DNA from: an uncultured Pseudomonadota bacterium
GTDB lineage: Bacteria; Pseudomonadota; Gammaproteobacteria; Burkholderiales; SG8-39
Direction of reading: 5' to 3'
Assembly (NCBI GenBank): GCA_903834835.1
Contig: CAILKO010000052.1
Location: forward strand, 22,653 to 86,652
DNA: 64,000 nucleotides
Each line of letters starts with the position of its first letter. Within the stretch, counting starts at the first letter, position 1. This document shows, piece after piece, positions 1 to 64,000 of the stretch. Position numbers and translations under genes: made by a program. The notes under the pieces are model-generated. The model had not been told where the DNA came from, made no database searches, and saw only the letters and a list, made by a program, of their open reading frames with translations.

Positions 1-385
1 TGATGCGCAGGCTCGGGATGCCGAACAGCGCGCCGACCAGCGCGGCGCAGACCCCGGCGAGCAGCAGCACGAGCAGGAAATTCATGCCCGGCACGCGCAC
101 CGCGAGGTTGTAGGCGGCATAGGCGCCCACCGCCATGAAGGCCGCGTGCCCGAGCGAGATCTGCCCGCAGTAGCCGACCAGCAGATTGAGCCCGATGGCG
201 GCGAGCGACAGGATCAGGAAGGGCAGGATGATCGCGCGCAGCAGGTAGTCGGAGGCGACCCAGGGCACGACCAGATAGGCCACGACGAGCAGCCCCGCCA
301 TGAGGAGGCGGTCCTGGCGGATCGGCAGGATCTGCTGATCCGCCCGGTAGCTGGTCTTGAACTGTCCGTTTTCCCGATAGAACAT
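1..385 (-). CDS. livM: Branched-chain-type ABC transporter permease LivM (partial, N-terminal 128 residues)
   Basis: This is an inner-membrane permease of the high-affinity branched-chain amino acid (HAAT) ABC family, which forms the translocation pore with LivH. The visible part is an N-terminal cytoplasmic stretch followed by several hydrophobic helices and the family hallmark GQISLGHAAFMAVGAY. The coding sequence runs off the left edge of the window, so the C-terminal half is missing. The start at 385 gives MFYRENGQF and follows livH by about 30 bases. In these systems the real substrate is often an organic or aromatic acid rather than an amino acid, and the upstream acyl-CoA ligase favours that here; this last point is inference. 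Confidence 0.9.
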   Translation of the reverse strand, partial: MFYRENGQFKTSYRADQQILPIRQDRLLMAGLLVVAYLVVPWVASDYLLRAIILPFLILSLAAIGLNLLVGYCGQISLGHAAFMAVGAYAAYNLAVRVPGMNFLLVLLLAGVCAALVGALFGIPSLRI

Positions 386-415
386 GGCGTCAGCGTTTCA
401 GTGTGCGGGTTGTCA

Positions 416-1417
416 TCAGACGCGGTCGATGTGGCGCTCGCCGAACAGGCCCTCGGGCCGCACCAGCAGGAAGATGAGCGCGAGCATGTAGGCAAACCAG
501 TTCTCGATGCCGCCGCCTGCGAGATCGAAGGCCTTCACGAGCACCGGGCCGAAGAACACCTCGGCCATCTTCTCGCCCACGCCGATGATCAGCCCGCCCG
601 CGATCGCGCCGGGCACCGAGGTGAAGCCGCCGAGGATCACCACCGGCAGCGCCTTCAGCGCCACCTGCTGCAGCGAGAACTGCACGCCGAGCTTGCTGCC
701 CCAGACCATGCCGGCCACCAGCGCCACCACGCCCGCCACCGACCAGACGATGACCCAGATGTGGTTCAGCGGGATGCCGATCGACTGCGCGGCCTGGTGA
801 TCGTCGGCCACCGCCCGCAGCGCGCGCCCGGTGGCGGTCTTCTGGAAGAACACCGCGAGGAAGGCGACCAGCGCCGCGGCGATCACCGTCGCGACGAGGT
901 CCTCCTTGCTGATCAGGATGCCGCCCTGGAACACGCTCTCGAGGATGATGGTCGGGTCCTTGGAGATGCCGAGATCGATCTTGTAGATGTCGCTGCCCCA
1001 GAGCGACTGCCCGAAGCCGTCGAGAAAATACGAAATGCCGAGCGTGGCCATCAGCAGCGTCACGCCTTCCTGGTTCACCAGCGCACGCAGCACGAGGCGC
1101 TCGACCAGCCACGCGAACACCACCATGATGAGGGCCGAGAGCGCGAAGGCCGCCCAGAGCGGCATCGCCTCCGACAGGCGCGCAAGCGAGAGCGCCGCGA
1201 ACAGCACCATCGCGCCCTGCGCGAAGTTGAATACCCCCGAGGCCTTGAAGATCAGCGCGAAGCCGAGCGCCACCAACGAGTACAGCACGCCCGCCATCAG
1301 CCCGCCGATCAGCACCTCGAGCCAGAAGCCCGGGGCGGCAGCACCGCTTGCAAGCGGCGCGATGAGGCCTGCGGCGAGCAGCGCACCGAGCGTATAGACG
1401 GGCCAGTTCTTCTTCAT
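416..1417 (-). CDS. livH: Branched-chain-type ABC transporter permease LivH
   Basis: A 333-residue integral membrane permease of the HAAT family, partner of LivM. It begins with a basic residue pair and a long hydrophobic helix, and carries the family motif FNFAQGAMVLFAA near residue 65, followed by about eight hydrophobic segments. Its length is slightly above the usual 290-310 because of an N-terminal extension with an extra hydrophobic helix before the conserved core. It lies 25 bases downstream of livG and just upstream of livM, so it should be in one transcript with the acyl-CoA ligase. The LivF ATPase and the periplasmic binding protein are not in the window and presumably lie further left. 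Confidence 0.93.
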   Translation of the reverse strand: MKKNWPVYTLGALLAAGLIAPLASGAAAPGFWLEVLIGGLMAGVLYSLVALGFALIFKASGVFNFAQGAMVLFAALSLARLSEAMPLWAAFALSALIMVVFAWLVERLVLRALVNQEGVTLLMATLGISYFLDGFGQSLWGSDIYKIDLGISKDPTIILESVFQGGILISKEDLVATVIAAALVAFLAVFFQKTATGRALRAVADDHQAAQSIGIPLNHIWVIVWSVAGVVALVAGMVWGSKLGVQFSLQQVALKALPVVILGGFTSVPGAIAGGLIIGVGEKMAEVFFGPVLVKAFDLAGGGIENWFAYMLALIFLLVRPEGLFGERHIDRV

Positions 1418-1442
1418 GATGGGTCCCCGGTCTCCCGCGCCT

Positions 1443-2255
1443 TCAGTGGGCCACGCCCAGATAGGCGCGGATCACATCCTCGTTGCCGCGCACTTCGTCC
1501 GGCGCGCCGTCGCCGATCTTGCGGCCGTAGTCGAGCACCACGACGCGATCGGAGATATCCATCACCACGCCCATGTCGTGCTCGATCAGCACGATGGTGG
1601 TGCCGAATTCGTTGTTCACGTCGAGCACGAAGCGGCACATGTCCTGTTTCTCCTCGACGTTCATGCCGGCCATCGGCTCGTCGAGCAGCAGCACCGCGGG
1701 CTCCATCGCGAGCGCGCGCCCGAGATCGACGCGCTTCTGCAGACCGTAGGGCAGCCGCCCCACCGGGGTCTTGCGCCAGGCCTGGATCTCCAGGAAGTCG
1801 ATGATCTCTTCGGCGCGCTCGCGGTGCGCGATCTCCTCGCGCTCGGCGGCGCCTAAGCGCAGGGCCTGCTGCAGCAGGTTGGACTTCATGCGCAGATTGC
1901 GGCCGGTCATGATGTTGTCGAGCACGCTCATGCCCTTGAACAGCGCGAGGTTCTGGAAGGTGCGCGCGATGCCCATGCGCGCCACCTGCCAGGGCTCCAT
2001 GTGCGAGAACGTCTGCCCGCGGAAGGTGATGCGGCCCTGCTGCGGTTTGTAGATGCCGTTGATGACATTCAGCATCGAGCTCTTGCCCGCGCCGTTCGGC
2101 CCGATGATCGCGCGGATCTCGTGCTCGCGCACGTCGAAGGAAATATCCTGCAGCGCCTGCACCCCGCCGAACGCAAGCGAGATGCCCTCGAGCTGCAGGA
2201 TCGGCGCGCCGATATGCGCCTGGTGGACGGCCTGCAGGGAGGCTCCGGGGTTCAT
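1443..2255 (-). CDS. livG: Branched-chain-type ABC transporter ATP-binding protein LivG
   Basis: A 270-residue cytoplasmic ATPase that powers the LivHM permease. The sequence shows Walker A (GPNGAGKSS, about residue 48), an ABC signature region (LPYGLQKRVDLGRAL), Walker B with the catalytic acid (VLLLDEPMAG) and the H-loop (LIEHDM). The signature motif departs from LSGGQ, as is common in LivG. The ORF track merges it with an upstream read-through; the ATG at 2255 is chosen because it overlaps the acyl-CoA ligase stop by one base (TGATG), a typical translational-coupling arrangement. Neighbours make it part of an uptake operon dedicated to a CoA-activated acid. Confidence 0.93.
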   Translation of the reverse strand: MNPGASLQAVHQAHIGAPILQLEGISLAFGGVQALQDISFDVREHEIRAIIGPNGAGKSSMLNVINGIYKPQQGRITFRGQTFSHMEPWQVARMGIARTFQNLALFKGMSVLDNIMTGRNLRMKSNLLQQALRLGAAEREEIAHRERAEEIIDFLEIQAWRKTPVGRLPYGLQKRVDLGRALAMEPAVLLLDEPMAGMNVEEKQDMCRFVLDVNNEFGTTIVLIEHDMGVVMDISDRVVVLDYGRKIGDGAPDEVRGNEDVIRAYLGVAH

Positions 2256-4243
2256 CAGGCGGCCTTTCTCGCCGCATCGGGCGCCGCGATCGCGGCATCG
2301 GCGATGCGCAGCGTGGCGCTGATCCGGCCGCTGCGTCCGTCCTCGAAGCGCACCTCGGACTCGATGTAGCACTGCGGCGCGCCGTCGAACATCGCCTCGA
2401 CGAGCGGCTGGTAGCGCTGGCCGATGAAGCGCCGGCGCACCTTGCGCGTGCGGGTGAGCTCCTCGTCGTCCGCATCGAGTTCCTTGTGCAGGATCAGGAA
2501 GCGGTGGATCTGCGCATTGCACAGCACCGGGTCGGCGGCGAGGTCGCGGTTCACGCGTTCCACGCACTCGCGGATCAGGTCGTAGACCGGCGCCTGCTGG
2601 GCGAGATCGGCATAGCCCGCGTAGGGCAGGTTGCGGCGCTCGGCCCAGTTGCCGACCGCCTCCATGTCGATGTTGACGAACGCGCAGACGCGCTCGCGCC
2701 CGTCGCCGAAGGCCACCGCCTCCTTGATATAGGGGAAGAACTTCAGCTTGTTCTCGATGTACTTGGGCGCGAACAGCGTGCCGTCGGCGAGTTTGCCGAC
2801 GTCCTTCGCGCGATCGATGATGCGCAGGTGTCCGCCCGCGTCCAGATAGCCGGCGTCGCCCGTATGGAACCAGCCCTCGGCATCGCGCGCCTCGGCCGTC
2901 GCTTCCGGGTTGCGGAAGTACTCGCGAAACAGGCCCGGGCTGCGGATCAGGATCTCGCCCGCATCGGTGATGCGCAGCTCGACGCCCTTCACCGGCGGGC
3001 CGACGGTATCGGCGCGCACCTCGCCGTCGGGCTGCACGCAGGCGAACACCGCCGTCTCGGTGGAGCCGTAGAGCTGCTTCAGGTTCACGCCGATCGAGCG
3101 GTAGAACACGAAGAGATCCGGCCCGATCGCTTCGCCCGCGGTATAGGCCACGCGGACGCGGCTCATGCCGAGCACATTGCGCAGCGGCCCGTAGACCAGC
3201 AGGTCGCCGATGCGGTAGCGCAGCCGCTCCATGAACGCGACCGGCTCGCGGCCGTCGAGCAGGCGCGCGCCGACGCGCCGCGCGACCTCCATGAAATACC
3301 CGAACATGCGCCGCTTCAGCCAGCCCGCATCCTCCATGCGGATCGTGACCTGGGTGAGCAGGCCTTCCAGCACGCGCGGCGGCGCGAAGTAGTAGGTCGG
3401 GCCGATCTCGCGCATGTCGGCCGTGACCGTATCCGGCGATTCCGGGCAGGAGACGCAGAAGCCGACCACATAGCCCTGGGTATAGGAGAAGATGTTCTGG
3501 CCGATCCACGCGATGGGCAGGTAGGCGAGCACTTCCTCGTCCGGCGTGAGGCCCTCCATCTCCGCGCCGCTGCGACCGGCATGGATCAGCGCCGCATGGG
3601 TGTGCACCACGCCCTTGGGATGGCCGGTGGTCCCCGAGGTGTAGAACATCGCGGCGATGTCCTCGGTGCTGCCGGCGGCGATTTCGTCGAGGAAGTACTC
3701 GGGGTTGCGCTCGGCGAATTCGGCCCCGAGCGAGCGCAGGATCGCGAGACTCATCAGCTCGGGCTGGGCGTAGTGGCGCAGGCCGCGCGGGTCGTCGAAA
3801 CAGATGTGCTTCAGCTTCGGGCACTGCGGCAGGATCTCGAGCAGCTTGTCGACCTGCTCCTGGTCCTCGACCACCGCGAATTCGATCTCGGCGTCCTGCA
3901 GCACGTAGACGAGTTCGGCGGCCACCGCGTCCTCGTACAGCGGTACCGGTATGCCGCCGAGCGCCTGCGCCGCCACCATCGACCAGTACAGGCGCGGACG
4001 ATTCTGGCCGATGATCGCGAGATGCTGGCCGCGGCGGAAGCCCTGCGCCGCGAGGCCGCAGGCGATCCTGCGCACTTCCTCCGCCACCTGGCCCCAGTTC
4101 CAGGTCTGCCAGATGCCGAGATCCTTCTCGCGTATGGCGGGATGCGCCGGGCGCGCTGCGGCATGGTGCAGCAGCAGCCGCGGAAACGTGTCCGCCTTGC
4201 CGGTGTCTATCACAGCCGCACCCGCGGCCGTCGGGGACTGCAT
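2255..4243 (-). CDS. AMP-dependent acyl-CoA synthetase (long-chain fatty acid-CoA ligase type)
   Basis: A 662-residue adenylate-forming enzyme that would activate a carboxylic acid with ATP and then transfer it to CoA. The phosphate-binding loop FYTSGTTGHPKGV lies near residue 190, an adenylation motif around LYGSTET near 370, and the acid-binding motif WFHTGDAG near 450. The length fits the long-chain or bubblegum-type ligases rather than short aromatic ligases of about 520 residues. The start at 4243 is preferred over the longer frame because AGGAGGAGC sits seven bases upstream. It is the first gene of the ligase-livG-livH-livM operon, so it probably acts on the acid imported by that transporter. 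The exact substrate cannot be read from the sequence. Confidence 0.88.
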   Translation of the reverse strand: MQSPTAAGAAVIDTGKADTFPRLLLHHAAARPAHPAIREKDLGIWQTWNWGQVAEEVRRIACGLAAQGFRRGQHLAIIGQNRPRLYWSMVAAQALGGIPVPLYEDAVAAELVYVLQDAEIEFAVVEDQEQVDKLLEILPQCPKLKHICFDDPRGLRHYAQPELMSLAILRSLGAEFAERNPEYFLDEIAAGSTEDIAAMFYTSGTTGHPKGVVHTHAALIHAGRSGAEMEGLTPDEEVLAYLPIAWIGQNIFSYTQGYVVGFCVSCPESPDTVTADMREIGPTYYFAPPRVLEGLLTQVTIRMEDAGWLKRRMFGYFMEVARRVGARLLDGREPVAFMERLRYRIGDLLVYGPLRNVLGMSRVRVAYTAGEAIGPDLFVFYRSIGVNLKQLYGSTETAVFACVQPDGEVRADTVGPPVKGVELRITDAGEILIRSPGLFREYFRNPEATAEARDAEGWFHTGDAGYLDAGGHLRIIDRAKDVGKLADGTLFAPKYIENKLKFFPYIKEAVAFGDGRERVCAFVNIDMEAVGNWAERRNLPYAGYADLAQQAPVYDLIRECVERVNRDLAADPVLCNAQIHRFLILHKELDADDEELTRTRKVRRRFIGQRYQPLVEAMFDGAPQCYIESEVRFEDGRSGRISATLRIADAAIAAPDAARKAA

Positions 4244-4473
4244 GGGGTGCTCCTCCTCATTCCGCCGCGACGCGCTTCGCATGCTGCGCGTCGTCGGCCC
4301 TCCTCGCTTCCTGCGCAGTCTATTGGAAACTGCTGGCGCAGAGTGTCATTCCGTTGGCAATCCGGGCACGATCTCGACCTGGCAGGCATCGCAGATCAAG
4401 TCCGCGCAAATAGCGTAGCGCATCAGTACGCGGACCGGAACCCGCCGCCCGCAGCGAATACACTACGCCCCCC

Positions 4474-5646
4474 ATGCCAGCCGCCCTGCCCGCCGCATTG
4501 CCTGCACTCCTCGCCGCCTTCATCGTCTCCGCCTGCGGGCATGCGCTCTACAACGGCAGCCGCATGATCGTCTCGCTGATGGCGATCACGCTGGAGGCGG
4601 GGCCGGCGACGCTCGGCGCGCTCGGGGCGCTCGGCGGGCTGCTGCCGACGCTCTTCGGCGTGCCGCTCGGACGGCTGATCGACCGCGTCGGCGTGGCGCG
4701 GCCGGTGATGGGCAGTCTCGTGCTGGCCGCGCTCGGCATCCTCGCGCCGGGGCTGTGGCCCTCGTACTGGACGCTCGCGCTCGCGAGTCTCCTCGCGGGG
4801 CTTGCCTTCATGATGGGCATCATCGGCGCGAACAAGGCGGTGGCGATGCTCACCTCGCCCGAGCGCCGCGCGGGCCAGCTCGGCTGGCTCTCGGCCACGA
4901 GTTCGATCGGCGGCTCGGCCGCGCTGATGGCGCTTGGCTATGCGGTGGACCACTACGGGCATCGCGCGAGCTTCATGCTCACCGCCCTCGTGCCGGCGGT
5001 TTCCTGCCTCGCGCTCGCCACGCTCGGGCGCAGCCTGCCCCGGCGCGGGCCGGACGCGCCCGCGCAGCGGACCGGCTCCACGATGGATCTGTGGCGCGAT
5101 GCGCCGCTGCGCCGCATGCTGCTGCTCTCGGCGGTGGTGCCGGTGGCGAACGACACCTTCAGCTTCCTGATGCCGATCATCGCCTCCAACCTCGGCTGGT
5201 CGGCCACCCTGACCGGCATCGTGATGGGCAGCGCGCTCGGCGCGGCGATGCTGGCGCGCGCGCTGCTCCCCTGGACGACGCGCGTGATGCGGCCCTGGAC
5301 GCTGCTCGCCGTATCCTTCGTCGCGATCAGCGGGGCCTATCTGCTGATGCCGGTGGTCGAGCACCCGCTCCTGATGGCAGTACTCGCGCTCACGATGGGG
5401 CTCGGCACCGGCATGGCCCCGCCCGTGCTCTCGGCCCTGCTCTACGAGGATTCCCCGCCCGGGCGCCAGGGCGAGGTGTTCGGGATGCGCGGCTCGCTGC
5501 AGTTCGCGCTCGCGGCCGGCGCGCCGCTCGCGGTGGGCGCGCTCGGCACCTTTGTCGGCCTGTCGCCGATGATCTGGGCCATGGGTTTCGCGATGAGCTG
5601 GGCGGCGCGCGTCTCCTTCCGCGAACGCGCACGCCGCGCGGGCTGA
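4474..5646 (+). CDS. MFS transporter A (subfamily shared with the gene at 11836)
   Basis: A 390-residue, 12-helix major facilitator protein of the inner membrane. Loop 2-3 carries motif A as GRLIDRVGVARP, and the loop 10-11 region carries SPPGRQGEVFGMRGS. It lacks the GHxxGxSAxxIG signature of most other MFS proteins here and pairs instead with the gene at 11836 (CGHALYNGSR versus CGHAMFNNGR near the N-terminus). It is divergent from the acyl-CoA ligase across 230 bases and convergent with MFS B. No Shine-Dalgarno is visible before the ATG; TACACT lies about 12 bases upstream, so a leaderless or near-leaderless message is possible. Substrate unknown. Confidence 0.85.
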   Translation: MPAALPAALPALLAAFIVSACGHALYNGSRMIVSLMAITLEAGPATLGALGALGGLLPTLFGVPLGRLIDRVGVARPVMGSLVLAALGILAPGLWPSYWTLALASLLAGLAFMMGIIGANKAVAMLTSPERRAGQLGWLSATSSIGGSAALMALGYAVDHYGHRASFMLTALVPAVSCLALATLGRSLPRRGPDAPAQRTGSTMDLWRDAPLRRMLLLSAVVPVANDTFSFLMPIIASNLGWSATLTGIVMGSALGAAMLARALLPWTTRVMRPWTLLAVSFVAISGAYLLMPVVEHPLLMAVLALTMGLGTGMAPPVLSALLYEDSPPGRQGEVFGMRGSLQFALAAGAPLAVGALGTFVGLSPMIWAMGFAMSWAARVSFRERARRAG

Positions 5647-5680
5647 ATACCGGCAGTAAAAAACGCCCTGTGATGCCATG

Positions 5681-5702
5681 ATAGTAACGTATTTGTTACT
5701 AT
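5681..5702. repeat. 22-bp palindrome, copy 1 (ATAGTAACGTATTTGTTACTAT)
   Basis: An AT-rich inverted repeat with 8-bp arms (ATAGTAAC/GTTACTAT) and a 6-bp centre in an otherwise GC-rich region. It lies in the 63-base gap between the convergent MFS genes A and B, seven bases beyond the stop codon of B. It matches four other copies in the window. There is no T-tract typical of an intrinsic terminator. Confidence 0.9.
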
Positions 5703-5709
5703 CTATCTT

Positions 5710-6888
5710 CTACACCCGCCCCGGCTTCCTCCCCACCCAGGCGCCGGCCATCCCCATCAGCGCCGCACCCGCCACGAACACGCCGGCGAGCCCGATCGCG
5801 GCTGCGAGCGCGCCGAAAGCGGGCGGGGTCAGCACGCGCAGCGCCGCGTTGCCGGTGTTGCGCACCGCGAGGAACTGGCTCGCCGCCGCGGGCGGCAGGC
5901 GCGCATAGGCAAGCGTCGAGGTGATCGGGTTCGCCGCATAGCAGGCGTAGCCATAGATGAAGCTCGAGGCGACCAGCACCGCCGCGCCGCTGCCCGCCAG
6001 CAGCAGCACGAGCGAGACGCCCATCAGCACCAGACATAGGCCGAGCACGCGCTCCTCGCCCAGCCAGATGGAAAGCCGCGGCAGCGTGAGCGGCAGCACG
6101 ATCATGCCGATCGCGGACACCGACACCGTCGCACCGATCACCGAGGCCGAGAGCCCCGCCGCATGACCGAAGAGTGGCAGCAGGAAGGGATAGAGCTCGA
6201 AACCCACGCAGCAGATGCTGCTCATCGCGACCAGCCGCCAGACCTCGCGATGGCGGAGCGTCTCCTTCAGCCCGCCTGCGGCGGACTTCGCGCCCACCGG
6301 CGCGGGCAGGCTCTGCCCCCAGACGAGCAGCAGCACCAGCATCGCGAGCGCGAAGGGCAGGTAGACGAGCATCGCGCTCTGCTGCCCGACCGCGTCGATC
6401 GCGATGCCCGAGGCGAAGGGACCGATGAACGCGGTGAAGGAGGAGATGAAGGCGTAGCGGCTGAAATTGCGCGATAGCGTGGCCGGCGTGGAGAGTAGCC
6501 CGACCACCGTCTGTGTGGGCTGGAAGGCGAGCGTGTTCGCTGCGCCGAAGAGCAGCGCCGCCGCGTACACCGAGGCAATCGTCGGCACAAAGAAGGGCAG
6601 CACCGCCCCGGTAACGCTGCAGCAGGCGCTCGCATAGAGGAGCGGCCGCGCGCCCCAGCGATCGAGCGCCATCGACACCGGTATCGAGATGAAGAGCATC
6701 GGGATCTGGCTGCCGGCGGCGATCACGCCGACCTCGAAGGACCCCGCGCCGAGTTCCAGCGCGAACAGCGACAGCGCCACGCGTGCGCCGATCATCGGCA
6801 CGAAGGCGAGCGTGAGCAGTGCAAGGATGAGCTTCAGGCCGGTGCTCATCGGGCTGCGCGCGGATTCCGGGGAGGCGCGGGTAGCCAT
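5710..6888 (-). CDS. MFS transporter B
   Basis: A 392-residue major facilitator protein with 12 predicted helices. It shows the N-terminal signature RVALSLFALELGAGSFEVG, motif A as ALDRWGARP, the mid-protein signature LFGHAAGLSASVIG followed by GEERVL, and FLAVRNTGNAALRV near helix 10. Last gene of the apparent operon dehydrogenase-dehydrogenase-MFS D-MFS C-MFS B; its first ATG is nine bases after the stop of MFS C. A second in-frame ATG at 6849 (MSTGLKL) lies nearer the first helix and may be the true start; neither has a clear ribosome-binding site. Closest relatives in the window are C and D. Transported compound unknown. Confidence 0.87.
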   Translation of the reverse strand: MATRASPESARSPMSTGLKLILALLTLAFVPMIGARVALSLFALELGAGSFEVGVIAAGSQIPMLFISIPVSMALDRWGARPLLYASACCSVTGAVLPFFVPTIASVYAAALLFGAANTLAFQPTQTVVGLLSTPATLSRNFSRYAFISSFTAFIGPFASGIAIDAVGQQSAMLVYLPFALAMLVLLLVWGQSLPAPVGAKSAAGGLKETLRHREVWRLVAMSSICCVGFELYPFLLPLFGHAAGLSASVIGATVSVSAIGMIVLPLTLPRLSIWLGEERVLGLCLVLMGVSLVLLLAGSGAAVLVASSFIYGYACYAANPITSTLAYARLPPAAASQFLAVRNTGNAALRVLTPPAFGALAAAIGLAGVFVAGAALMGMAGAWVGRKPGRV

Positions 6889-6897
6889 CGGCCGATG

Positions 6898-8073
6898 CTA
6901 GCGGCTCGCCGCGACATCGGGCGGCACGGCGGCGAAACGCCGGCGCGCGCCTACCCACAGGCCCGAGGCGCCCATGATGGCGGCGCTCACCGCGATGCCC
7001 GCGGCGAGGCCGAGCCCGGCGGCGAGCGCGCCGAAGACGGGCGCGATCACCACGCGCAGCGCCGCATTGCCGGTGTTGCGCACCGCGAGAAAGCGCGCCG
7101 CCACCCCGGGCGGCAGATGCGCCCAGGCAAGCGTGGAGGTAAGCGGGTTCGCCGCATAGCAGGCCAGCCCGTAGAGGAAGGAAGCGGCGACCAGCAGCGG
7201 CACATTGCCCGGCGGCAGCAGCATCAGGAAGGCGATGCCCATCACGCCCAGGCAGGCCGCCATCACGCGCTCCTCGCCGCAGGTGCGCGCCAGAAAGGGC
7301 AGCAGCACCGGCAGCAGGATCATGCCGATCGCCGCCACCGACACGGTCGCGCCGATCACCGAGGCCGAGAGCCCGGCCGCATGGCCGTAAAGCGGCACGA
7401 AGAACGGAAAGAGATCCAGCCCGATGCCGGAGAGGCCGCTGATCGCGATCAGCCGCCAGACCTTGCGGTTGCGCAGCGTCTCGGCGAGCCCTCCCCCTCC
7501 CGTGTGTGCGCGCGCCTTCCTCGCGGCCGGCAGCACGCGCCCGACCGCGAGCACCAGCGCGAGCGCGGAGAGTTCGAAGGCGAGGAAGACGAGAAAGCCG
7601 CTGCGGTGGCCGGCCGCATCGATCGCGAGCCCCGAGGCGACGGGACCGAAGAGCGCAGAGAGCGAGGAGAAAAAGGCGTACACGCTGAAATCGCGCGCGA
7701 GCGTCTCCGGCCTGCCGAGCAGGCCGACCAGGGTCTGGCCCGGCTGGAAGGCGAGCACGTTCGAGGTGCCGAACAGAAAGGACGCGATGACGAGCGCGCT
7801 CACGTCCGGCCAGGCCCAGGGCAGCAGCGTGCCCGCGATGCCGCAGAGCGCGCTCGCTGCGAGCGTGACGCGCGGCCCGCAGCGCTCGAGCATCGCGGCC
7901 ACCGGCAGCGAGAAGAGCAGCATCGGAATCTGGCTCGCCGCCCCGATCACGCCGACCTCGAAGGCGCCCGCGCCGAGATCGAGCGCATAGAGCGAGAGCG
8001 CAATCCGCACCCCCATCACCGGGATGAACACGAGGAGCGAGAACACCAGCACGAACACGAACCCGCGCCGCAT
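6898..8073 (-). CDS. MFS transporter C
   Basis: A 391-residue major facilitator protein. It has RIALSLYALDLGAGAFEVG in helix 1, motif A with Glu instead of Asp (AMLERCGPRV), the signature PLYGHAAGLSASVIG followed by GEERVM, and FLAVRNTGNAALRV near helix 10. The reading frame extends upstream into MFS D, but the ATG at 8073 (MRRGFVF) is chosen because it starts a typical first helix and lies two bases after the stop of MFS D. It is almost motif-for-motif identical with B, which suggests recent duplication. Function is inferred only at family level (proton-coupled transport of a small molecule). Confidence 0.87.
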   Translation of the reverse strand: MRRGFVFVLVFSLLVFIPVMGVRIALSLYALDLGAGAFEVGVIGAASQIPMLLFSLPVAAMLERCGPRVTLAASALCGIAGTLLPWAWPDVSALVIASFLFGTSNVLAFQPGQTLVGLLGRPETLARDFSVYAFFSSLSALFGPVASGLAIDAAGHRSGFLVFLAFELSALALVLAVGRVLPAARKARAHTGGGGLAETLRNRKVWRLIAISGLSGIGLDLFPFFVPLYGHAAGLSASVIGATVSVAAIGMILLPVLLPFLARTCGEERVMAACLGVMGIAFLMLLPPGNVPLLVAASFLYGLACYAANPLTSTLAWAHLPPGVAARFLAVRNTGNAALRVVIAPVFGALAAGLGLAAGIAVSAAIMGASGLWVGARRRFAAVPPDVAASR

Positions 8074-8075
8074 GC

Positions 8076-9263
8076 TCAGCCCTCCGCCTCCGCACGACCG
8101 GGGCGCTTTGCCTGCCATCCCGCCACGCCCATCACCGCAGCGAGCAGCACGAACACCGCGGGCAGGCCGAGGAAGCCCGCGAGCGCGCCGAACACCGGGG
8201 AGACCACCACGCGCACCGCGGCGTTGCCGGTATTGCGCAGCGCGAGGAACTGCCCGGCGCGCAGCGGCGGCAGATGCCGGTAGGCGAGCATCGCGGTGAC
8301 CGGGCTGCAGGCGCAGGTGGCAAAGCCGTAGAGAAAGGCCGAGGCGCCGAGCACCCAGACGTTCGTTCCCGCCGCGAGCATCAGGAAGGAGAGCCCGACG
8401 AAACCGAGGCAGAGCGCCATCACGCGGTGCTCACCCAGCTTGCGCACCGACCAGGCGAGCACCAGCGGCAGCAGCATCGCCCCGATCGAGATCACCGCCA
8501 CCAGCGCACCGATCACCGAGGCCGAATAGCCCGCCGCATGGCCGTGCAGCGGCAGGAAGAGCGGATAGAGCTCGAGCGCGAGCGCGACGCTGTTGCTCAT
8601 CGCGATGAAGCCCCAGACGCGCCGGTCGCGCAGCGTCTCGCGCAGTGCCCCTACGCCTGCGGCCTCCTTCGTCGGCGCGGGGCCGGGCAGCATGCGCCCG
8701 CCGAAGGCAAGCATCGCGAGCGCGGCGAGTTCCAGCGGCAGCATCACCAGCATGCCGCGCGCGGGGCCGAAGGCATCGATCGCGAGCCCGCCCGCGAAGG
8801 GCCCGATCACGCCCGCGATCGCGCCGACAAAGGAATACACGCTGAAGTTGCGCGCGAGCGTGCTCTGGTCGCTGAAGGCGCCGATGAGCTTCTGCAAGGG
8901 CTGCGAGCCGAGCACGTTCGAGAGACCGAAGAAGATGGACGAGGCCAGCACCGCCGGCATCACCGGAAATGCGAAGGGCAGCAGCACCGCGACCAGGCCG
9001 CAGCATGCCGAGGCCCAGAGCACCGAGCGCGCACCGTAGCGGTCCATCGCGAGCGCCACCGGCACCGACAGGAACAGCATCGGCAGCTGGGTGGAGGCCG
9101 ACACGACGCCCACCTCGAAGGCGCCCGCACCGAGCGAGAGCGCGAACAGCGACAGCATCACGCGCGCGCCGATCAGCGAGCTGAACACGCACATCATCCA
9201 GATGTTGGTGTAGCGCAGGCCGGCGCGCTGGGTGTCGGCTGACATCGTCGGGGGCTGTGACAT
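8076..9263 (-). CDS. MFS transporter D
   Basis: A 395-residue major facilitator protein and first MFS gene of the three-member tandem. Helix 1 carries RVMLSLFALSLGAGAFEVG, loop 2-3 carries AMDRYGARS, and the central signature is PLHGHAAGYSASVIG with GEHRVM, a slightly diverged version of that in B and C. Helix 10 region reads FLALRNTGNAAVRV. It starts 58 bases after the stop of the smaller acyl-CoA dehydrogenase on the same strand, so co-transcription with beta-oxidation-type genes is likely. An alternative ATG at 9245 (MSADTQ) exists. Confidence 0.87.
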   Translation of the reverse strand: MSQPPTMSADTQRAGLRYTNIWMMCVFSSLIGARVMLSLFALSLGAGAFEVGVVSASTQLPMLFLSVPVALAMDRYGARSVLWASACCGLVAVLLPFAFPVMPAVLASSIFFGLSNVLGSQPLQKLIGAFSDQSTLARNFSVYSFVGAIAGVIGPFAGGLAIDAFGPARGMLVMLPLELAALAMLAFGGRMLPGPAPTKEAAGVGALRETLRDRRVWGFIAMSNSVALALELYPLFLPLHGHAAGYSASVIGALVAVISIGAMLLPLVLAWSVRKLGEHRVMALCLGFVGLSFLMLAAGTNVWVLGASAFLYGFATCACSPVTAMLAYRHLPPLRAGQFLALRNTGNAAVRVVVSPVFGALAGFLGLPAVFVLLAAVMGVAGWQAKRPGRAEAEG

Positions 9264-9321
9264 CGAAACTACGGGTGTCGGGAGGCCGCGCCCCGGATGG
9301 CGCGCGGCACTCGCCCCGAGA

Positions 9322-10434
9322 TCAGACCTTCCTCGGAAACCGGATATCCATCATCGCGCGCTTGTTGTGCAGCGGCGATCCGAGATAGGGATAGAGCGCG
9401 TGCGCGAGCACGCTGTGCGCCATCAGCGGATGCCGGTAGTCGGTGCCGGGGCCCGCGAACACCATGTGCGACTGGTTGCAGCCCTGGAAATAGCCTTCGC
9501 TCGCGACCGCCTTGCACTGGCGCGCGGCGGCGCGCGCGTCCTGCCCGGTGTCGAGCTTCCAGAGCGTCTCCCAGGTGATCCAGCGCGTCGCATCGAGATG
9601 ATTCAGGATCTCGATGCAGTTGTCCTGCACGCGCTGGTAGCGGCCGATCGGCTGGCCGTAGACGATGCGCTCGCTCGTGTAGGCGTTGGTGAATTCGGAG
9701 ATCTCCTGAAGCGCGCCGGTGATGAAGGCGCCGAGTATCGGCAGCGCGCGCGTGAGCGCATCTTCCACGGTATTCCAGTCGCCGAACACATCGGCCGGGT
9801 CCACCGCCGCGCGCTCGAAGCGCACTTCGGAAGCCCCGATCAGGAAGCCCTGCTGGTGACACACGCTGACGCCGGGCGCATTGCGCGCGATGCAGGCAAG
9901 CGCAATCCGACCGTCATCGCGCCGCGCGGCGACGAGGAAGTGGGTGGCGGCGCCGCCATCCTGCACATAGCGCTTGCTGCCCTCGAGCACGAATCCCGCG
10001 CCGGCCTTCTCGAGCCTGGTCGTCACCGATTCGGCGCCAAAGCGGTTCGACGGATCCGCGAGCGCGGGGACGACGATCGCGCTGCCATCGCCGATGGCGG
10101 GCAGCAGGCGCTGCTTCAGCGCTTCGGGTGCGCCCGCGAGCAGAATCTCCGCGGCCAGCACACCGGACGAAAAATACGCGCCCGGCAGCGGTCCGCGGCC
10201 GAGTTCCTCGAACACGACGCCGCAGTCGAAGGCGCCCATGCCCGCGCCGCCATAGGCCTCCGGCAGGCGCATGCCGAGCCAGCCCAGGCCCGCGGCCTTC
10301 TCCCAGATCTCAGGCAGGTGGAAGGTCTTCTGCTCGTACCAGATGGTGATCTGGTCGGAGCGCGCCTCGGTCTTCATGAAATCGCGCGCCGCATCCTGCA
10401 GCATGCGCTGGTCGTCGGTCAGCCGGAAGTCCAT
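9322..10434 (-). CDS. Acyl-CoA dehydrogenase family protein, smaller partner (370 residues)
   Basis: A flavoprotein of the acyl-CoA dehydrogenase fold, which introduces an alpha-beta double bond into an acyl-CoA. Visible family features are the N-terminal helical domain with the LPEAYGGAGMG turn near residue 60 and a C-terminal four-helix bundle around residues 230-330. The usual C-terminal YxGTxEI motif is not recognisable, and the protein ends with an unusual IRFPRKV tail. Together with the adjacent 404-residue gene it resembles the paired, mutually dependent dehydrogenases used for steroid or other bulky side chains, where one subunit may lack parts of the active site. That comparison is inference. 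Nine bases separate it from the upstream partner. Confidence 0.82.
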   Translation of the reverse strand: MDFRLTDDQRMLQDAARDFMKTEARSDQITIWYEQKTFHLPEIWEKAAGLGWLGMRLPEAYGGAGMGAFDCGVVFEELGRGPLPGAYFSSGVLAAEILLAGAPEALKQRLLPAIGDGSAIVVPALADPSNRFGAESVTTRLEKAGAGFVLEGSKRYVQDGGAATHFLVAARRDDGRIALACIARNAPGVSVCHQQGFLIGASEVRFERAAVDPADVFGDWNTVEDALTRALPILGAFITGALQEISEFTNAYTSERIVYGQPIGRYQRVQDNCIEILNHLDATRWITWETLWKLDTGQDARAAARQCKAVASEGYFQGCNQSHMVFAGPGTDYRHPLMAHSVLAHALYPYLGSPLHNKRAMMDIRFPRKV

Positions 10435-10443
10435 CGCCCTCTC

Positions 10444-11658
10444 CTATCCCTTGGCCTGGCGCTTGCCCTCGACATTGCGTCCGAGGCCGAGGCAGCGCGA
10501 AATGATGATGCGATCGGTATGCAGCGTGCCGCCGCCGTGCATCATCCCCGGACCGTAGCGCACGTTGTATTCGAAATCGCCGAGCTCGTCGTAGCGCTCC
10601 TCGGGCACCAGCGCGTCGTAGCCGAGCATCTTCTGCAGGCGCTCGGCGTTCCTGAGGCGCACCATGCGCTGGAAGAAGAAGTACTGCGGGCCGGCATAGC
10701 GGTGCGGCGTCTTCTCGTTGTAATGCCAGTAGTTGCGCATGCCCCAGAGCCGCTCGGTGTCGACATCCAGCATCATGTCGGCGAGCTGGTCGCGCACGTC
10801 CGGGTCGTCGATGAGGCGCGTGCCGTCGGGCTGCACTTCCTCGCAGCGTGCGACCACATTCCGCAGCAGCGTCGACTCGCCGAGGCTGCCCCCGCCGCCC
10901 TGCTCGAGCACGAGGTAGGCGCTCGCGACCTTCCAGCCGTTGTTCTCGCCGCCCACCAGGTATTTCGCCGGCACGCGCACGTTGTCGAGATAGACCGCGT
11001 TCTTCACGCCCATCATCAGGTTGAGGTGGGTGTACGAAATGCCGGGCAGGTCGGCCGGAATGTAGAACCAGGAGAGGTTCTCGTGGCGCTTGCCCTCCGG
11101 CGCGGTATTGGTCAGCACCATCAGCCAGTCGGCCTTGGTGTGATGGCCGACCATGATCTTCTGTCCGTTGATGACGTAGTCATCGCCCTCGCGGATCGCG
11201 CGTGTGCGGCAGGTTGCGATATCGCTGCCGCCGTGCGGCTCGGTGAGGAGCTGCCACACCGCGACATCGCCGCGCATCATCGGCGGCAGGAACTCGCGCT
11301 TCTGTTCGTCGGTCCCGAACATCGTCACCGCCGGCACCACGAGCTCGGCGCGCGTGTAGAACACATTGCCGAGCGGCAGTCCGCGCCGGTCGAGCTCCAC
11401 TTCCAGCACGTTGCGATGCGCGGTAGTGAGCCCCCCGCCGCCATGTTCCTTCGCGTAGGTGGGGAAGAGCCAGCCCTTCCTGCCGAGCTTTTCCGCGAGC
11501 CGGCGGCGGAACAGGTACTCGGCATCGTCGTGCACCGTGGACCAGATGCCGGTGAGGCGGATGTGCTCGCCCTCCTTCATGTTCGCGTCCAGCCAGTCGC
11601 TCACTTCCTTGCGGAAGGCGGCGATCTCGGGTGTGTCGGCCTGCAGATTGAAATCCAT
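10444..11658 (-). CDS. Acyl-CoA dehydrogenase family protein, larger partner (404 residues)
   Basis: An acyl-CoA dehydrogenase with the N-terminal domain turn FPTYAKEHGGGG, the flavin-contacting stretch LLTEPHGGSDIA near residue 140, a middle beta domain with the INGQK strand near 170, and a C-terminal tail GGGTLHTDRIIISRCLGLGR that corresponds to the conserved GTxQIxRNIIAxRxLG region. It is the first gene of the minus-strand operon and is divergent from MFS E across 177 bases that must hold both promoters. The natural substrate is unknown; the partner gene and the following three MFS genes suggest catabolism of an imported carboxylic acid. Confidence 0.85.
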   Translation of the reverse strand: MDFNLQADTPEIAAFRKEVSDWLDANMKEGEHIRLTGIWSTVHDDAEYLFRRRLAEKLGRKGWLFPTYAKEHGGGGLTTAHRNVLEVELDRRGLPLGNVFYTRAELVVPAVTMFGTDEQKREFLPPMMRGDVAVWQLLTEPHGGSDIATCRTRAIREGDDYVINGQKIMVGHHTKADWLMVLTNTAPEGKRHENLSWFYIPADLPGISYTHLNLMMGVKNAVYLDNVRVPAKYLVGGENNGWKVASAYLVLEQGGGGSLGESTLLRNVVARCEEVQPDGTRLIDDPDVRDQLADMMLDVDTERLWGMRNYWHYNEKTPHRYAGPQYFFFQRMVRLRNAERLQKMLGYDALVPEERYDELGDFEYNVRYGPGMMHGGGTLHTDRIIISRCLGLGRNVEGKRQAKG

Positions 11659-11835
11659 GCTGCGCTCCCTGGCGTCCGTGTATGCCGGCAGCAGTCTAGG
11701 TGCTTAGTCCCCGCCCGCGAAGGCCCGGGAGCGAAACAGGCACCGGTCGCGCCGGTCGCGCCCGGCCTGCGTGCTAGCATCGGCGCGCATTTTTCTCGCC
11801 TTCCCTGCCCCCACCGTCCGGCCCGCTTTTCTCCG

Positions 11836-12981
11836 ATGCAGCTACTGGCAGTCTTCTTCTTCGGCGCCTGCGGCCACGCGATGTTCAACAACGGCCGCCT
11901 GCTGATCTCGCTCTCGTCCCTCGGTCTGGGCGCGAACGCGGTCGGCGTCGGCGTGCTGATCGCGCTCTACGGTCTGATGCCGGTGCTCCTCGGCGTGACG
12001 CTCGGTCGCGTGGTGGACCGCGTGGGCGTGCGCCTGCCGATGATGCTCAGCGCCGGGCTGCTGATCATCTCCATGCTCGTGCCGCTGGCCTGGCTCTCCT
12101 TTGCGACGCTCGCGTTCTCGAGTCTTTCCACCGGACTCGCATTCATGGTGACCCTGGTCTGCACCAACAAGACCGTGGCCGCGCTGTCCAGTCCGGAGCA
12201 GCGCGCGGGCCGGCTCGGGTGGCTCGCCGCTGCGGCCTCCGCGGGCGGCGCGATCGGCCCGGTGATCGCCGGCTTCTCGATCGACCACGCCGGTCACCAG
12301 CTCACCTTCGGGGTGATCGCGCTGATTCCGCTCGCCGCGCTCGCGAGCGTGTTCGTCTGGGGACGCGGCTACCCCGGCGGCGCGCCCGCAGCGAGCACCG
12401 CGGCGCGCGGCGCGATGCGTGATCTGTGGCGCGACCGGCGGCTGCGCCGCATGCTGCTGCTCGCCACCGTGGTGCCGATGGCGCTCGACACCTACCTTTT
12501 CTTCGTGCCGCTGATCGCGGCCGAACGCGGCTGGTCGGCTTCGGTGACCGGCCTCATCCTCGGCTTCTCGGTCGGGGCGGTGGTGGTGGCGCGCGTGCTG
12601 CTGCCCTTCGCCAACCGGCTGATGGGGCCCTGGGGACTGCTTGCGGCCTCCTATGTCGCGATCGGCATCGGCTTTTTCACGCTGCCCCTGATCGAGCAGC
12701 CGCTCACCATGCTCGTCGTGGCGGCCTTCGTGGGCGTGGGCACCGGGGTCGCGCCGCCGGTGCTGACATCGCTCGTCTACGCGGCCTCACCGCCCGGGCG
12801 CCAGGGCGAAGTGATCGGCCTGCGCACCTCGATGCAGTTCGGCATGGGAGCGGTCACGCCGATGATCGCGGGCGCTCTCGGTGCACTCGTCGGCATGTCC
12901 TGGGTATTCGTCGGCATCGGTGTGCTCCTCGCCGGCGCCTCGCGGCTTTGCTACCTGCGCCAGCGCGACGCGCCTGCCTGA
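11836..12981 (+). CDS. MFS transporter E (sister of the gene at 4474)
   Basis: A 381-residue major facilitator protein. The ORF track joins it to a 2.6-kb upstream shadow of the dehydrogenase genes; the true start is the ATG at 11836 (MQLLAVFFFGACGHAM), immediately before the first hydrophobic helix. It shares with MFS A the N-terminal CGHAMFNNGR, motif A as GRVVDRVGVR, and SPPGRQGEVIGLRTSMQF in the loop 10-11 region. It does not carry the GHxxGxSAxxIG signature. It is divergent from the acyl-CoA dehydrogenase operon and convergent with MFS F. No clear Shine-Dalgarno precedes the ATG. Confidence 0.85.
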   Translation: MQLLAVFFFGACGHAMFNNGRLLISLSSLGLGANAVGVGVLIALYGLMPVLLGVTLGRVVDRVGVRLPMMLSAGLLIISMLVPLAWLSFATLAFSSLSTGLAFMVTLVCTNKTVAALSSPEQRAGRLGWLAAAASAGGAIGPVIAGFSIDHAGHQLTFGVIALIPLAALASVFVWGRGYPGGAPAASTAARGAMRDLWRDRRLRRMLLLATVVPMALDTYLFFVPLIAAERGWSASVTGLILGFSVGAVVVARVLLPFANRLMGPWGLLAASYVAIGIGFFTLPLIEQPLTMLVVAAFVGVGTGVAPPVLTSLVYAASPPGRQGEVIGLRTSMQFGMGAVTPMIAGALGALVGMSWVFVGIGVLLAGASRLCYLRQRDAPA

Positions 12982-12999
12982 CCCGCGAGGACAGGCTGC

Positions 13000-14139
13000 C
13001 TAGCCGCGCGGCTTGCGTGCCTGCCAGACACTCGCCACCCCCATCGAGGCGGCCGCGATCCAGAACACCAGCGCGAGTCCGCCCACGGCCGCGATGCCGC
13101 CGAATACGGGCGGCGCGAGCACGCGCGTGACGCCGTTGCCGAGGTTGCGCAGCCCGAGAAAGTGATTCGCCTTCACCTGCGAGAGCATGCCGAAGGCCAT
13201 CATCGCGGTGACGGGGATGCTGGAGGCGATGCCCACGCCGTAGAGAAAGGACAGGAACCCGAGCACCCAGGGATTCACGGTGAAGGGCGTTAGCGCGAAC
13301 ACGATGCCGCAGAGCGCGAGGCAGGCCGCCATCACGCGCTCCTCGCCCGCACGGCGCACGAGCTGCGGCAGCACCAGCGGCAGCGACAGGCTGCCGAAGG
13401 CCGCTGCGGAGATGATCGCGCCGATGGTGGAGGCGGAGAGCCCCGCCGCATGGCCGTAGAGCGGCAGGAAGAAGGGATAGAGCTCGAAGGCCATCGCCGA
13501 CACGCTGCTTACCGCGATCAGCTTCCAGACCACCGGGTCGGCCAGCGTCTCGCGCATCTTCGGCGTGTGCTCAGGCGCCTTGTCGCGCACCGCGAGCGAT
13601 TTGCCGCGCAGCACGAGAAGCGCGATCGCCACCAGCGGCAGCGGCAGGAACACGAGCAGCGCCGGCACGTGACCGATCGCGTCGATCGACACCCCGGCGA
13701 TGAAGGGCCCGAACAGGATGGTCGTGCCGGCGACGAAAGCATAGGTGCTGAAGTTGCGCGCGCGGTCCTCGGGCCGGCTGAAGGCGCCCACCAGCTTCTG
13801 CGTCGGCTGGAAGGTGAGCACGTTCCACATGCCGAAGAGGAGGGCCGAGCACATCACCACGGGGAGCGAGGTGAAGAACACGGGCAGCACGAGACTGGTC
13901 GCGCCGCAGATCGCGCCGGTGATCAGCAGCGCGCGCACACCCCAGCGCTCGGACGCGGCGATGACCGGTATGGAAAACAGCACCAGCGCCACCTGCATGC
14001 CGCCGGTGATGATGCCCACTTCGAGCGAACCCGCGCCGAGCTCGAGCGCAAGCAGCGTATAGATGACGCGCGCACCGGTGACGGTGGTGTAAGTGAGGAA
14101 ATTGAAAACGTTGATCAGTACGATCCTGCGGTCCGCCAT
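13000..14139 (-). CDS. MFS transporter F
   Basis: A 379-residue, 12-helix major facilitator protein. Helix 1 carries RVIYTLLALELGAGSLEVG, motif A is degenerate with Glu (ASERWGVRA), and the centre has PLYGHAAGLSASTIG followed by GEERVM. The helix 10 region reads FLGLRNLGNGVTRV, placing it with B, C, D and G. It follows MFS G on the same strand with a 51-base gap, so F and G may be co-transcribed. It is convergent with MFS E with an 18-base gap. Substrate unknown. Confidence 0.86.
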   Translation of the reverse strand: MADRRIVLINVFNFLTYTTVTGARVIYTLLALELGAGSLEVGIITGGMQVALVLFSIPVIAASERWGVRALLITGAICGATSLVLPVFFTSLPVVMCSALLFGMWNVLTFQPTQKLVGAFSRPEDRARNFSTYAFVAGTTILFGPFIAGVSIDAIGHVPALLVFLPLPLVAIALLVLRGKSLAVRDKAPEHTPKMRETLADPVVWKLIAVSSVSAMAFELYPFFLPLYGHAAGLSASTIGAIISAAAFGSLSLPLVLPQLVRRAGEERVMAACLALCGIVFALTPFTVNPWVLGFLSFLYGVGIASSIPVTAMMAFGMLSQVKANHFLGLRNLGNGVTRVLAPPVFGGIAAVGGLALVFWIAAASMGVASVWQARKPRG

Positions 14140-14190
14140 CGGGACATCCTTTCGTTGCGCCGCGCGAGCGCAGCATCCATCACGCGGGCC

Positions 14191-15324
14191 TCAGCGCAGC
14201 ATTCTGCGCGCGAGCGCGCCGCCCGCGACCATCAGCGCCGCGCTCAGCAGGTAAACCGGAAAGAGCCCGATCGCCGCGGCAAGCGCGCCGAACACCGGCG
14301 GGCCGGCGCTGCGCATGCCCGCATTGGCCGAATTGCGCAGCCCGAGAAACTGGTTGGCGCGCGCCTCCGAGAGCCGCGCATAGGCGAGCAGCACGCTCAG
14401 GGGGTTGCCCGCGGCGCAGGCGAAGCCGTAGAGGAAGGAGGCTGCCGAGAGCACCCATGGGTTCGTGCTGAAGGGCACGATCGCGAAGGCAACGCCGATC
14501 AGCATCATGCCGATGGAAAGCACGCCCGCCTCGCCGATCCGTCGCACGAGGCGCGTGAGCACGAGGGGCAGCGCGAGCTGACCAAGCGCCGAAGCGGAGA
14601 CGATGCTGCCGATCACCGAGGCGGAGAGCCCCGCCGCGTGACCGTAGAGCGGCATGAAGAACGGGAAGAGTTCCATCGAGGCCGAGATCATGCTCGTCAC
14701 CACGATGAGCCGGCGCACCGCCGGATCGCGCAGCGATTCGGCGAGCGCGGGCGCGGGTTCCCCCCGGGGCGCCTGGCGGCGCAGCAGCGCCGCGCCGAGC
14801 ACGGGCAACAGCACGCAGGCCGCGGCGAAGGGCAGCAGCGCGAGACCCGCGGCCGCCGCGCCCAGCCAGTCCACCGCCACGCCGCCGATCAGCGGTCCCA
14901 CAAGCAGGCTGCTCGCGGCGAAGAACGCGTAGACGGACATGCTGCGCGCGCGCCTGTCGATGCCTGAGAGTTCGGCGACGAGCTTCTGCGTGGGCTGGAA
15001 GGCGAGCACGTTCCACAGACCGAACAACAGCGCGCCGGCGTAGAGCACAGGCAGGCTCGGCCACAGCCAGGGCAGCAGAAAGCCTGCGACCCCGAGCACG
15101 CCACCCGCGATCAGGAGCGGCCGGCTGCCCCAGCGCTCGAGCGCCGTGGCGACCGGAATCGACAGGAGCAGCATCGGAAACTGCATGCCGGCGATGATGA
15201 GCCCTACATCGAGCGCATCCGCGCCGAGGTCGAGCGCGAGCAGCGAGTACACCACGCGCGAGCCGACGATCGGGACATAGGCGAGCGTCATCCACGCCAC
15301 GACGAAGCGGATCTCGCGGTTCAT
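14191..15324 (-). CDS. MFS transporter G
   Basis: A 377-residue major facilitator protein. The ORF track starts further upstream, but the ATG at 15324 (MNREIRF) directly precedes helix 1 and is preferred. Signatures are RVVYSLLALDLGADALDVG, loop 2-3 ALERWGSRP with Glu in place of Asp, PLYGHAAGLSASVIG, a diverged GEAGVL instead of GEERVL, and FLGLRNSANAGMRS. It precedes MFS F. The region upstream, to the TRAP terminator at 15500, is about 140 bases without a gene and should contain its promoter. Confidence 0.85.
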   Translation of the reverse strand: MNREIRFVVAWMTLAYVPIVGSRVVYSLLALDLGADALDVGLIIAGMQFPMLLLSIPVATALERWGSRPLLIAGGVLGVAGFLLPWLWPSLPVLYAGALLFGLWNVLAFQPTQKLVAELSGIDRRARSMSVYAFFAASSLLVGPLIGGVAVDWLGAAAAGLALLPFAAACVLLPVLGAALLRRQAPRGEPAPALAESLRDPAVRRLIVVTSMISASMELFPFFMPLYGHAAGLSASVIGSIVSASALGQLALPLVLTRLVRRIGEAGVLSIGMMLIGVAFAIVPFSTNPWVLSAASFLYGFACAAGNPLSVLLAYARLSEARANQFLGLRNSANAGMRSAGPPVFGALAAAIGLFPVYLLSAALMVAGGALARRMLR

Positions 15325-15467
15325 CGCGCGGCTATTCGGATGGCGGCTGCGCACACGGGCGCGCTGTGCAACGGCAGGGGCATGCTCCGATGGTAGCCCG
15401 CCACCGTGCCGCGCGGCGCGCTCGCTCGCGCAGCGAAACGTGACGCGCGCGGCTTGCGCGGACCGCG

Positions 15468-15500
15468 AAAAAAAATGCCGCACCCGGAGGTGCGGCATTC
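15468..15500 (-). terminator. Intrinsic terminator after dctP copy 1
   Basis: On the minus strand the sequence forms GAATGCCGCACC-TCC-GGGTGCGGCATT followed by a run of T. It lies 28 bases past the stop of the last dctP gene and closes the TRAP cluster. Confidence 0.9.
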
Positions 15501-15528
15501 TTCCGGCGCGCCGGTCGGCGCGCGCGGC

Positions 15529-16545
15529 TTACTTGCGGTACTTGCGCGCGGTGGCGACGATCGCTTCGTAGTCTTCCTTCAGCTTCGGATCGGCCGCGAA
15601 CATCGGCGGCAGCACCGAGGTGGCTTCCGCGATATAGCGCTTCGTCTCCGCGGGCGACATGCGGATGATCTCGCCGCCATTCGAGCGCCAGAGCGCGCGC
15701 ACGCGCTCGAGATCGGGCAATGCGCCGGTGGTGTAGACCTCCTCGGCCCTGCGCGCCTCAGCCCTCACCATGGCGTCGAGCTCCGGCCCGTAGGAGGCGA
15801 GCGTCTTCGGGTTGGTGATCACGGCGGATACGAGGAAGCTCCCCGGCAGTTCGGTCACCGGCTTGGCGATGTCCCAGTACTTGAACGCGGTCATGATGCT
15901 GAAGCCGGACATCATGCCGTCCACGCCCTTGTTCTGCATCGCGGGCAGCACTTCGTTCAGCGGCATCGTGAGCGGCGAGGCACCGAGCTTCTTGAACGGC
16001 TCGATATGCATCGGCGCACCGCCCGGTGCGCGCAGGCGCTTGCCCTTCAAATCATCCACCGTACGGATCGCCTGATGCGAGAGCAGCATCAGCGGACCGT
16101 TCACGAACGTGAACAGCGCCTCCAGATTCTTCGCCTGGCCCATGGTGGAGATGCGCTTGCGCAGATCCGGGTCGCGCAGCGTGGCGAATGCATGCGGCAC
16201 GTCATCGAACAGACCCGGCGCGTCGAACACGACGAAGCGCGGATCCAGCCCGACCAGAAAGCCCATGGCCGGCTGGTCGAGATCGACCGTGCCGAGGGTC
16301 ACGCCCTCGACCGTGCGCGGCAGCGGTCCGAGCTGTCCCGCCGGGAAGATGTCGACCTTGATGCGGCCGTTCGAGCGCGCCTCGATGCCGGCCTTGAACA
16401 CCTTGAACCATTCGTGGTTGATGTCGTTCAGGCTGACGGTCGAGGCCTTCATGGTGATGACCTTCTGCTGGGCCTGCGCGATGCCGGCACCGAAGGCGAG
16501 CGCGACGGCGAGCGCGCCGGCGGCAATTCGTTTCACTCTGGTCAT
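15529..16545 (-). CDS. TRAP transporter substrate-binding protein DctP, copy 1
   Basis: A 338-residue periplasmic binding protein of the DctP family, which captures an organic acid and delivers it to the DctQM membrane complex. It begins with a Sec signal peptide (basic MTRVKR, hydrophobic core, AQA cleavage region near residue 25) and contains the ligand-loop region GKRLRAPGGAPMHIEPF, where family members use an Arg to hold the substrate carboxylate. It is the last of three dctP paralogues. It has diverged most in the signal peptide, which is not the MKFNL type of the other two. Its own terminator follows directly. Confidence 0.9.
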   Translation of the reverse strand: MTRVKRIAAGALAVALAFGAGIAQAQQKVITMKASTVSLNDINHEWFKVFKAGIEARSNGRIKVDIFPAGQLGPLPRTVEGVTLGTVDLDQPAMGFLVGLDPRFVVFDAPGLFDDVPHAFATLRDPDLRKRISTMGQAKNLEALFTFVNGPLMLLSHQAIRTVDDLKGKRLRAPGGAPMHIEPFKKLGASPLTMPLNEVLPAMQNKGVDGMMSGFSIMTAFKYWDIAKPVTELPGSFLVSAVITNPKTLASYGPELDAMVRAEARRAEEVYTTGALPDLERVRALWRSNGGEIIRMSPAETKRYIAEATSVLPPMFAADPKLKEDYEAIVATARKYRK

Positions 16546-16597
16546 GCTCCCTCCTCAGGGATTTTGTCGAGCGCGTAAGTTACCCGATGTACCGCAC

Positions 16598-16629
16598 AAA
16601 AAAAAGCCGCGCCCGAGGGCGCGGCTCTT
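16598..16629 (-). terminator. Intrinsic terminator between dctP copies 2 and 1
   Basis: Minus-strand reading gives a GC-rich hairpin AGCCGCGCCC-TCG-GGCGCGGCTTTTTTTT. It lies 18 bases beyond the stop of dctP copy 2. Transcription of copy 1 would need read-through or its own promoter in the roughly 50 bases that follow. Confidence 0.9.
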
Positions 16630-16646
16630 CATACGCCCGCAAGGGC

Positions 16647-17666
16647 CTACTTGCGGTACTTCTTCGCGGTGGCCACGAAGGACTCGTAGTCGTCCCTAAG
16701 CTGCGGATCGGCCGCCATCAGCGCGGGCAGCACCGAGGAGGCCTCGGTCACATAGCGCCTCGATTCCGTGGCGGACATACGGATGATCTCGCCGCCGTTC
16801 GTGCGCCAGACGTTGCGCACCTTCTCCAGTTCGGCCAGGCCGGTGTTGGTGTAGATGTCCTCGGCCTTGCGCAGCTCGGCGCGCACCATGCCCTCGAGCT
16901 CGGGCCCGTAGGAGGCGAGCGTCTTCGGGTTGGTGATCACCGCGCCCACCAGGAAGCTGCCCGGGAGCTCCGTCACCGTCTTGGCGATGTCCCAGTACTT
17001 GAACGCGGTCATGATGCTGAAGCCCGACATCAGGCCGTCGATACCCTTGTTCTGCATCGCAGGCATGGCTTCATTCAGCGGCATGGTGAGCGGCAGGGCG
17101 CCCAGCTTCTTGAACGGCTCGATATGCATCGGCGCGCCGCCCGGGGCGCGCAGGCGCTTGCCCTTCAGGTCGTCGACCGTACGGATTGCCTGGTGCGAGA
17201 GCAGCATCAGCGGGCCGTTCACGAGGATGTAGGTCGCCTCCAGGTTCTTGGAGGCGCCCATGGTCGAGATGCGCTTGCGCAGCGTCTCGTCCTTCAGGCT
17301 CGCGACCGCGTGCGGCTGGTCGTCGAACATGCCCGGCGCATCGAACACGACGAAGCGCTTGTCCAGGCCGACGAGGAAGCCGATCGCGGGCTGGTCGAGA
17401 TCGATGGTGCCGAGCGTCACGCCCTCGATGGTGCGCGGCAGCGGCCCCAGCTGGCTGGCCGGGAAGATGTCGACCTTGATGCGGCCGTTCGATTTCGCCT
17501 CGATGCCTGCCTTGAAGAGCTTGAAGTACTCGTGGTTGATGTCATTCAGGCCGACCGACGAGGCCTTCATCGTGATGACCTTCTGCTGCGCCTGGGCGGC
17601 GGTGAAACCGGCCGCGAGCGCCAGCGCGAGCACACCGCGCGCTGCCGTTTTCAGGTTGAATTTCAT
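16647..17666 (-). CDS. TRAP transporter substrate-binding protein DctP, copy 2
   Basis: A 339-residue DctP-family periplasmic protein. The start at 17666 gives the signal peptide MKFNLKTAARGVLALALAAG, cleaved after AQAQ, and an AGGAG-like site precedes it. The mature part closely follows copies 1 and 3 (shared QLGPLPRTIEGVTLGTIDLDQ and GKRLRAPGGAPMHIEPF). Differences concentrate in short stretches near residues 195-215 and 300, so the copies may differ in ligand. It has its own downstream terminator, as do the other copies. Confidence 0.9.
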   Translation of the reverse strand: MKFNLKTAARGVLALALAAGFTAAQAQQKVITMKASSVGLNDINHEYFKLFKAGIEAKSNGRIKVDIFPASQLGPLPRTIEGVTLGTIDLDQPAIGFLVGLDKRFVVFDAPGMFDDQPHAVASLKDETLRKRISTMGASKNLEATYILVNGPLMLLSHQAIRTVDDLKGKRLRAPGGAPMHIEPFKKLGALPLTMPLNEAMPAMQNKGIDGLMSGFSIMTAFKYWDIAKTVTELPGSFLVGAVITNPKTLASYGPELEGMVRAELRKAEDIYTNTGLAELEKVRNVWRTNGGEIIRMSATESRRYVTEASSVLPALMAADPQLRDDYESFVATAKKYRK

Positions 17667-17792
17667 GGGATCTCCTGGTTGATGAATGCTGCTTGTCGGC
17701 TGCTTGCCGGCCGCTTGTCCGCCTTCTGCCGACCGTGGCGCACGCGATGTTACTTGATGCGCCGCCCTGTGGGTACCGGACTGATACCGGTG

Positions 17793-17822
17793 AAAAAAAA
17801 CCGCGCCTGAGGCGCGGCTTTT
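17793..17822 (-). terminator. Intrinsic terminator between dctP copies 3 and 2
   Basis: Minus-strand reading gives AAGCCGCGCC-TCA-GGCGCGG followed by eight T. It lies 22 bases past the stop of dctP copy 3. Confidence 0.88.
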
Positions 17823-17844
17823 CCCCGCCGGATCGGGCCCTGCT

Positions 17845-18867
17845 CTATTTCCGCTGCCTGCGGGCCGCGGCAACGATCACGTCGTAGTCTTCCTTCAGCC
17901 TCGGGTCGGCCGCGAGCATCGCAGGCAGCACCGAGGTCGCCTCGCCGACGTAACGCTTCTGCTCGGCGGGCGCGAGGCGGATCACTTCGCCGCCGTTCTG
18001 GCGCCAGAGGCTGTAGTGCTTCTCGAGATCGGTCACGCCGTAGGTGGTGTAGACCGTCTCCAGACGGCGGACTTCGCCGCGCACCAGGGCTTCCAGCTCC
18101 GGACCGAAGGACTTGAAGGTGTTGCGGTTGATGATGTTCGCGCCGACCAGGTAGGACCCCGGCACTTCGGTGACGGGCTTCGCGATATCCCAGTACTTGA
18201 ACGCGGTGATGATGTTGAAGCCGGACATCATGCCGTCCAGACCCTTGTTCTGCATCGCGGGCAGGACTTCATTCAGCGGCATGGTGAGCGGCGAGGCGCC
18301 GAGCTTGCGCAGCGGCTCGATGTGCATCGGCGCGCCGCCCGGCGCGCGCAGGCGCTTGCCCTTGAAGTCATCCACGGTGCGCACCGCGTTGTGCGAGAGC
18401 AGCATCAGCGGACCGCTGAAGGTGACGAAGATTGCCTCGAAGTTCTTGGCCGCGCCCATGGTCTCGATGCGCTTGCGCACCTCGGGATCGCGCAGGGTCG
18501 CCCAGCCGTGCTCCACGCTGTCGAAGAGGCCGGGCGCATCGAACACGATGAAGCGCGGATCCAGACCGACGAGGAAGCCGATCGCAGGCTGGTCCATGTC
18601 GATGGTGCCGAGCGTGACGCCCTCGATGGTGCGCGGCAGCGGCCCGAGCTGGGCGGCCGGGAAGATGTCGGCCTTGATGCGGCCGTTCGATTTCGATTCC
18701 AGCCCGGCCTTCAGCTGGCGGTAGAACTCGTGGTTGGTGTCGTTAAGCGCCGGCGTGGAGAACTTCAGCGTGAACACCTTCTGCTGCGCCTGGATGCCGG
18801 TGGAAAATCCCGCCGCCAGGGCCAGGGCGAGAACACCGCGCGCGGCGGTCCGCAGGTTGAATTTCAT
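17845..18867 (-). CDS. TRAP transporter substrate-binding protein DctP, copy 3
   Basis: A 340-residue DctP-family protein and first of the three dctP genes in the transcript. The ATG at 18867 is chosen over the upstream in-frame Met because it starts the signal peptide MKFNLRTAARGVLALALAAG, nearly identical to that of copy 2. The binding-domain motif GKRLRAPGGAPMHIEPLRKL differs slightly from the other copies. It follows dctM by 78 bases. With only one DctQM pair present, all three binding proteins probably compete for the same membrane complex. Confidence 0.9.
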   Translation of the reverse strand: MKFNLRTAARGVLALALAAGFSTGIQAQQKVFTLKFSTPALNDTNHEFYRQLKAGLESKSNGRIKADIFPAAQLGPLPRTIEGVTLGTIDMDQPAIGFLVGLDPRFIVFDAPGLFDSVEHGWATLRDPEVRKRIETMGAAKNFEAIFVTFSGPLMLLSHNAVRTVDDFKGKRLRAPGGAPMHIEPLRKLGASPLTMPLNEVLPAMQNKGLDGMMSGFNIITAFKYWDIAKPVTEVPGSYLVGANIINRNTFKSFGPELEALVRGEVRRLETVYTTYGVTDLEKHYSLWRQNGGEVIRLAPAEQKRYVGEATSVLPAMLAADPRLKEDYDVIVAAARRQRK

Positions 18868-18945
18868 GAAAGTTCCTTTCGAGGATCGTGTTTGCAAGTA
18901 ACGCGCGATGCGCATGCAAGGTTTACGTCAGCCCGGAAATCCCGG

Positions 18946-20220
18946 TCAGAACAGCAGGCGCACGCCGACCAGTGCAATATCGGGCACGTAGGTGATCAGG
19001 ATAAGCGCGACCAGGTAGATCGCGAGGAAGGGCATGATCCCGCGGATGATCGTGTTCAGCGGGAACTTCAGCACCGCCTGGGCGACGAAGATGTTGATGC
19101 CGAAGGGCGGATGGAACATGCCGATCGCGAGGTTCACCGTCACGACGATGCCGAAATGCACCGTGTCCACGCCTGCCGCCTTGATGATCGGCACGAGCAG
19201 CGGCGTGAGCATCACGATCGCCGAGAGCGGATCGACGAAACAGCCGACCGCCAGCAGCAGCACGTTGATGAAGGCGAGCACCGCGAACTTTCCGAGCTCC
19301 ATCGACTGCATCCAGTCGACGATCGCCGCGGGCACCTGGTTAACGGTGAGCAGCCACGAGAACACGTTCGCGCAGGTCACGATGATGAACACCTGTGCCG
19401 TGAGCCGCGCGGTACGCGAGGCGGCTTCCAGCACCTCGCCCCAGCCGATATCCTTGTAGATGAGGCGCGTGACGATGACCGCGTAGACGCAGGCGACCGA
19501 GGCGGATTCGGTCGGCGAGAAGATGCCGCCGTAGACGCCCCCGAGGATCACGATAGGCGCGCCGAGCGCCCAGATGCCGCGCACCGCGCCCGCCCACAGC
19601 GCCTTGCCGTCGAAGGGCGCGCCGCGGTCGATGTTGCGCGACCAGCCGTAGTACATCACGTACAGGCCGAGCATCACCGCGATCAGCAGGCCCGGTCCGA
19701 GGCCGGCAGCGTAGAGCTTGGGCACCGACTCCTGTGCCGTGGCCCCGTACAGGATCATGACGATGGAAGGCGGAATGATCGAATCGATCGCCCCCACCGA
19801 GCAGATGAGGCCGGCGATGAAGTGCTCCGGGTATTTCTTCGCCCGCATCGGCGGCACCATGATCTGACCGATGGTCGCGACCGTGGCGGTGCTTGCCCCG
19901 GATATCGCGCCGAAGAAGGTGGAGGCTGCGACCGACGTCACGCCCAGGCTTCCCGGGACGCGCCCGATCGCCGCCTGCATCGGCACCACGAGACGCTGCG
20001 CCATCGAGCCGCGCCCCATGATTTCGCCCGCATAGAGGAAGAACGGCACCGCAAGCAGCGTGAATGCGTCGACCGCGCCGTACATGTTCTGGTGCAGCGC
20101 CGCGAACGGCAGGTTCATGTAGAAGACGAGGCACACTGTCACCGAGGTGAGCAGGACGACAAAGATCGGGAAACCGAGCAGCAGCAGGATGACCGGGAGT
20201 ATGCCAAGGGCGAAGCTCAT
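18946..20220 (-). CDS. dctM: TRAP transporter large permease DctM
   Basis: A 424-residue, highly hydrophobic inner-membrane protein of the DctM family, the sodium-driven translocation subunit of TRAP transporters. Length and helix pattern (about 12 segments) are normal for the family. It carries the conserved stretch FFGAISGASTATVATIGQIM near residue 100. Its start overlaps the end of dctQ by four bases (ATGA). The substrate is likely a carboxylic acid, by analogy with the family. Confidence 0.92.
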   Translation of the reverse strand: MSFALGILPVILLLLGFPIFVVLLTSVTVCLVFYMNLPFAALHQNMYGAVDAFTLLAVPFFLYAGEIMGRGSMAQRLVVPMQAAIGRVPGSLGVTSVAASTFFGAISGASTATVATIGQIMVPPMRAKKYPEHFIAGLICSVGAIDSIIPPSIVMILYGATAQESVPKLYAAGLGPGLLIAVMLGLYVMYYGWSRNIDRGAPFDGKALWAGAVRGIWALGAPIVILGGVYGGIFSPTESASVACVYAVIVTRLIYKDIGWGEVLEAASRTARLTAQVFIIVTCANVFSWLLTVNQVPAAIVDWMQSMELGKFAVLAFINVLLLAVGCFVDPLSAIVMLTPLLVPIIKAAGVDTVHFGIVVTVNLAIGMFHPPFGINIFVAQAVLKFPLNTIIRGIMPFLAIYLVALILITYVPDIALVGVRLLF

Positions 20221-20711
20221 GGCTTGCCTCCGCGCAGCGCGTGACGAATCAGGATGATCATGATCAGCACGTAGCCGACCGCGACCGAGGAATGCGGAAT
20301 CACCATCGGAATCTGGCCTACGGTGCTGCTCGTACCGAGCTGGCTGAGTGCGTAGTTGGACGACACCCAGATCACGAAGCTCGTGAGACCGATCATGAGC
20401 AGCAACTCGATCCAGCGCAGCGTGCCCACCAGCCAGGCCGGGAACACTTTGACAAGCGCGTCCATGCGCAGGTTCTCGCCGCGCAGCATGACCGCGGACG
20501 CACCGAGAAAGGTCATCCAGACCATGGTGAATATCTGCACTTCATAGGCGCCGAGCATGGTCTTCGAGAATACGAAGCGCCCGACCACGTTGATGAAGTT
20601 CAGACAGACGATGAAGATGAGCGCTGCACCGAGCACCTTCTCCAGCACCGAGATAGCCCTGTGGACGAACGCGTCCATGCCGTCCAGGGCGGACTTGCTG
20701 TTCTCACTCAC
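20217..20711 (-). CDS. dctQ: TRAP transporter small permease DctQ
   Basis: A 164-residue small membrane subunit of the TRAP transporter with four predicted helices. The GTG at 20711 is chosen because AGGAGGAAG sits about five bases upstream, and because the longer frame in the ORF track adds a Pro/Arg-rich stretch with no family resemblance. The conserved QIFTMVWMTFLGAS stretch lies in the second half. It is the first gene of the dctQ-dctM-dctP-dctP-dctP unit. The 265 bases upstream, to the end of MFS H, hold no gene and presumably contain the promoter. Confidence 0.88.
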   Translation of the reverse strand: MSENSKSALDGMDAFVHRAISVLEKVLGAALIFIVCLNFINVVGRFVFSKTMLGAYEVQIFTMVWMTFLGASAVMLRGENLRMDALVKVFPAWLVGTLRWIELLLMIGLTSFVIWVSSNYALSQLGTSSTVGQIPMVIPHSSVAVGYVLIMIILIRHALRGGKP

Positions 20712-20976
20712 TCGTCTTCCTCCTCGCGCGGACGCGGCCGGCACCCCTGCCGCCGCAGTCCCGCACTGATGAACCGGCTCTTTTGAAGTCTTCTTATCGT
20801 GTTGTTGTGGTGACTGATTCGCGCCCGCAGTCAGCCGACGCGGGCGGGAGAATACACCTAACGGGAGCCCGCCGGGACCGGCAACGCTGTGCCGGGTCCC
20901 TGTTGCGTCATGCACCGACTTGCCCGGCACCCCAGGCACCATTTACGTGCAGCGGGCACGACGAGGGCGATCCGCA

Positions 20977-22107
20977 CTAGCCGGACTTCCAGCGCCAGCC
21001 GAGCGCAGCCATCAGCGCGCCGATGCCGAGCAGCACCGGCGCGATCCCCAGGGCGCTCGCGGCCGGGCCGAGCAGCGCGGGCGCTGCAACCTTGGTCAGG
21101 CTGCTGGCGAGGAGCCTCAGGCCCATGGCCGCGCCTTCCGCGCCCTTCTGCGCGCGCCGGAAGGTGAGCATCGTGGTGAGCGGCTGGCCGCCTCCGATAC
21201 CCAGGCCGTAGAGCACCGACACGGCGAGGATCGTCCAGAAGCCCTGGAAGGCAGGCAGCAGCGCGAAGCTGGCCCCGGTCAGCAGCAGGGACGCGGCGAG
21301 CAGTCGCGCCTCGCCGTAACGCGCCACCAGTCGCGGCAGCACGAAGCAGACCCCGATCGCGGAAACCGAGGCCACCGATACCAGGATGCCGATCTCGGAG
21401 GGCGAGAAGCCGAGCCCGTGGCCGTAGATCGGCAGGAAGAAACCGTACATGTCGAGTCCGACCTGCAGCACGCCGGTCGCCAGCAGCACGCCGAGCATGC
21501 GCGGCACGGCGAGGGTCGCGCGCAGCCCCGGACGCGGGCCCTCGGTGCGCGGAAGCTCCGGGACGAATCGTTTCCAGAGCCCGAGGAGGCAAAGCGTGGC
21601 GAGCGCGGCAATGCCGAAGAGCAGGAATGCGCCCGCGTAGCCCGCGCCTTCGATGCCATAGCCCGCGAGCAACGGCCCGAGAAATCCGGTGAGCCAGGCG
21701 AGTATGTTGTAGAGGCTGAAATTGCGCGCCACATCGGTCGGCTCGCTCAGCATCCCGACCAGGCTCTGTGTGGGCGGCAACACGCAGAGCGTCCAGGTGC
21801 CGCTCAGGAGCGCCGCGAGATAGAGCATGCCGATGCCTGGAAAGAACCAGGGCAGCAGCATGCTCAGCCCGCCTGCGATCGCGCCGAGCGCCATCACGCG
21901 CCGGTAACCGAATCGCGCCTGGATCACGCCGACGTTGTAGGAGGCGAGCGTGGGCATATGGTTCACCGCCGAGATCAGGCCCGCGTCGAGCGCGCTGCCT
22001 CCCAGTTCGAGCACGTAGAGCGGAAACGCCACGCGCGAAGCCATGATGCCGATAAATGGAACGAACAACAGGCTGCTGATGTAGAGCACGCGCGGCGAGA
22101 TGCGCAT
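20977..22107 (-). CDS. MFS transporter H
   Basis: A 376-residue major facilitator protein. The ATG at 22107 (MRISPRVLY) is chosen because GGAGGA lies seven bases upstream; the ORF track starts almost 400 bases earlier. Signatures: RVAFPLYVLELGGSALDAG in helix 1, a loop 2-3 that has lost the acidic residue (GVIQARFGYRR), PIYGHGLGFSPSEIG in the centre, GEARLL, and MGLRLLASSLTKV near helix 10. It is the most isolated and most diverged member of the signature group. It is divergent from the extradiol dioxygenase; a run of nine C lies in its leader. Confidence 0.86.
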   Translation of the reverse strand: MRISPRVLYISSLLFVPFIGIMASRVAFPLYVLELGGSALDAGLISAVNHMPTLASYNVGVIQARFGYRRVMALGAIAGGLSMLLPWFFPGIGMLYLAALLSGTWTLCVLPPTQSLVGMLSEPTDVARNFSLYNILAWLTGFLGPLLAGYGIEGAGYAGAFLLFGIAALATLCLLGLWKRFVPELPRTEGPRPGLRATLAVPRMLGVLLATGVLQVGLDMYGFFLPIYGHGLGFSPSEIGILVSVASVSAIGVCFVLPRLVARYGEARLLAASLLLTGASFALLPAFQGFWTILAVSVLYGLGIGGGQPLTTMLTFRRAQKGAEGAAMGLRLLASSLTKVAAPALLGPAASALGIAPVLLGIGALMAALGWRWKSG

Positions 22108-22122
22108 CGCGGTCCTCCGCCA

Positions 22123-22131
22123 GGGGGGGGG
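22123..22131. repeat. Homopolymer of nine G (C9 in the MFS H leader)
   Basis: Nine consecutive G on the plus strand, 16 bases upstream of the MFS H start codon. Such tracts are prone to slippage; here it would change leader spacing rather than a reading frame. Confidence 0.85.
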
Positions 22132-22232
22132 TCGGGTCGCCAGGGTGCCACGGCGACAGTCGCGCACGGCGGCCGGGAGTGTCGCACGACCGCCGGCCGG
22201 CACGGGGACGGTTTCACGGCCGACCGGAATTG

Positions 22233-22254
22233 ATAGTAACGTATATGTTACTAT
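22233..22254. repeat. 22-bp palindrome, copy 2 (ATAGTAACGTATATGTTACTAT)
   Basis: A near-perfect inverted repeat identical to the five-copy consensus, 126 bases upstream of MFS H and about 250 bases upstream of the dioxygenase start. This is the only copy not close to a stop codon. Confidence 0.92.
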
Positions 22255-22311
22255 TGTCGCAGAATATCCGCCATTTCCTTCCTCCGCTTCCGGCCGTCTC
22301 CTTGCCGACCT

Positions 22312-22353
22312 TTGATCTGCATCAAGCCCCTGTGGCCGGCCGGCCAGTACAAA
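22312..22353 (+). promoter_or_regulatory. FNR/ANR-like promoter for the extradiol dioxygenase
   Basis: TTGATCTGCATCAA (22312-22325) is a perfect match to the FNR/ANR half-sites TTGAT-N4-ATCAA. A -10-like TACAAA lies at 22348-22353. If transcription starts near 22360, the box is centred at about -41.5, the classic class II activator position. No good -35 is present, which fits activator dependence. The regulator itself is not in the window. Confidence 0.6.
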
Positions 22354-22501
22354 GGAACCCACGGCGCACCGATGCCTGCTTCCGCGAGCGGAAGGGGGAA
22401 AGGCAGACAGCCGGAGCAGGACGGGAGCAGGGTTGCTCGGCCGATGGAAACGGCGAGACCCCGCGCACTGGCAAGGCAACGCAGGCACTCTGGAGAACAC
22501 T

Positions 22502-23428
22502 ATGCATCGACACCTGAAGCTCGGCTACCTCGCACTCAACGTGACGAATATGGAAGCCTCGAAGAAGTTCTACGAATCCATGGTCGGCCTGAACCTCACG
22601 GAGATCGGTGCGAACGGCGAGCATTTCTTCCGCTGCAGCGACGACCATCACAACATCGTGCTCTACAAGAAGGACCAGGCCAGCCTGAAGCGCATCGGCT
22701 GGGAGCTGGAGAGCGAGTCCGACATGAACCAGCTCTACAGCGCGCTCGAGCGCAGCAAGGTCAAGGTCCGCGAGGTGGATGCCGCGGAGCGCGCCTTCCT
22801 GCACCAGGGCCGCACCATCCGCTTCGAGGATCCGTTCAGCGGCGCGGTGCACGAGTACTACACCGACCAGCGGCGCCTTGGCGGCACGCCCTTCGAGCCG
22901 ACGGTCGCCAAGATCCAGAAGCTCGGCCACGTCGTGCTGAAAACCCCGCGCTACGAAGACGCGCTCGCCTTCTACATGGACGTGCTCAACTTCCGTTCCT
23001 CGGATTTCGTCGAAGGCATGATCACCTTCATGCGCGCCTTCCCGATCCCCTACCACCACTCCTTCGGCCTCGCGAAAAGCGACAAGGGCGCGATGCACCA
23101 CCTGAACTTCATGGTGTCCGAGGTGGACGACATCGGCAAGGGGATGTGGCGCTACAAGAAGAATGACGTCGTCGTGGTGCGCGGACCGGGTCGTCACCCC
23201 CCCTCGGGCGCGATGTTCCTGTACGCGCTCGACCCGGACGGCCACACGGTGGAATACAGCTTCGGCATGGAAGAGTTCCCGGAAGTGAGCCCGCGCAAGC
23301 CGCGCCAGCTTCCGCCGCTTCCGGAGTCGATCGATTTCTGGGGTGCTCCGACAGACCCGCGCATGGGCGCCACCGGCAACATCGAAAAGGCCGAGGCTGC
23401 CCCGGCGAAGAAGCTGCAGCCCGCCTGA
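22502..23428 (+). CDS. Extradiol (vicinal oxygen chelate family) ring-cleavage dioxygenase
   Basis: A 308-residue protein with two tandem VOC/glyoxalase-type domains, as in type I extradiol dioxygenases that open catechols with oxygen. The C-terminal catalytic domain supplies a plausible 2-His-1-Glu iron triad: His143 (LGHVVL), His199 or His200 (MHHLNF) and Glu251 (HTVEYS). The N-terminal domain begins at residue 5 (LKLGYLALNV). The start at 22502 has GGAGAAC ahead of it; the longer ORF-track frame is rejected. Length is typical of catechol 2,3-dioxygenases. The aromatic substrate is unknown. An intrinsic terminator lies about 90 bases downstream, so the gene appears monocistronic with an FNR-like promoter. 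Confidence 0.85.
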   Translation: MHRHLKLGYLALNVTNMEASKKFYESMVGLNLTEIGANGEHFFRCSDDHHNIVLYKKDQASLKRIGWELESESDMNQLYSALERSKVKVREVDAAERAFLHQGRTIRFEDPFSGAVHEYYTDQRRLGGTPFEPTVAKIQKLGHVVLKTPRYEDALAFYMDVLNFRSSDFVEGMITFMRAFPIPYHHSFGLAKSDKGAMHHLNFMVSEVDDIGKGMWRYKKNDVVVVRGPGRHPPSGAMFLYALDPDGHTVEYSFGMEEFPEVSPRKPRQLPPLPESIDFWGAPTDPRMGATGNIEKAEAAPAKKLQPA

Positions 23429-23520
23429 CCGGCTCAGGGCGGCGGGGGCGCGAGCCCTCACCGCCCGCCGTTGTGCCGCGCTACCTCCCCCTCCGGCGCG
23501 GCACGACGGCACCCTACAGA

Positions 23521-23544
23521 GGCCCGCCCCGGCGCGGGCCTTTT
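23521..23544 (+). terminator. Intrinsic terminator after the extradiol dioxygenase
   Basis: GGCCCGC-CCCGGC-GCGGGCC followed by TTTT on the plus strand. It separates the dioxygenase from the RNase D-like gene. Confidence 0.8.
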
Positions 23545-23599
23545 CATTTGCGCTCTTCCGGCCCGCGCGCGCAGCTGCAGCCTCTATACTCGCGGCCCC

Positions 23600-24265
23600 A
23601 TGCCGCTGCCCGCAGGACTCCCCCTCACCATCTCGCGCGAGCAGCTGCTCGAGTTGCCGGTATGCCGCTATGAAGGCCCGGTGGTGCTGGTCGAGACGCA
23701 GGCGACGCTTGCCCGGGCCCTGGAGGCCATCCGAGCCGAGACCGCGACCGGCTTCGATACCGAGACGCGTCCTGCCTTCCGGCCGGGCGAGCGCTATCTT
23801 CCCTGCCTTGCACAGATCGCGACCGCGCATGCGGTGTGGCTGTTTCCGCTGGAGCGACTGGACTGTTCGGCCGTGCTGGCTGAATTCCTCGGCGCGCGCG
23901 AGATCGTCAAGGCGGGCGTCGCGCTCGCCGATGATCTGCGCCAGCTGAAGGAACGATTCCCCTTCAGCGAACACGGGATACGTGACCTAGGCGCGATCGC
24001 GCGGCGCCACGGGCTGAAACAGTCCGGGGTGCGCAATCTGGCCGCCCTCTTCCTCGGGGTGCGCATCACCAAGGGCACCAAGACCTCCAACTGGGCGGCA
24101 CGGCAGCTCAGCCCCCAGCAGGTGAGCTATGCCGCGACCGACGCCTGGATCTGCCGCGAGCTCTGGCTGCGCTTCGAAGCGCTCGGGCTCACCGCGCACG
24201 CGGATGCCGCACCAACGCCCGCCGCGGCTTCCAGAACGGCGCCGCTGGACCTCCCGCAGCAGTAA
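23600..24265 (+). CDS. RNase D-like 3'-5' exonuclease domain protein
   Basis: A 221-residue protein of the DEDDy exonuclease family. Exo I is visible as GFDTETRP near residue 51, Exo II as GVALADDLRQL near 107, and Exo III as YAATDAW near 178, which together supply the four acidic metal ligands and the tyrosine. It has the nuclease domain only, lacking the HRDC domains of full RNase D, so it resembles the short stand-alone 3'-5' exonucleases found in many proteobacteria. The ATG at 23600 is chosen over the longer frame because TATACT lies ten bases before it and no ribosome-binding site supports the upstream start. Confidence 0.85.
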   Translation: MPLPAGLPLTISREQLLELPVCRYEGPVVLVETQATLARALEAIRAETATGFDTETRPAFRPGERYLPCLAQIATAHAVWLFPLERLDCSAVLAEFLGAREIVKAGVALADDLRQLKERFPFSEHGIRDLGAIARRHGLKQSGVRNLAALFLGVRITKGTKTSNWAARQLSPQQVSYAATDAWICRELWLRFEALGLTAHADAAPTPAAASRTAPLDLPQQ

Positions 24266-24300
24266 GATCGCGCCTGCCCGCCATCGACCAGGAGTCCCCC

Positions 24301-25095
24301 ATGCAGATCACGGCACGCCCCCCGAAGGAAATCATCGACATGCAGCTGCGCGGCTGGCGCAACCTGGTCTGGGGCTATTACGGCAAGCTGATCGAACTCT
24401 ACGACGGCCCGCAAGGCTTTCTGGTGGACCTGCCCGAACCCGGCGCGACGGTGGAGCCGCATTTCCATGACGTGGACCAGTTCCAGGTCATCGTGCGCGG
24501 CGAGGGGCGCTTCGGCAAGGACCGCGTGAGCGAGTTCTGCTTCCATTACGCGGATGCCTACACGCCCTACGGCCCGATCGTCGGGCCAGCCGAGGGCATC
24601 TCCTTTTTCACGCTGCGCGGCGCCTGCGCAGGTGGCCATTTCTCGATGCCCGGTTCGCGCCACCTGATGAAAACGCGCGCCGGGCGCAACACGGGCGGGC
24701 GCTTCGTGGTGAACCAGCCGCTGCCCCCGGCCGGCGAGACGCGCCGCGAAGTGCTGCTTGCCGATGCGCGCGACGGCATGCAGGCCGTGGGACTCGCCCT
24801 CGGACCGGGCGCGCAGGCCGAGGGACTCGCCGTGGATGCGGGCGCGCAGTACTACGTGGTCTGCACCGGCACGCTTGCCCACGAAGGCCGCGACTACGGC
24901 CGGCTGTCGCTCGTCTATGTCGAACCGGGCGAGGCCACGCCGGTATTTCGGGCCGGGCCGCAGGGCGCGGAAGTCCTCGCGCTGCAACTGCCGCGCGCGT
25001 CCGAACGCATCGGCTCCAGGCCCGAACCGATTGCCGAGCGCACGGGCACGAACTACACGCTGCCGGAAGGCACCGTCGTGCAGCGTACCCAGTGA
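24301..25095 (+). CDS. Cupin-fold protein of unknown function
   Basis: A 264-residue protein whose first half has a cupin-like barrel with a possible metal site ([18 protein letters not shown] near residue 60: two His and a Glu or Gln in the cupin 1 pattern). A second, weaker barrel-like region (residues 170-240) suggests a bicupin. No signal peptide. An AGGAG-type site precedes the ATG, 36 bases after the RNase D-like gene. I do not recognise a specific enzyme family; dioxygenase, isomerase or sensor roles are all possible. It is followed by the ygiQ gene with a 34-base gap. Confidence 0.7.
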
Positions 25096-25129
25096 CCGGG
25101 GCCGGCACCGACACGACAGACAGGAAACG

Positions 25130-27544
<2,415 letters not shown>

Positions 27545-27631
27545 ACTGCGGCCCGGGCGACCCGTCACCCGGACGATCTTGCGGCGTGCCCGGAGAGCAC
27601 CCGATCCAAATTAGAGGAGAACCAGCACATC

Positions 27632-27718
27632 ATGCGCAACATCGATTCCGACGCCCACCGCATCGCAGGGCGCCTGCGACACCTGGACGAACACGGCTGC
27701 AACGGGTTCGCGTCATGA
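27632..27718 (+). CDS. Small ORF (28 residues) translationally coupled to the SDR gene
   Basis: MRNIDSDAHRIAGRLRHLDEHG begins a 28-residue frame with a strong ribosome-binding site (AGAGGAGAAC about ten bases upstream) that ends in an ATGA overlap with the SDR start. The SDR itself lacks its own clear Shine-Dalgarno, so translation of this ORF may drive SDR translation. The peptide is charged, not hydrophobic, and I recognise no family. It could also be a vestige of a longer gene. Confidence 0.45.
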   Translation: MRNIDSDAHRIAGRLRHLDEHGCNGFAS

Positions 27719-28491
27719 ACGCCCTCTTCGCTCTGGAGGGAAAACGGGCGCTCGTGGCGGGCGGCGGACTCGGCATCGGCCGCGCGAGCGCGCGCCTGCT
27801 CGCGCAGTGCGGTGCGGCGGTGGCGGTCGCGGATCTGGACGGCGCACGCGCGAACGAAACGGCCGCAGAACTGCGCGCCGCCGGCGGTATCGCCACCGGC
27901 ATCGCGGCCGACCTGCGCGAAGCGGCACAGGCCGAGCGCGTGGTCGCCGAGGCCGTGCAGGGACTCGGCGGTCTCGACATTCTCGTCAACATCATCGGCC
28001 AGACGGGCGAGCGCGGCGCGCTCGCCGACATGCCGCCCGAGCGTCTGGAGAACGCGCTCTCGGTGAACCTGCGCCATCACGTCTACACCTGTGCGGCCTT
28101 CATCCGCCATCTGCGGGCCGCGAAATCCGGCGGCGCGATCGTGATGACGGGCTCGCTCGCGGGGGTGCTCGGCGCGCCGGGACTCGCGTCCTACGGCGCC
28201 TCCAAGGCGGCGCTCATCTCGCTCACGCGTACGCTCGCCGTCGAGTGCGGCCCGCTCGGCATCCGCGTGAACTGCGTCGTGCCCGGCATGATCAACACCG
28301 ACCGCAGCCGCAAACGCCCCGAAGTCGTGGAGAAGGCGCGCGCCGTGATTCCGCTCGGCCGCGTGGGCGAGCAGGAGGAAGTCGCGAAGGCAATCCTCTT
28401 CCTCGCCTCGGATCTCGCAAGCTATGTCTCCGGCCAGATTCTGGTCACCGACGGCGGGCAGACGGTGCTCGGGGCCTTCGACAACCTCTGA
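27715..28491 (+). CDS. SDR family NAD(P)-dependent oxidoreductase
   Basis: A 258-residue classical short-chain dehydrogenase. The cofactor-binding glycine motif is GGGLGIG near residue 15, NIIG replaces the usual NNAG near 88, the catalytic Ser lies in MTGSLAG near 142, and YGASK near 157 supplies Tyr and Lys. The C-terminal region has PGMINT and LVTDGGQ, normal for the family. It is followed after 71 bases by the dihydroxyphthalate-decarboxylase-like gene, and the pair may act in one catabolic route. Substrate unknown. Confidence 0.88.
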   Translation: MNALFALEGKRALVAGGGLGIGRASARLLAQCGAAVAVADLDGARANETAAELRAAGGIATGIAADLREAAQAERVVAEAVQGLGGLDILVNIIGQTGERGALADMPPERLENALSVNLRHHVYTCAAFIRHLRAAKSGGAIVMTGSLAGVLGAPGLASYGASKAALISLTRTLAVECGPLGIRVNCVVPGMINTDRSRKRPEVVEKARAVIPLGRVGEQEEVAKAILFLASDLASYVSGQILVTDGGQTVLGAFDNL

Positions 28492-28562
28492 CACTTTCCT
28501 TCGCCTCTTCTGCTGCCTTGGCGCCATTGCATCGACTGAACGCCTCCACCCACGGGAACCCC

Positions 28563-29543
28563 ATGCACACCATTAAAGCGGTCTACCACCCGAACCCGAG
28601 ACTTCTCCCCATGACCGAAGGCGCGGTCGGTGTCGAGGGCTATCGCATCGATCTCAGTTTCGGCGGCGCGGCCGAGATGCATGGCCGCCATCTGAAGGAA
28701 AACGCCTTCGACGTGTTCGAGTTCTCGATCTCCAACCTGTTCATCACCAAGGACATGCCCGAGCGCGCGCACCTGCGCTGGCAGGCGATCCCCATCCACC
28801 TGATGCGCTGCGACTTCTTCTACGACCTGCACGTGCACCAGGGCTCGGGCATCCGCAGCTTCGCCGATCTGAAGGGCAAGACGGTCGGGATCCCCGACTT
28901 CCAGATGACCGCCGGGGTGTGGCTGCGCATCATCCTGCGCAAGCTCTACGGCATCCAGGCGCAGGATATTTCGTGGGTGAACGGCCGTCCGGCGAGCCAG
29001 ACCCATGGCGAGGGTGTCGCGCAGGATCTCGCGCCCGGCATCCGGCTGCGCCGCCTGCAGGAGCACGAGCGCCTCGACGACCTGCTGCACCGGGGCGAGA
29101 TAGACGCCGCGTTCGCGGATGCGATCAGCTGCCGCCTCACGACGGGCAACGGCGTCGAGCGCGTGCCGCTCGCGGTGACGCGCCAGATGTGCGCCGAGCT
29201 CTACGCGAAGACGGGTCTGCGCCCCGTGAACCACGTGCTGCTTATCCAGCAGGCGCTCGCCGATGCCCACCCCGCGCTGCCGATGCAGCTCTTTGACGCG
29301 ATGGAGAAGTCCAAGCAGATCGCCTACCGGCGCATGCGCGAGAGCGCCGATACCTTCCTCATGTTCCCCGAGCTCTACCTCGCCGACAACGAAGCCGCGT
29401 TCGGCGCCGATCCCTATCCTTCCGGTCTGAAGGCGAACCGCCCGGTCATCGAGGCGATCCGCGAGGAACTGCTGCTCGAACGCCTGATCCGCAATCCGGT
29501 GGGCATCGACGGCCTGTTCCACCCGTCCACGCTGGGAACCTGA
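28563..29543 (+). CDS. 4,5-dihydroxyphthalate decarboxylase-like protein (periplasmic-binding-protein fold)
   Basis: A 326-residue cytoplasmic protein without a signal peptide but with the type 2 periplasmic-binding fold. GKTVGIPDFQMTAGVWLRII near residue 105 and the late PYPSGLKANRPVIEA are close to the pattern of 4,5-dihydroxyphthalate decarboxylases. The absence of any export signal argues against a transporter role. Many relatives of this family are misannotated as ABC binding proteins, and the true substrate here may be another aromatic acid. It lies downstream of the SDR on the same strand. Confidence 0.65.
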   Translation: MHTIKAVYHPNPRLLPMTEGAVGVEGYRIDLSFGGAAEMHGRHLKENAFDVFEFSISNLFITKDMPERAHLRWQAIPIHLMRCDFFYDLHVHQGSGIRSFADLKGKTVGIPDFQMTAGVWLRIILRKLYGIQAQDISWVNGRPASQTHGEGVAQDLAPGIRLRRLQEHERLDDLLHRGEIDAAFADAISCRLTTGNGVERVPLAVTRQMCAELYAKTGLRPVNHVLLIQQALADAHPALPMQLFDAMEKSKQIAYRRMRESADTFLMFPELYLADNEAAFGADPYPSGLKANRPVIEAIREELLLERLIRNPVGIDGLFHPSTLGT

Positions 29544-29590
29544 AAAGCGGCGCGAGCGCGCGCATGCCCGCGCCCGGCTATCATTGGCGC

Positions 29591-30436
29591 ATGCCCACTA
29601 GCACACCTCCCGCCGCGCCGCGCCGCGCCTACAAGCTGGATGCCCACGACACCCTGCGCGGGCTGGGCGAGCTCGGCAGCGGCGTGATGAACGAGGCCAC
29701 CGGCTGGTGGCGGGCGCTGCTGTTCAGCGCGAACCTGCTCGTCACCGGCCTCTCGCCGTCCGCCTACGATGCGCGCGCCCGCACGGTGGCTGCGCAGCAG
29801 ATCCGCTTCTCCGCCTGGCAGGTTCTGGGCAGTTTCACGCTCGCCTGCGCGCTGCTCTCCTATGTCCTCGTGCGGATCACGATCCGCGCCGCGGCCGACT
29901 ATGGCGTCGCCGAATACGCCCAGCAGCTCGTCATGAGCGTGCTCGTGCTGGAACTCGTGCCGCTTGCAGCGGCGCTCTTCGTCGCTCTGCGTTCGGGCGC
30001 CGCGATTGCGACCGAGGTTGCCATGTTCCATATCGGCGGCGAGCTCGACCGGCTGGTCGAGGACGGGGCGGACCCGCTGCGCCACGAGCTCATGCCGCGC
30101 GTGATGGGCACCATGGTCGCGGTGATGGCGCTCGCCTTCGCGAACGGCGCGCTCGCGATGGCGATGCTCTACGTGGAGTCCTACGGTTTCTCGCCCTGGG
30201 GCGCGCAGGAATTCCTGCGCACCAGCGGCGCGGTCTACGGCCCGGCTGTCGTGTTCGGTTGCGTGCTGAAGACGCTGCTGTTCGGCGCAGCGGTCGCGGC
30301 CATCCCGATCAGCGAGGCGCTCGCCGCACCGCGCGACATGCGCCAAGTGCCGGTGGCGGTGCTGCGCGCGATGGTGCGCGTCATGCTCGCGATCGCGCTG
30401 ATCGAGGGTCTGTTCCTGGCGGCCATCTATGCCTGA
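29591..30436 (+). CDS. MlaE/YrbE-family ABC transporter permease
   Basis: A 281-residue membrane protein of the MlaE family, the permease part of MCE-type lipid transporters between inner and outer membrane. The body contains five to six hydrophobic segments and the family region AALFVALRSGAAIATEVAMF near residue 130. An upstream in-frame ATG at 29564 adds nine residues; neither has a Shine-Dalgarno, but TATCAT ends six bases before 29591. It overlaps the MCE-domain gene by eight bases. The usual MlaF ATPase gene is missing from this locus. Confidence 0.8.
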   Translation: MPTSTPPAAPRRAYKLDAHDTLRGLGELGSGVMNEATGWWRALLFSANLLVTGLSPSAYDARARTVAAQQIRFSAWQVLGSFTLACALLSYVLVRITIRAAADYGVAEYAQQLVMSVLVLELVPLAAALFVALRSGAAIATEVAMFHIGGELDRLVEDGADPLRHELMPRVMGTMVAVMALAFANGALAMAMLYVESYGFSPWGAQEFLRTSGAVYGPAVVFGCVLKTLLFGAAVAAIPISEALAAPRDMRQVPVAVLRAMVRVMLAIALIEGLFLAAIYA

Positions 30437-31427
30437 TCCGGCGCAGGCGATCGACGAGGCGCGCGGCAGCACATTCAGGGCGAAGCTGCTGCTCGCGCTG
30501 CTCGTGCTGCTGATCGGCGGATTCATCGGCTATGTGATGCTTGCGCGCGGCGTGTTCGAGTCGACGCAGAAGCTCGTGCTGATGGTGGAGAACGCCGAAG
30601 GTCTCTCGGTCGGTGCGGATCTCACCTACTCGGGCTTCGCGATCGGCCGGGTGCAGAAGATCGAGCTCGCCTCCGACGGGCGGGCGCGCGCCGAGGTGTC
30701 GGTGCCGAAGAGTCAGGCGCACTGGCTCACGGCGACGAGCGTGTTCACGCTCGAGCGCGGCCTGGTGGGCGCGGCGCGGCTGCGCGCCTTCACCGGCGAT
30801 CGCAGCGCCCCGCCGCTGCCCGACGGGGCCGAGCGCACCCTGCTGCGCGGCGATGCTGCCGAGGAAATCCCCATCGTGCTGAACGGCGTGAAAAGCATCG
30901 TGCAGAACATCGAGCGCATGACTTCGGCCGATTCCGATATCAGCGCGAGCATCGCCGCGCTGCGCGCGCTCGGCGAGAAGATGAACGGTCGCAACGGCGT
31001 GGTCGGCGCCCTCGTGGGCGACCGGCGCAACGCCGAGAAGGTCATGGAGGCGATCGCGAACGCCAACCGGCTGCTCGATTCGCTGAACGGCCTGTCGCAG
31101 AAGCTCGGCGGCACGCTCTCCACCGCCGAGCAGGCACTCAATCGCCTGGACCAGCGCCTGCTCAGCCCGGGGGGCGCCATGGACGAGGCGCAGAAGACGC
31201 TCGTCGAACTGAATGGCGCGATCGCCGAGGCGCGCACGAGCCTCAGGCGCGTGGACGGCGTGCTCGCCGACGCTCAGAAGATTTCCGCCAACGCCGCCGT
31301 GGCAAGCCAGGACCTCGACCTGCTGCGCGCCGAGGTTGAAAACAACCTCAGGAAGATCGGGTCCCTCGTGAACGAGATCAATCGCAAGTGGCCGTTCGCG
31401 CGCGAGACGGAGACACCGCTGCCGTGA
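30429..31427 (+). CDS. MlaD-family MCE domain protein
   Basis: A 332-residue protein anchored by one N-terminal transmembrane helix (residues 20-40), followed by an MCE domain (about 48-125, with NAEGLSVGADLTYSGFAIG) and a long helical, coiled-coil-like C-terminal part (about 155-320). This is the architecture of lipid-shuttling MlaD/PqiB relatives with one MCE domain. It sits between the permease and a lipoprotein, with overlaps at both ends (ATG inside mlaE; GTGA shared with the lipoprotein), so the three are surely co-translated. Confidence 0.85.
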   Translation: MPDPAQAIDEARGSTFRAKLLLALLVLLIGGFIGYVMLARGVFESTQKLVLMVENAEGLSVGADLTYSGFAIGRVQKIELASDGRARAEVSVPKSQAHWLTATSVFTLERGLVGAARLRAFTGDRSAPPLPDGAERTLLRGDAAEEIPIVLNGVKSIVQNIERMTSADSDISASIAALRALGEKMNGRNGVVGALVGDRRNAEKVMEAIANANRLLDSLNGLSQKLGGTLSTAEQALNRLDQRLLSPGGAMDEAQKTLVELNGAIAEARTSLRRVDGVLADAQKISANAAVASQDLDLLRAEVENNLRKIGSLVNEINRKWPFARETETPLP

Positions 31428-32080
31428 GACGCGCCGCCCTGCCCGGCTGTCTGATCGTCGCCTGCCTCCAGTTCGCCGGTTGCGCGGCTACGCCGCCGGC
31501 CGACTGGCAGCTCGGCGCGCGCGACGGCCTTGCGAGCTACCAGAGCGCCTACTTCGGCGGCAGTTCGCGCGCCGCGGCGGGTGCGCTGCAACTCGCCCGA
31601 CGGGAGCTCTCCGCAACCGGCAGACCGGCGCTCGTCGCCCATGCCGAACTCTATGCCTGCGCGCTGCGCGTGGCCGCGCTCGATTTCGACGAGTGCCCGG
31701 GCTTCCTCGCGCTCGCGGCCGATGCGGCGCCCGCTGAACGCGACTATGCGCGCTACCTCGCCGGCGACTGGCGGGACCTGCAAACCGCGGCACTGCCTGG
31801 CACGGCGCAGGCCGCGATCCAGGGCGGCAGCGCGGCGCTTGCCGGCATCGCCGACCCGGTGTCGCGCCTGGTCGCCGCCGGCGCGCTGCTGCGCGCAGGG
31901 CGCATGACGCCCGAGGGCATCACCCTCGCCATCGACACCGCCTCGGCCCGGGGCTGGCGCCGGCCGCTCCTCGCCTGGCTCGGCGTGGCCCTCGCGCGCG
32001 CCGAAGCCGCCGGCGACGGACCAGCGGCCGCGCAACTGAAACGTCGCATCGCACTGGCCGCCGAATCCGCATTGCAATGA
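31424..32080 (+). CDS. Predicted lipoprotein of the MCE transport operon
   Basis: A 218-residue protein starting at GTG 31424, which shares its bases with the MCE gene stop (GTGA). The N-terminus is a lipoprotein signal with a lipobox LQFAGC (Cys at about residue 17). The mature part is Ala-rich and helical, TPR-like in character, with no recognised domain. Outer-membrane or periplasmic lipoproteins commonly accompany MCE permeases, so it is probably a partner of the two upstream genes. The start in the ORF track is earlier and would bury the signal. Confidence 0.65.
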   Translation: MRRAALPGCLIVACLQFAGCAATPPADWQLGARDGLASYQSAYFGGSSRAAAGALQLARRELSATGRPALVAHAELYACALRVAALDFDECPGFLALAADAAPAERDYARYLAGDWRDLQTAALPGTAQAAIQGGSAALAGIADPVSRLVAAGALLRAGRMTPEGITLAIDTASARGWRRPLLAWLGVALARAEAAGDGPAAAQLKRRIALAAESALQ

Positions 32081-32129
32081 ATCCATCACCACAGCTTGAA
32101 CAGCCATGATCCAGGGGGGAGCAGCGCGC

Positions 32130-33101
32130 GTGGAACTGACAATGAACGAATTCATGGTGCCGGCGCAGGATGCCGGCATCGCGCTCTACCTGCGCAACAA
32201 GCACCCGCGCGGAACGGAGAATTTCGAGAGCACGAAGATTCTGCTGATGGTTCACGGGGCCACCTACCCCGCCTCGACCAGCTACGACCTCGCGCTGAAC
32301 GGCGTCTCGTGGATGGACCATGTCGCGCGCCAGGGCTACGACGTCTATTGTCTGGACCTGCGCGGCTTCGGCCGCTCCACGCGCCCGCCCGAAATGTCGC
32401 AACCTGCGGCAGACAATCCGCCGGTCGTGCGCACCGAGACGGCGGCGCGCGATGTCGCGGCGGCAGTCGATTTCATCCTCGCGCGCCGCGGCGTGGCGAA
32501 GCTCAACCTGCTCGGCTGGTCCTGGGGTACCGCGGTGACCGGGCTCTATGCCACGCGCCACAACGACAAGCTGGAGAAGCTCGTGCTGTACGCACCAGCC
32601 TGGGTGCGCACCGTGACCTCGCCGGTCGATCCGGGCTCGAAGCTCGGCGCCTATCGCATCGTCGAACGCGCGAGCGCTAAGAAGCGCTGGCTGAACGGGG
32701 TGGCCGAGGCACAGCAGGCCAGCCTGCTGCCCGCGGCCTGGTACCAGGCCTGGGAGGACGCAACCTTCGCGACCGACCCGGTGGGTGCGACGCTGACGCC
32801 GCCCGGATTGCGCGCGCCGAACGGCTCGGTGCAGGACCTGCGCGAATACTGGCTCTCGGGCCGACCCGTGTACGAACCATCGGAAATACGCGTGCCGGTG
32901 CTCCTCACGCACGCAGAATGGGATGTGGACCTGCCGAGCGCGCTGATGCACGCGTACTTCGCGCAGCTCGTCAATGCGCCCTACCGGCGCAGCGTCGAGA
33001 TCGGCGAAGGCACCCACATGGTGATGCTGGAGAAGAACCGCATGCAGCTCTTCCAGGCGGTGCAGCAGTTCCTGGACGAGCGCTATACCCCGGAATCCTG
33101 A
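32130..33101 (+). CDS. Alpha/beta hydrolase
   Basis: A roughly 323-residue alpha/beta hydrolase. The oxyanion region is VHGATYP near residue 42, the nucleophile elbow is GWSWGT near 130, the acidic residue is probably the Asp of EWDVDLP, and the catalytic His is in EGTHMVMLEKN near 297. GTG 32130 has GGAG eight bases upstream; an ATG at 32106 (eight residues longer, no ribosome-binding site) and an ATG at 32142 are alternatives. It follows the MCE operon on the same strand. The substrate (ester, lactone or ring-fission product) cannot be told. Confidence 0.8.
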   Translation: MELTMNEFMVPAQDAGIALYLRNKHPRGTENFESTKILLMVHGATYPASTSYDLALNGVSWMDHVARQGYDVYCLDLRGFGRSTRPPEMSQPAADNPPVVRTETAARDVAAAVDFILARRGVAKLNLLGWSWGTAVTGLYATRHNDKLEKLVLYAPAWVRTVTSPVDPGSKLGAYRIVERASAKKRWLNGVAEAQQASLLPAAWYQAWEDATFATDPVGATLTPPGLRAPNGSVQDLREYWLSGRPVYEPSEIRVPVLLTHAEWDVDLPSALMHAYFAQLVNAPYRRSVEIGEGTHMVMLEKNRMQLFQAVQQFLDERYTPES

Positions 33102-33110
33102 GGCCGCAGC

Positions 33111-33136
33111 GCGGGCGGGAATTCCTGCCCCGCCCG
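33111..33136. terminator. Hairpin between convergent genes, no T-tract
   Basis: GCGGGCGGG and CCCGCCCGC flank an eight-base loop between the alpha/beta hydrolase and DUF1993 genes. It could serve as a bidirectional terminator, but there is no U-run on either side. Confidence 0.4.
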
Positions 33137-33158
33137 CACGGCACCCCTCGCTTCCAAC

Positions 33159-33665
33159 TCAGGCGTTGTTCAGGAAGTGCCGCTTGCCGATTTCCACGCC
33201 CATATGACGGACGATGTTGTAGGCCGTCGTCACGTGGAAGTAGAAGTTCGGCATCGAGCGGTTCTGCACCAGCTCAAGACCAGTGAAAGGAACTTCCTTG
33301 TCGCGCATTTTCACCATGATGGTCCTCGCCTCGGCCGCGTCGATGTCGGCCTGCTTCGCCGCGTTCACCGCCGCCAGCGCCTTGTCGACCCGGGCGATGA
33401 GATCCGCGAGACTCTTCTCGCTGCTGCCGAGGTCCACAGGCTGCGTGCCCGAGAGCAGCGCGACGCAGTTCTTGGCGTGATCGGTGGCGATGCGCACCTG
33501 CATGGTGAAATCCAGCATGTCGGGGAAGAGGCGAAACCCCAGCAGCGTGGTCTCGTCGTACTTCTTCTCGGCGTAGTGCGTCTGCGCAAGCTGCAGAACG
33601 GCCTTCAGGCCGCCCAGCTGGCGCGCGAATACGGGAACGGAAATCTGGTACAGGGAAATCGACAT
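33159..33665 (-). CDS. DUF1993 family protein
   Basis: A 168-residue protein of the DUF1993 family, which has a DinB-like four-helix-bundle fold. The N-terminal MSISLYQISVPVFARQLGGL and the late HVTTAYNIVRHMGVEIGKRH are typical of the family. The start at 33665 follows a GAGGAGGAA site; the longer frame in the ORF track crosses into the divergent methyltransferase. Function is unknown. It is convergent with the hydrolase and divergent from the predicted methyltransferase. Confidence 0.85.
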   Translation of the reverse strand: MSISLYQISVPVFARQLGGLKAVLQLAQTHYAEKKYDETTLLGFRLFPDMLDFTMQVRIATDHAKNCVALLSGTQPVDLGSSEKSLADLIARVDKALAAVNAAKQADIDAAEARTIMVKMRDKEVPFTGLELVQNRSMPNFYFHVTTAYNIVRHMGVEIGKRHFLNNA

Positions 33666-33753
33666 CGTGGTTCCTCCTCGCTGAATGGGTCTGCCGGATC
33701 CGGCAGACCGGGGCGAAATTGAACCACAGATCCCAAGCCGGCAGCGCGCCCCG

Positions 33754-34572
33754 ATGAGCCATCCGCTGCTCACTGCCGAGACGCTCGGCGCGCTGCGCGA
33801 GGCCTTCGATACGGGCGCGCCGACCCTCGTCTGCTCGCTTGACCTGGAGCGCACGCGCGCCGCGGTGGCAGTCGATGCTGCGGGGTTCTCCTGGCAGGAT
33901 CGCCGCTATCCCTGGCCTGAGGTGCTCCGCCCGCGCACGGTGTATTACTGGACCGGCGCGGCTTTCGAGCCGATCGCGCGCTACGCCGGCGCGCTCATCA
34001 AGCTGGTCCCCACCGAGTGGGGCGCCCCCACCTTCGAGATCGACGGCATCAAGATGCTGCCCACCGCTAGCGTTTCGCCCTACGAAGACGCCAGGCGCAA
34101 GGTGGCCCTGATCCGGCCGCGTGGCAAACGGGTGCTCGACACCTGCGGCGGGCTGGGCTACTTCGCGGCCTGGTGCCTGGCGGGCGCCGTCGCGGAAGTT
34201 CTGTCCTTCGAAAAGAGCGCGGAGGTGCTCTGGCTGCGCACGCTGAACCCCTGGTCACCGCCTCCCGATGTGCGCCTGAGCCTGAAGCACGCCGACGTAG
34301 CGGCGGAAATCCGTGCGCTGCCCGAGGGTTCCGTGGACGCGATCCTGCACGACCCTCCGCGCTTCGGGATCGCCGGGGAACTCTATTCGCAGGCTTTCTA
34401 CGATCAACTCGCTCGCGTGCTGAAGCGCCGAGGAACGCTGTTTCACTACACCGGCACACCGAACAGACTCACTAGCGGGCGCGATGTTCCGCAGGAAGTC
34501 GCCACCCGTTTGAAGCGCGCGGGTTTCGACACGAGTCCGCGGGGCGACGGGCTGCTCGCAATCCGGCGCTAG
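33754..34572 (+). CDS. Predicted SAM-dependent methyltransferase (COG2521-like)
   Basis: A 272-residue protein with a Rossmann-type methyltransferase domain in its C-terminal two thirds: motif I VLDTCGGLGYFA near residue 125 and a catalytic-loop motif DAILHDPPRFG near 190. The DPPR tetrad resembles the DPPY/NPPY motif of methyltransferases acting on planar nitrogen. The first 90 residues form a separate, beta-rich region. Related archaeal and bacterial proteins are uncharacterised. The start at 33754 begins MSHPLLTAE and lies 88 bases from the divergent DUF1993 gene. Confidence 0.7.
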   Translation: MSHPLLTAETLGALREAFDTGAPTLVCSLDLERTRAAVAVDAAGFSWQDRRYPWPEVLRPRTVYYWTGAAFEPIARYAGALIKLVPTEWGAPTFEIDGIKMLPTASVSPYEDARRKVALIRPRGKRVLDTCGGLGYFAAWCLAGAVAEVLSFEKSAEVLWLRTLNPWSPPPDVRLSLKHADVAAEIRALPEGSVDAILHDPPRFGIAGELYSQAFYDQLARVLKRRGTLFHYTGTPNRLTSGRDVPQEVATRLKRAGFDTSPRGDGLLAIRR

Positions 34573-34641
34573 GCTGGCCGATTCGCTCCCGGCACCGGGT
34601 TTCCTCATCGGGCCTGTCCGGTTCTATGCCCCTGCAGTCCG

Positions 34642-34707
34642 GGCGAGGCCCGATCATCCGGTCCCGGCGAGGCCCGATCATCCGGTCCCGGCGAGGCCCG
34701 ATCATCC
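34642..34707. repeat. 24-bp tandem repeat, 2.75 units, covering the recQ stop codon
   Basis: GGCGAGGCCCGATCATCCGGTCCC begins at 34642, 34666 and 34690. The rightmost, partial unit contains the recQ stop codon (TCA at 34702). The other units lie beyond the recQ 3' end. Units are essentially identical, implying recent expansion. Confidence 0.92.
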
Positions 34708-36516
34708 AGCCAGCAAGCCGAGGATCGCCTCGCCGTAGCGCTCGAGTTTCTTCTGCCCGATGCCGTCCAGCGTGCCGAGCGCCTCGAGGGTATCCGGCCG
34801 CAGCGCCGCGATCGCGGCCAGCGTGCGGTCATGGAAAATCACATACGCGGGCACGCCCTGACTGCGCGCTTCGCCGCCGCGCCAGGCCTTCAGCGCGTCG
34901 AGCAGCGCGGCATCGGCAGCGGGCAGATCCGTCGCCGGGCCGCGGCGCTTCGTGCCTGAACGCTTCTTCTGCGCAACGCGGCGCAGCTCCACGCCGGTTT
35001 CGCCCTTCAGCACCGGGCGGCTCGCCTCGGTAAGTGTGAGCGCCCCATAGGCCTCGTGGTCGGGCCGCAGGAAACCGAGCGCGGTCAGCTGGCGGAACAC
35101 GCTGCGCCATTCGGAGTCATCGAGGTCCGCGCCGATGCCGAATACCGAGAGCTGGTCGTGGTTCCAGCTTTTGACGCGGTCAGTCGCCTTGCCGCGCAGC
35201 ACGTCGATGAGGTGCACCGCGCCGAAACGCTGGCCGGTGCGATAGACCGTGGAGAGCGCCTTCCTCGCCGCCTCGCCCGCGTCCCAGGTCTCGGGCGGCT
35301 CGAGGCAGGTATCGCAGTTGCCGCAGGGCGTGCTCGTCTCGCCGAAGTAATCGAGCAGACGCACGCGACGGCAACCCGCGGTCTCGCACAGGCCGAGCAG
35401 CGCATCGAGCTTGGCGACCGACACGCGCTTGTAGTCCTCGCTGCCCTCGGACTGATCGATCATGCGGCGCTGCTGCACGACATCGCCCAGGCCGTAGCTC
35501 ATCCAGGCATCGGCCGGCTCGCCGTCGCGACCGGCGCGCCCGGTCTCCTGGTAATAGCCCTCGATGCTTTTCGGCAGATCGAGGTGAGCGACGAAACGTA
35601 CTTCGGCCTTGTCGATGCCCATGCCGAAGGCGATGGTCGCCACCATCACGATGCCCTCCTCGTCCTGGAAACGCGCCTGGTGGGCGCTGCGCGTTTCCGC
35701 GTCCAGACCGGCGTGATAGGGGAGCGCCTTGATCCCCTGTGCGGCCAGAAAGGCCGCGGTTTCGTCCACCTTGCGGCGCGACAGGCAGTACACGATGCCG
35801 GTGTGGCCGTAGTGCGCGCCGCGGATGAAGGCGAGCAGCTGCGCGCGCGGCTCGGCCTTGTCGACGATGGTGTAGCGGATGTTCGGCCGGTCGAAGCTCG
35901 ACACGAACACGCGCGCCTCATCGAGCGCGAGCCGCGCGATGATCTCGGCGCGCGTCTGGGGATCGGCGGTCGCGGTGAGCGCGATGCGCGGCACCTGCGG
36001 GAAGCGCTCGTGCAGGATGGAGAGCTGCAGATACTCGGGGCGGAAGTCGTGCCCCCACTGCGACACGCAGTGCGCCTCGTCGATGGCGAAGAGCGCAAGC
36101 TCGGCCTCCTCGAGGAGGGACAGCATGCGCGGCATCACCAGCCGCTCGGGCGCCACGTAGAGAAGATCGAGCCCCCCCGCGGCGAAGCTGCGTTCCACCG
36201 CAGCGGCCGCGCGCCCGTCTAGCGAGGAATTGAGAAAGGCGGCACGCACGCCAAGCTGCTCGAGCGCCGTGACCTGGTCGCGCATCAGTGCGATGAGCGG
36301 CGAGACCACGAGCGCCGTGCCCGGGCGCAGCAGCGCGGGCAGCTGATAGCAGAGCGACTTGCCCCCGCCCGTGGGCATGAGGACCAGCGCGTCGCCCCCG
36401 GAGACGAGGTGCGAGACGATCGCCTCCTGAGGCCCGCGGAAGGCAGGATGGCCGAAGGTGCCGCGCAACAGCTCGAGCGCGCCGCCCGCGGCGGCGGATG
36501 GTCCCTGCATCGCCAT
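34702..36516 (-). CDS. recQ: ATP-dependent DNA helicase RecQ
   Basis: A 604-residue RecQ helicase, a 3'-5' DNA unwinding enzyme of recombination and fork repair. It has Walker A (GGGKSLCYQ near residue 46), the DEAH box ([14 protein letters not shown] near 143), a helicase C domain with GRAGRDG near 332, the four-Cys zinc site of the RQC domain (CETAGC...CGNCDTC near 375-400), a winged helix, and one HRDC domain at 540-600. Length matches the E. coli protein. Its start overlaps the upstream yaiI-like gene by one base (TGATG). Confidence 0.95.
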
Positions 36517-36968
36517 CAGGCCGCGCCTGCGCGCGCGAGCAGGCGGTCGAGCTGTCCGGCGAAACGCTTGCGATCCGCCTGGCTGAAGGCGGACGGGCCG
36601 CCCGTCTGCACGCCGCTGCCGCGCAGTTCGTCCATGAAATCGCGCATCACCAGCCGCTCGCGTATCGTCTCCGGCGAGACGAGTTCGCCGCGGGGATCGA
36701 GCACCGTCACCCCCTTGGCGATCGCGTCCGCCGCAAGCGGGATGTCTGCCGTGATGACGAGATCACCCGGCTCGGCCTCGGCGACGATGCGGTTGTCGGC
36801 CACATCGAAACCGCGCGGCACCTGCAGCGCGCGGATATAGATCGAGGGCGGCGTGCGCAGCGCCTGATTCGCGACCAGCGTCATGTGCACCTTCGCGCGC
36901 TCGGCCGCGCGGAACAGGATTTCCTTGATCGGCGCCGGGCAGGCGTCCGCATCGACCCAGATTTTCAT
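36516..36968 (-). CDS. YaiI/YqxD family protein (DUF188)
   Basis: A 150-residue protein of the UPF0178/DUF188 family, with a PIN-like fold. Conserved acidic residues are visible in WVDADACP at the N-terminus, in DNRIV near 58 and in [10 protein letters not shown] near 70. Members are thought to be nucleases, but no activity is firmly assigned. It is the first gene of the pair with recQ. A copy of the 22-bp palindrome lies 53 bases upstream of its start. Confidence 0.92.
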
Positions 36969-37021
36969 GACGCGAGTTTCGCACGCCGGGCGGGGAATCC
37001 CGCGGCCAGGGTCGAAGATAA

Positions 37022-37043
37022 ATAGTAACGCATATGTTACTAT
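37022..37043. repeat. 22-bp palindrome, copy 3 (ATAGTAACGCATATGTTACTAT)
   Basis: The inverted repeat overlaps the stop codon of the photolyase gene (CTA at 37040-37042 on the plus strand) and lies 53 bases upstream of the yaiI-like start. One central base differs from the consensus. Confidence 0.92.
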
Positions 37044-38476
37044 GTACGCAGATTCCTGCTCTCGTCCTCCTTCTTCAGCAGCCCGTAGCGCGCAAGCGTG
37101 CGGCGGCGTGCTTCGGCGTGGTCCACCACCGGGGCGGGATAGTCACAGCCTGCCGCCTGCTGTTCGAGCGGGGCCATGCGCCAGGGCTCGTGGATCAGCG
37201 CGGCCGGCACGCGCGCGAGCTCGGGAACCCAGCGGCGGATGTAGCTGCCCTCGGGATCGAACTTGCGCGACTGGGTCACGGGATTGAAGATCCGGAACCA
37301 GGGCTGGGCGTCGCAGCCGGTGGACGCGCTCCACTGCCAGCCGCCGTTGTTCGCCGCGAGATCGTGATCGAGCAGCTGCGCGGCGAACCAGGCTTCGCCG
37401 CGGCGCCAGTCGAGACCGAGGTGTTTCACGAGAAAGGAGGCGACAAGCATGCGCAGCCGGTTGTGCATGAGCCCGGTCGCGGCGAGTTCGCGCATCGCCG
37501 CATCCACCAGTGGATAGCCGGTGCGGCCCTCGCACCAGGCACGGTAAAACGCGCCGTCCGCATCCGGCTCCCAGACGAGCGCATCGAACTGCGGCTTGAA
37601 CGCGCGCCTGACCACATCGGGTCGCCAGGCGAGTATCGCCTGATAGAAGTCGCGCCACACGAGTTCGGAGAGCCAGGCGGCCGATCCCTCTCCGGGCGCC
37701 GCGAGCGCGAAGCGCACGAGGGCGCGGATCGACACCGTGCCGAAACGCAGATGCGCTGACAGGCCCGAAGTCCCGTCGATCGCGGGAAAGTCGCGCCGCG
37801 CGGCGTAGTCGCGCAGACGCGGCACGAAGGCGCTGAGCCGGCGCGCGCCCGCCGCCATGCCGGGTTCGATTGCGCAAGCCGCAGGCCGGAAGCCGAGCTC
37901 GGCAAGCGTCGGCACGACCGCCTGCGCGGGCTCCGCCGGTGCAAGCCTCCCCGGATGAACGCGGGTGTCGCGCGACGCATGATCCTCCGGCGCGAGCTTC
38001 TCCAGCCAGGCGCGCTTGTAGGGCGTGAAGACCGAGAACGCCGTGCCACCGCGCGTGCGCACCTCGTCCAGCTCGAAGACCACCTGGTCCTTGCGCGTGC
38101 GCCAGTCGATGCCGCAGGCGGCAAGCGCCTCGGCGACCGCGGCATCGCGCCTGATCGCTGCGGGCTCGTAGTCGCGATTCGCATAGACCGCCGCCACGCC
38201 GAGCGCATGCGCGAGCTTCGGAATCTCCTCTTCGGCGCTGCCGCGCAGAATACGCAGCGCGCCACCGCGCGCCGCGAGCGCGTCGCCAAGTTCGACCACA
38301 CTGGCATGCAGAAAACCCACGCGCCGGTTGTCCGGCGCGAGCTGACCGAGGATGGCGCTGTCGAACACGAACACGCAGTGCACCTGCTCGTGCGCTGCTA
38401 GCGCTGCGGCGAGCGCCGCATGATCGTCATCGCGCAGATCGCGCCTGAACCAGACGAGGGCTGCCTCAGCGCTCAT
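37040..38476 (-). CDS. phrB: Deoxyribodipyrimidine photolyase
   Basis: A 478-residue class I photolyase, which repairs cyclobutane pyrimidine dimers with blue light. The N-terminal antenna domain opens with [16 protein letters not shown]; the C-terminal FAD domain has LIHEP- and [16 protein letters not shown]-type motifs near 340-360 and the [18 protein letters not shown] active-site stretch near 395. It starts 12 bases after the B12-dependent regulator and so is probably co-transcribed with it, an arrangement known for light-induced regulons controlled by LitR/CarH. Its stop codon lies inside a 22-bp palindrome. Confidence 0.94.
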
Positions 38477-38488
38477 GATGGGCCGCGC

Positions 38489-39385
38489 TCAGGCAGGCTG
38501 CATGCTGCGCGCCGTGCGCCAGCGCAGGAGTTCTTCTTTCAACGCATCGAGACTGGCGATCCGTGAAACACCCGCGGGCGGGCGCTTCAGGTGACCGGCG
38601 CCGCCACCGCCGCACCACAGTGCCACTGCCTCGGGGAGCGCGGCACGCATGCGTCGAACCGTTCCTCGCATCGGCACCGCGCCGAAATTCTCCGAGTACG
38701 ACAGCGCGACCACGTCCGCGCCGTAGGCCTCGGCCGCGGCGAGCACCTGGCTTTCCGGCGTCTGGGTGCCGAGCGGAATGCAGGCCGCGCCTTCCAGGCG
38801 CAACATCGCCTGCGCGAGCAGCAGACCGAGGCCGTGCGGTTCGCCCGGCAGCGTCGCGAGCAGGATCTTGGGCGCGCTGCCGGGCGCCGGCAGCTGCCCC
38901 ATCGCCTCGTGCAGCACGCTCTGCAGCTGTTCCGAGTACAGATGCTCCTCGAAGATCTCGATCTCGCCGCGCACCCAGGCATTGCCGATCGCGACCAGCA
39001 TCGGAGAAACCGCGTCGGTCACGAACCGGGCGATGCCCTCGCGGGCGAGGCGCATGCGCAGTTCTTCGCGCAGGGCCGCCTCGTCGTGCCGCCTGAGCAG
39101 TTGCAGCAGGCCGGGGTCATCGCCTTCGGGCGTGGGCGGGCAGGCCCGCTCGCTACGCTCGTCCGGGCTCAGGCTGAAGACTTGGCCCGGACGCATGCCC
39201 TGGTCAAGCAGACGACGGACATCGCGCAGCTGGGCGACCTGCTCCGGCGGGTAGAGCCGCTCGCCCTTTGCGTCCCGGACCGGTTGCGGAAACCCGTAGC
39301 GACGCTCCCATATCCGAAGCGTGTCCTTACCTATCCCGGTTTCAAGCGCAAGGGCGGCAATGGAGATTCCTGACATGTCGCTCAT
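38489..39385 (-). CDS. litR: MerR-family regulator with B12-binding domain (LitR/CarH type light sensor)
   Basis: A 298-residue repressor with an N-terminal MerR helix-turn-helix (residues 6-75), a helical cap domain and a C-terminal cobalamin-binding domain. The cap has the adenosylcobalamin-sensing motif W137-x9-E147-H148, and the cofactor domain has E182-x-H184-x-x-G187, the lower-ligand motif. Both mark CarH/LitR proteins, which bind DNA in the dark and release it on light-driven cobalamin cleavage. The residue after the Trp is Val, where Thermus CarH has the His that caps cobalt after illumination. It is divergent from folE2, and two TTTGTC-N3-GACAAA palindromes fill the shared promoter region. 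A start at 39376 is also possible. Confidence 0.9.
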   Translation of the reverse strand: MSDMSGISIAALALETGIGKDTLRIWERRYGFPQPVRDAKGERLYPPEQVAQLRDVRRLLDQGMRPGQVFSLSPDERSERACPPTPEGDDPGLLQLLRRHDEAALREELRMRLAREGIARFVTDAVSPMLVAIGNAWVRGEIEIFEEHLYSEQLQSVLHEAMGQLPAPGSAPKILLATLPGEPHGLGLLLAQAMLRLEGAACIPLGTQTPESQVLAAAEAYGADVVALSYSENFGAVPMRGTVRRMRAALPEAVALWCGGGGAGHLKRPPAGVSRIASLDALKEELLRWRTARSMQPA

Positions 39386-39395
39386 TTATTTCTCA

Positions 39396-39410
39396 TTTGT
39401 CCAAGACAAA
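39396..39410. promoter_or_regulatory. Candidate LitR operator 1 (TTTGTC-CAA-GACAAA)
   Basis: A perfect 6+3+6 palindrome 11 bases upstream of the regulator start and just before the -35 hexamer of the divergent folE2 promoter. Its near-copy lies 64 bases away. Position suits autoregulation and repression of both directions. Confidence 0.7.
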
Positions 39411-39413
39411 CTG

Positions 39414-39443
39414 TTGACAAGGCGTTTCCATGAGCCCTATTAT
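39414..39443 (+). promoter_or_regulatory. Promoter for the folE2 operon
   Basis: TTGACA (39414-39419) and TATTAT (39438-39443) with an 18-base spacer form a strong sigma-70-like promoter. It lies between the two candidate operators, so a dark-bound repressor would occlude it. Confidence 0.7.
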
Positions 39444-39459
39444 CCGCACACCCCATCAC

Positions 39460-39474
39460 TTTGTCTAGGACAAA
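39460..39474. promoter_or_regulatory. Candidate LitR operator 2 (TTTGTC-TAG-GACAAA)
   Basis: Same half-sites as operator 1 with one different centre. It overlaps the AGGA ribosome-binding site and ends two bases before the folE2 ATG, downstream of the likely transcription start. Confidence 0.7.
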
Positions 39475-39476
39475 CA

Positions 39477-40310
39477 ATGAATGCGACCGAAAGAATGTTC
39501 CTCGTAGACGTCCAGGCCAGCCAGGATGCCCGCAACGTTGCGATCGAGCATGTCGGCGTGCGCGGCCTGCGTTATCCCCTCCCCGTGCAGGGCCGGAATG
39601 GCGTCCAGCACACGGTGGCCGAGGCCGAGATGACCGTGGCGCTCGATCCGTCGGTCAAGGGCACCCACATGTCGCGCTTCGTCGAAACCCTTGAGTCCTG
39701 GGACAGCGCCGTGGGTCCGGCGGATCTGGTCCAGCGCCTGACGGGCATGCTCGAGCGCCTGGACGCGAAGGCCGGCAGGATCGGGCTGCGTTTCCCCTAC
39801 TTCATCCGCAAGCGCGCGCCGGTGAGCGGCGTAGAGAGCATGCTCGACTATCAGGCCGGCATGCGCGCCGAGGTGGTCGCAGATGCACCCGCCAGCCTGA
39901 GTCTGACACTGACCGCGCCGGTCACCAGCCTGTGCCCCTGCTCGAAGGAGATCTCGGAGTACGGTGCCCACAACCAGCGCTCGCATGTCACGCTGGACGT
40001 GGAACTGATCGAACCCGGCGCGCTCGATTTCGAATCGCTGGCCGAGATCGCCGAGGCTGCCGCCTCCTGCGAGATCTACGGTCTGCTCAAGCGCCCCGAC
40101 GAGAAGTACGTGACCGAGCGCGCCTACGACAACCCGAAGTTCGTCGAGGACCTGGTGCGCGATCTCGCCCTCGCGCTGGAGAACCACCCGGCGATCCGCC
40201 GCTACATGGTGGAAGTCGAGAATTTCGAGTCGATCCACAATCACTCTGCCTACGCTCGTCTGACAGGCGGGCGTGATGCAGTCTCCCCCGTGACGGACGC
40301 ACGCGCGTGA
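39477..40310 (+). CDS. folE2: GTP cyclohydrolase FolE2 (type IB)
   Basis: A 277-residue GTP cyclohydrolase IB, converting GTP to dihydroneopterin triphosphate, the entry to folate and pterin synthesis. The conserved catalytic Cys region is SLCPCSKEIS (Cys153/Cys155). The start at 39477 has AGGA six bases upstream inside the operator. Placement next to a photolyase and LitR is a recurring theme, presumably because photolyases can use a folate antenna (MTHF). First gene of the light-regulated plus-strand operon; it overlaps the next gene by four bases. Confidence 0.93.
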   Translation: MNATERMFLVDVQASQDARNVAIEHVGVRGLRYPLPVQGRNGVQHTVAEAEMTVALDPSVKGTHMSRFVETLESWDSAVGPADLVQRLTGMLERLDAKAGRIGLRFPYFIRKRAPVSGVESMLDYQAGMRAEVVADAPASLSLTLTAPVTSLCPCSKEISEYGAHNQRSHVTLDVELIEPGALDFESLAEIAEAAASCEIYGLLKRPDEKYVTERAYDNPKFVEDLVRDLALALENHPAIRRYMVEVENFESIHNHSAYARLTGGRDAVSPVTDARA

Positions 40311-41440
40311 ACGCTCCCGAGCACAACCGCATCGCACGCGCCGGTCCGGGTGCAGCGCAAGCCGCGGGGCGCGGCCTGCGCGCGGCCGAGGAGGGCTGGC
40401 TCCCGGATATGCTGATCCGCGCCGGCATCCGGCGTCTGCTGCGCGAGCGGCTCGATGAGATCGACGAGAACGACCCGGAGGCCGGCGCCGCCGCCTCGAC
40501 CCGTTTCGCCCGCGTGATGCGGGCGGCCGAAGTCGCGCCCCTGCCCGCAGTCGCGAACGCGCAGCACTACGAAGTTCCAGCCGGCTTCTTCGGGCTCGTG
40601 CTCGGCCGGCACCGCAAGTACAGCAGCTGCTACTGGGACCGCGACACCCGTACGCTGGACGAGGCGGAAACGGCGGCCCTCGCGATCACCTGCGAACGCG
40701 CGGGGCTGGAGGACGGCCAGCGCATCCTCGAACTCGGCTGCGGCTGGGGTTCGCTCTCCCTCTGGATGGCTGCGGCCTATCCGCGCGCGCAGATCACCGC
40801 GGTGTCCAACTCGCACTCGCAGCGCAGTTACATCGAGACCACCGCCCGGGCGCGCGGCCTCGCCAATCTGCAGGTGATCACCACTGACATGAACACTTTC
40901 GAGGCCCCCGGCCGCTACGACCGCGTGGTCTCCGTCGAAATGTTCGAACACATGCGCAACTGGCCGGAGCTCTTCCGCCGCATCAGCCAATGGCTCGAAC
41001 CGGGCGGACGGTTCTTCATGCATGTCTTCGTGCACCGCTCCACGCCCTATGCCTTTGTCGACCAGGGCCCCGGAGACTGGATGAGCCGCCACTTCTTTTC
41101 CGGCGGCATCATGCCGAGCGACGATCTTGCCCTGCAGTTCCAGGATCACCTCCGGCTGCGCGAGCGCTGGCGCTGGAACGGCACGCACTACCAGCGCACG
41201 GCCGACGCCTGGCTCGCACAGCTCGACGCAAACCGCGCGATCGCGATGCCCCTCCTCGCCGACATCTACGGCGAAGGCCATGCCCGAGTCTGGCTGCAGC
41301 GCTGGCGCATCTTCTTCATGTCCTGCTCCGAACTCTTCGGCTACCGCGGTGGCAACGAATGGTGGGTCAGCCATTACCTGTTCGAACGGCCCGGATCGGG
41401 CGACAACGCGCCCGGCCCGGATGATCGGCCGGCCCGATGA
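40307..41440 (+). CDS. CFA-synthase-family SAM-dependent methyltransferase (coclaurine N-methyltransferase-like branch)
   Basis: A 377-residue soluble methyltransferase related to cyclopropane fatty acid synthases. SAM motif I is ELGCGWGS near residue 143, preceded by HYEVPAGFF and KYSSCYW. The Glu of VEMFEHM and a His in FMHVF match catalytic positions of the family, while the Cys of the E. coli YSCAYW motif is shifted by one (YSSCYW), as in plant coclaurine N-methyltransferases. It could methylate a lipid or an amine. It is translationally coupled at both ends (ATGA overlaps with folE2 and with the small membrane protein). Confidence 0.8.
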   Translation: MNAPEHNRIARAGPGAAQAAGRGLRAAEEGWLPDMLIRAGIRRLLRERLDEIDENDPEAGAAASTRFARVMRAAEVAPLPAVANAQHYEVPAGFFGLVLGRHRKYSSCYWDRDTRTLDEAETAALAITCERAGLEDGQRILELGCGWGSLSLWMAAAYPRAQITAVSNSHSQRSYIETTARARGLANLQVITTDMNTFEAPGRYDRVVSVEMFEHMRNWPELFRRISQWLEPGGRFFMHVFVHRSTPYAFVDQGPGDWMSRHFFSGGIMPSDDLALQFQDHLRLRERWRWNGTHYQRTADAWLAQLDANRAIAMPLLADIYGEGHARVWLQRWRIFFMSCSELFGYRGGNEWWVSHYLFERPGSGDNAPGPDDRPAR

Positions 41441-41703
41441 TGACCCCTGTCACCCGGCCGCCGCGGAGGAGACGATGGGCAGGACTGGTCGATGTCGATA
41501 TCGCATCGATCGGCACGGGGCGACGCGTACTGGGCATCGGCGCGCTGATGCTTCCGGCCGCCGTGCTCGCCTGGCTGATCCTCGGCCTGCTGGACGTCGC
41601 GCCGCCGATGATCGAGATATTCGGCGAGGCGGGATTGCGCGCCCCGGCCGGCGCGGCCGTCGCCGGACTGCTGATTGCCGCCGCCGCGTTCTGGAATGTC
41701 TGA
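41437..41703 (+). CDS. Small membrane protein (88 residues)
   Basis: An 88-residue protein with a basic N-terminus (RPPRRRRW) and two predicted transmembrane helices (about 30-52 and 68-86). It overlaps the methyltransferase stop (ATGA). No family recognised. Coupled translation implies a role in the same lipid-modification or stress unit. Confidence 0.6.
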   Translation: MMTPVTRPPRRRRWAGLVDVDIASIGTGRRVLGIGALMLPAAVLAWLILGLLDVAPPMIEIFGEAGLRAPAGAAVAGLLIAAAAFWNV

Positions 41704-41769
41704 GCGCAACCGCCGCGCTCTGGAAACATCGAGTCGCACACCCCCTCAACCAACCCGAGGAAAGCTGTC

Positions 41770-41958
41770 ATGTTCAAGCTGTCTGATGTGTTCATCCTGA
41801 TCGCGGTCGCGATCTCGTTCGTCGTATCGGCGTACCTGTGGTTCAACGGCTACCCGCAGCACGGAATCTTCACCGCCATCTGGGTGCCGTCGATACTCGG
41901 ATTCGGCATCTATTTCAGACTGGCCAGTCTCGCTTCCTCCCTGGAGAAAAACCGATGA
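41770..41958 (+). CDS. Small membrane protein (62 residues)
   Basis: A 62-residue protein with two hydrophobic segments (residues 5-25 and 31-50) separated by a short FNGYPQH turn. A GAGGAAAG ribosome-binding site precedes the ATG. It overlaps the following 39-residue ORF by four bases. No family recognised. Confidence 0.65.
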   Translation: MFKLSDVFILIAVAISFVVSAYLWFNGYPQHGIFTAIWVPSILGFGIYFRLASLASSLEKNR

Positions 41959-42074
41959 ACGCGCCCGACCTTCTGATACCGGCCATCGGCGCATTCGTCA
42001 CGATGATCATCGGTCTGGTGCTTACCGTCGTGGAGTTCCGGCGCATGCAGCGCAACAGGAAGGACGGTGACTGA
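41955..42074 (+). CDS. Small single-pass membrane protein (39 residues)
   Basis: A 39-residue ORF with one transmembrane helix (residues 6-28) and a basic tail (RRMQRNRKDGD), too short for its own line in the ORF track (it appears there inside a longer frame). The ATG overlaps the stop of the 62-residue gene (ATGA) and ends three bases before the DUF1295 gene, which supports real translation. Confidence 0.55.
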   Translation: MNAPDLLIPAIGAFVTMIIGLVLTVVEFRRMQRNRKDGD

Positions 42075-42077
42075 CGC

Positions 42078-42869
42078 ATGACCGGACTCACGAGCTGGCT
42101 CTGGGCGCTGCCGGTGCTGCTGGCGCTCGCCATCCCGGCCTGGGCGCTTTGCACCGCGCGGCGCAATGCCGGGCTCGTGGACATATTCTGGTCGGTGTTC
42201 TTTCTTGCCGCCTGCGTGCCGTATGCGCTCGCTGCGGAAACCCTGTCGGGCACGGCGCTCGCCGTGCTCGCCGTCGTCGCTGTCTGGGCGCTGCGGCTCT
42301 CGGGCCACCTCGCGCGACGCAACTGGTATGCGCCGGAAGACCCGCGCTACCGCGCGATTCGCGCGCGCAACGAGCCCGGCTTCTGGTGGAAGAGCCTCTA
42401 CCTCGTATTCGGATTTCAGGCGGTTCTGGCCTGGCTGGTCTCGGCGCCGCTTGCCGGCGCGATCACCTCGGGCCAGCCGCTCGGCGCGATCGAGTGGCTC
42501 GGGATTGCGATCGCGCTCTTCGGCCTTGTCTGGGAATCGGTTGCCGATGCGCAACTGACGCGCTTCAGGTCCGAACCGGCGAACGCCCGGCGGGTGATGG
42601 ACAGCGGCCTGTGGCGCTATTCGCGTCATCCGAACTATTTCGGCGAATTCTGCGTCTGGTGGGGCCTGTACGTTGTCGCGGCCGGCGCGGGCGCCGCGTA
42701 CACCGTCTTTGCGCCGATCCTCATGTCGGTGCTGCTCCTCAGGGTTTCAGGCGTCCCCCTGCTGGAAAAGGACATCGGCGAACGCCGCCCCGGATACCAC
42801 GACTATGTCGCGCGCACGAATACCTTCTTTCCGGGCCCGCGCAAGGAGAGCCCATGCACGCAAAGCTGA
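42078..42869 (+). CDS. DUF1295 (steroid 5-alpha-reductase/ICMT-like) membrane protein
   Basis: A 263-residue multi-pass membrane protein. The C-terminal signature SRHPNYFGE near residue 177 and the preceding DSGLWRY place it in the DUF1295 family, related to NAD(P)H-dependent lipid reductases and isoprenylcysteine methyltransferases. Conserved pairing with LitR-controlled lipid genes suggests action on an unsaturated or modified lipid; this is inference. It overlaps the lipocalin gene by 16 bases. Confidence 0.85.
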   Translation: MTGLTSWLWALPVLLALAIPAWALCTARRNAGLVDIFWSVFFLAACVPYALAAETLSGTALAVLAVVAVWALRLSGHLARRNWYAPEDPRYRAIRARNEPGFWWKSLYLVFGFQAVLAWLVSAPLAGAITSGQPLGAIEWLGIAIALFGLVWESVADAQLTRFRSEPANARRVMDSGLWRYSRHPNYFGEFCVWWGLYVVAAGAGAAYTVFAPILMSVLLLRVSGVPLLEKDIGERRPGYHDYVARTNTFFPGPRKESPCTQS

Positions 42870-43423
42870 AGACACTCACCGCAAAGCTGAAAGCACTTGC
42901 CGCGATCCTGATGCTGTACGGATGCCAGACCGCACCACTGCCGCCGCTCTCGCAGGTTCCCCGCGTCGAACTCGAGCGCTTCATGGGGCCCTGGTATGTC
43001 ATCGCGAATATTCCGACCTTCATCGAGAAGGGCGCGCACAACGCGGTCGAAAACTACCGGCTGGACAAGGACGGCAGCATCGCCACCACGTTCACGTTTC
43101 GTGCAGGCGGATTCGACGGCCCTGAGAAGCGCTACGAGCCGCGCGGCTTCGTCGTGGACCGCGGATCGAACGCGGTCTGGGGCATGCAGTTCATCTGGCC
43201 GGTGAAGGCCGATTACCGGATTTCGTATCTCGCGCCGGACTACAGCATGACCGTCGTCGCACGCACGCGCCGCGATTACGTCTGGCTGATGGCGCGCACG
43301 CCGACGATATCCGAGGCGGACTACGCACGCATGCGCCAGTTCATTGCCGACCAGGGCTATGACGTCTCGAAGCTCGAGCGCGTGCCGCAGCGCTGGGACG
43401 CGAAGCCGGCAGCGGGAAACTGA
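42854..43423 (+). CDS. Bacterial lipocalin (Blc-type lipoprotein)
   Basis: A 189-residue outer-membrane lipoprotein of the Blc family, which binds fatty acids or lysophospholipids. A signal with lipobox LYGC precedes the mature protein; the lipocalin motif appears as GPWYVIANIP near residue 42, with DYRISYLAPDYSMTVVA and YVWLMARTP later. The ATG at 42854 has AAGGAGAG upstream and lies inside the end of DUF1295. Presence in a membrane-lipid operon fits a lipid-repair or carrier role. Confidence 0.88.
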   Translation: MHAKLKTLTAKLKALAAILMLYGCQTAPLPPLSQVPRVELERFMGPWYVIANIPTFIEKGAHNAVENYRLDKDGSIATTFTFRAGGFDGPEKRYEPRGFVVDRGSNAVWGMQFIWPVKADYRISYLAPDYSMTVVARTRRDYVWLMARTPTISEADYARMRQFIADQGYDVSKLERVPQRWDAKPAAGN

Positions 43424-43424
43424 G

Positions 43425-44377
<953 letters not shown>

Positions 44378-44381
<4 letters not shown>

Positions 44382-45649
44382 GAATCGCCGTCATTGGCAC
44401 CGGGATCGCGGGCAACACCGCGGCCGCCGCGCTGTGCCGCGAGCACGACATCTGCGTGTACGAACAGGCCGCCCACGTCGGCGGTCACACTCACACCCAC
44501 GACATCGACTTCGACGGCGAGCGCCTCGCCGTCGATACCGGCTTCATCGTGTTCAATCACCGCACCTACCCGCGTTTCAGCGCGATGCTCGAGGCCCTCG
44601 GCGTGGAAAGCCAGGAATCCTCGATGAGCTTCAGCGTGCGCAATGCGGCGAGCGGCCTGGAATACAACGGCACGGATCTGAACGGTCTGTTCGCGCAACG
44701 GCGCAACCTGCTGCGGCCGTCCTTCCTCGGCATGATCCGCGAGATCCTGCGTTTCAACCGCGAGGCGCCGGCGCTGGTGGACGCGCCCGGGGCTGCCGAA
44801 CCCTCGCTCGGCGATGTCCTTGCCGCGGGCCGCTACGGCCGCCGCTTCATCGAGGATTACCTGCTGCCGATGGGCGCCGCGATCTGGTCCACCGATCCGG
44901 CGCGCATGCTCGATTTCCCGGCGCGCTTCTTCGTGCGCTTCCTGCTCAACCACGGCATGCTAAGCATCGACGAGCGCCCGGTATGGCGCACCGTCCGGGG
45001 CGGGTCCGCGCGCTATGTTGAGCTGCTCATCCAACCCTTCCGGGAGCGGATCCGGTCCGCGACGCCGGTGGAGTGGATCCGGCGCCTGCCGGCGGGCGTG
45101 ATCGTGAAGGCGCGCGGCCATGCGCCCGAATCCTTCGACGCGGTGTTCGTCGCCTGCCACGCCGACCAGGCGCTCGCGCTGCTCGCCGACCCGAGCGAGA
45201 CGGAACGCGCAGTGCTCGGCGCGCTGCCCTATCAGGAGAACGAGGCCGTGCTGCACACCGACACCTCGCTCCTGCCCCGCTCGCGTCGCGCCTGGGCGGC
45301 CTGGAACTATCACGCCGGGGGCGACGGCGGACCGATGGCGCTCACCTACAACATGAACATCCTGCAGCGCCTCCCATCGCGCCACACCTGGTGCGTGACG
45401 CTCAACCGCAGCGATGCGATCGACCCGCGCCGCGTCGTGCGCCGCATCGTCTACCACCATCCGCTCTTCACGCCTGCGGGCGTCGCGGCCCAGGCCCGCC
45501 AGCGCGAGCTGAATGTCGCGCGCACCTACTACTGTGGCGCCTACTGGCGCTACGGCTTTCATGAAGACGGGCTGCAGAGCGCGGTCGATGCGCTCGCGCA
45601 TTTCTCGGAGAACATCGGTGCACAGCGCGATCTATCACGGGTGGCTTGA
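44378..45649 (+). CDS. FAD-dependent oxidoreductase (amine-oxidase type, CFA-cluster associated)
   Basis: A 423-residue flavoprotein with the N-terminal dinucleotide-binding motif GTGIAGNTAAAAL and a flavin-contacting AAHVGGHTHTHDID stretch near residue 30. This subgroup is found beside DUF1365 and CFA-synthase genes. In Rhodobacter sphaeroides relatives of this pair belong to the furan-fatty-acid genes (ufa), and the present gene is most like the desaturating flavoprotein; that mapping is from memory and should be treated as moderate confidence. It overlaps the desaturase by four bases and DUF1365 by 32. Confidence 0.82.
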
Positions 45650-46391
45650 CCACCGGCGGCAGACGCCGCGCGTGCACGCCTTCCGCTACCAGGTGATGCT
45701 CGCCTGGCTCGACCTGGCCGAGCTCGATACGGTATTTCTCGGCCGCTGGCTGTGGTCGACCCGGCGCGCGGCTCCGCTGCGCTTCGACCGACGCGACCAT
45801 CTGGGCGATCCGGCGCGTCCGCTCGCCGAGTGCGTGCGCGAGCTGGTGCGCGAACGGCTCGGCCACGCCCCGACCGGCGCAATCCGCCTGCTCACTCATC
45901 TGCGACACTTCGGCTACTGCTTCAATCCGGTGAGCTTCTACTACTGCTACGAGGGGTCCGGGACGGACGAACGCCTTGCGGCCATCGTCGCAGAGGTGAA
46001 CAACACGCCCTGGGGAGAACGCCATTGCTATGTCCTCGATGCCGCCCAGGCCGCGGCAGGCGAAGGATGGCGCTTCCGCTTCGACAAGGATTTCCATGTC
46101 TCGCCCTTCATGCCGATGGCACTCCTCTACGACTGGCGCTTCGGCGTTCCGGGCGCGCGCCTTGCGATCCACACCGCGCTCGTCGCCCCGGCGGCCGGGG
46201 CACGTCCCGAGGAGCGCGTGTTCGATGCAAACCTCGCGCTGCAGCGCCGGGAGATCACGTCCGCCAACCTCGCCCGCGAACTCCTCGCCTTTCCGTTCAT
46301 GACCGCGCGCGTGATCACCGCGATCTACTGGCAGGCGCTGCGACTGTGGCTGAAACGCATTCCCTTCCATCCGCATCCCTCCGGTCGCTGA
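45618..46391 (+). CDS. DUF1365 family protein
   Basis: A 257-residue protein that begins at GTG 45618, preceded by GGAGAA inside the flavoprotein gene. It has the family stretch THLRHFGYCFNPVSFYYCY near residue 95 and FHVSPFMPM near 160. DUF1365 proteins are almost always next to an amine-oxidase-like flavoprotein and a CFA-like methyltransferase. A role in oxygen insertion or ring formation in modified fatty acids is proposed for relatives. The start in the ORF track is too early, as it covers the flavoprotein C-terminus. Confidence 0.85.
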   Translation: MHSAIYHGWLDHRRQTPRVHAFRYQVMLAWLDLAELDTVFLGRWLWSTRRAAPLRFDRRDHLGDPARPLAECVRELVRERLGHAPTGAIRLLTHLRHFGYCFNPVSFYYCYEGSGTDERLAAIVAEVNNTPWGERHCYVLDAAQAAAGEGWRFRFDKDFHVSPFMPMALLYDWRFGVPGARLAIHTALVAPAAGARPEERVFDANLALQRREITSANLARELLAFPFMTARVITAIYWQALRLWLKRIPFHPHPSGR

Positions 46392-46415
46392 CCGTCCCCG
46401 CAAGGAGCCATTGCC

Positions 46416-47687
46416 ATGCCGCCAGAATCCGAAGTCATCGCGCTACCCGGCCGTCCCGCACGCACGCCGAAGCCGCAGTTCCTTTCCGCCCTCGCCGAAC
46501 GCACCCTGCGCGCACGCCTCGAGCGGATCACGGACGGTGAACTGCTGATCGAGCACGAGGGTTCTATGGCGCGCTACGGACGTCCGGGCGCGGAACGACC
46601 CGTCAGCCTGCGCATACACGACCGGCGCTTCTGGACGGAAGTCGCCTTCGGCGGCTCGATCGGCGCGGGCGAGTCCTACATGCAGGGCGACTGGCGCACC
46701 GACGATCTCACCGGGCTCGTGCGCCTGATGCTGCGCAACCGGGACGTGCTGGACGGCGTGGACGGCAGTCTCTCCCGCATCACCGCGCCCGTTCAGAAGC
46801 TGCTGCACCTCGCCTCGCGCAATACGCGCAGCGGCAGCCGCCGCAACATCGCCGCCCATTACGACCTGGGCAACGACTTCTTCGCATTGTTCCTCGACCC
46901 GACGATGATGTATTCCAGCGCGCGCTTCGAGCATGACGCGATGACGCTCGAGGAAGCATCGCTCGCGAAGCTCGATCGCATCTGTCGCAGGCTGGATCTG
47001 CGGCCCGGCCAGCGCGTGCTCGAGATCGGAACCGGATGGGGCGGATTCGCGCTGCACGCTGCGCGCCACTACGGCTGTCACGTCACCACGACCACCCTGT
47101 CGCGCGAGCAGCATGAACTGGCCGCGGAGCGCATCGCGCGCGCGGGACTGTCCGAGCGCATCACGCTGCTGCTCGAAGACTATCGCGACCTCGCACTGCC
47201 GTCGGCCGGTGGCTACGACCGGCTGGTTTCCATCGAAATGATCGAGGCGGTCGGCCACCGCTATTACGACGAATACTTCGGCCGCTGTGCCGCGCTGCTC
47301 GCGCCCCACGGCATGATGCTGCTGCAGGCGATCACGATCGCAGACCAGCGCTACGAGCAGGCGCTGCGCTCGGTGGACTTCATCCAGCGTCACATCTTTC
47401 CCGGGAGCTGCATCCCGTCGGTCTCGGCGCTTGCCGCATCGGTCGCGCGCGCGACCGACATGAAGCTCTACCACATGGAGGACATCGGCCCGCACTATGC
47501 GCGCACGCTCGCCGCCTGGCGCGCGAACCTGCTCGCGAACCGGGAGCGCGTGCTGGCGCTCGGCTACAGCGAGACCTTCATCCGGATGTGGGAGTTCTAT
47601 TTCTGCTACTGCGAGGGCGGCTTTGCGGAGCGCGCGCTCGGCGACGTGCAGATGCTGCTGGTGAAGCCCGGGGCGCGGCCGACCTGA
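46416..47687 (+). CDS. CFA-synthase-family methyltransferase with altered bicarbonate site
   Basis: A 423-residue lipid methyltransferase with an N-terminal lipid-binding domain and a C-terminal SAM domain (LEIGTGWGGFALHA near residue 202, HYDLGNDFF near 148). Glu277 (MIEAVG) matches the catalytic Glu239 of E. coli CFA synthase, but three other residues that hold bicarbonate there differ: Ser168 (MYSSARF) for Cys139, Gln304 (LLQAI) for His266 and Arg369 (AAWRANL) for Tyr317. This suggests methyl transfer without cyclopropane closure, as for the Ufa methyltransferase. It is the last gene of the operon, 24 bases after DUF1365. Confidence 0.85.
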   Translation: MPPESEVIALPGRPARTPKPQFLSALAERTLRARLERITDGELLIEHEGSMARYGRPGAERPVSLRIHDRRFWTEVAFGGSIGAGESYMQGDWRTDDLTGLVRLMLRNRDVLDGVDGSLSRITAPVQKLLHLASRNTRSGSRRNIAAHYDLGNDFFALFLDPTMMYSSARFEHDAMTLEEASLAKLDRICRRLDLRPGQRVLEIGTGWGGFALHAARHYGCHVTTTTLSREQHELAAERIARAGLSERITLLLEDYRDLALPSAGGYDRLVSIEMIEAVGHRYYDEYFGRCAALLAPHGMMLLQAITIADQRYEQALRSVDFIQRHIFPGSCIPSVSALAASVARATDMKLYHMEDIGPHYARTLAAWRANLLANRERVLALGYSETFIRMWEFYFCYCEGGFAERALGDVQMLLVKPGARPT

Positions 47688-47756
47688 GAACCGGCGCCCG
47701 CTGCGGGCAGTATCAGAGGGATTCCTGGAGGATCCTTGGCGGGATTCCTGCCTTAG

Positions 47757-47778
47757 TTAGTAACATTTACGTTACCAT
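47757..47778. repeat. 22-bp palindrome, copy 4 (TTAGTAACATTTACGTTACCAT)
   Basis: The reverse complement, ATGGTAACGTAAATGTTACTAA, fits the consensus with one arm mismatch on each side. It lies between convergent genes and its last base is the first base of the MFS I stop triplet (TCA at 47778). Confidence 0.85.
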
Positions 47779-48959
47779 CAAGTGCTGCGACCGCCCCCGG
47801 TGCCCCCTCGCTCGGGTCTGGGTGCCGGCGCGGGCGCATCCCTGAGCACCGCGAGCGCCGAGATCCACAGCAGCGCGCCGCAGGTCAGGAACACGGTGAA
47901 CAGACCGGCTGCGACCGACAGTGCCCCGTAGCCGGACGGCCCGGCGATGCGCACGATCGCATTGCCGGTCATGCGCAGACCCATCGACTGCCCGGCCGCG
48001 CCCTTGCCGGAGCGCTTGTACATGATGAGCGTCGTGACCGGCGCGCCGCTGGAGACGCCGATGCCGTAGAGCATCGCCGCGCAGACCAGCAGGAGGGGCG
48101 CATCCATGAACGGCATGACCATGAAGGCGAGTCCGGTCATGCCCATCGAGAACGCGAGCAGGCGCTCCTCGCCGAAGCGCGGCACCGTATGCGGCAGCGT
48201 GAAACGCATCGCGAACGAAGTCGCGGACCCGGAGGCCATGATCCAGCCGATCACAGCGGGCTCCAGCCCCAGCGCGTGGCCGTAGAGCGGCATGCAGAAG
48301 GGATAGAAATCGACCGCCATCTGCACCACCGCATTCATCCACATGATGCGCCAGAAGCCCGGGTCGCGCAGCGTATCCCCGAGCCGGGTCTGCGCGGCGC
48401 GCGCGCCCTGGCCGGGCGGCAGCCGGCTGCCGATCGCGAGCACCGACGCGGCCACGAGCACCGCCACCCCCGCGAGCGCGAGACAGGCGCGCTCGTGCCC
48501 GAGCAGCTGGATGGCATAGCCGCCGACGAGCGGCCCGGTCATCGCGGTGGCCGAGAGCACCAGCGCGAGGTTGCCGTAGGTGCGCGTCAGTTCGTCCGGA
48601 TGGCTGAGCTGCCCGACCACCACCTGGGAGAGCACCATGATCACCACGGAGAACACACCGAGCAGCGCCGCCCCGACAAAAAGGCTGGCGACGCCGGGCA
48701 GGGCATAGGGCAGGGCAAGACCGGCCGCGCCGGTGAGCGCCGCGCCGGCCATGAGCCAGCGTGCCCCGTAGCGATCGCAGAGCATGCCGACCGGCACCGA
48801 CAGGAAGAGCGAGGGGAGCTGGATCATCGCCGCAAGGAGTCCGGTACGGAACTCGCCCAGACCTGCATCCAGCGCATAGAGCGTCAGCACCATGCGCGCC
48901 GCGAAGGTCGCGGCGATCGCGAGGTACAGGATGCCGAATACGACGCGCCTGAGCGGCAT
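47778..48959 (-). CDS. MFS transporter I
   Basis: A 393-residue major facilitator protein. The start at 48959 (MPLRRVVFG) is taken instead of the much longer ORF-track frame, which runs back through the glutaredoxin gene. Signatures are RMVLTLYALDAGLGEFRTG, motif A as GMLCDRYGARW, PLYGHALGLEPAVIG with an atypical EPA in place of SAS, GEERLL, and MGLRMTGNAIVRI near helix 10, the last grouping it with J, K, L and M. It begins 17 bases after the glutaredoxin-like gene on the same strand. Confidence 0.86.
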   Translation of the reverse strand: MPLRRVVFGILYLAIAATFAARMVLTLYALDAGLGEFRTGLLAAMIQLPSLFLSVPVGMLCDRYGARWLMAGAALTGAAGLALPYALPGVASLFVGAALLGVFSVVIMVLSQVVVGQLSHPDELTRTYGNLALVLSATAMTGPLVGGYAIQLLGHERACLALAGVAVLVAASVLAIGSRLPPGQGARAAQTRLGDTLRDPGFWRIMWMNAVVQMAVDFYPFCMPLYGHALGLEPAVIGWIMASGSATSFAMRFTLPHTVPRFGEERLLAFSMGMTGLAFMVMPFMDAPLLLVCAAMLYGIGVSSGAPVTTLIMYKRSGKGAAGQSMGLRMTGNAIVRIAGPSGYGALSVAAGLFTVFLTCGALLWISALAVLRDAPAPAPRPERGGTGGGRST

Positions 48960-48976
48960 GCCGAGCACCGCGCGCC

Positions 48977-49336
48977 TCAGCGGCCGCGCAGTTCCCCGTT
49001 CTTCAGCATACGTTCCAGGTCCTCGGCGCCACCGATCAGCACGCCCTTCACGAACACCATCGGAAAAGTGCTCCAGCCGGACCACAGCTTCAGCGCAAGG
49101 CGCCGTCGCCACTGGCTGAAATAGCTGCCGTATTCGAGATAACAGTAGGCTATGCCGGCCGCATCGAGCAGGCGGCGCGCCTTCTTCGGAAACGGGTTCT
49201 GGCGCATGCCGACGATCACATAGTCGTTCGCCGCAAGCGCGGCACGCACCTCGTCCACAACCTCCAGTCCGTTCGCGGCGATGCGCTCGCGGATCGCGGG
49301 GTGGATGCGGTCTTCTTCCAGCACGGCACGCGCCAT
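48977..49336 (-). CDS. Glutaredoxin-fold protein lacking both active-site cysteines
   Basis: A 119-residue protein with a glutaredoxin-like C-terminal domain: the strand VIVGMRQ, then N47-P-F-P50 where glutaredoxins have CPYC, KKARRLLDAAG, the cis-Pro segment WSTFPMVFVKGVLIGG and the final DLERMLKNGEL. Both redox Cys are replaced, so dithiol or monothiol catalysis by that site is excluded. The first 35 residues are an extra helical segment. ATG 49336 has GGAGA upstream. It precedes MFS I by 17 bases and is divergent from the liv operon. Confidence 0.8.
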   Translation of the reverse strand: MARAVLEEDRIHPAIRERIAANGLEVVDEVRAALAANDYVIVGMRQNPFPKKARRLLDAAGIAYCYLEYGSYFSQWRRRLALKLWSGWSTFPMVFVKGVLIGGAEDLERMLKNGELRGR

Positions 49337-49444
49337 GGTCTCTCCAGGGATGCGGTACGGAGCGCCGGTACGGGCCCCGCAAGCCCCGCATTCTGTCACG
49401 CGTTCCGGCATCGGCGCCTGCAGGTCCGGCGCAGGTGCGGCGGC

Positions 49445-49450
49445 TATAAT
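49445..49450 (+). promoter_or_regulatory. -10 element (TATAAT) before livK
   Basis: A consensus TATAAT lies 48 bases upstream of the binding-protein GTG. The -35 region has no good hexamer. Confidence 0.5.
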
Positions 49451-49497
49451 CCCGCTCCTGCCGCGCGCCAGGCCGGCGCACTCTTTCAGGAGGAAGC

Positions 49498-50718
49498 GTG
49501 AACCCGTTCCACATCGCAAGCATTGGAAGTCTCTTCAGCACACGCCGCATCCAGGGCCTCGCGCTCGCGGGCGCGCTCGCCGCCTCCGCCCTGTCCGGCA
49601 TCGCGATCGGCGCCGACAAGGTGCGCGTCGGCATGGTCTCCACGCTGTCCGGCCCGCCGGGGGCGCTCGGCATCGACATGCGCGACGGCTTCAACCTCGC
49701 GCTGAAGCATCTGGGCGGCAAGCTGGGCGGCATCCCGGTCGAACTGCTGGTGGCTGACGACAACTTCAACCCCGAAACCGGCAAACAGGCCGTCGAGCGC
49801 TTCGTGAAGCGCGACAAGGTGGACTTCGTCACCGGCATCATCTACTCCAACATCATGCTCGCCGCGGGTCAGGCTGCGTTCGAATCCGGCACCCCCTACG
49901 TAAGCGCGAACGCCGGGCCCTCGCAATACGCCGGCAAGGACTGCAATCCGTGGTTCGTATCCGCCGCCTGGCAGAACGACAGCTTCCACGAGGCCGCCGG
50001 CCAGCACGCGACCAACAAGGGCTTCAAGACGGTCTACCTGATGGCGCCGAACTATCCGGCCGGCAAGGATGCACTCACCGGCTTCAAGCGCTATTACAAG
50101 GGCAAGGTCGCCGACGAAGTCTATGTGCGGCTCGGTCAGCTCGATTTCGCGGCCGAGCTCGCGCAGTTGCGCGCGGCAAAGCCCGAGGCGGTGTTCGTGT
50201 TCTTCCCGGGGGGCATGGGCGTGAACTTCATCAAGCAGTATGTCGCCGCCGGTCTCGCCAAGGACTCGACGCTGATCCTGCCGGGCTTCTCGGCTGACCA
50301 GGACATCATCTCCGCGGTGGGCGACTCCATGCTCGGCCTGTTCAACACCGCACACTGGTCCCCCGATCTCGACAACGCCGACAACAAGCGCTTCATGGCC
50401 GATTTCCAGACCGAATACAAGCGCATTCCCTCGGTCTACGCGGCCCAGGGCTACGACACCGCGATGCTGATGGACGCGGGTGTGCGCGGCGCCAAGGGCA
50501 AGGTCGAGAACCGCGCCGCACTGATGAAGGCGATGAAAACGGTGAAGGCGCGCTCGGTGCGCGGCGACTACAGGATTGGGGCGAACGGCTATCCGGTGCA
50601 GAACTACTACCTGCGCGTGATCGGCAAGGACGCACAGGGCCAGATCGTCAACAAGACCATGGGCACGATCTTCGCGAACCATGCCGACGCCTACGGCAAG
50701 GAATGCAAGCTGAAGTAG
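49498..50718 (+). CDS. livK: Branched-chain-type ABC transporter substrate-binding protein
   Basis: A 406-residue periplasmic binding protein of the LivK family (type 1 fold). It has a Sec signal peptide after a basic N-terminus (cleavage near ALSGIAIGA-DKV, about residue 39), VGMVSTLSGPPGALG at the first strand, and Rossmann-like halves joined by the usual hinge. The GTG start has AGGAGG seven bases upstream. First gene of a complete livK-H-M-G-F operon. An intrinsic terminator follows, probably leaving more binding protein than permease message. Ligand could be an aromatic acid as well as an amino acid. Confidence 0.92.
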   Translation: MNPFHIASIGSLFSTRRIQGLALAGALAASALSGIAIGADKVRVGMVSTLSGPPGALGIDMRDGFNLALKHLGGKLGGIPVELLVADDNFNPETGKQAVERFVKRDKVDFVTGIIYSNIMLAAGQAAFESGTPYVSANAGPSQYAGKDCNPWFVSAAWQNDSFHEAAGQHATNKGFKTVYLMAPNYPAGKDALTGFKRYYKGKVADEVYVRLGQLDFAAELAQLRAAKPEAVFVFFPGGMGVNFIKQYVAAGLAKDSTLILPGFSADQDIISAVGDSMLGLFNTAHWSPDLDNADNKRFMADFQTEYKRIPSVYAAQGYDTAMLMDAGVRGAKGKVENRAALMKAMKTVKARSVRGDYRIGANGYPVQNYYLRVIGKDAQGQIVNKTMGTIFANHADAYGKECKLK

Positions 50719-50741
50719 GCTTGCGCGCACTGCGTCCATCC

Positions 50742-50770
50742 GGCCGGATCGCGCGCGATCCGGCCTTTTT
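50742..50770 (+). terminator. Intrinsic terminator between livK and livH
   Basis: GGCCGGATCGCG and CGCGATCCGGCC form a perfect inverted repeat followed by TTTTT. It lies 24 bases past the livK stop and 13 bases before the livH start, so it likely acts as a partial read-through terminator. Confidence 0.88.
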
Positions 50771-50782
50771 CATTCCGAGACC

Positions 50783-51703
50783 ATGACCGGCATCCTGATC
50801 ATCGAACAGACGCTGAACGGGCTGCAGTTCGGTCTGATGCTGTTCCTGCTCGCCGCCGGGCTCACGCTCGTGTTCGGCATCATGGACATGATCAATCTCG
50901 CGCACGGCTCGCTCTACATGCTGGGCGCCTACCTGATGGCGAGTCTCGCCGCAGCGACCGGCTCCTTTCTCCTCGGACTGGTCCTTGCCGTGCTCGCCAC
51001 CGGCGCGATCGGCGCGGTGCTCGAATTCATGCTGTTGCGCCGGCTCTACGAGCGCGATCATCTGTCGCAGGTGCTGGCGACCTTCGCGCTGATCCTGATC
51101 GCCAATGAATCCGTGCGCATGCTCTGGGGTCCCCAGCAGATGATGCTGAACGCGCCGGCCGCACTTGCCGGACCCGTGGAGCTGTTGCCCGGCATGCCCT
51201 ACCCGGCCTACCGGCTCGCGGTGATCGCCGTCGGGCTTGTCGTGGCCGCCGCGCTGTACCTGCTCGTCACGCGCACGCGCATGGGCATGCGGGTGCGCGC
51301 AGGCGCCTCCAACCGCGAGATGGCGCAAGCGATGGGCGTGGACATCCGGCGCCTGTTCACCGTGGTGTTTGCGATCGGCGCGATGCTCTGCGCGGTGGCG
51401 GGCGCCATGCTCGGACCGCTGCTCGCGGTGCAGATCGGCATGGGCGAAGAGATACTGATCCTCGCCTTTGTCGTGATCGTGATCGGCGGCATCGGCTCGA
51501 TCCGCGGCGCACTGGTCGGAGCGCTGCTGGTCGGCATGGCCGACACGGCGGGGCGCGCCTTTCTGCCGATCCTCTTCCGCGCGTTCCTGCCGCCGGAATA
51601 CGCCTCTGGCATCGGCCCGGGCCTTGCCTCGATCATGATCTACCTCATCATGGCCGGGGTGCTGTTCTGGAAACCGCAGGGCCTGTTTCCCGCGCGCGGC
51701 TAG
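50783..51703 (+). CDS. livH: Branched-chain-type ABC transporter permease LivH (second system)
   Basis: A 306-residue LivH permease, standard length, with MINLAHGSLYMLGAY as the family hallmark near residue 35 and eight hydrophobic segments. It starts just after the terminator and ends one base before livM. It is not close to the first LivH: the hallmark there reads FNFAQGAM. The two systems therefore belong to different LivH branches and probably carry different compounds. Confidence 0.92.
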   Translation: MTGILIIEQTLNGLQFGLMLFLLAAGLTLVFGIMDMINLAHGSLYMLGAYLMASLAAATGSFLLGLVLAVLATGAIGAVLEFMLLRRLYERDHLSQVLATFALILIANESVRMLWGPQQMMLNAPAALAGPVELLPGMPYPAYRLAVIAVGLVVAAALYLLVTRTRMGMRVRAGASNREMAQAMGVDIRRLFTVVFAIGAMLCAVAGAMLGPLLAVQIGMGEEILILAFVVIVIGGIGSIRGALVGALLVGMADTAGRAFLPILFRAFLPPEYASGIGPGLASIMIYLIMAGVLFWKPQGLFPARG

Positions 51704-51704
51704 C

Positions 51705-52700
51705 ATGGAAACTCAACCGACCGCAGCGCGCAGCGGCGCCGCCTTCGCGCCAAGAGCTGGTGTCGCGCTTGCGCTCTGGTCGCTCCTCGCGCTAAGCCTG
51801 CTGCCGCACGCGCTCGATGCGCTCGGCCAGGGCTTCTACATCGGCTTCGCGAGCCGGGTGCTCGTCTACGCGCTCGCCGCTTCGAGCCTCAACCTCGTGA
51901 TCGGCAACGCAGGCATGCTGAGCTTCGGCCATGCCGCGTTTCTCGGCACCGGCGCCTACTGTGCCGCGCTGCTGTGGACGGGCGGCACCACGAGCGCATG
52001 GATCCTGTGGCCGGCCGCAATGTGCGTGGCCGCGCTCGCCGCGCTCGTGATCGGCGCGATCTCGCTGCGCACACGCGGCGTGTACTTCATCATGATCACG
52101 CTCGCTTTCGCCCAGATGCTCTACTACGTTGTTGTTTCGCTGAAGGTCTGGGGCGGCGACGACGGCATCAACCTCGGGGCGCGACCCCGACTCGGGCTCG
52201 CCCCCGGCTTTGCGCTCGACCTGGCGGACGAATTCAACTGGTACTACCTCTGCCTCGGCATCCTCGCGCTCGCGCTGTGGCTCTCCGGTCGGCTCGCCGC
52301 CTCGCGCTTCGGCCGCGTGATCGCCGCACAGCGCGAAAACGAAATACGTGCCGAGGCGATCGGCTTTCCGGTCTACCGCTACAAGCTCATCCTGTTCGTG
52401 ATCGCCGGCGCGGCGGCCGGCCTCGCGGGCGCGCTGCTCGCCGCGCAGAACGGCTTCGTCAGCCCCAAGCTCATGCACTGGACGCAGTCGGGTTCGCTGA
52501 TGGTGATGGTGATCCTCGGCGGTGTCGGCCACCGCTACGCGGGCGTGCTCGGCGCCGGGCTGCTGCTCGGCCTCGAGGAAATCCTCTCGGCCTATACGCT
52601 GCACTGGGCTTTCTGGGTCGGACTCACCCTGCTTGGCGTCGTGCTGTTCGCGCCGCGCGGCATCGCCGGACTGTTCTCGCGCGAGGCGGCGGGCAGATGA
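51705..52700 (+). CDS. livM: Branched-chain-type ABC transporter permease LivM (second system)
   Basis: A 331-residue permease with the hallmark MLSFGHAAFLGTGAY near residue 67, following an N-terminal cytoplasmic segment. It lies one base after the livH stop and overlaps livG by four bases (ATGA). Normal length and helix pattern. Confidence 0.92.
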   Translation: METQPTAARSGAAFAPRAGVALALWSLLALSLLPHALDALGQGFYIGFASRVLVYALAASSLNLVIGNAGMLSFGHAAFLGTGAYCAALLWTGGTTSAWILWPAAMCVAALAALVIGAISLRTRGVYFIMITLAFAQMLYYVVVSLKVWGGDDGINLGARPRLGLAPGFALDLADEFNWYYLCLGILALALWLSGRLAASRFGRVIAAQRENEIRAEAIGFPVYRYKLILFVIAGAAAGLAGALLAAQNGFVSPKLMHWTQSGSLMVMVILGGVGHRYAGVLGAGLLLGLEEILSAYTLHWAFWVGLTLLGVVLFAPRGIAGLFSREAAGR

Positions 52701-53470
52701 GTGCCGCGCGCGGACCCGGGAATGCGCTGCTGGAACTGCAGGGCCTCGCCAAGCACTTCGGCGGCGTCGCCGCGACCGACGGCGTGAGTCTCGCCGTGCG
52801 AGCGGGCGAAATCCTTGCGCTGATCGGCCCGAACGGCGCGGGCAAGACCACGCTCGTCGCCCAGATCTCGGGCCTGTTGCGCCCCGATGACGGCCTGATC
52901 CGGTTCGAGGGCGCGGACATCACGCGCGCCGCCGTGCACATGCGCGTGCGCCTGGGCCTCGCGCGCGCCTTCCAGATCACGAGCATCTTTCGCGGCTTCA
53001 CCGTGCTGGAGAATCTCGCGCTCGCGGTGCAGGCGCGCAGCGGCACCAGCCTGTCGTTCTGGCGACCGGCGGCATCGGAAGCCGCGCTTCAGGACGAGGC
53101 CCGACACTACGCGCGGCTCGCCGGGCTCGCCGGAAGCGAGACGCGCATCGCCGGTGCGCTCGCGCACGGCGAGCAGCGCCAGCTCGAGGTCGGACTCGCG
53201 CTCGCCACGCGGCCGAAGCTCGTGCTGCTCGACGAACCGATGGCCGGTCTAGGTCCGGAGGAATCCGCGCGCATGATCGAACTCATCGAAAGCCTGCGCA
53301 CGCAGACCACGGTGCTGCTCGTCGAGCACGACATGGACGCGGTATTCCGCCTCGCCGACCGCATCGCCGTGCTGGTGCGCGGGCGCATCATCGCGGACGA
53401 CGTCCCCGCCGCCATACGCGCCCACACTGAGGTGATCCGGGCGTATCTGGGCGAGGAGGCGGCGTCATGA
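52697..53470 (+). CDS. livG: Branched-chain-type ABC transporter ATP-binding protein LivG (second system)
   Basis: A 257-residue ATPase with Walker A GPNGAGKTT near residue 41, signature LAHGEQRQLEVGLAL near 155, Walker B VLLLDEPMAGLG near 176 and H-loop VEHDMD near 207. ATG 52697 overlaps the livM stop. Its last codons (LGEEAAS) and the following bases are partly duplicated 41 bases downstream, creating a 14-codon frame before livF. Confidence 0.93.
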   Translation: MSAARGPGNALLELQGLAKHFGGVAATDGVSLAVRAGEILALIGPNGAGKTTLVAQISGLLRPDDGLIRFEGADITRAAVHMRVRLGLARAFQITSIFRGFTVLENLALAVQARSGTSLSFWRPAASEAALQDEARHYARLAGLAGSETRIAGALAHGEQRQLEVGLALATRPKLVLLDEPMAGLGPEESARMIELIESLRTQTTVLLVEHDMDAVFRLADRIAVLVRGRIIADDVPAAIRAHTEVIRAYLGEEAAS

Positions 53471-53511
53471 CCCCGCCGCTCCTCCAGCTGGGCGAGGAGG
53501 CCGCCCCGTGA
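53467..53511 (+). other. 14-codon mini-ORF made by a local duplication at the livG-livF junction
   Basis: ATG at 53467 overlaps the livG stop (ATGA) and the TGA at 53509-53511 overlaps the livF GTG (GTGA). The encoded end LGEEAAP copies the livG end LGEEAAS; 26-bp near-repeats start at 53447 and 53488. Probably a by-product of duplication that keeps ribosomes coupled. Confidence 0.6.
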
Positions 53512-54218
53512 CCGCGATCCTCGACATCGAAAACCTGGAGGCCGCCTATGGCGCGAGCCAGGTGCTGTTCGGCATCGGGTTCACGATGCACCGGGGCGAG
53601 GTGGCGACGCTCCTCGGACGCAACGGCATGGGCAAGACCACCACGGTGCGCGCCATCATGGGCCTCACGCCCGCGCGCGCGGGCAGCATCCGGTATCGCG
53701 GTGAGCGCATCGAGCGCTGGCGACCCGAGCGCATCGCGCGCGCCGGCATCGCGCTCGTCCCCGAAGGCCGGCAGATCTTTCCGAACCTGAGCGTGCGCGA
53801 GAACCTTGTCGCCTTCGCCGCCAACCGCAGTGCGTCCGCCGCGCCCTGGACACTCGCGCGGGTGTTCGATTTCTTTCCGCAGCTCGCCGCACGCGCGAAT
53901 GCAATGGGGGGCCAGCTCTCGGGCGGTGAGCAGCAGATGCTCGCGATCGGGCGCGCGCTGATGACCAACCCGAGCCTGCTGATCCTGGACGAAGCCACTG
54001 AAGGTCTCGCCCCGCTTGTGCGGGAAGAGATATGGCGCTGTCTTGCCGCGCTGAAGGCCGAGGGGGAGACCATCCTCGTGATCGACAAGTACGTCCGGCG
54101 TCTGCTCGCGATCGCCGACCGTCATTGCCTGATCGAGCGCGGCCGCGTGGTCTGGCAGGGGGATTCCGCCGCGCTCGGGGCGGATCCCGCGCTCTGGCAG
54201 CGCTATCTGGGCGTCTAG
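53508..54218 (+). CDS. livF: Branched-chain-type ABC transporter ATP-binding protein LivF (second system)
   Basis: A 236-residue ATPase with Walker A GRNGMGKTT near residue 35, signature LSGGEQQMLAIGRAL near 133 and Walker B LLILDEATEGLAP near 155. After the last strand it reads VIDKYVRRL where LivF proteins usually have a VEQN-type H-loop, so the switch His/Gln is not evident. GTG 53508 has GAGGAGG upstream. It is the last gene of the operon and converges with MFS J with a 10-base gap. Confidence 0.9.
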   Translation: MTAILDIENLEAAYGASQVLFGIGFTMHRGEVATLLGRNGMGKTTTVRAIMGLTPARAGSIRYRGERIERWRPERIARAGIALVPEGRQIFPNLSVRENLVAFAANRSASAAPWTLARVFDFFPQLAARANAMGGQLSGGEQQMLAIGRALMTNPSLLILDEATEGLAPLVREEIWRCLAALKAEGETILVIDKYVRRLLAIADRHCLIERGRVVWQGDSAALGADPALWQRYLGV

Positions 54219-54228
54219 CTCGCGACGC

Positions 54229-55380
54229 TCATTCGCGTCGCCCGATGCCCGGCGCGGCACGATCCCCGCGCATGATCGCCCAGCCCGAAGCACCCACCAG
54301 CACGGCGGTGAAGAGCGCGACGCCGAAGAGGTTCGTCATGCCGACCAGCGCGCCGAAGAGCGGTGGCACGCAGACCCGCGTCGCGCCGTTGGCCGTCATC
54401 CGCAGGCCGATGGCCGCCCCGGCGCGCTCCCGCGCCACGCCCCTGTAGACCAGCATGAGCACGAGCGGCCCCCCGAAGGCCATGCCGACGCCGAGCAGCA
54501 GGGCCACCGCGACCATCGCGCCCGCGCTCGAGGAAAACGGCAGCAGCGCGAAGGCCGCCGCGGCCACATAGAGCGCCGAGGAGAGCATGCGCTCCTCGCC
54601 GTAGCGCTTCACGATCCGCGGCAGGATGATGCGCACGGTGAGCGAGACCACGCTGGAACTCGAGATCGCGAAGCCGATCGCCGAGGCCGACATGCCGAGC
54701 GCGTGCCCGTGCAGCGTGACGTAGAAGGGAAAGAGTTCCATCGCAAGCTGCACCGCGCTGCTGATCAGCATGATCCGCACGAGGCTGCGGTCCAGAGGCG
54801 CCGCAGCCGTATCGCGCGCCGTGCCGCGCTGCGGCGCTCCGGGCAACAGGCGCAGGCCGGCCACCAGCAGGATGCCGATCAGCAGCAGCACAGGCAGCAG
54901 CGCGCCCACCGCCTGTGCATGGCCGAGATGCTCGATCGCATAGCCCGCCATGATCGGCCCGCTGATGCCCGATAGCGAATTCATCATCGCCTGGTTGCTG
55001 AAGTTTCGCGCCATCGATTCCCGGGTGCTCAGCAGTCCGACCAGACGCTGGATCAGCACCACGAGGAATGCCGACCAGATCCCGCCCAGCGCAGAGGCGA
55101 CGTAGAACACCGGTATCGTGCTGTGCGCGGCGGCGAGCGCAATGCCCAGCGCACCGCAGGCGAAGCCCGCGAGGAACAGTACCCGCGCGCTGAACCGGTC
55201 CGCCATCAGACCGATCAAGAAAGAAAAGAGCAGTGCCGGCGCCTGATTGGCCGCGGCGAGCGTACCCACCTCGAATTCGGTCGCGCCGAATTCGAGCGCG
55301 GTGAGCGAAAAGATCGTGCGCGAGCCCATCACCACCGTGAATGACAGGAACTGGATCAGCAGGATGTAGGGAATCTGCAT
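54229..55380 (-). CDS. MFS transporter J
   Basis: A 383-residue major facilitator protein and the last of four tandem MFS genes. The ATG at 55380 (MQIPYILL) overlaps the stop of MFS K by one base (TGATG). Signatures are RTIFSLTALEFGATEFEVG, motif A as GLMADRFSARV, TLHGHALGMSASAIG, GEERML, and IGLRMTANGATRV near helix 10. It converges with livF. Overlaps throughout the four-gene unit indicate one transcript that begins upstream of MFS M. Confidence 0.87.
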   Translation of the reverse strand: MQIPYILLIQFLSFTVVMGSRTIFSLTALEFGATEFEVGTLAAANQAPALLFSFLIGLMADRFSARVLFLAGFACGALGIALAAAHSTIPVFYVASALGGIWSAFLVVLIQRLVGLLSTRESMARNFSNQAMMNSLSGISGPIMAGYAIEHLGHAQAVGALLPVLLLIGILLVAGLRLLPGAPQRGTARDTAAAPLDRSLVRIMLISSAVQLAMELFPFYVTLHGHALGMSASAIGFAISSSSVVSLTVRIILPRIVKRYGEERMLSSALYVAAAAFALLPFSSSAGAMVAVALLLGVGMAFGGPLVLMLVYRGVARERAGAAIGLRMTANGATRVCVPPLFGALVGMTNLFGVALFTAVLVGASGWAIMRGDRAAPGIGRRE

Positions 55381-56546
55381 CAGTCCGCAACGCCTTCCGC
55401 CCTCGCCCGGTGCTTCTGGCGCGAGCCGATGAACAGCGCGACCGAGCCGAGTATCACCGCCGTCGTCACGAACACAACGGGCAGACCGGCCAGCGCGGCA
55501 AGCCCGCCCATGGCGGGCGGCGCCGAGACGCGCAGCAGTCCGTTGCCGGTTGCCCGCAGCCCCATCACCTCGCCTTCGCGCCCGGGCGGCGAATTGCGAT
55601 ACATCAGCATCGAGGTAAGCGGATGCCCGACTGCGATGCCCGCCCCGAACACCAGCGCCACGGCGACCAGCGCAGCGGGACTCGAAAACAGCGGCACGAT
55701 CGCCATCGCGCCGCCCGCGACCGCAAGACTCCAGGCGAGCAGGGGTTCCTCGCCCAGCCTCGTGATCAACGCCTGCAGCCAGATGCGCACCGCGAACGAC
55801 GCGCCATAGGCCGCGCCCACGACGATGCCGACGAAGGATGCGCTCAGCCCCACCGAATGACCGTAGATCGGCACGAAGAACGGGAACATGTCGCCGGCAA
55901 GCTGCACCGAACCGCCCAGCAGCAGCACCCACCAGAGCCTGCGGTCGGTCAGCAGGGAGCGCAGATCCCCGCGCGCCACCTGCTTGCGCTTCGCGCCCGG
56001 CAGTCCGCGCCCGAACAGCGCAAGCATCAGCGAGAAGCTGGCGAGCGGCACGAGCACCAGGAAGCCGAGTTCATGGCCGACCGCGTCGATCGCGAACCCT
56101 GCAAGCGGCCCGCCGACCAGAAAGCTGCAGGAGGACACGAGCGAAAAATTGCTGAAGGCCTGGGCCAGCGTTTCCTTCGTGCTGAACGCGCCGATCAGAC
56201 TCTGGGTCAGGATGAGGTTCACGACCGCCCAGATCCCGCACAGTGCCATGCCGAGAAACAGCATCGGCACCGAGGGCAGGAAATACGGGACGAGCAATCC
56301 CAGCACGCCGAGCACGGCGCTGCCGACGAGCGGCCAGCGCGCGCCATAGCGATCGCCCAGCATGCCCGCGGGGATCGCCACCACGAGCGAGAAGAACTGA
56401 TAGGTTGCCGCGAGCAGGCCGACCTGGAAGGCGCTCGCACCGAGCGAGAGCGCAAACAGCGAAAACATGATCCGCAGCCCGACGAGCGTGGTGAGACAGC
56501 TCGCCATGATGGAGAGCGTGTAGACCATGCCGAAGCGGCGCGACAT
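55380..56546 (-). CDS. MFS transporter K
   Basis: A 388-residue major facilitator protein. Two adjacent Met codons (56549, 56546) could start it; 56546 is used because it gives the same TGATG overlap with the previous stop as seen at 55380. Signatures: RIMFSLFALSLGASAFQVG, motif A as GMLGDRYGARW, PIYGHSVGLSASFVG, GEEPLL and MGLRATGNGLLRV, with SPPGREGEVMG in the preceding loop. That loop motif is also found in MFS A and E, linking the two subfamilies. Confidence 0.87.
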   Translation of the reverse strand: MSRRFGMVYTLSIMASCLTTLVGLRIMFSLFALSLGASAFQVGLLAATYQFFSLVVAIPAGMLGDRYGARWPLVGSAVLGVLGLLVPYFLPSVPMLFLGMALCGIWAVVNLILTQSLIGAFSTKETLAQAFSNFSLVSSCSFLVGGPLAGFAIDAVGHELGFLVLVPLASFSLMLALFGRGLPGAKRKQVARGDLRSLLTDRRLWWVLLLGGSVQLAGDMFPFFVPIYGHSVGLSASFVGIVVGAAYGASFAVRIWLQALITRLGEEPLLAWSLAVAGGAMAIVPLFSSPAALVAVALVFGAGIAVGHPLTSMLMYRNSPPGREGEVMGLRATGNGLLRVSAPPAMGGLAALAGLPVVFVTTAVILGSVALFIGSRQKHRARAEGVAD

Positions 56547-57724
56547 CATGGCCGGGGCCGCGGCGCGCGCCGCAACATCAAGCGATTCGCGATCGCCACA
56601 CCGCCGATCAGGAGACCCGTGCAGAGGAACATCGAGGTCAGCCCGGCAAGCGTGGCGATACCGCCGAACACGCCGGGCGCCGCGGTGCGCATCGCGCCGT
56701 TCACCATGATGCGCACGCCGATGGTCTCGGCCTGACGCCCGGGAGGCGAGCTGCGGAACACCAGCGAGGTCGTGATCGGATGGCCGACCGAGCTGCCCGC
56801 GCCGAATACCAGCGACACCAGCACCAGCGCCGCAGGATGCGTGAAGAGCGGCACTGCAGCGAAACACGCCGCGCACACGACGAGCGAGGCGACAAGCAGG
56901 CGCTCCTCGCCGATGCGCTGCACGAGCGGCTGCATCAGCAGGCGCGCGACAAAGCTCGACACCGCAGCACCGGCCACCACGATGCCGATCATGCTCGCGC
57001 TGAGACCGTGCGCGTGCCCGTAGATCGGCATGAAGAACGGATACAGATCCGAGCACAGCTGCACCATGCCGCTCTGAATCAGGATCCAGACGAAACGCCG
57101 GTCGCGCAGCAGATGCGGACCTTTCTGCTGCACCGCTTCGCGCGCGCGGCCGCGCGGCAGGCGCTGCCAGTTGCGCGTCATCCAGGCGAGGTCGAACAGC
57201 ATGAAGGGCAGAATTACGAGCCAGGCGATCTCGACCCCGGCGCTGTCGATCGCGAACCCCGCGATGAGCGGACTGCTGAACAGTGCGACCGAGCCGAAGA
57301 TTGCGAGCGTGGTGTAGTTGCGGGTGATCTCCTCGGGTCGGCTGAGCTGCCCGACCAGGGTCTGCGTGAGCACCGCGAGGGCCACCGCCCACAATCCCAT
57401 CAGCGCGGCCGAGAAGTAGAGCGCGGTCATGCCCGGAAACAGAAACGGGAGCAGCAGCGCGAGCACCGCGACCAGCATGCCCGCGAGGAACAGCCCGCGC
57501 GAGCCGTGGCGGTCCGCGTAGGCGCCGAGCGGCACCGACAGCACGACCGAGAACATCTGGTTCACGGCCGCCATGATTCCGACTTCGAACGCACTCGCCC
57601 CGAGCGCAAGCGCGTTCAGCGACAGCACCACACGCGAAGCGAGCAGCGCGATGAACCCGGCGGAATTCATCAGCACCAGGGACTGCATGACGACCGGCGG
57701 GCGGGCGCCGGCGCGCGTGCTCAT
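56546..57724 (-). CDS. MFS transporter L
   Basis: A 392-residue major facilitator protein. Signatures: RVVLSLNALALGASAFEVG, motif A as GAYADRHGSRG, PIYGHAHGLSASMIG, GEERLL, and SPPGRQAETIGVRIMVNGAM in the helix 10 region. Its start overlaps the end of MFS M by four bases (ATGA). It is closest to K by the shared loop motif and central signature. Substrate unknown. Confidence 0.87.
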   Translation of the reverse strand: MSTRAGARPPVVMQSLVLMNSAGFIALLASRVVLSLNALALGASAFEVGIMAAVNQMFSVVLSVPLGAYADRHGSRGLFLAGMLVAVLALLLPFLFPGMTALYFSAALMGLWAVALAVLTQTLVGQLSRPEEITRNYTTLAIFGSVALFSSPLIAGFAIDSAGVEIAWLVILPFMLFDLAWMTRNWQRLPRGRAREAVQQKGPHLLRDRRFVWILIQSGMVQLCSDLYPFFMPIYGHAHGLSASMIGIVVAGAAVSSFVARLLMQPLVQRIGEERLLVASLVVCAACFAAVPLFTHPAALVLVSLVFGAGSSVGHPITTSLVFRSSPPGRQAETIGVRIMVNGAMRTAAPGVFGGIATLAGLTSMFLCTGLLIGGVAIANRLMLRRAPRPRP

Positions 57725-58863
57725 CGGCCCGCACCGTCCGGCGCACGCCGCCCGAGCACCAGCGCACTCGACACAAGCAGCGCTGCGACCGCGAGGAACA
57801 CGGGCAGCATGCCGAGCAGCGCCCCCGCAGCACCCCCGAGGCCCGGACCGAACAGGCGCAGAAAGCTGCTGCCGGTCGCCCGCAGGCCCGCCACCGGCGC
57901 GGAGGCACCCTTCGGCGAACGCTTGAACACCAGCATGACGGTAAGCGGGAATGCGCTTCCCACACCCATTCCGTAGAGCACCGCCACACCGGCAAGACCG
58001 ACAGGCGTGGCAAAGAGCGGGAACAGCGCGATTCCGAGCGCGGCCGTGACGAGCGAACCCCTGAGCAGGCGCTCCTCACCGAAGCGCTTCGCAATGCGCG
58101 GAAGCAATGCGCGCACGGTCAGCGTCGCGACCGCTGAACCCGCGAGCGTGAACCCGATTTCCGTCGCCGAAAAGCCCAGACTGTGACCGTATAGCGTGAC
58201 GAGAAAGGGCACGACCTCCATCGCGAACTCGAGCGCTGCGCACTGCCCGAGCGCCTGCCAGACGGCGCGGTCGGTCAGCATCGCGCGCACCGGCGCCCGC
58301 TCCGGATCCTGCGCGCGCGGCCCCGGCAGCGCCGCGCCCCGCAATGCGAGCAGCGCGCACAGTGCAAGGCCGATGCCCACCACCAGCAGACAGGCATTCG
58401 CATGGCCGAAGTGATCGATCACGGCGCCGGCGAGCAGCGGCGCGATCAGGTGCCCGATCGAACCGGACAGCGCGAAGTTCGCGAAATTGCGCGTCATGTC
58501 CTGAGGCGTGCTGAGCAGGCCGATCAGATTCTGCACGGTGACGAAGGTCGACGTGAACCACACGCCGATGAAGAAGGATGCGACATACAGCACCCAGATC
58601 TGACCGACCGCCCAGGCGAGCGCGAAGGCGCCCGTGCCGGCCAGGCATCCCGCCGCCATGAGGCGACGCGCGCCGAGACGCTCGACGGTCAGGCCCACGG
58701 GCAGCGCGAACAGCATCTGCCCGACGGAGAACAGCGCGATCATTACACCGACTTCGCCCGGGCCCGCGCCGAGCGCGAGCGCGTAGAGCGACACCACCAT
58801 GCGCGCGCTTGCCAGGGCGAGCAGCGCCCCGAACATCATGATCAGACTCAGAAGTATGGCCAT
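57721..58863 (-). CDS. MFS transporter M
   Basis: A 380-residue major facilitator protein and first gene of the four-MFS operon. ATG 58863 (MAILLSL) is preferred to the ORF-track start because the 27 extra residues are Pro/Arg-rich and lie in the terminator region of the upstream gene. Signatures: RMVVSLYALALGAGPGEVG, loop 2-3 GLTVERLGARR with Glu for Asp, TLYGHSLGFSATEIG, GEERLL and AGLRATGSSFLRL. The promoter must lie in the 58 bases between the terminator and this start, or further up through read-through. Confidence 0.86.
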   Translation of the reverse strand: MAILLSLIMMFGALLALASARMVVSLYALALGAGPGEVGVMIALFSVGQMLFALPVGLTVERLGARRLMAAGCLAGTGAFALAWAVGQIWVLYVASFFIGVWFTSTFVTVQNLIGLLSTPQDMTRNFANFALSGSIGHLIAPLLAGAVIDHFGHANACLLVVGIGLALCALLALRGAALPGPRAQDPERAPVRAMLTDRAVWQALGQCAALEFAMEVVPFLVTLYGHSLGFSATEIGFTLAGSAVATLTVRALLPRIAKRFGEERLLRGSLVTAALGIALFPLFATPVGLAGVAVLYGMGVGSAFPLTVMLVFKRSPKGASAPVAGLRATGSSFLRLFGPGLGGAAGALLGMLPVFLAVAALLVSSALVLGRRAPDGAGR

Positions 58864-58921
58864 CGGGCGGCCGGGAGGAACGTGCTCAGGATACGGAGGA
58901 AGCGAAAAGCGGAACTGCCGG

Positions 58922-58959
58922 AAAAACAGAGGGCCCGGCCGCACTCGGCGCCCGGGCCC
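58922..58959 (-). terminator. Intrinsic terminator after the dienelactone hydrolase gene
   Basis: On the minus strand GGGCCCGGG-loop-CCGGGCCC is followed shortly by TCTGTTTTTCC. It lies 28 bases past the hydrolase stop and upstream of the MFS operon. Confidence 0.7.
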
Positions 58960-58986
58960 CTGTCGCCTGTCAGTGCAATGCCGGGT

Positions 58987-59658
58987 TCAGCCCAGATGCT
59001 GCCGGAAGAAAGCGAGGCTGCGCTCGCGCGCGAGTTTCGCGCTCTCGGCGTGATACGAAGGACGCTGGTCGCAGTTGAAGCCGTGATTCGCGCCCGGATA
59101 GAAGTGACCGGTGGCCGCCGGATTGGCCGCCAGCATCTGCTTGCCGATTTCCGGGCTCGGATTCTGGTCGAGTTCGCCGAAATGGAACATCAGCGCGCAC
59201 TTCGGTTTTTCCGCGATGAAGTTCTGTACGAAACCCGCATAGTAGGAAACGGCCGCCGACAGCCCGGTCACCTTGGCCGAGGCGAGAAAGGTCACCGTTC
59301 CGCCGCGGCAGTAGCCGACGATGCCGACCTTGCCCGCGTGCTTGACGTAATCCACCGCCGCCTGGACGTCGAGCATGGTGTTGTCCCAGGAAAGCTTCTG
59401 CATGACAGCGACGCCGGCCTGGATTTCAGGCTGCGTGTAGCCCGCTTCGTAGTTGCGCTCGCCGCGATCGAATTCCGCCGGCGCGATCGCGAGATAACCG
59501 TCCGCCGCGTAGCCGTCGGCCACCGACTTGATGTGGCTGTTCACGCCGAAGATCTCCTGCATCACGACGACCGCGCCGCGCGGCTTCCCGGCCGGCTCGG
59601 CCAGATAGGCGCCGAGCTTGAAGCCGTCGGACGCGGTAAGTTCAATCATCTTTCCCAT
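58987..59658 (-). CDS. Dienelactone hydrolase family protein
   Basis: A 223-residue alpha/beta hydrolase of the dienelactone hydrolase family, which opens lactones formed in aromatic ring-fission pathways. The Cys-Asp-His triad is visible: Cys117 in VGYCRGG, Asp164 in GELDQNP and His192 in GANHGF, with Glu35 in MQEIFGV as in true family members. ATG 59658 has AGGAGG six bases upstream; the ORF-track start is far too early. It is a single-gene unit with its own terminator. The 283 bases upstream, to the DUF1643 gene, hold only the fifth palindrome copy. Confidence 0.88.
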   Translation of the reverse strand: MGKMIELTASDGFKLGAYLAEPAGKPRGAVVVMQEIFGVNSHIKSVADGYAADGYLAIAPAEFDRGERNYEAGYTQPEIQAGVAVMQKLSWDNTMLDVQAAVDYVKHAGKVGIVGYCRGGTVTFLASAKVTGLSAAVSYYAGFVQNFIAEKPKCALMFHFGELDQNPSPEIGKQMLAANPAATGHFYPGANHGFNCDQRPSYHAESAKLARERSLAFFRQHLG

Positions 59659-59899
59659 GTAATCCTCCTGATCGGTGAGTGTCTGAAAACTGGGCCTGCG
59701 CCCGGGGCATCGCGTTTCGCGGCGGTGCCGGGCCGGGTCCTGCGGGGTGTACGCGTCCGGCGCCTGACACGCGCCGCAGTCTGCGGAAGATCCGCGCCGG
59801 GACGGATCGATATTAGCGGAAAGGCACCCCTCGCCTGCCCGTGGCTGCGAAACGCCCCCGGCTGAACAGCGCGGAGTCCGGACGGCTGAATTTCGACTA

Positions 59900-59921
59900 T
59901 TAGTAACATATACGTTACTAT
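59900..59921. repeat. 22-bp palindrome, copy 5 (TTAGTAACATATACGTTACTAT)
   Basis: Reverse complement ATAGTAACGTATATGTTACTAA matches the consensus except for one terminal base. It lies 21 bases past the stop of the DUF1643 gene and 242 bases upstream of the hydrolase start. Confidence 0.92.
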
Positions 59922-59941
59922 ATATCCACACCAGCGCCGGA

Positions 59942-60448
59942 TTACCCCTCCCAGGGCGTCGCCGCGAGACTGCCCGGCAGGTAGAGCGGATGCGCCGGCT
60001 CGCCATTCGCGTTCAGGCGCAACGCGTGCAGCGCCACGCCGGCCTCGCGCAACAGGCGGCGCACCGCAGCCGACCGCCCTTCAAGGAGCGCATGGTTGCC
60101 CCAGGCGCAGACCAGCAGATCCGACTGCGCGGCGGCGCGCAGAATCGCGCGGTCGTTGCCTGGCCCGACCGGATCGTCCACCTGCCTGAGCGCGGCAGGG
60201 TCGGTCGCCCGCCAGCCGAACACATTGGTGACGATGAGCGCGCCATAGCCCCAGCGCTCGGCATAGCGCCGCGCGCGCGTGCAGGTCGGATCGAGCACGC
60301 GTTCGTCCGCCGTACTCGGGTTGAGCATGAGGAAGTTTGCCACCGGCAGCGACGGATCCCAGCGCCGCCACAGCAGGTAGCGCCAGCGGCGGCAGCTCGA
60401 GAACTTCGCGCCGGCTTCGCCGACGATCAGGCTTTGCGTAGTGCGCAT
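59942..60448 (-). CDS. DUF1643 family protein
   Basis: A 168-residue protein of the DUF1643 family. Conserved stretches FLMLNPSTADERVLDPT near residue 40, RRYAERWGYGALIVTNVFGWRATDP near 60 and LLVCAWGNHA near 110 are typical. The function is unknown; genes of this family are often in phages or accessory regions. The ATG at 60448 is chosen because the family core begins shortly after it. It is divergent from the EamA-type gene with a 94-base gap. Confidence 0.85.
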   Translation of the reverse strand: MRTTQSLIVGEAGAKFSSCRRWRYLLWRRWDPSLPVANFLMLNPSTADERVLDPTCTRARRYAERWGYGALIVTNVFGWRATDPAALRQVDDPVGPGNDRAILRAAAQSDLLVCAWGNHALLEGRSAAVRRLLREAGVALHALRLNANGEPAHPLYLPGSLAATPWEG

Positions 60449-60542
60449 GCTTGCAGGAATGCGGATCCGGGCGTGCTGCCCGCGGGAGCGCGATTGTAGG
60501 GCGCGCGCAACGCGCCGCAGGCCGTCGTTCATAATGCCGCCC

Positions 60543-61451
60543 ATGGAAAACTGGCTCTGGATCCCGATCACCATCTTCTCCGGCGCAACGCAGATCGTGC
60601 GCAACGCCAGTCAGAAGAGTCTCACGCGCACCGCGGGAACGCTGGGCGCAACCTTCGTGCGTTTCGCATTCGGTCTGCCCTTTACCGTGATCGGCCTGGC
60701 GATCGTGCTGGCGATCACCGCTCTGCCCCTGCCGCGCTTCGACGGCATGTTCTTCGCCTGGGTGGTCGGTGGCGGCATGGCGCAACTCGCCGCCACGGCA
60801 CTGCTGCTCGCCTCGATGGAGCATCGCAGCTTCATCGTGTCCATGGCCTATTCCAAGACCGAGGTGCTGCAGATCGCGGTGTTCTCGGCGCTCATCCTCG
60901 GCGAGTGGGTGTCGGTCTATACCGGCATCGCGATGGCGCTCGGCACGGCCGGTGTGCTCATGATGTCGCTGCGCCCGGGACAGCTGCGCTCCGGTTCGCC
61001 GCGCGACTGGTTCTCGACCGTGGCACTGCTCGGCATGGGATCGGGCGCGGGCTTCGCGTTGTCCGCCGTGTGCTTTCGCGGCGCCATACTCGAGACCGGC
61101 TCGCCCTCGCCCTGGTTAGGCGCCGCCTGCACTCTGCTCTGCGCACAGATCGTGCAGAGCCTGGTGCTGGGTGCCTGGCTCGTCGTACGCGACCGGCGCG
61201 CGCTGGTGGAGGTCGGCCGCAGCTGGAAGGTATCGCTGCTCGCCGGCATGGCCGGGTCGGTCTCCTCGCTCGGCTGGTTCACCGCCTTCGGCATGCGCAA
61301 CGCGGCCGATGTGCGCACGCTCGGCATGATCGAGATGGTGTTCGGCTATATCGTTTCGCACGTGTACTTCAAGGAGAAGACGACCTCGCGCGAGCTGACC
61401 GGCATCCTGCTGCTCGCCGCCGGCCTCGTGCTGCTCTGCCTGCAGTTCTAG
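60543..61451 (+). CDS. EamA-type (DMT superfamily) transporter
   Basis: A 302-residue membrane protein with about ten helices and two internally related halves, as in drug/metabolite transporters of the EamA group. The start at 60543 (MENWLWIPI) has CATAAT eight bases upstream; an ATG nine bases earlier is also in frame. Substrate unknown. It lies upstream of the DEAD-box helicase with a 217-base gap containing the helicase promoter. Confidence 0.85.
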   Translation: MENWLWIPITIFSGATQIVRNASQKSLTRTAGTLGATFVRFAFGLPFTVIGLAIVLAITALPLPRFDGMFFAWVVGGGMAQLAATALLLASMEHRSFIVSMAYSKTEVLQIAVFSALILGEWVSVYTGIAMALGTAGVLMMSLRPGQLRSGSPRDWFSTVALLGMGSGAGFALSAVCFRGAILETGSPSPWLGAACTLLCAQIVQSLVLGAWLVVRDRRALVEVGRSWKVSLLAGMAGSVSSLGWFTAFGMRNAADVRTLGMIEMVFGYIVSHVYFKEKTTSRELTGILLLAAGLVLLCLQF

Positions 61452-61545
61452 GACGCGGCGTCCGGCACACGCTCGATCGCCGCAGGCAGCGCGCGCCCCA
61501 CACACCCGCTCGACGAAGAATGTGGCGCTGCAGCATTCATTCGGC

Positions 61546-61551
61546 TACAAT
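61546..61551 (+). promoter_or_regulatory. Possible -10 element (TACAAT) of the DEAD-box helicase
   Basis: TACAAT lies about 118 bases before the helicase ATG, in the only intergenic segment available. It would give a leader of about 110 bases, in keeping with the long leaders of cold-induced helicase genes. No clear -35. Confidence 0.4.
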
Positions 61552-61668
61552 GCACGCTTCTTAAAGCAGCACCCTCGTCTCCGACCCCCTTCAGGTCCCG
61601 TCGAATTCCTTCGTTTTTCGATCGGCACGCTGTTTCACCGGTTGGCGCCGATCACACGAAAGGTAATC

Positions 61669-62997
61669 ATGAGCTTCGATACGCTCGGGCTGGACCCGTC
61701 TTTGGTCGCAACACTCGCAACACTCGGCTACGAATCACCGAGCCCGGTACAGATCGCCGCGATTCCCGCCGCGCTCGCAGGCACCGATCTTCTGGTGTCC
61801 TCGCAGACCGGCAGCGGCAAAACCGCCGCATTCATGCTGCCCGCGCTGCAGCGCCTGCTTTCCAGCCCGCGCCCCGGCCCCACTGAAGCCGGCACGGCGC
61901 AAGCCGCGCCGATGCGCCGCTCGCGCGCCTTCAGCCCGCGTGTGCTGGTGCTTGCACCGACGCGCGAACTCGCGCTGCAGGTCCAGAAGGCAACCCACGG
62001 CTACGGCCAGGGCCAGCGCCTGCGCACTGCCTGCCTGGTGGGCGGCATGCCCTACGGCCTGCAGCTGAAGAACATCAGCCGCCCCTTCGATATCGCGATC
62101 GCGACGCCGGGTCGCCTCAAGGATCACCTCGAGCGCGGTTCGCTCGCGCTCGATCGCGTCGAGATCCTCGTGCTCGACGAAGCCGACCGCATGCTCGACA
62201 TGGGCTTCCAGGAAGACATCGATTTCATCGTCGGCAAGATTCCTGCCGCGCGCCAGACGCTGCTGTTCTCGGCGACACTGGACGGCGTGGTCGGCAAGCT
62301 CGCGCTGCGCGTCACGCGCAACGGCCAGCGCATCGACATCGCGCCGGAAGTGAAGCACACCGCCAAGATCGAGCAACGCGCCCTGTTCGCGGACAATTTC
62401 GCGCACAAGACACGCCTGCTCGACGCGCTGCTGCGCGACGTGGAGCTGCGTCAGGCGGTGATCTTCACCGCCACCAAGCGCGCGGCCGAGGATCTCTCGG
62501 AATCGCTGCAATCGCAGGGTTATGCGGTCGGCGCGCTGCACGGCGACATGCGTCAGCGCGAGCGCAATTTCACGCTGCAGCGCCTGCGCGACGGCAACAT
62601 GCGCATGCTGGTCGCGACCGACGTCGCGGCGCGCGGCATCGATGTGCCGGGCATCACGCACGTGATCAATTTCGACGCGCCGCGCCAGGCCGAGGACTAT
62701 GTACACCGCATCGGCCGCACCGGCCGCGCAGGTCGCACCGGCATCGCAGTCACCCTGCTCAACCAGGACGAGCGCGGACTGATGCGCACCATCGAGCGCT
62801 ACACCGGCAACCCGATCGAAGTGGCGACCATACCCGGCCTCGAACCGCGCCCGCGCACCGAGCGCCCGCGCACGGAAGCCCGTCGTCCCGCCGCGCGCAA
62901 GCCCGGCACAAGCGCCGGTTTCGGTTACGAGCGCCGCGCGGCCGAGAAGCGCACGCCCGCACGCGGTGCCGAGCGCGCGGCAAGCTTTCGCCGCTGA
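61669..62997 (+). CDS. DEAD-box ATP-dependent RNA helicase (RhlE-like)
   Basis: A 442-residue RNA helicase with all family motifs: Q motif around YESPSPVQ, Walker A SSQTGSGKTAAF near residue 40, PTRELA, the DEAD box (LDEADRML), SAT, and HRIGRTGRAGRTG. After the core follows a Pro/Arg-rich basic tail of about 60 residues, probably an RNA-binding extension typical of RhlE proteins. ATG 61669 has AAAGGT about five bases upstream; the ORF-track frame extends into the leader. Confidence 0.93.
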   Translation: MSFDTLGLDPSLVATLATLGYESPSPVQIAAIPAALAGTDLLVSSQTGSGKTAAFMLPALQRLLSSPRPGPTEAGTAQAAPMRRSRAFSPRVLVLAPTRELALQVQKATHGYGQGQRLRTACLVGGMPYGLQLKNISRPFDIAIATPGRLKDHLERGSLALDRVEILVLDEADRMLDMGFQEDIDFIVGKIPAARQTLLFSATLDGVVGKLALRVTRNGQRIDIAPEVKHTAKIEQRALFADNFAHKTRLLDALLRDVELRQAVIFTATKRAAEDLSESLQSQGYAVGALHGDMRQRERNFTLQRLRDGNMRMLVATDVAARGIDVPGITHVINFDAPRQAEDYVHRIGRTGRAGRTGIAVTLLNQDERGLMRTIERYTGNPIEVATIPGLEPRPRTERPRTEARRPAARKPGTSAGFGYERRAAEKRTPARGAERAASFRR

Positions 62998-63020
62998 CTC
63001 GCTCCCTGCTAGCATCGCCG

Positions 63021-63057
63021 GGCCGGCGTTCCGCAAGGACGCCGGCCTTTGTTTTTT
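63021..63057 (+). terminator. Intrinsic terminator after the helicase gene
   Basis: GGCCGGCGT-TCCGCAAGG-ACGCCGGCC followed by TTTGTTTTTT on the plus strand. Confidence 0.9.
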
Positions 63058-63078
63058 GCGCGGCAGGAGGAGACGGCG

Positions 63079-63858
63079 ATGAGCGGATCCGGAACAGGCG
63101 GGCCTGACGCAGCAGTGCGTCCCTGGGAGATCGGACTGGAGAGCGTGGACTTCACCTTCGTGCATGTGCACGAAGGCCATGACGCGGCCTTCAACACCTG
63201 GTACGAGAACGATCACTTCTATTCGGGCGGCGTGCTCGGGCCGGGCGTGCTCGCCGGGCGACGCTGGTACTGCAGCCGCGCGCTGCGCGAATCGCGCTAC
63301 ACCGGCAGCCGGGCGCTGTTCCCGCAACCCGAGCTCGGCACCAATCTCGCAACCTACTTCTTCACCCACGGCGGTGGCGCCGCGTTCAAGCACTGGGTCG
63401 AGCCGCAACTCGACATCATGTGGAAAACAGGTCGGATGTTCGCGGAGCGCACGATCATGAATCTGTCGCTCTACAACTTCCGCCGGGCGCTTGCGTACGT
63501 CGGTGCGTCCACGGTGCCGCCTCATGTAGCGCTCGATCATCCGTTTCCGGGTCTGGTGGTCACGCTCTGCTCGGGCGCATGGCCGGGCGGACGCACGGGC
63601 GCCCCACCCAGGGGGTCCCTGACGCTCGCCTTCGAGCGCAAACCGGCCTACCTGCCGCTCAAGATGCCCGACCTGTCCCCTTTCGATCCCGTCACGCTCC
63701 TGCTTACCTTCATGCCACGGCCGCCGAAGCCCGATGTGGCGCGCATCGGCGCCATTGCGCGCGCGGTGGCGAAACTTGCCGGTGCGGAGCCGCTCTGGGC
63801 GAGCGGGTTTCTCCCGGTCGTGCCGGGCTCGACCCGGCATCTCGCGGAACTGCGCTAG
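63079..63858 (+). CDS. Protein of unknown function (259 residues)
   Basis: A 259-residue soluble protein with no recognised family. It is rich in aromatic residues and has a repeated short pattern (VHVHEGHDAAFNTWYENDHF near residue 28) that recalls ferredoxin-like EthD-type folds, though the link is weak. No signal or membrane segment. A strong GGAGGAG precedes the ATG. Its TAG stop at 63856-63858 falls inside a CTAG next to an IS481-type end, so its C-terminus may or may not be the original one. Confidence 0.6.
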   Translation: MSGSGTGGPDAAVRPWEIGLESVDFTFVHVHEGHDAAFNTWYENDHFYSGGVLGPGVLAGRRWYCSRALRESRYTGSRALFPQPELGTNLATYFFTHGGGAAFKHWVEPQLDIMWKTGRMFAERTIMNLSLYNFRRALAYVGASTVPPHVALDHPFPGLVVTLCSGAWPGGRTGAPPRGSLTLAFERKPAYLPLKMPDLSPFDPVTLLLTFMPRPPKPDVARIGAIARAVAKLAGAEPLWASGFLPVVPGSTRHLAELR

Positions 63859-64000
63859 GTGTTAAGTTGCAATAGGTTGTTCCCACCGAGGCGGGAAGCT
63901 GGAGGGCAGTAGCCTAATGCTGAGTGGGGCCTGCGGGTGTTGTAGTAGGCAAGGAATGCAGGTAGCCATGCAGTGCGCTGTGCACTGTTTTGCCAGATTC
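63855..64000 (-). CDS. IS481-family transposase, C-terminal fragment (runs off window)
   Basis: The minus strand encodes a C-terminal piece with AWLPAFLAYYNTRRPHSALG, the DDE-integrase end of IS481-type transposases, ending LLQLNT and a TAG that uses the CTAG at the insertion edge. The rest lies beyond the right edge, so intactness cannot be judged. It is absent from the ORF track because it is short and partial. Confidence 0.85.
   Translation of the reverse strand, partial: IWQNSAQRTAWLPAFLAYYNTRRPHSALGYCPPASRLGGNNLLQLNT
63860..64000. mobile_element. End of an IS481-family insertion sequence
   Basis: The element end reads TGTTAAGTTGCAATAGGTTG, close to the ends of IS481-type elements (TGT-AAG... 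CAATAGGTTG). It abuts GCTAGG, which fits the NCTAGN target preference described for Bordetella IS481. Only one end is in the window. Confidence 0.75.

Follow-up and report, generated by a model that had tools for sequence, protein, structure and literature searches.

A perfect FNR-type box upstream of a gene for a type I extradiol ring-cleavage dioxygenase is, with a probability that we put at roughly 0.7, an FNR site in a class II promoter through which one of five dioxygenase isozymes would be expressed under micro-oxic conditions. The box was found in a window of 64,000 nucleotides, by which we mean the whole stretch of DNA that was analyzed. The genome to which the window belongs comprises 3.37 Mb in 74 contigs and is 89% complete, and statements made below about the whole genome rest on pattern searches and on sequence stretches. 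The features of the region, in window coordinates, are as follows.

20977-22107, minus strand: divergent MFS transporter gene (Pfam)
22205-22282, no strand assigned: one copy of a dispersed palindromic element of about 80 bp, outside the FNR promoter
22312-22325, plus strand: FNR-type box TTGATCTGCATCAA (pattern match; identical 14-mer upstream of the ortholog in genome G028)
22348-22353, plus strand: TACAAA as candidate -10 hexamer, separated from the box by 22 nt (the ortholog has TAAAAA, equally spaced)
22360, plus strand: predicted transcription start, approximate, from class II spacing
22502-23428, plus strand: two-domain VOC (type I) extradiol ring-cleavage dioxygenase, 308 amino acids (Pfam, alignment, and residues)
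23518-23546, plus strand: possible terminator (read by eye), formed by the GC-rich inverted repeat gcccgccccggcgcgggc and then cttttcattt

The preliminary description of this DNA had reported a perfect TTGAT-N4-ATCAA box, and this was borne out, since TTGATCTGCATCAA is a perfect inverted repeat of that form with its center at 22318.5, 183.5 bp from the ATG at 22502. It was the only TTGATN4ATCAA site in the window, where 0.01 perfect sites would be expected from shuffled sequence, and a scan of the window with one mismatch allowed returned no other site. The center of TACAAA lies 32.0 bp from the center of the box, which is the class II arrangement, and with a start predicted near 22360 the box would be located at about -41.5. 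At 15 to 19 nt from the -10 hexamer, a -35 hexamer was absent in both the window genome and G028, and the best candidate at this spacing matched at 2 of 6 positions. The lack of a -35 hexamer is expected of an activator-dependent promoter, and its absence from both genomes favors activation over repression. The -10 hexamers of the window gene and the ortholog lack the T with which -10 elements usually end, and the spacing between box and -10 hexamer at the dioxygenase gene is 1 nt longer than at most other candidate sites of the same genome.

The product of the downstream gene contains two VOC domains with Glyoxalase Pfam matches and aligned over its full length with solved extradiol dioxygenases. 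The metal ligands of the 2-His-1-carboxylate type (H143, H200, and E251) and the catalytic residues H186 and Y241 are all intact. The oxygen-using ring-cleavage dioxygenase of the preliminary description is therefore, as judged from domains, alignment, and residues, a predicted type I extradiol dioxygenase. Its score reached none of the NCBIfam equivalog cutoffs for BphC, HpaD, C23O, and HsaC, the best being 127 bits against a cutoff of 366. The possible terminator that follows the gene suggests a single-gene transcript; the hairpin at 23518-23546 was not listed by the terminator scan. In G028, a Rieske oxygenase gene follows the dioxygenase ortholog, and the same 4.8-kb contig carries a relative of the window gene at 28563-29543. 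These two neighbors of the G028 ortholog fit an aromatic or related catabolic role, and the product of 28563-29543 is a possible pathway partner of the dioxygenase. This product is a 326-amino-acid protein without a Pfam match, and its relative on the G028 contig lies at L073 3772-4752.

On the other side of the box, inspection revealed no -10 hexamer at class II distance on the strand of the divergent MFS gene. The possibility that the box drives this gene was rejected for that reason, and the MFS gene is probably not the FNR target. Many similar MFS genes, in runs, were noted in the window (5710-9245, 13000-15324, 47778-48968, 54229-58863, and 20977-22107); the genes at 20977-22107 and 14191-15324 were assigned by Pfam and the others were judged from N-terminal sequence. 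Two of the dioxygenase paralogs described below, C29 and C35, also appear from the sequence to adjoin divergent MFS genes. Elsewhere in the window, three tandem genes for TRAP-type periplasmic binding proteins (DctP) stand beside one DctQ/DctM pair (15529-18867).

The nearest ortholog of the dioxygenase, 80% identical, is encoded by G028, which represents a different genus of the same family. Upstream of its start codon the identical 14-mer is present, and TAAAAA follows at the identical 32.0-bp distance, such that both genomes have TAnAAA at this position. The 14-mer was the longest word common to the two upstream regions, and none of 300 pairs of dinucleotide-shuffled upstream sequences shared a word longer than 12. 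The upstream regions have otherwise diverged, and third codon positions of the two genes are 73% identical. In a phylogenetic tree, the window dioxygenase and the G028 ortholog were sisters (support, 99/98), and the paralogs C43 and C29 fell outside this pair. None of the four paralogs in the window genome (C43, C29, C35, and C57) has a box within 500 bp. Since the two boxed genes are sisters and the paralogs lie outside and are boxless, the box belongs to the ortholog line of the window gene and G028. Its conservation rests on a single ortholog, the sole one of more than 60% identity from another genome in a search of 98 family genomes, 399 order genomes, a genome contig scan, and plasmids. 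Homologs of at most 57% identity had no box in those of their upstream regions that could be read.

Among the proteins encoded by the window genome is a canonical [4Fe-4S]-type FNR (L017, C57:117041), with a C-x2-C-x5-C cluster, a fourth cysteine, and an ETVSR recognition helix; this protein scored above the NCBIfam Fnr cutoff. Three perfect TTGATN4ATCAA sites were found in the whole genome, namely, the one at the dioxygenase gene, a second immediately before ccoN, and a third before the gene for an aa3-type oxidase subunit II. When the pattern was relaxed to TTGAYN4RTCAA, 18 sites were found genome-wide versus 2 for the reversed control pattern. The relaxed sites precede ccoN and genes for universal stress proteins (Usp), Hsp20, a formate/nitrite transporter (FNT), and a nitroreductase, and many of them have a TAnnnT hexamer 21 to 22 nt downstream. 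The genome thus has what is, from these patterns, predicted to be an ordinary FNR regulon, and the putative dioxygenase promoter has the same layout. Given the sequence of the box, the conserved spacing, the missing -35 hexamer, the canonical FNR, and the similarly built sites across the genome, the class II FNR-type promoter of the preliminary description is well supported as a prediction.

A match by chance, or a box that is bound and has no role in dioxygenase expression, was considered because each of the related genomes searched contains a small number of perfect TTGATN4ATCAA sites, including some within coding DNA. However, the window genome has only three such sites, and a chance match is ruled out by the identical 14-mer and spacing retained in the closest ortholog amid diverged upstream DNA, so that we regard this explanation as a whole as very improbable. 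It is somewhat less improbable, though still unlikely, that in this lineage a similar-looking palindrome is bound by a regulator outside the FNR group, such as one that controls aromatic pathways and belongs to a different family. FNR was not found in G028 (71% complete), the genome of the only close ortholog, in which the site is conserved, or in its congener G003 (90% complete), and yet both genomes carry TTGATN4ATCAA sites, some of them before genes. One site in G003 (L127 1501-1514) precedes a gene that reads as a gentisate 1,2-dioxygenase and that adjoins a gene reading as an IclR-type regulator. Against this, another box in G003 (L262 1454-1467) precedes what is, from its sequence, a putative bacteriohemerythrin gene, which would be a plausible FNR target linked to oxygen; the exact FNR consensus and its class II spacing to the -10 hexamer are kept in the window genome and in G028; and betaproteobacterial aromatic regulators with published motifs, as given in one paper, recognize other consensus sequences. 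Moreover, the window genome does encode FNR, and the genomes of G028 and G003 are incomplete; in these, either the missing portion contains fnr or the box is read by another regulator.

Of the alternatives, the one that we rate highest, although we still consider it unlikely, is that the box is read mainly by a second FNR-type protein of the window genome. This paralog (L018, C66:90422) has the same IETVSR recognition helix as FNR and no N-terminal cysteine cluster, and it matched the NCBIfam Fnr model only below the cutoff; it could sense a signal other than O2 at an Fe-S cluster, such as NO, heme, or redox state, in the manner of DNR, which in denitrifiers binds the same TTGATN4ATCAA box (PMC1274295). 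The preliminary description had likewise offered a Dnr/NO-type regulator as an alternative. In the window genome, at its 89% completeness, the COX1-family proteins were limited to an aa3-type CoxA and CcoN of the cbb3 oxidase, and NorB was not among them. Because an NO reductase of the COX1/NorB family, and with it a denitrification context, was not found, the Dnr/NO reading is disfavored. In addition, a canonical FNR is present, and both the box and the promoter layout are common to the genome's candidate FNR targets. Control by the [4Fe-4S]-type FNR is accordingly the reading that we prefer.

The intergenic region that contains the FNR-type box also contains the palindromic element, whose core ATAGTAACGTATATGTTACTAT occupies 22233-22254. 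Other copies in the window have 18-bp cores starting at 5683, 37024, 47759, and 59902. The motif ATAGTAAC-N6-GTTACTAT occurred as 105 exact 22-bp copies in the genome and as 0 copies in 298 relatives; with up to 1 mismatch allowed, the 18-bp core AGTAAC-N6-GTTACT had 176 copies genome-wide versus 2 for the control. When 62 copies were compared, the core was nearly invariant and the outer flanks paired more often than expected, with an outer inverted repeat near GGAAGAAAAT...ATTTTCTTCC. Among the copies checked, 22 of 23 were in predicted intergenic DNA, with any orientation of the flanking genes. The core had been a candidate operator for a regulator of the MFS or dioxygenase gene; this was rejected on account of its dispersal, its 176 near-exact copies, and the intergenic placement of 22 of the 23 copies checked. 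An Rfam search of the window gave no match for the element, which looks lineage restricted and REP- or MITE-like. Several copies were located about 140 to 175 bp from contig ends, and the exact 22-bp core also occurred in viral contigs, once in each of 77 stretches.

From the promoter layout and the encoded regulators, we infer FNR binding, activation, the transcription start, the response to oxygen, and the role of the isozyme. According to this model, FNR, a [4Fe-4S] oxygen sensor, would dimerize when oxygen is low, bind the box centered near -41.5, contact RNA polymerase beside the -10 hexamer, and activate the single dioxygenase gene. Since only one of the five paralogous dioxygenase genes bears a box, that gene probably encodes the micro-oxic isozyme. 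More enzyme would be made while its cosubstrate, oxygen, is scarce and not absent, which is the logic of the FNR-controlled high-affinity cbb3 oxidase, and micro-oxic ring cleavage may reasonably be inferred. A more tentative extension, which we hold to be possible and short of probable, is that the isozymes are tiered by oxygen, with the four boxless paralogs serving under oxic conditions and the fifth under micro-oxic conditions through direct FNR control, such that oxygen would select the dioxygenase.

The cbb3 oxidase consumes O2 and is a classic FNR target. A second precedent is hemF, the gene for an O2-dependent coproporphyrinogen III oxidase, the expression of which was reduced in an anr mutant of Pseudomonas aeruginosa (PMC6588701). 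The predicted activation of an O2-consuming enzyme by an oxygen-limitation regulator, which the preliminary description had called notable, stands as a prediction, but given these precedents its singularity was overstated. In its TTGATN4ATCAA box, its distance of about 22 nt to the -10 hexamer, and its lack of a -35 hexamer, the dioxygenase promoter resembles class II FNR/ANR promoters such as those of the cbb3 oxidase and the ANR core regulon (PMC6588701). The resemblance extends to the genome, which encodes FNR and in which ccoN is also preceded by a box; it differs in the predicted target, a ring-cleavage dioxygenase and not a respiratory, heme, or stress gene. With the ANR-activated hemF of Pseudomonas, the gene shares an O2-consuming product and positive control by an FNR-type regulator, predicted in the present case, whereas hemF serves essential heme biosynthesis and the dioxygenase would serve optional catabolism.

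Regulators of aromatic metabolism offer a further comparison. AcpR is an FNR homologue. AadR of Rhodopseudomonas palustris and AcpR of Azoarcus are FNR-type or oxygen-dependent activators of aromatic pathways (PMC4424350), but their targets are genes of the anaerobic benzoyl coenzyme A (benzoyl-CoA) pathway, which needs no O2, whereas the target predicted here uses O2. A link to hypoxic degradation has been drawn for the catechol 2,3-dioxygenases of subfamily I.2.C (Kukor and Olsen 1996, as cited in PMC5972620). These are likewise extradiol dioxygenases, for which function at low O2 has been proposed; the link was made there from enzyme and habitat data and is made here via a promoter. In the portion of the full-text literature covered, no report of an FNR- or ANR-activated extradiol or other ring-cleavage dioxygenase was found.

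With FNR-type control, the dioxygenase gene would be a new addition to the targets of a known switch, and its product would join the O2-consuming enzymes that are turned on by a regulator of oxygen limitation. Direct FNR control, conserved at the promoter of such a gene, would provide a genetic handle on the low-oxygen switching of ring cleavage. The conserved low-oxygen switch suggests that the cell makes more of the enzyme, or a dedicated version of it, when oxygen is scarce.
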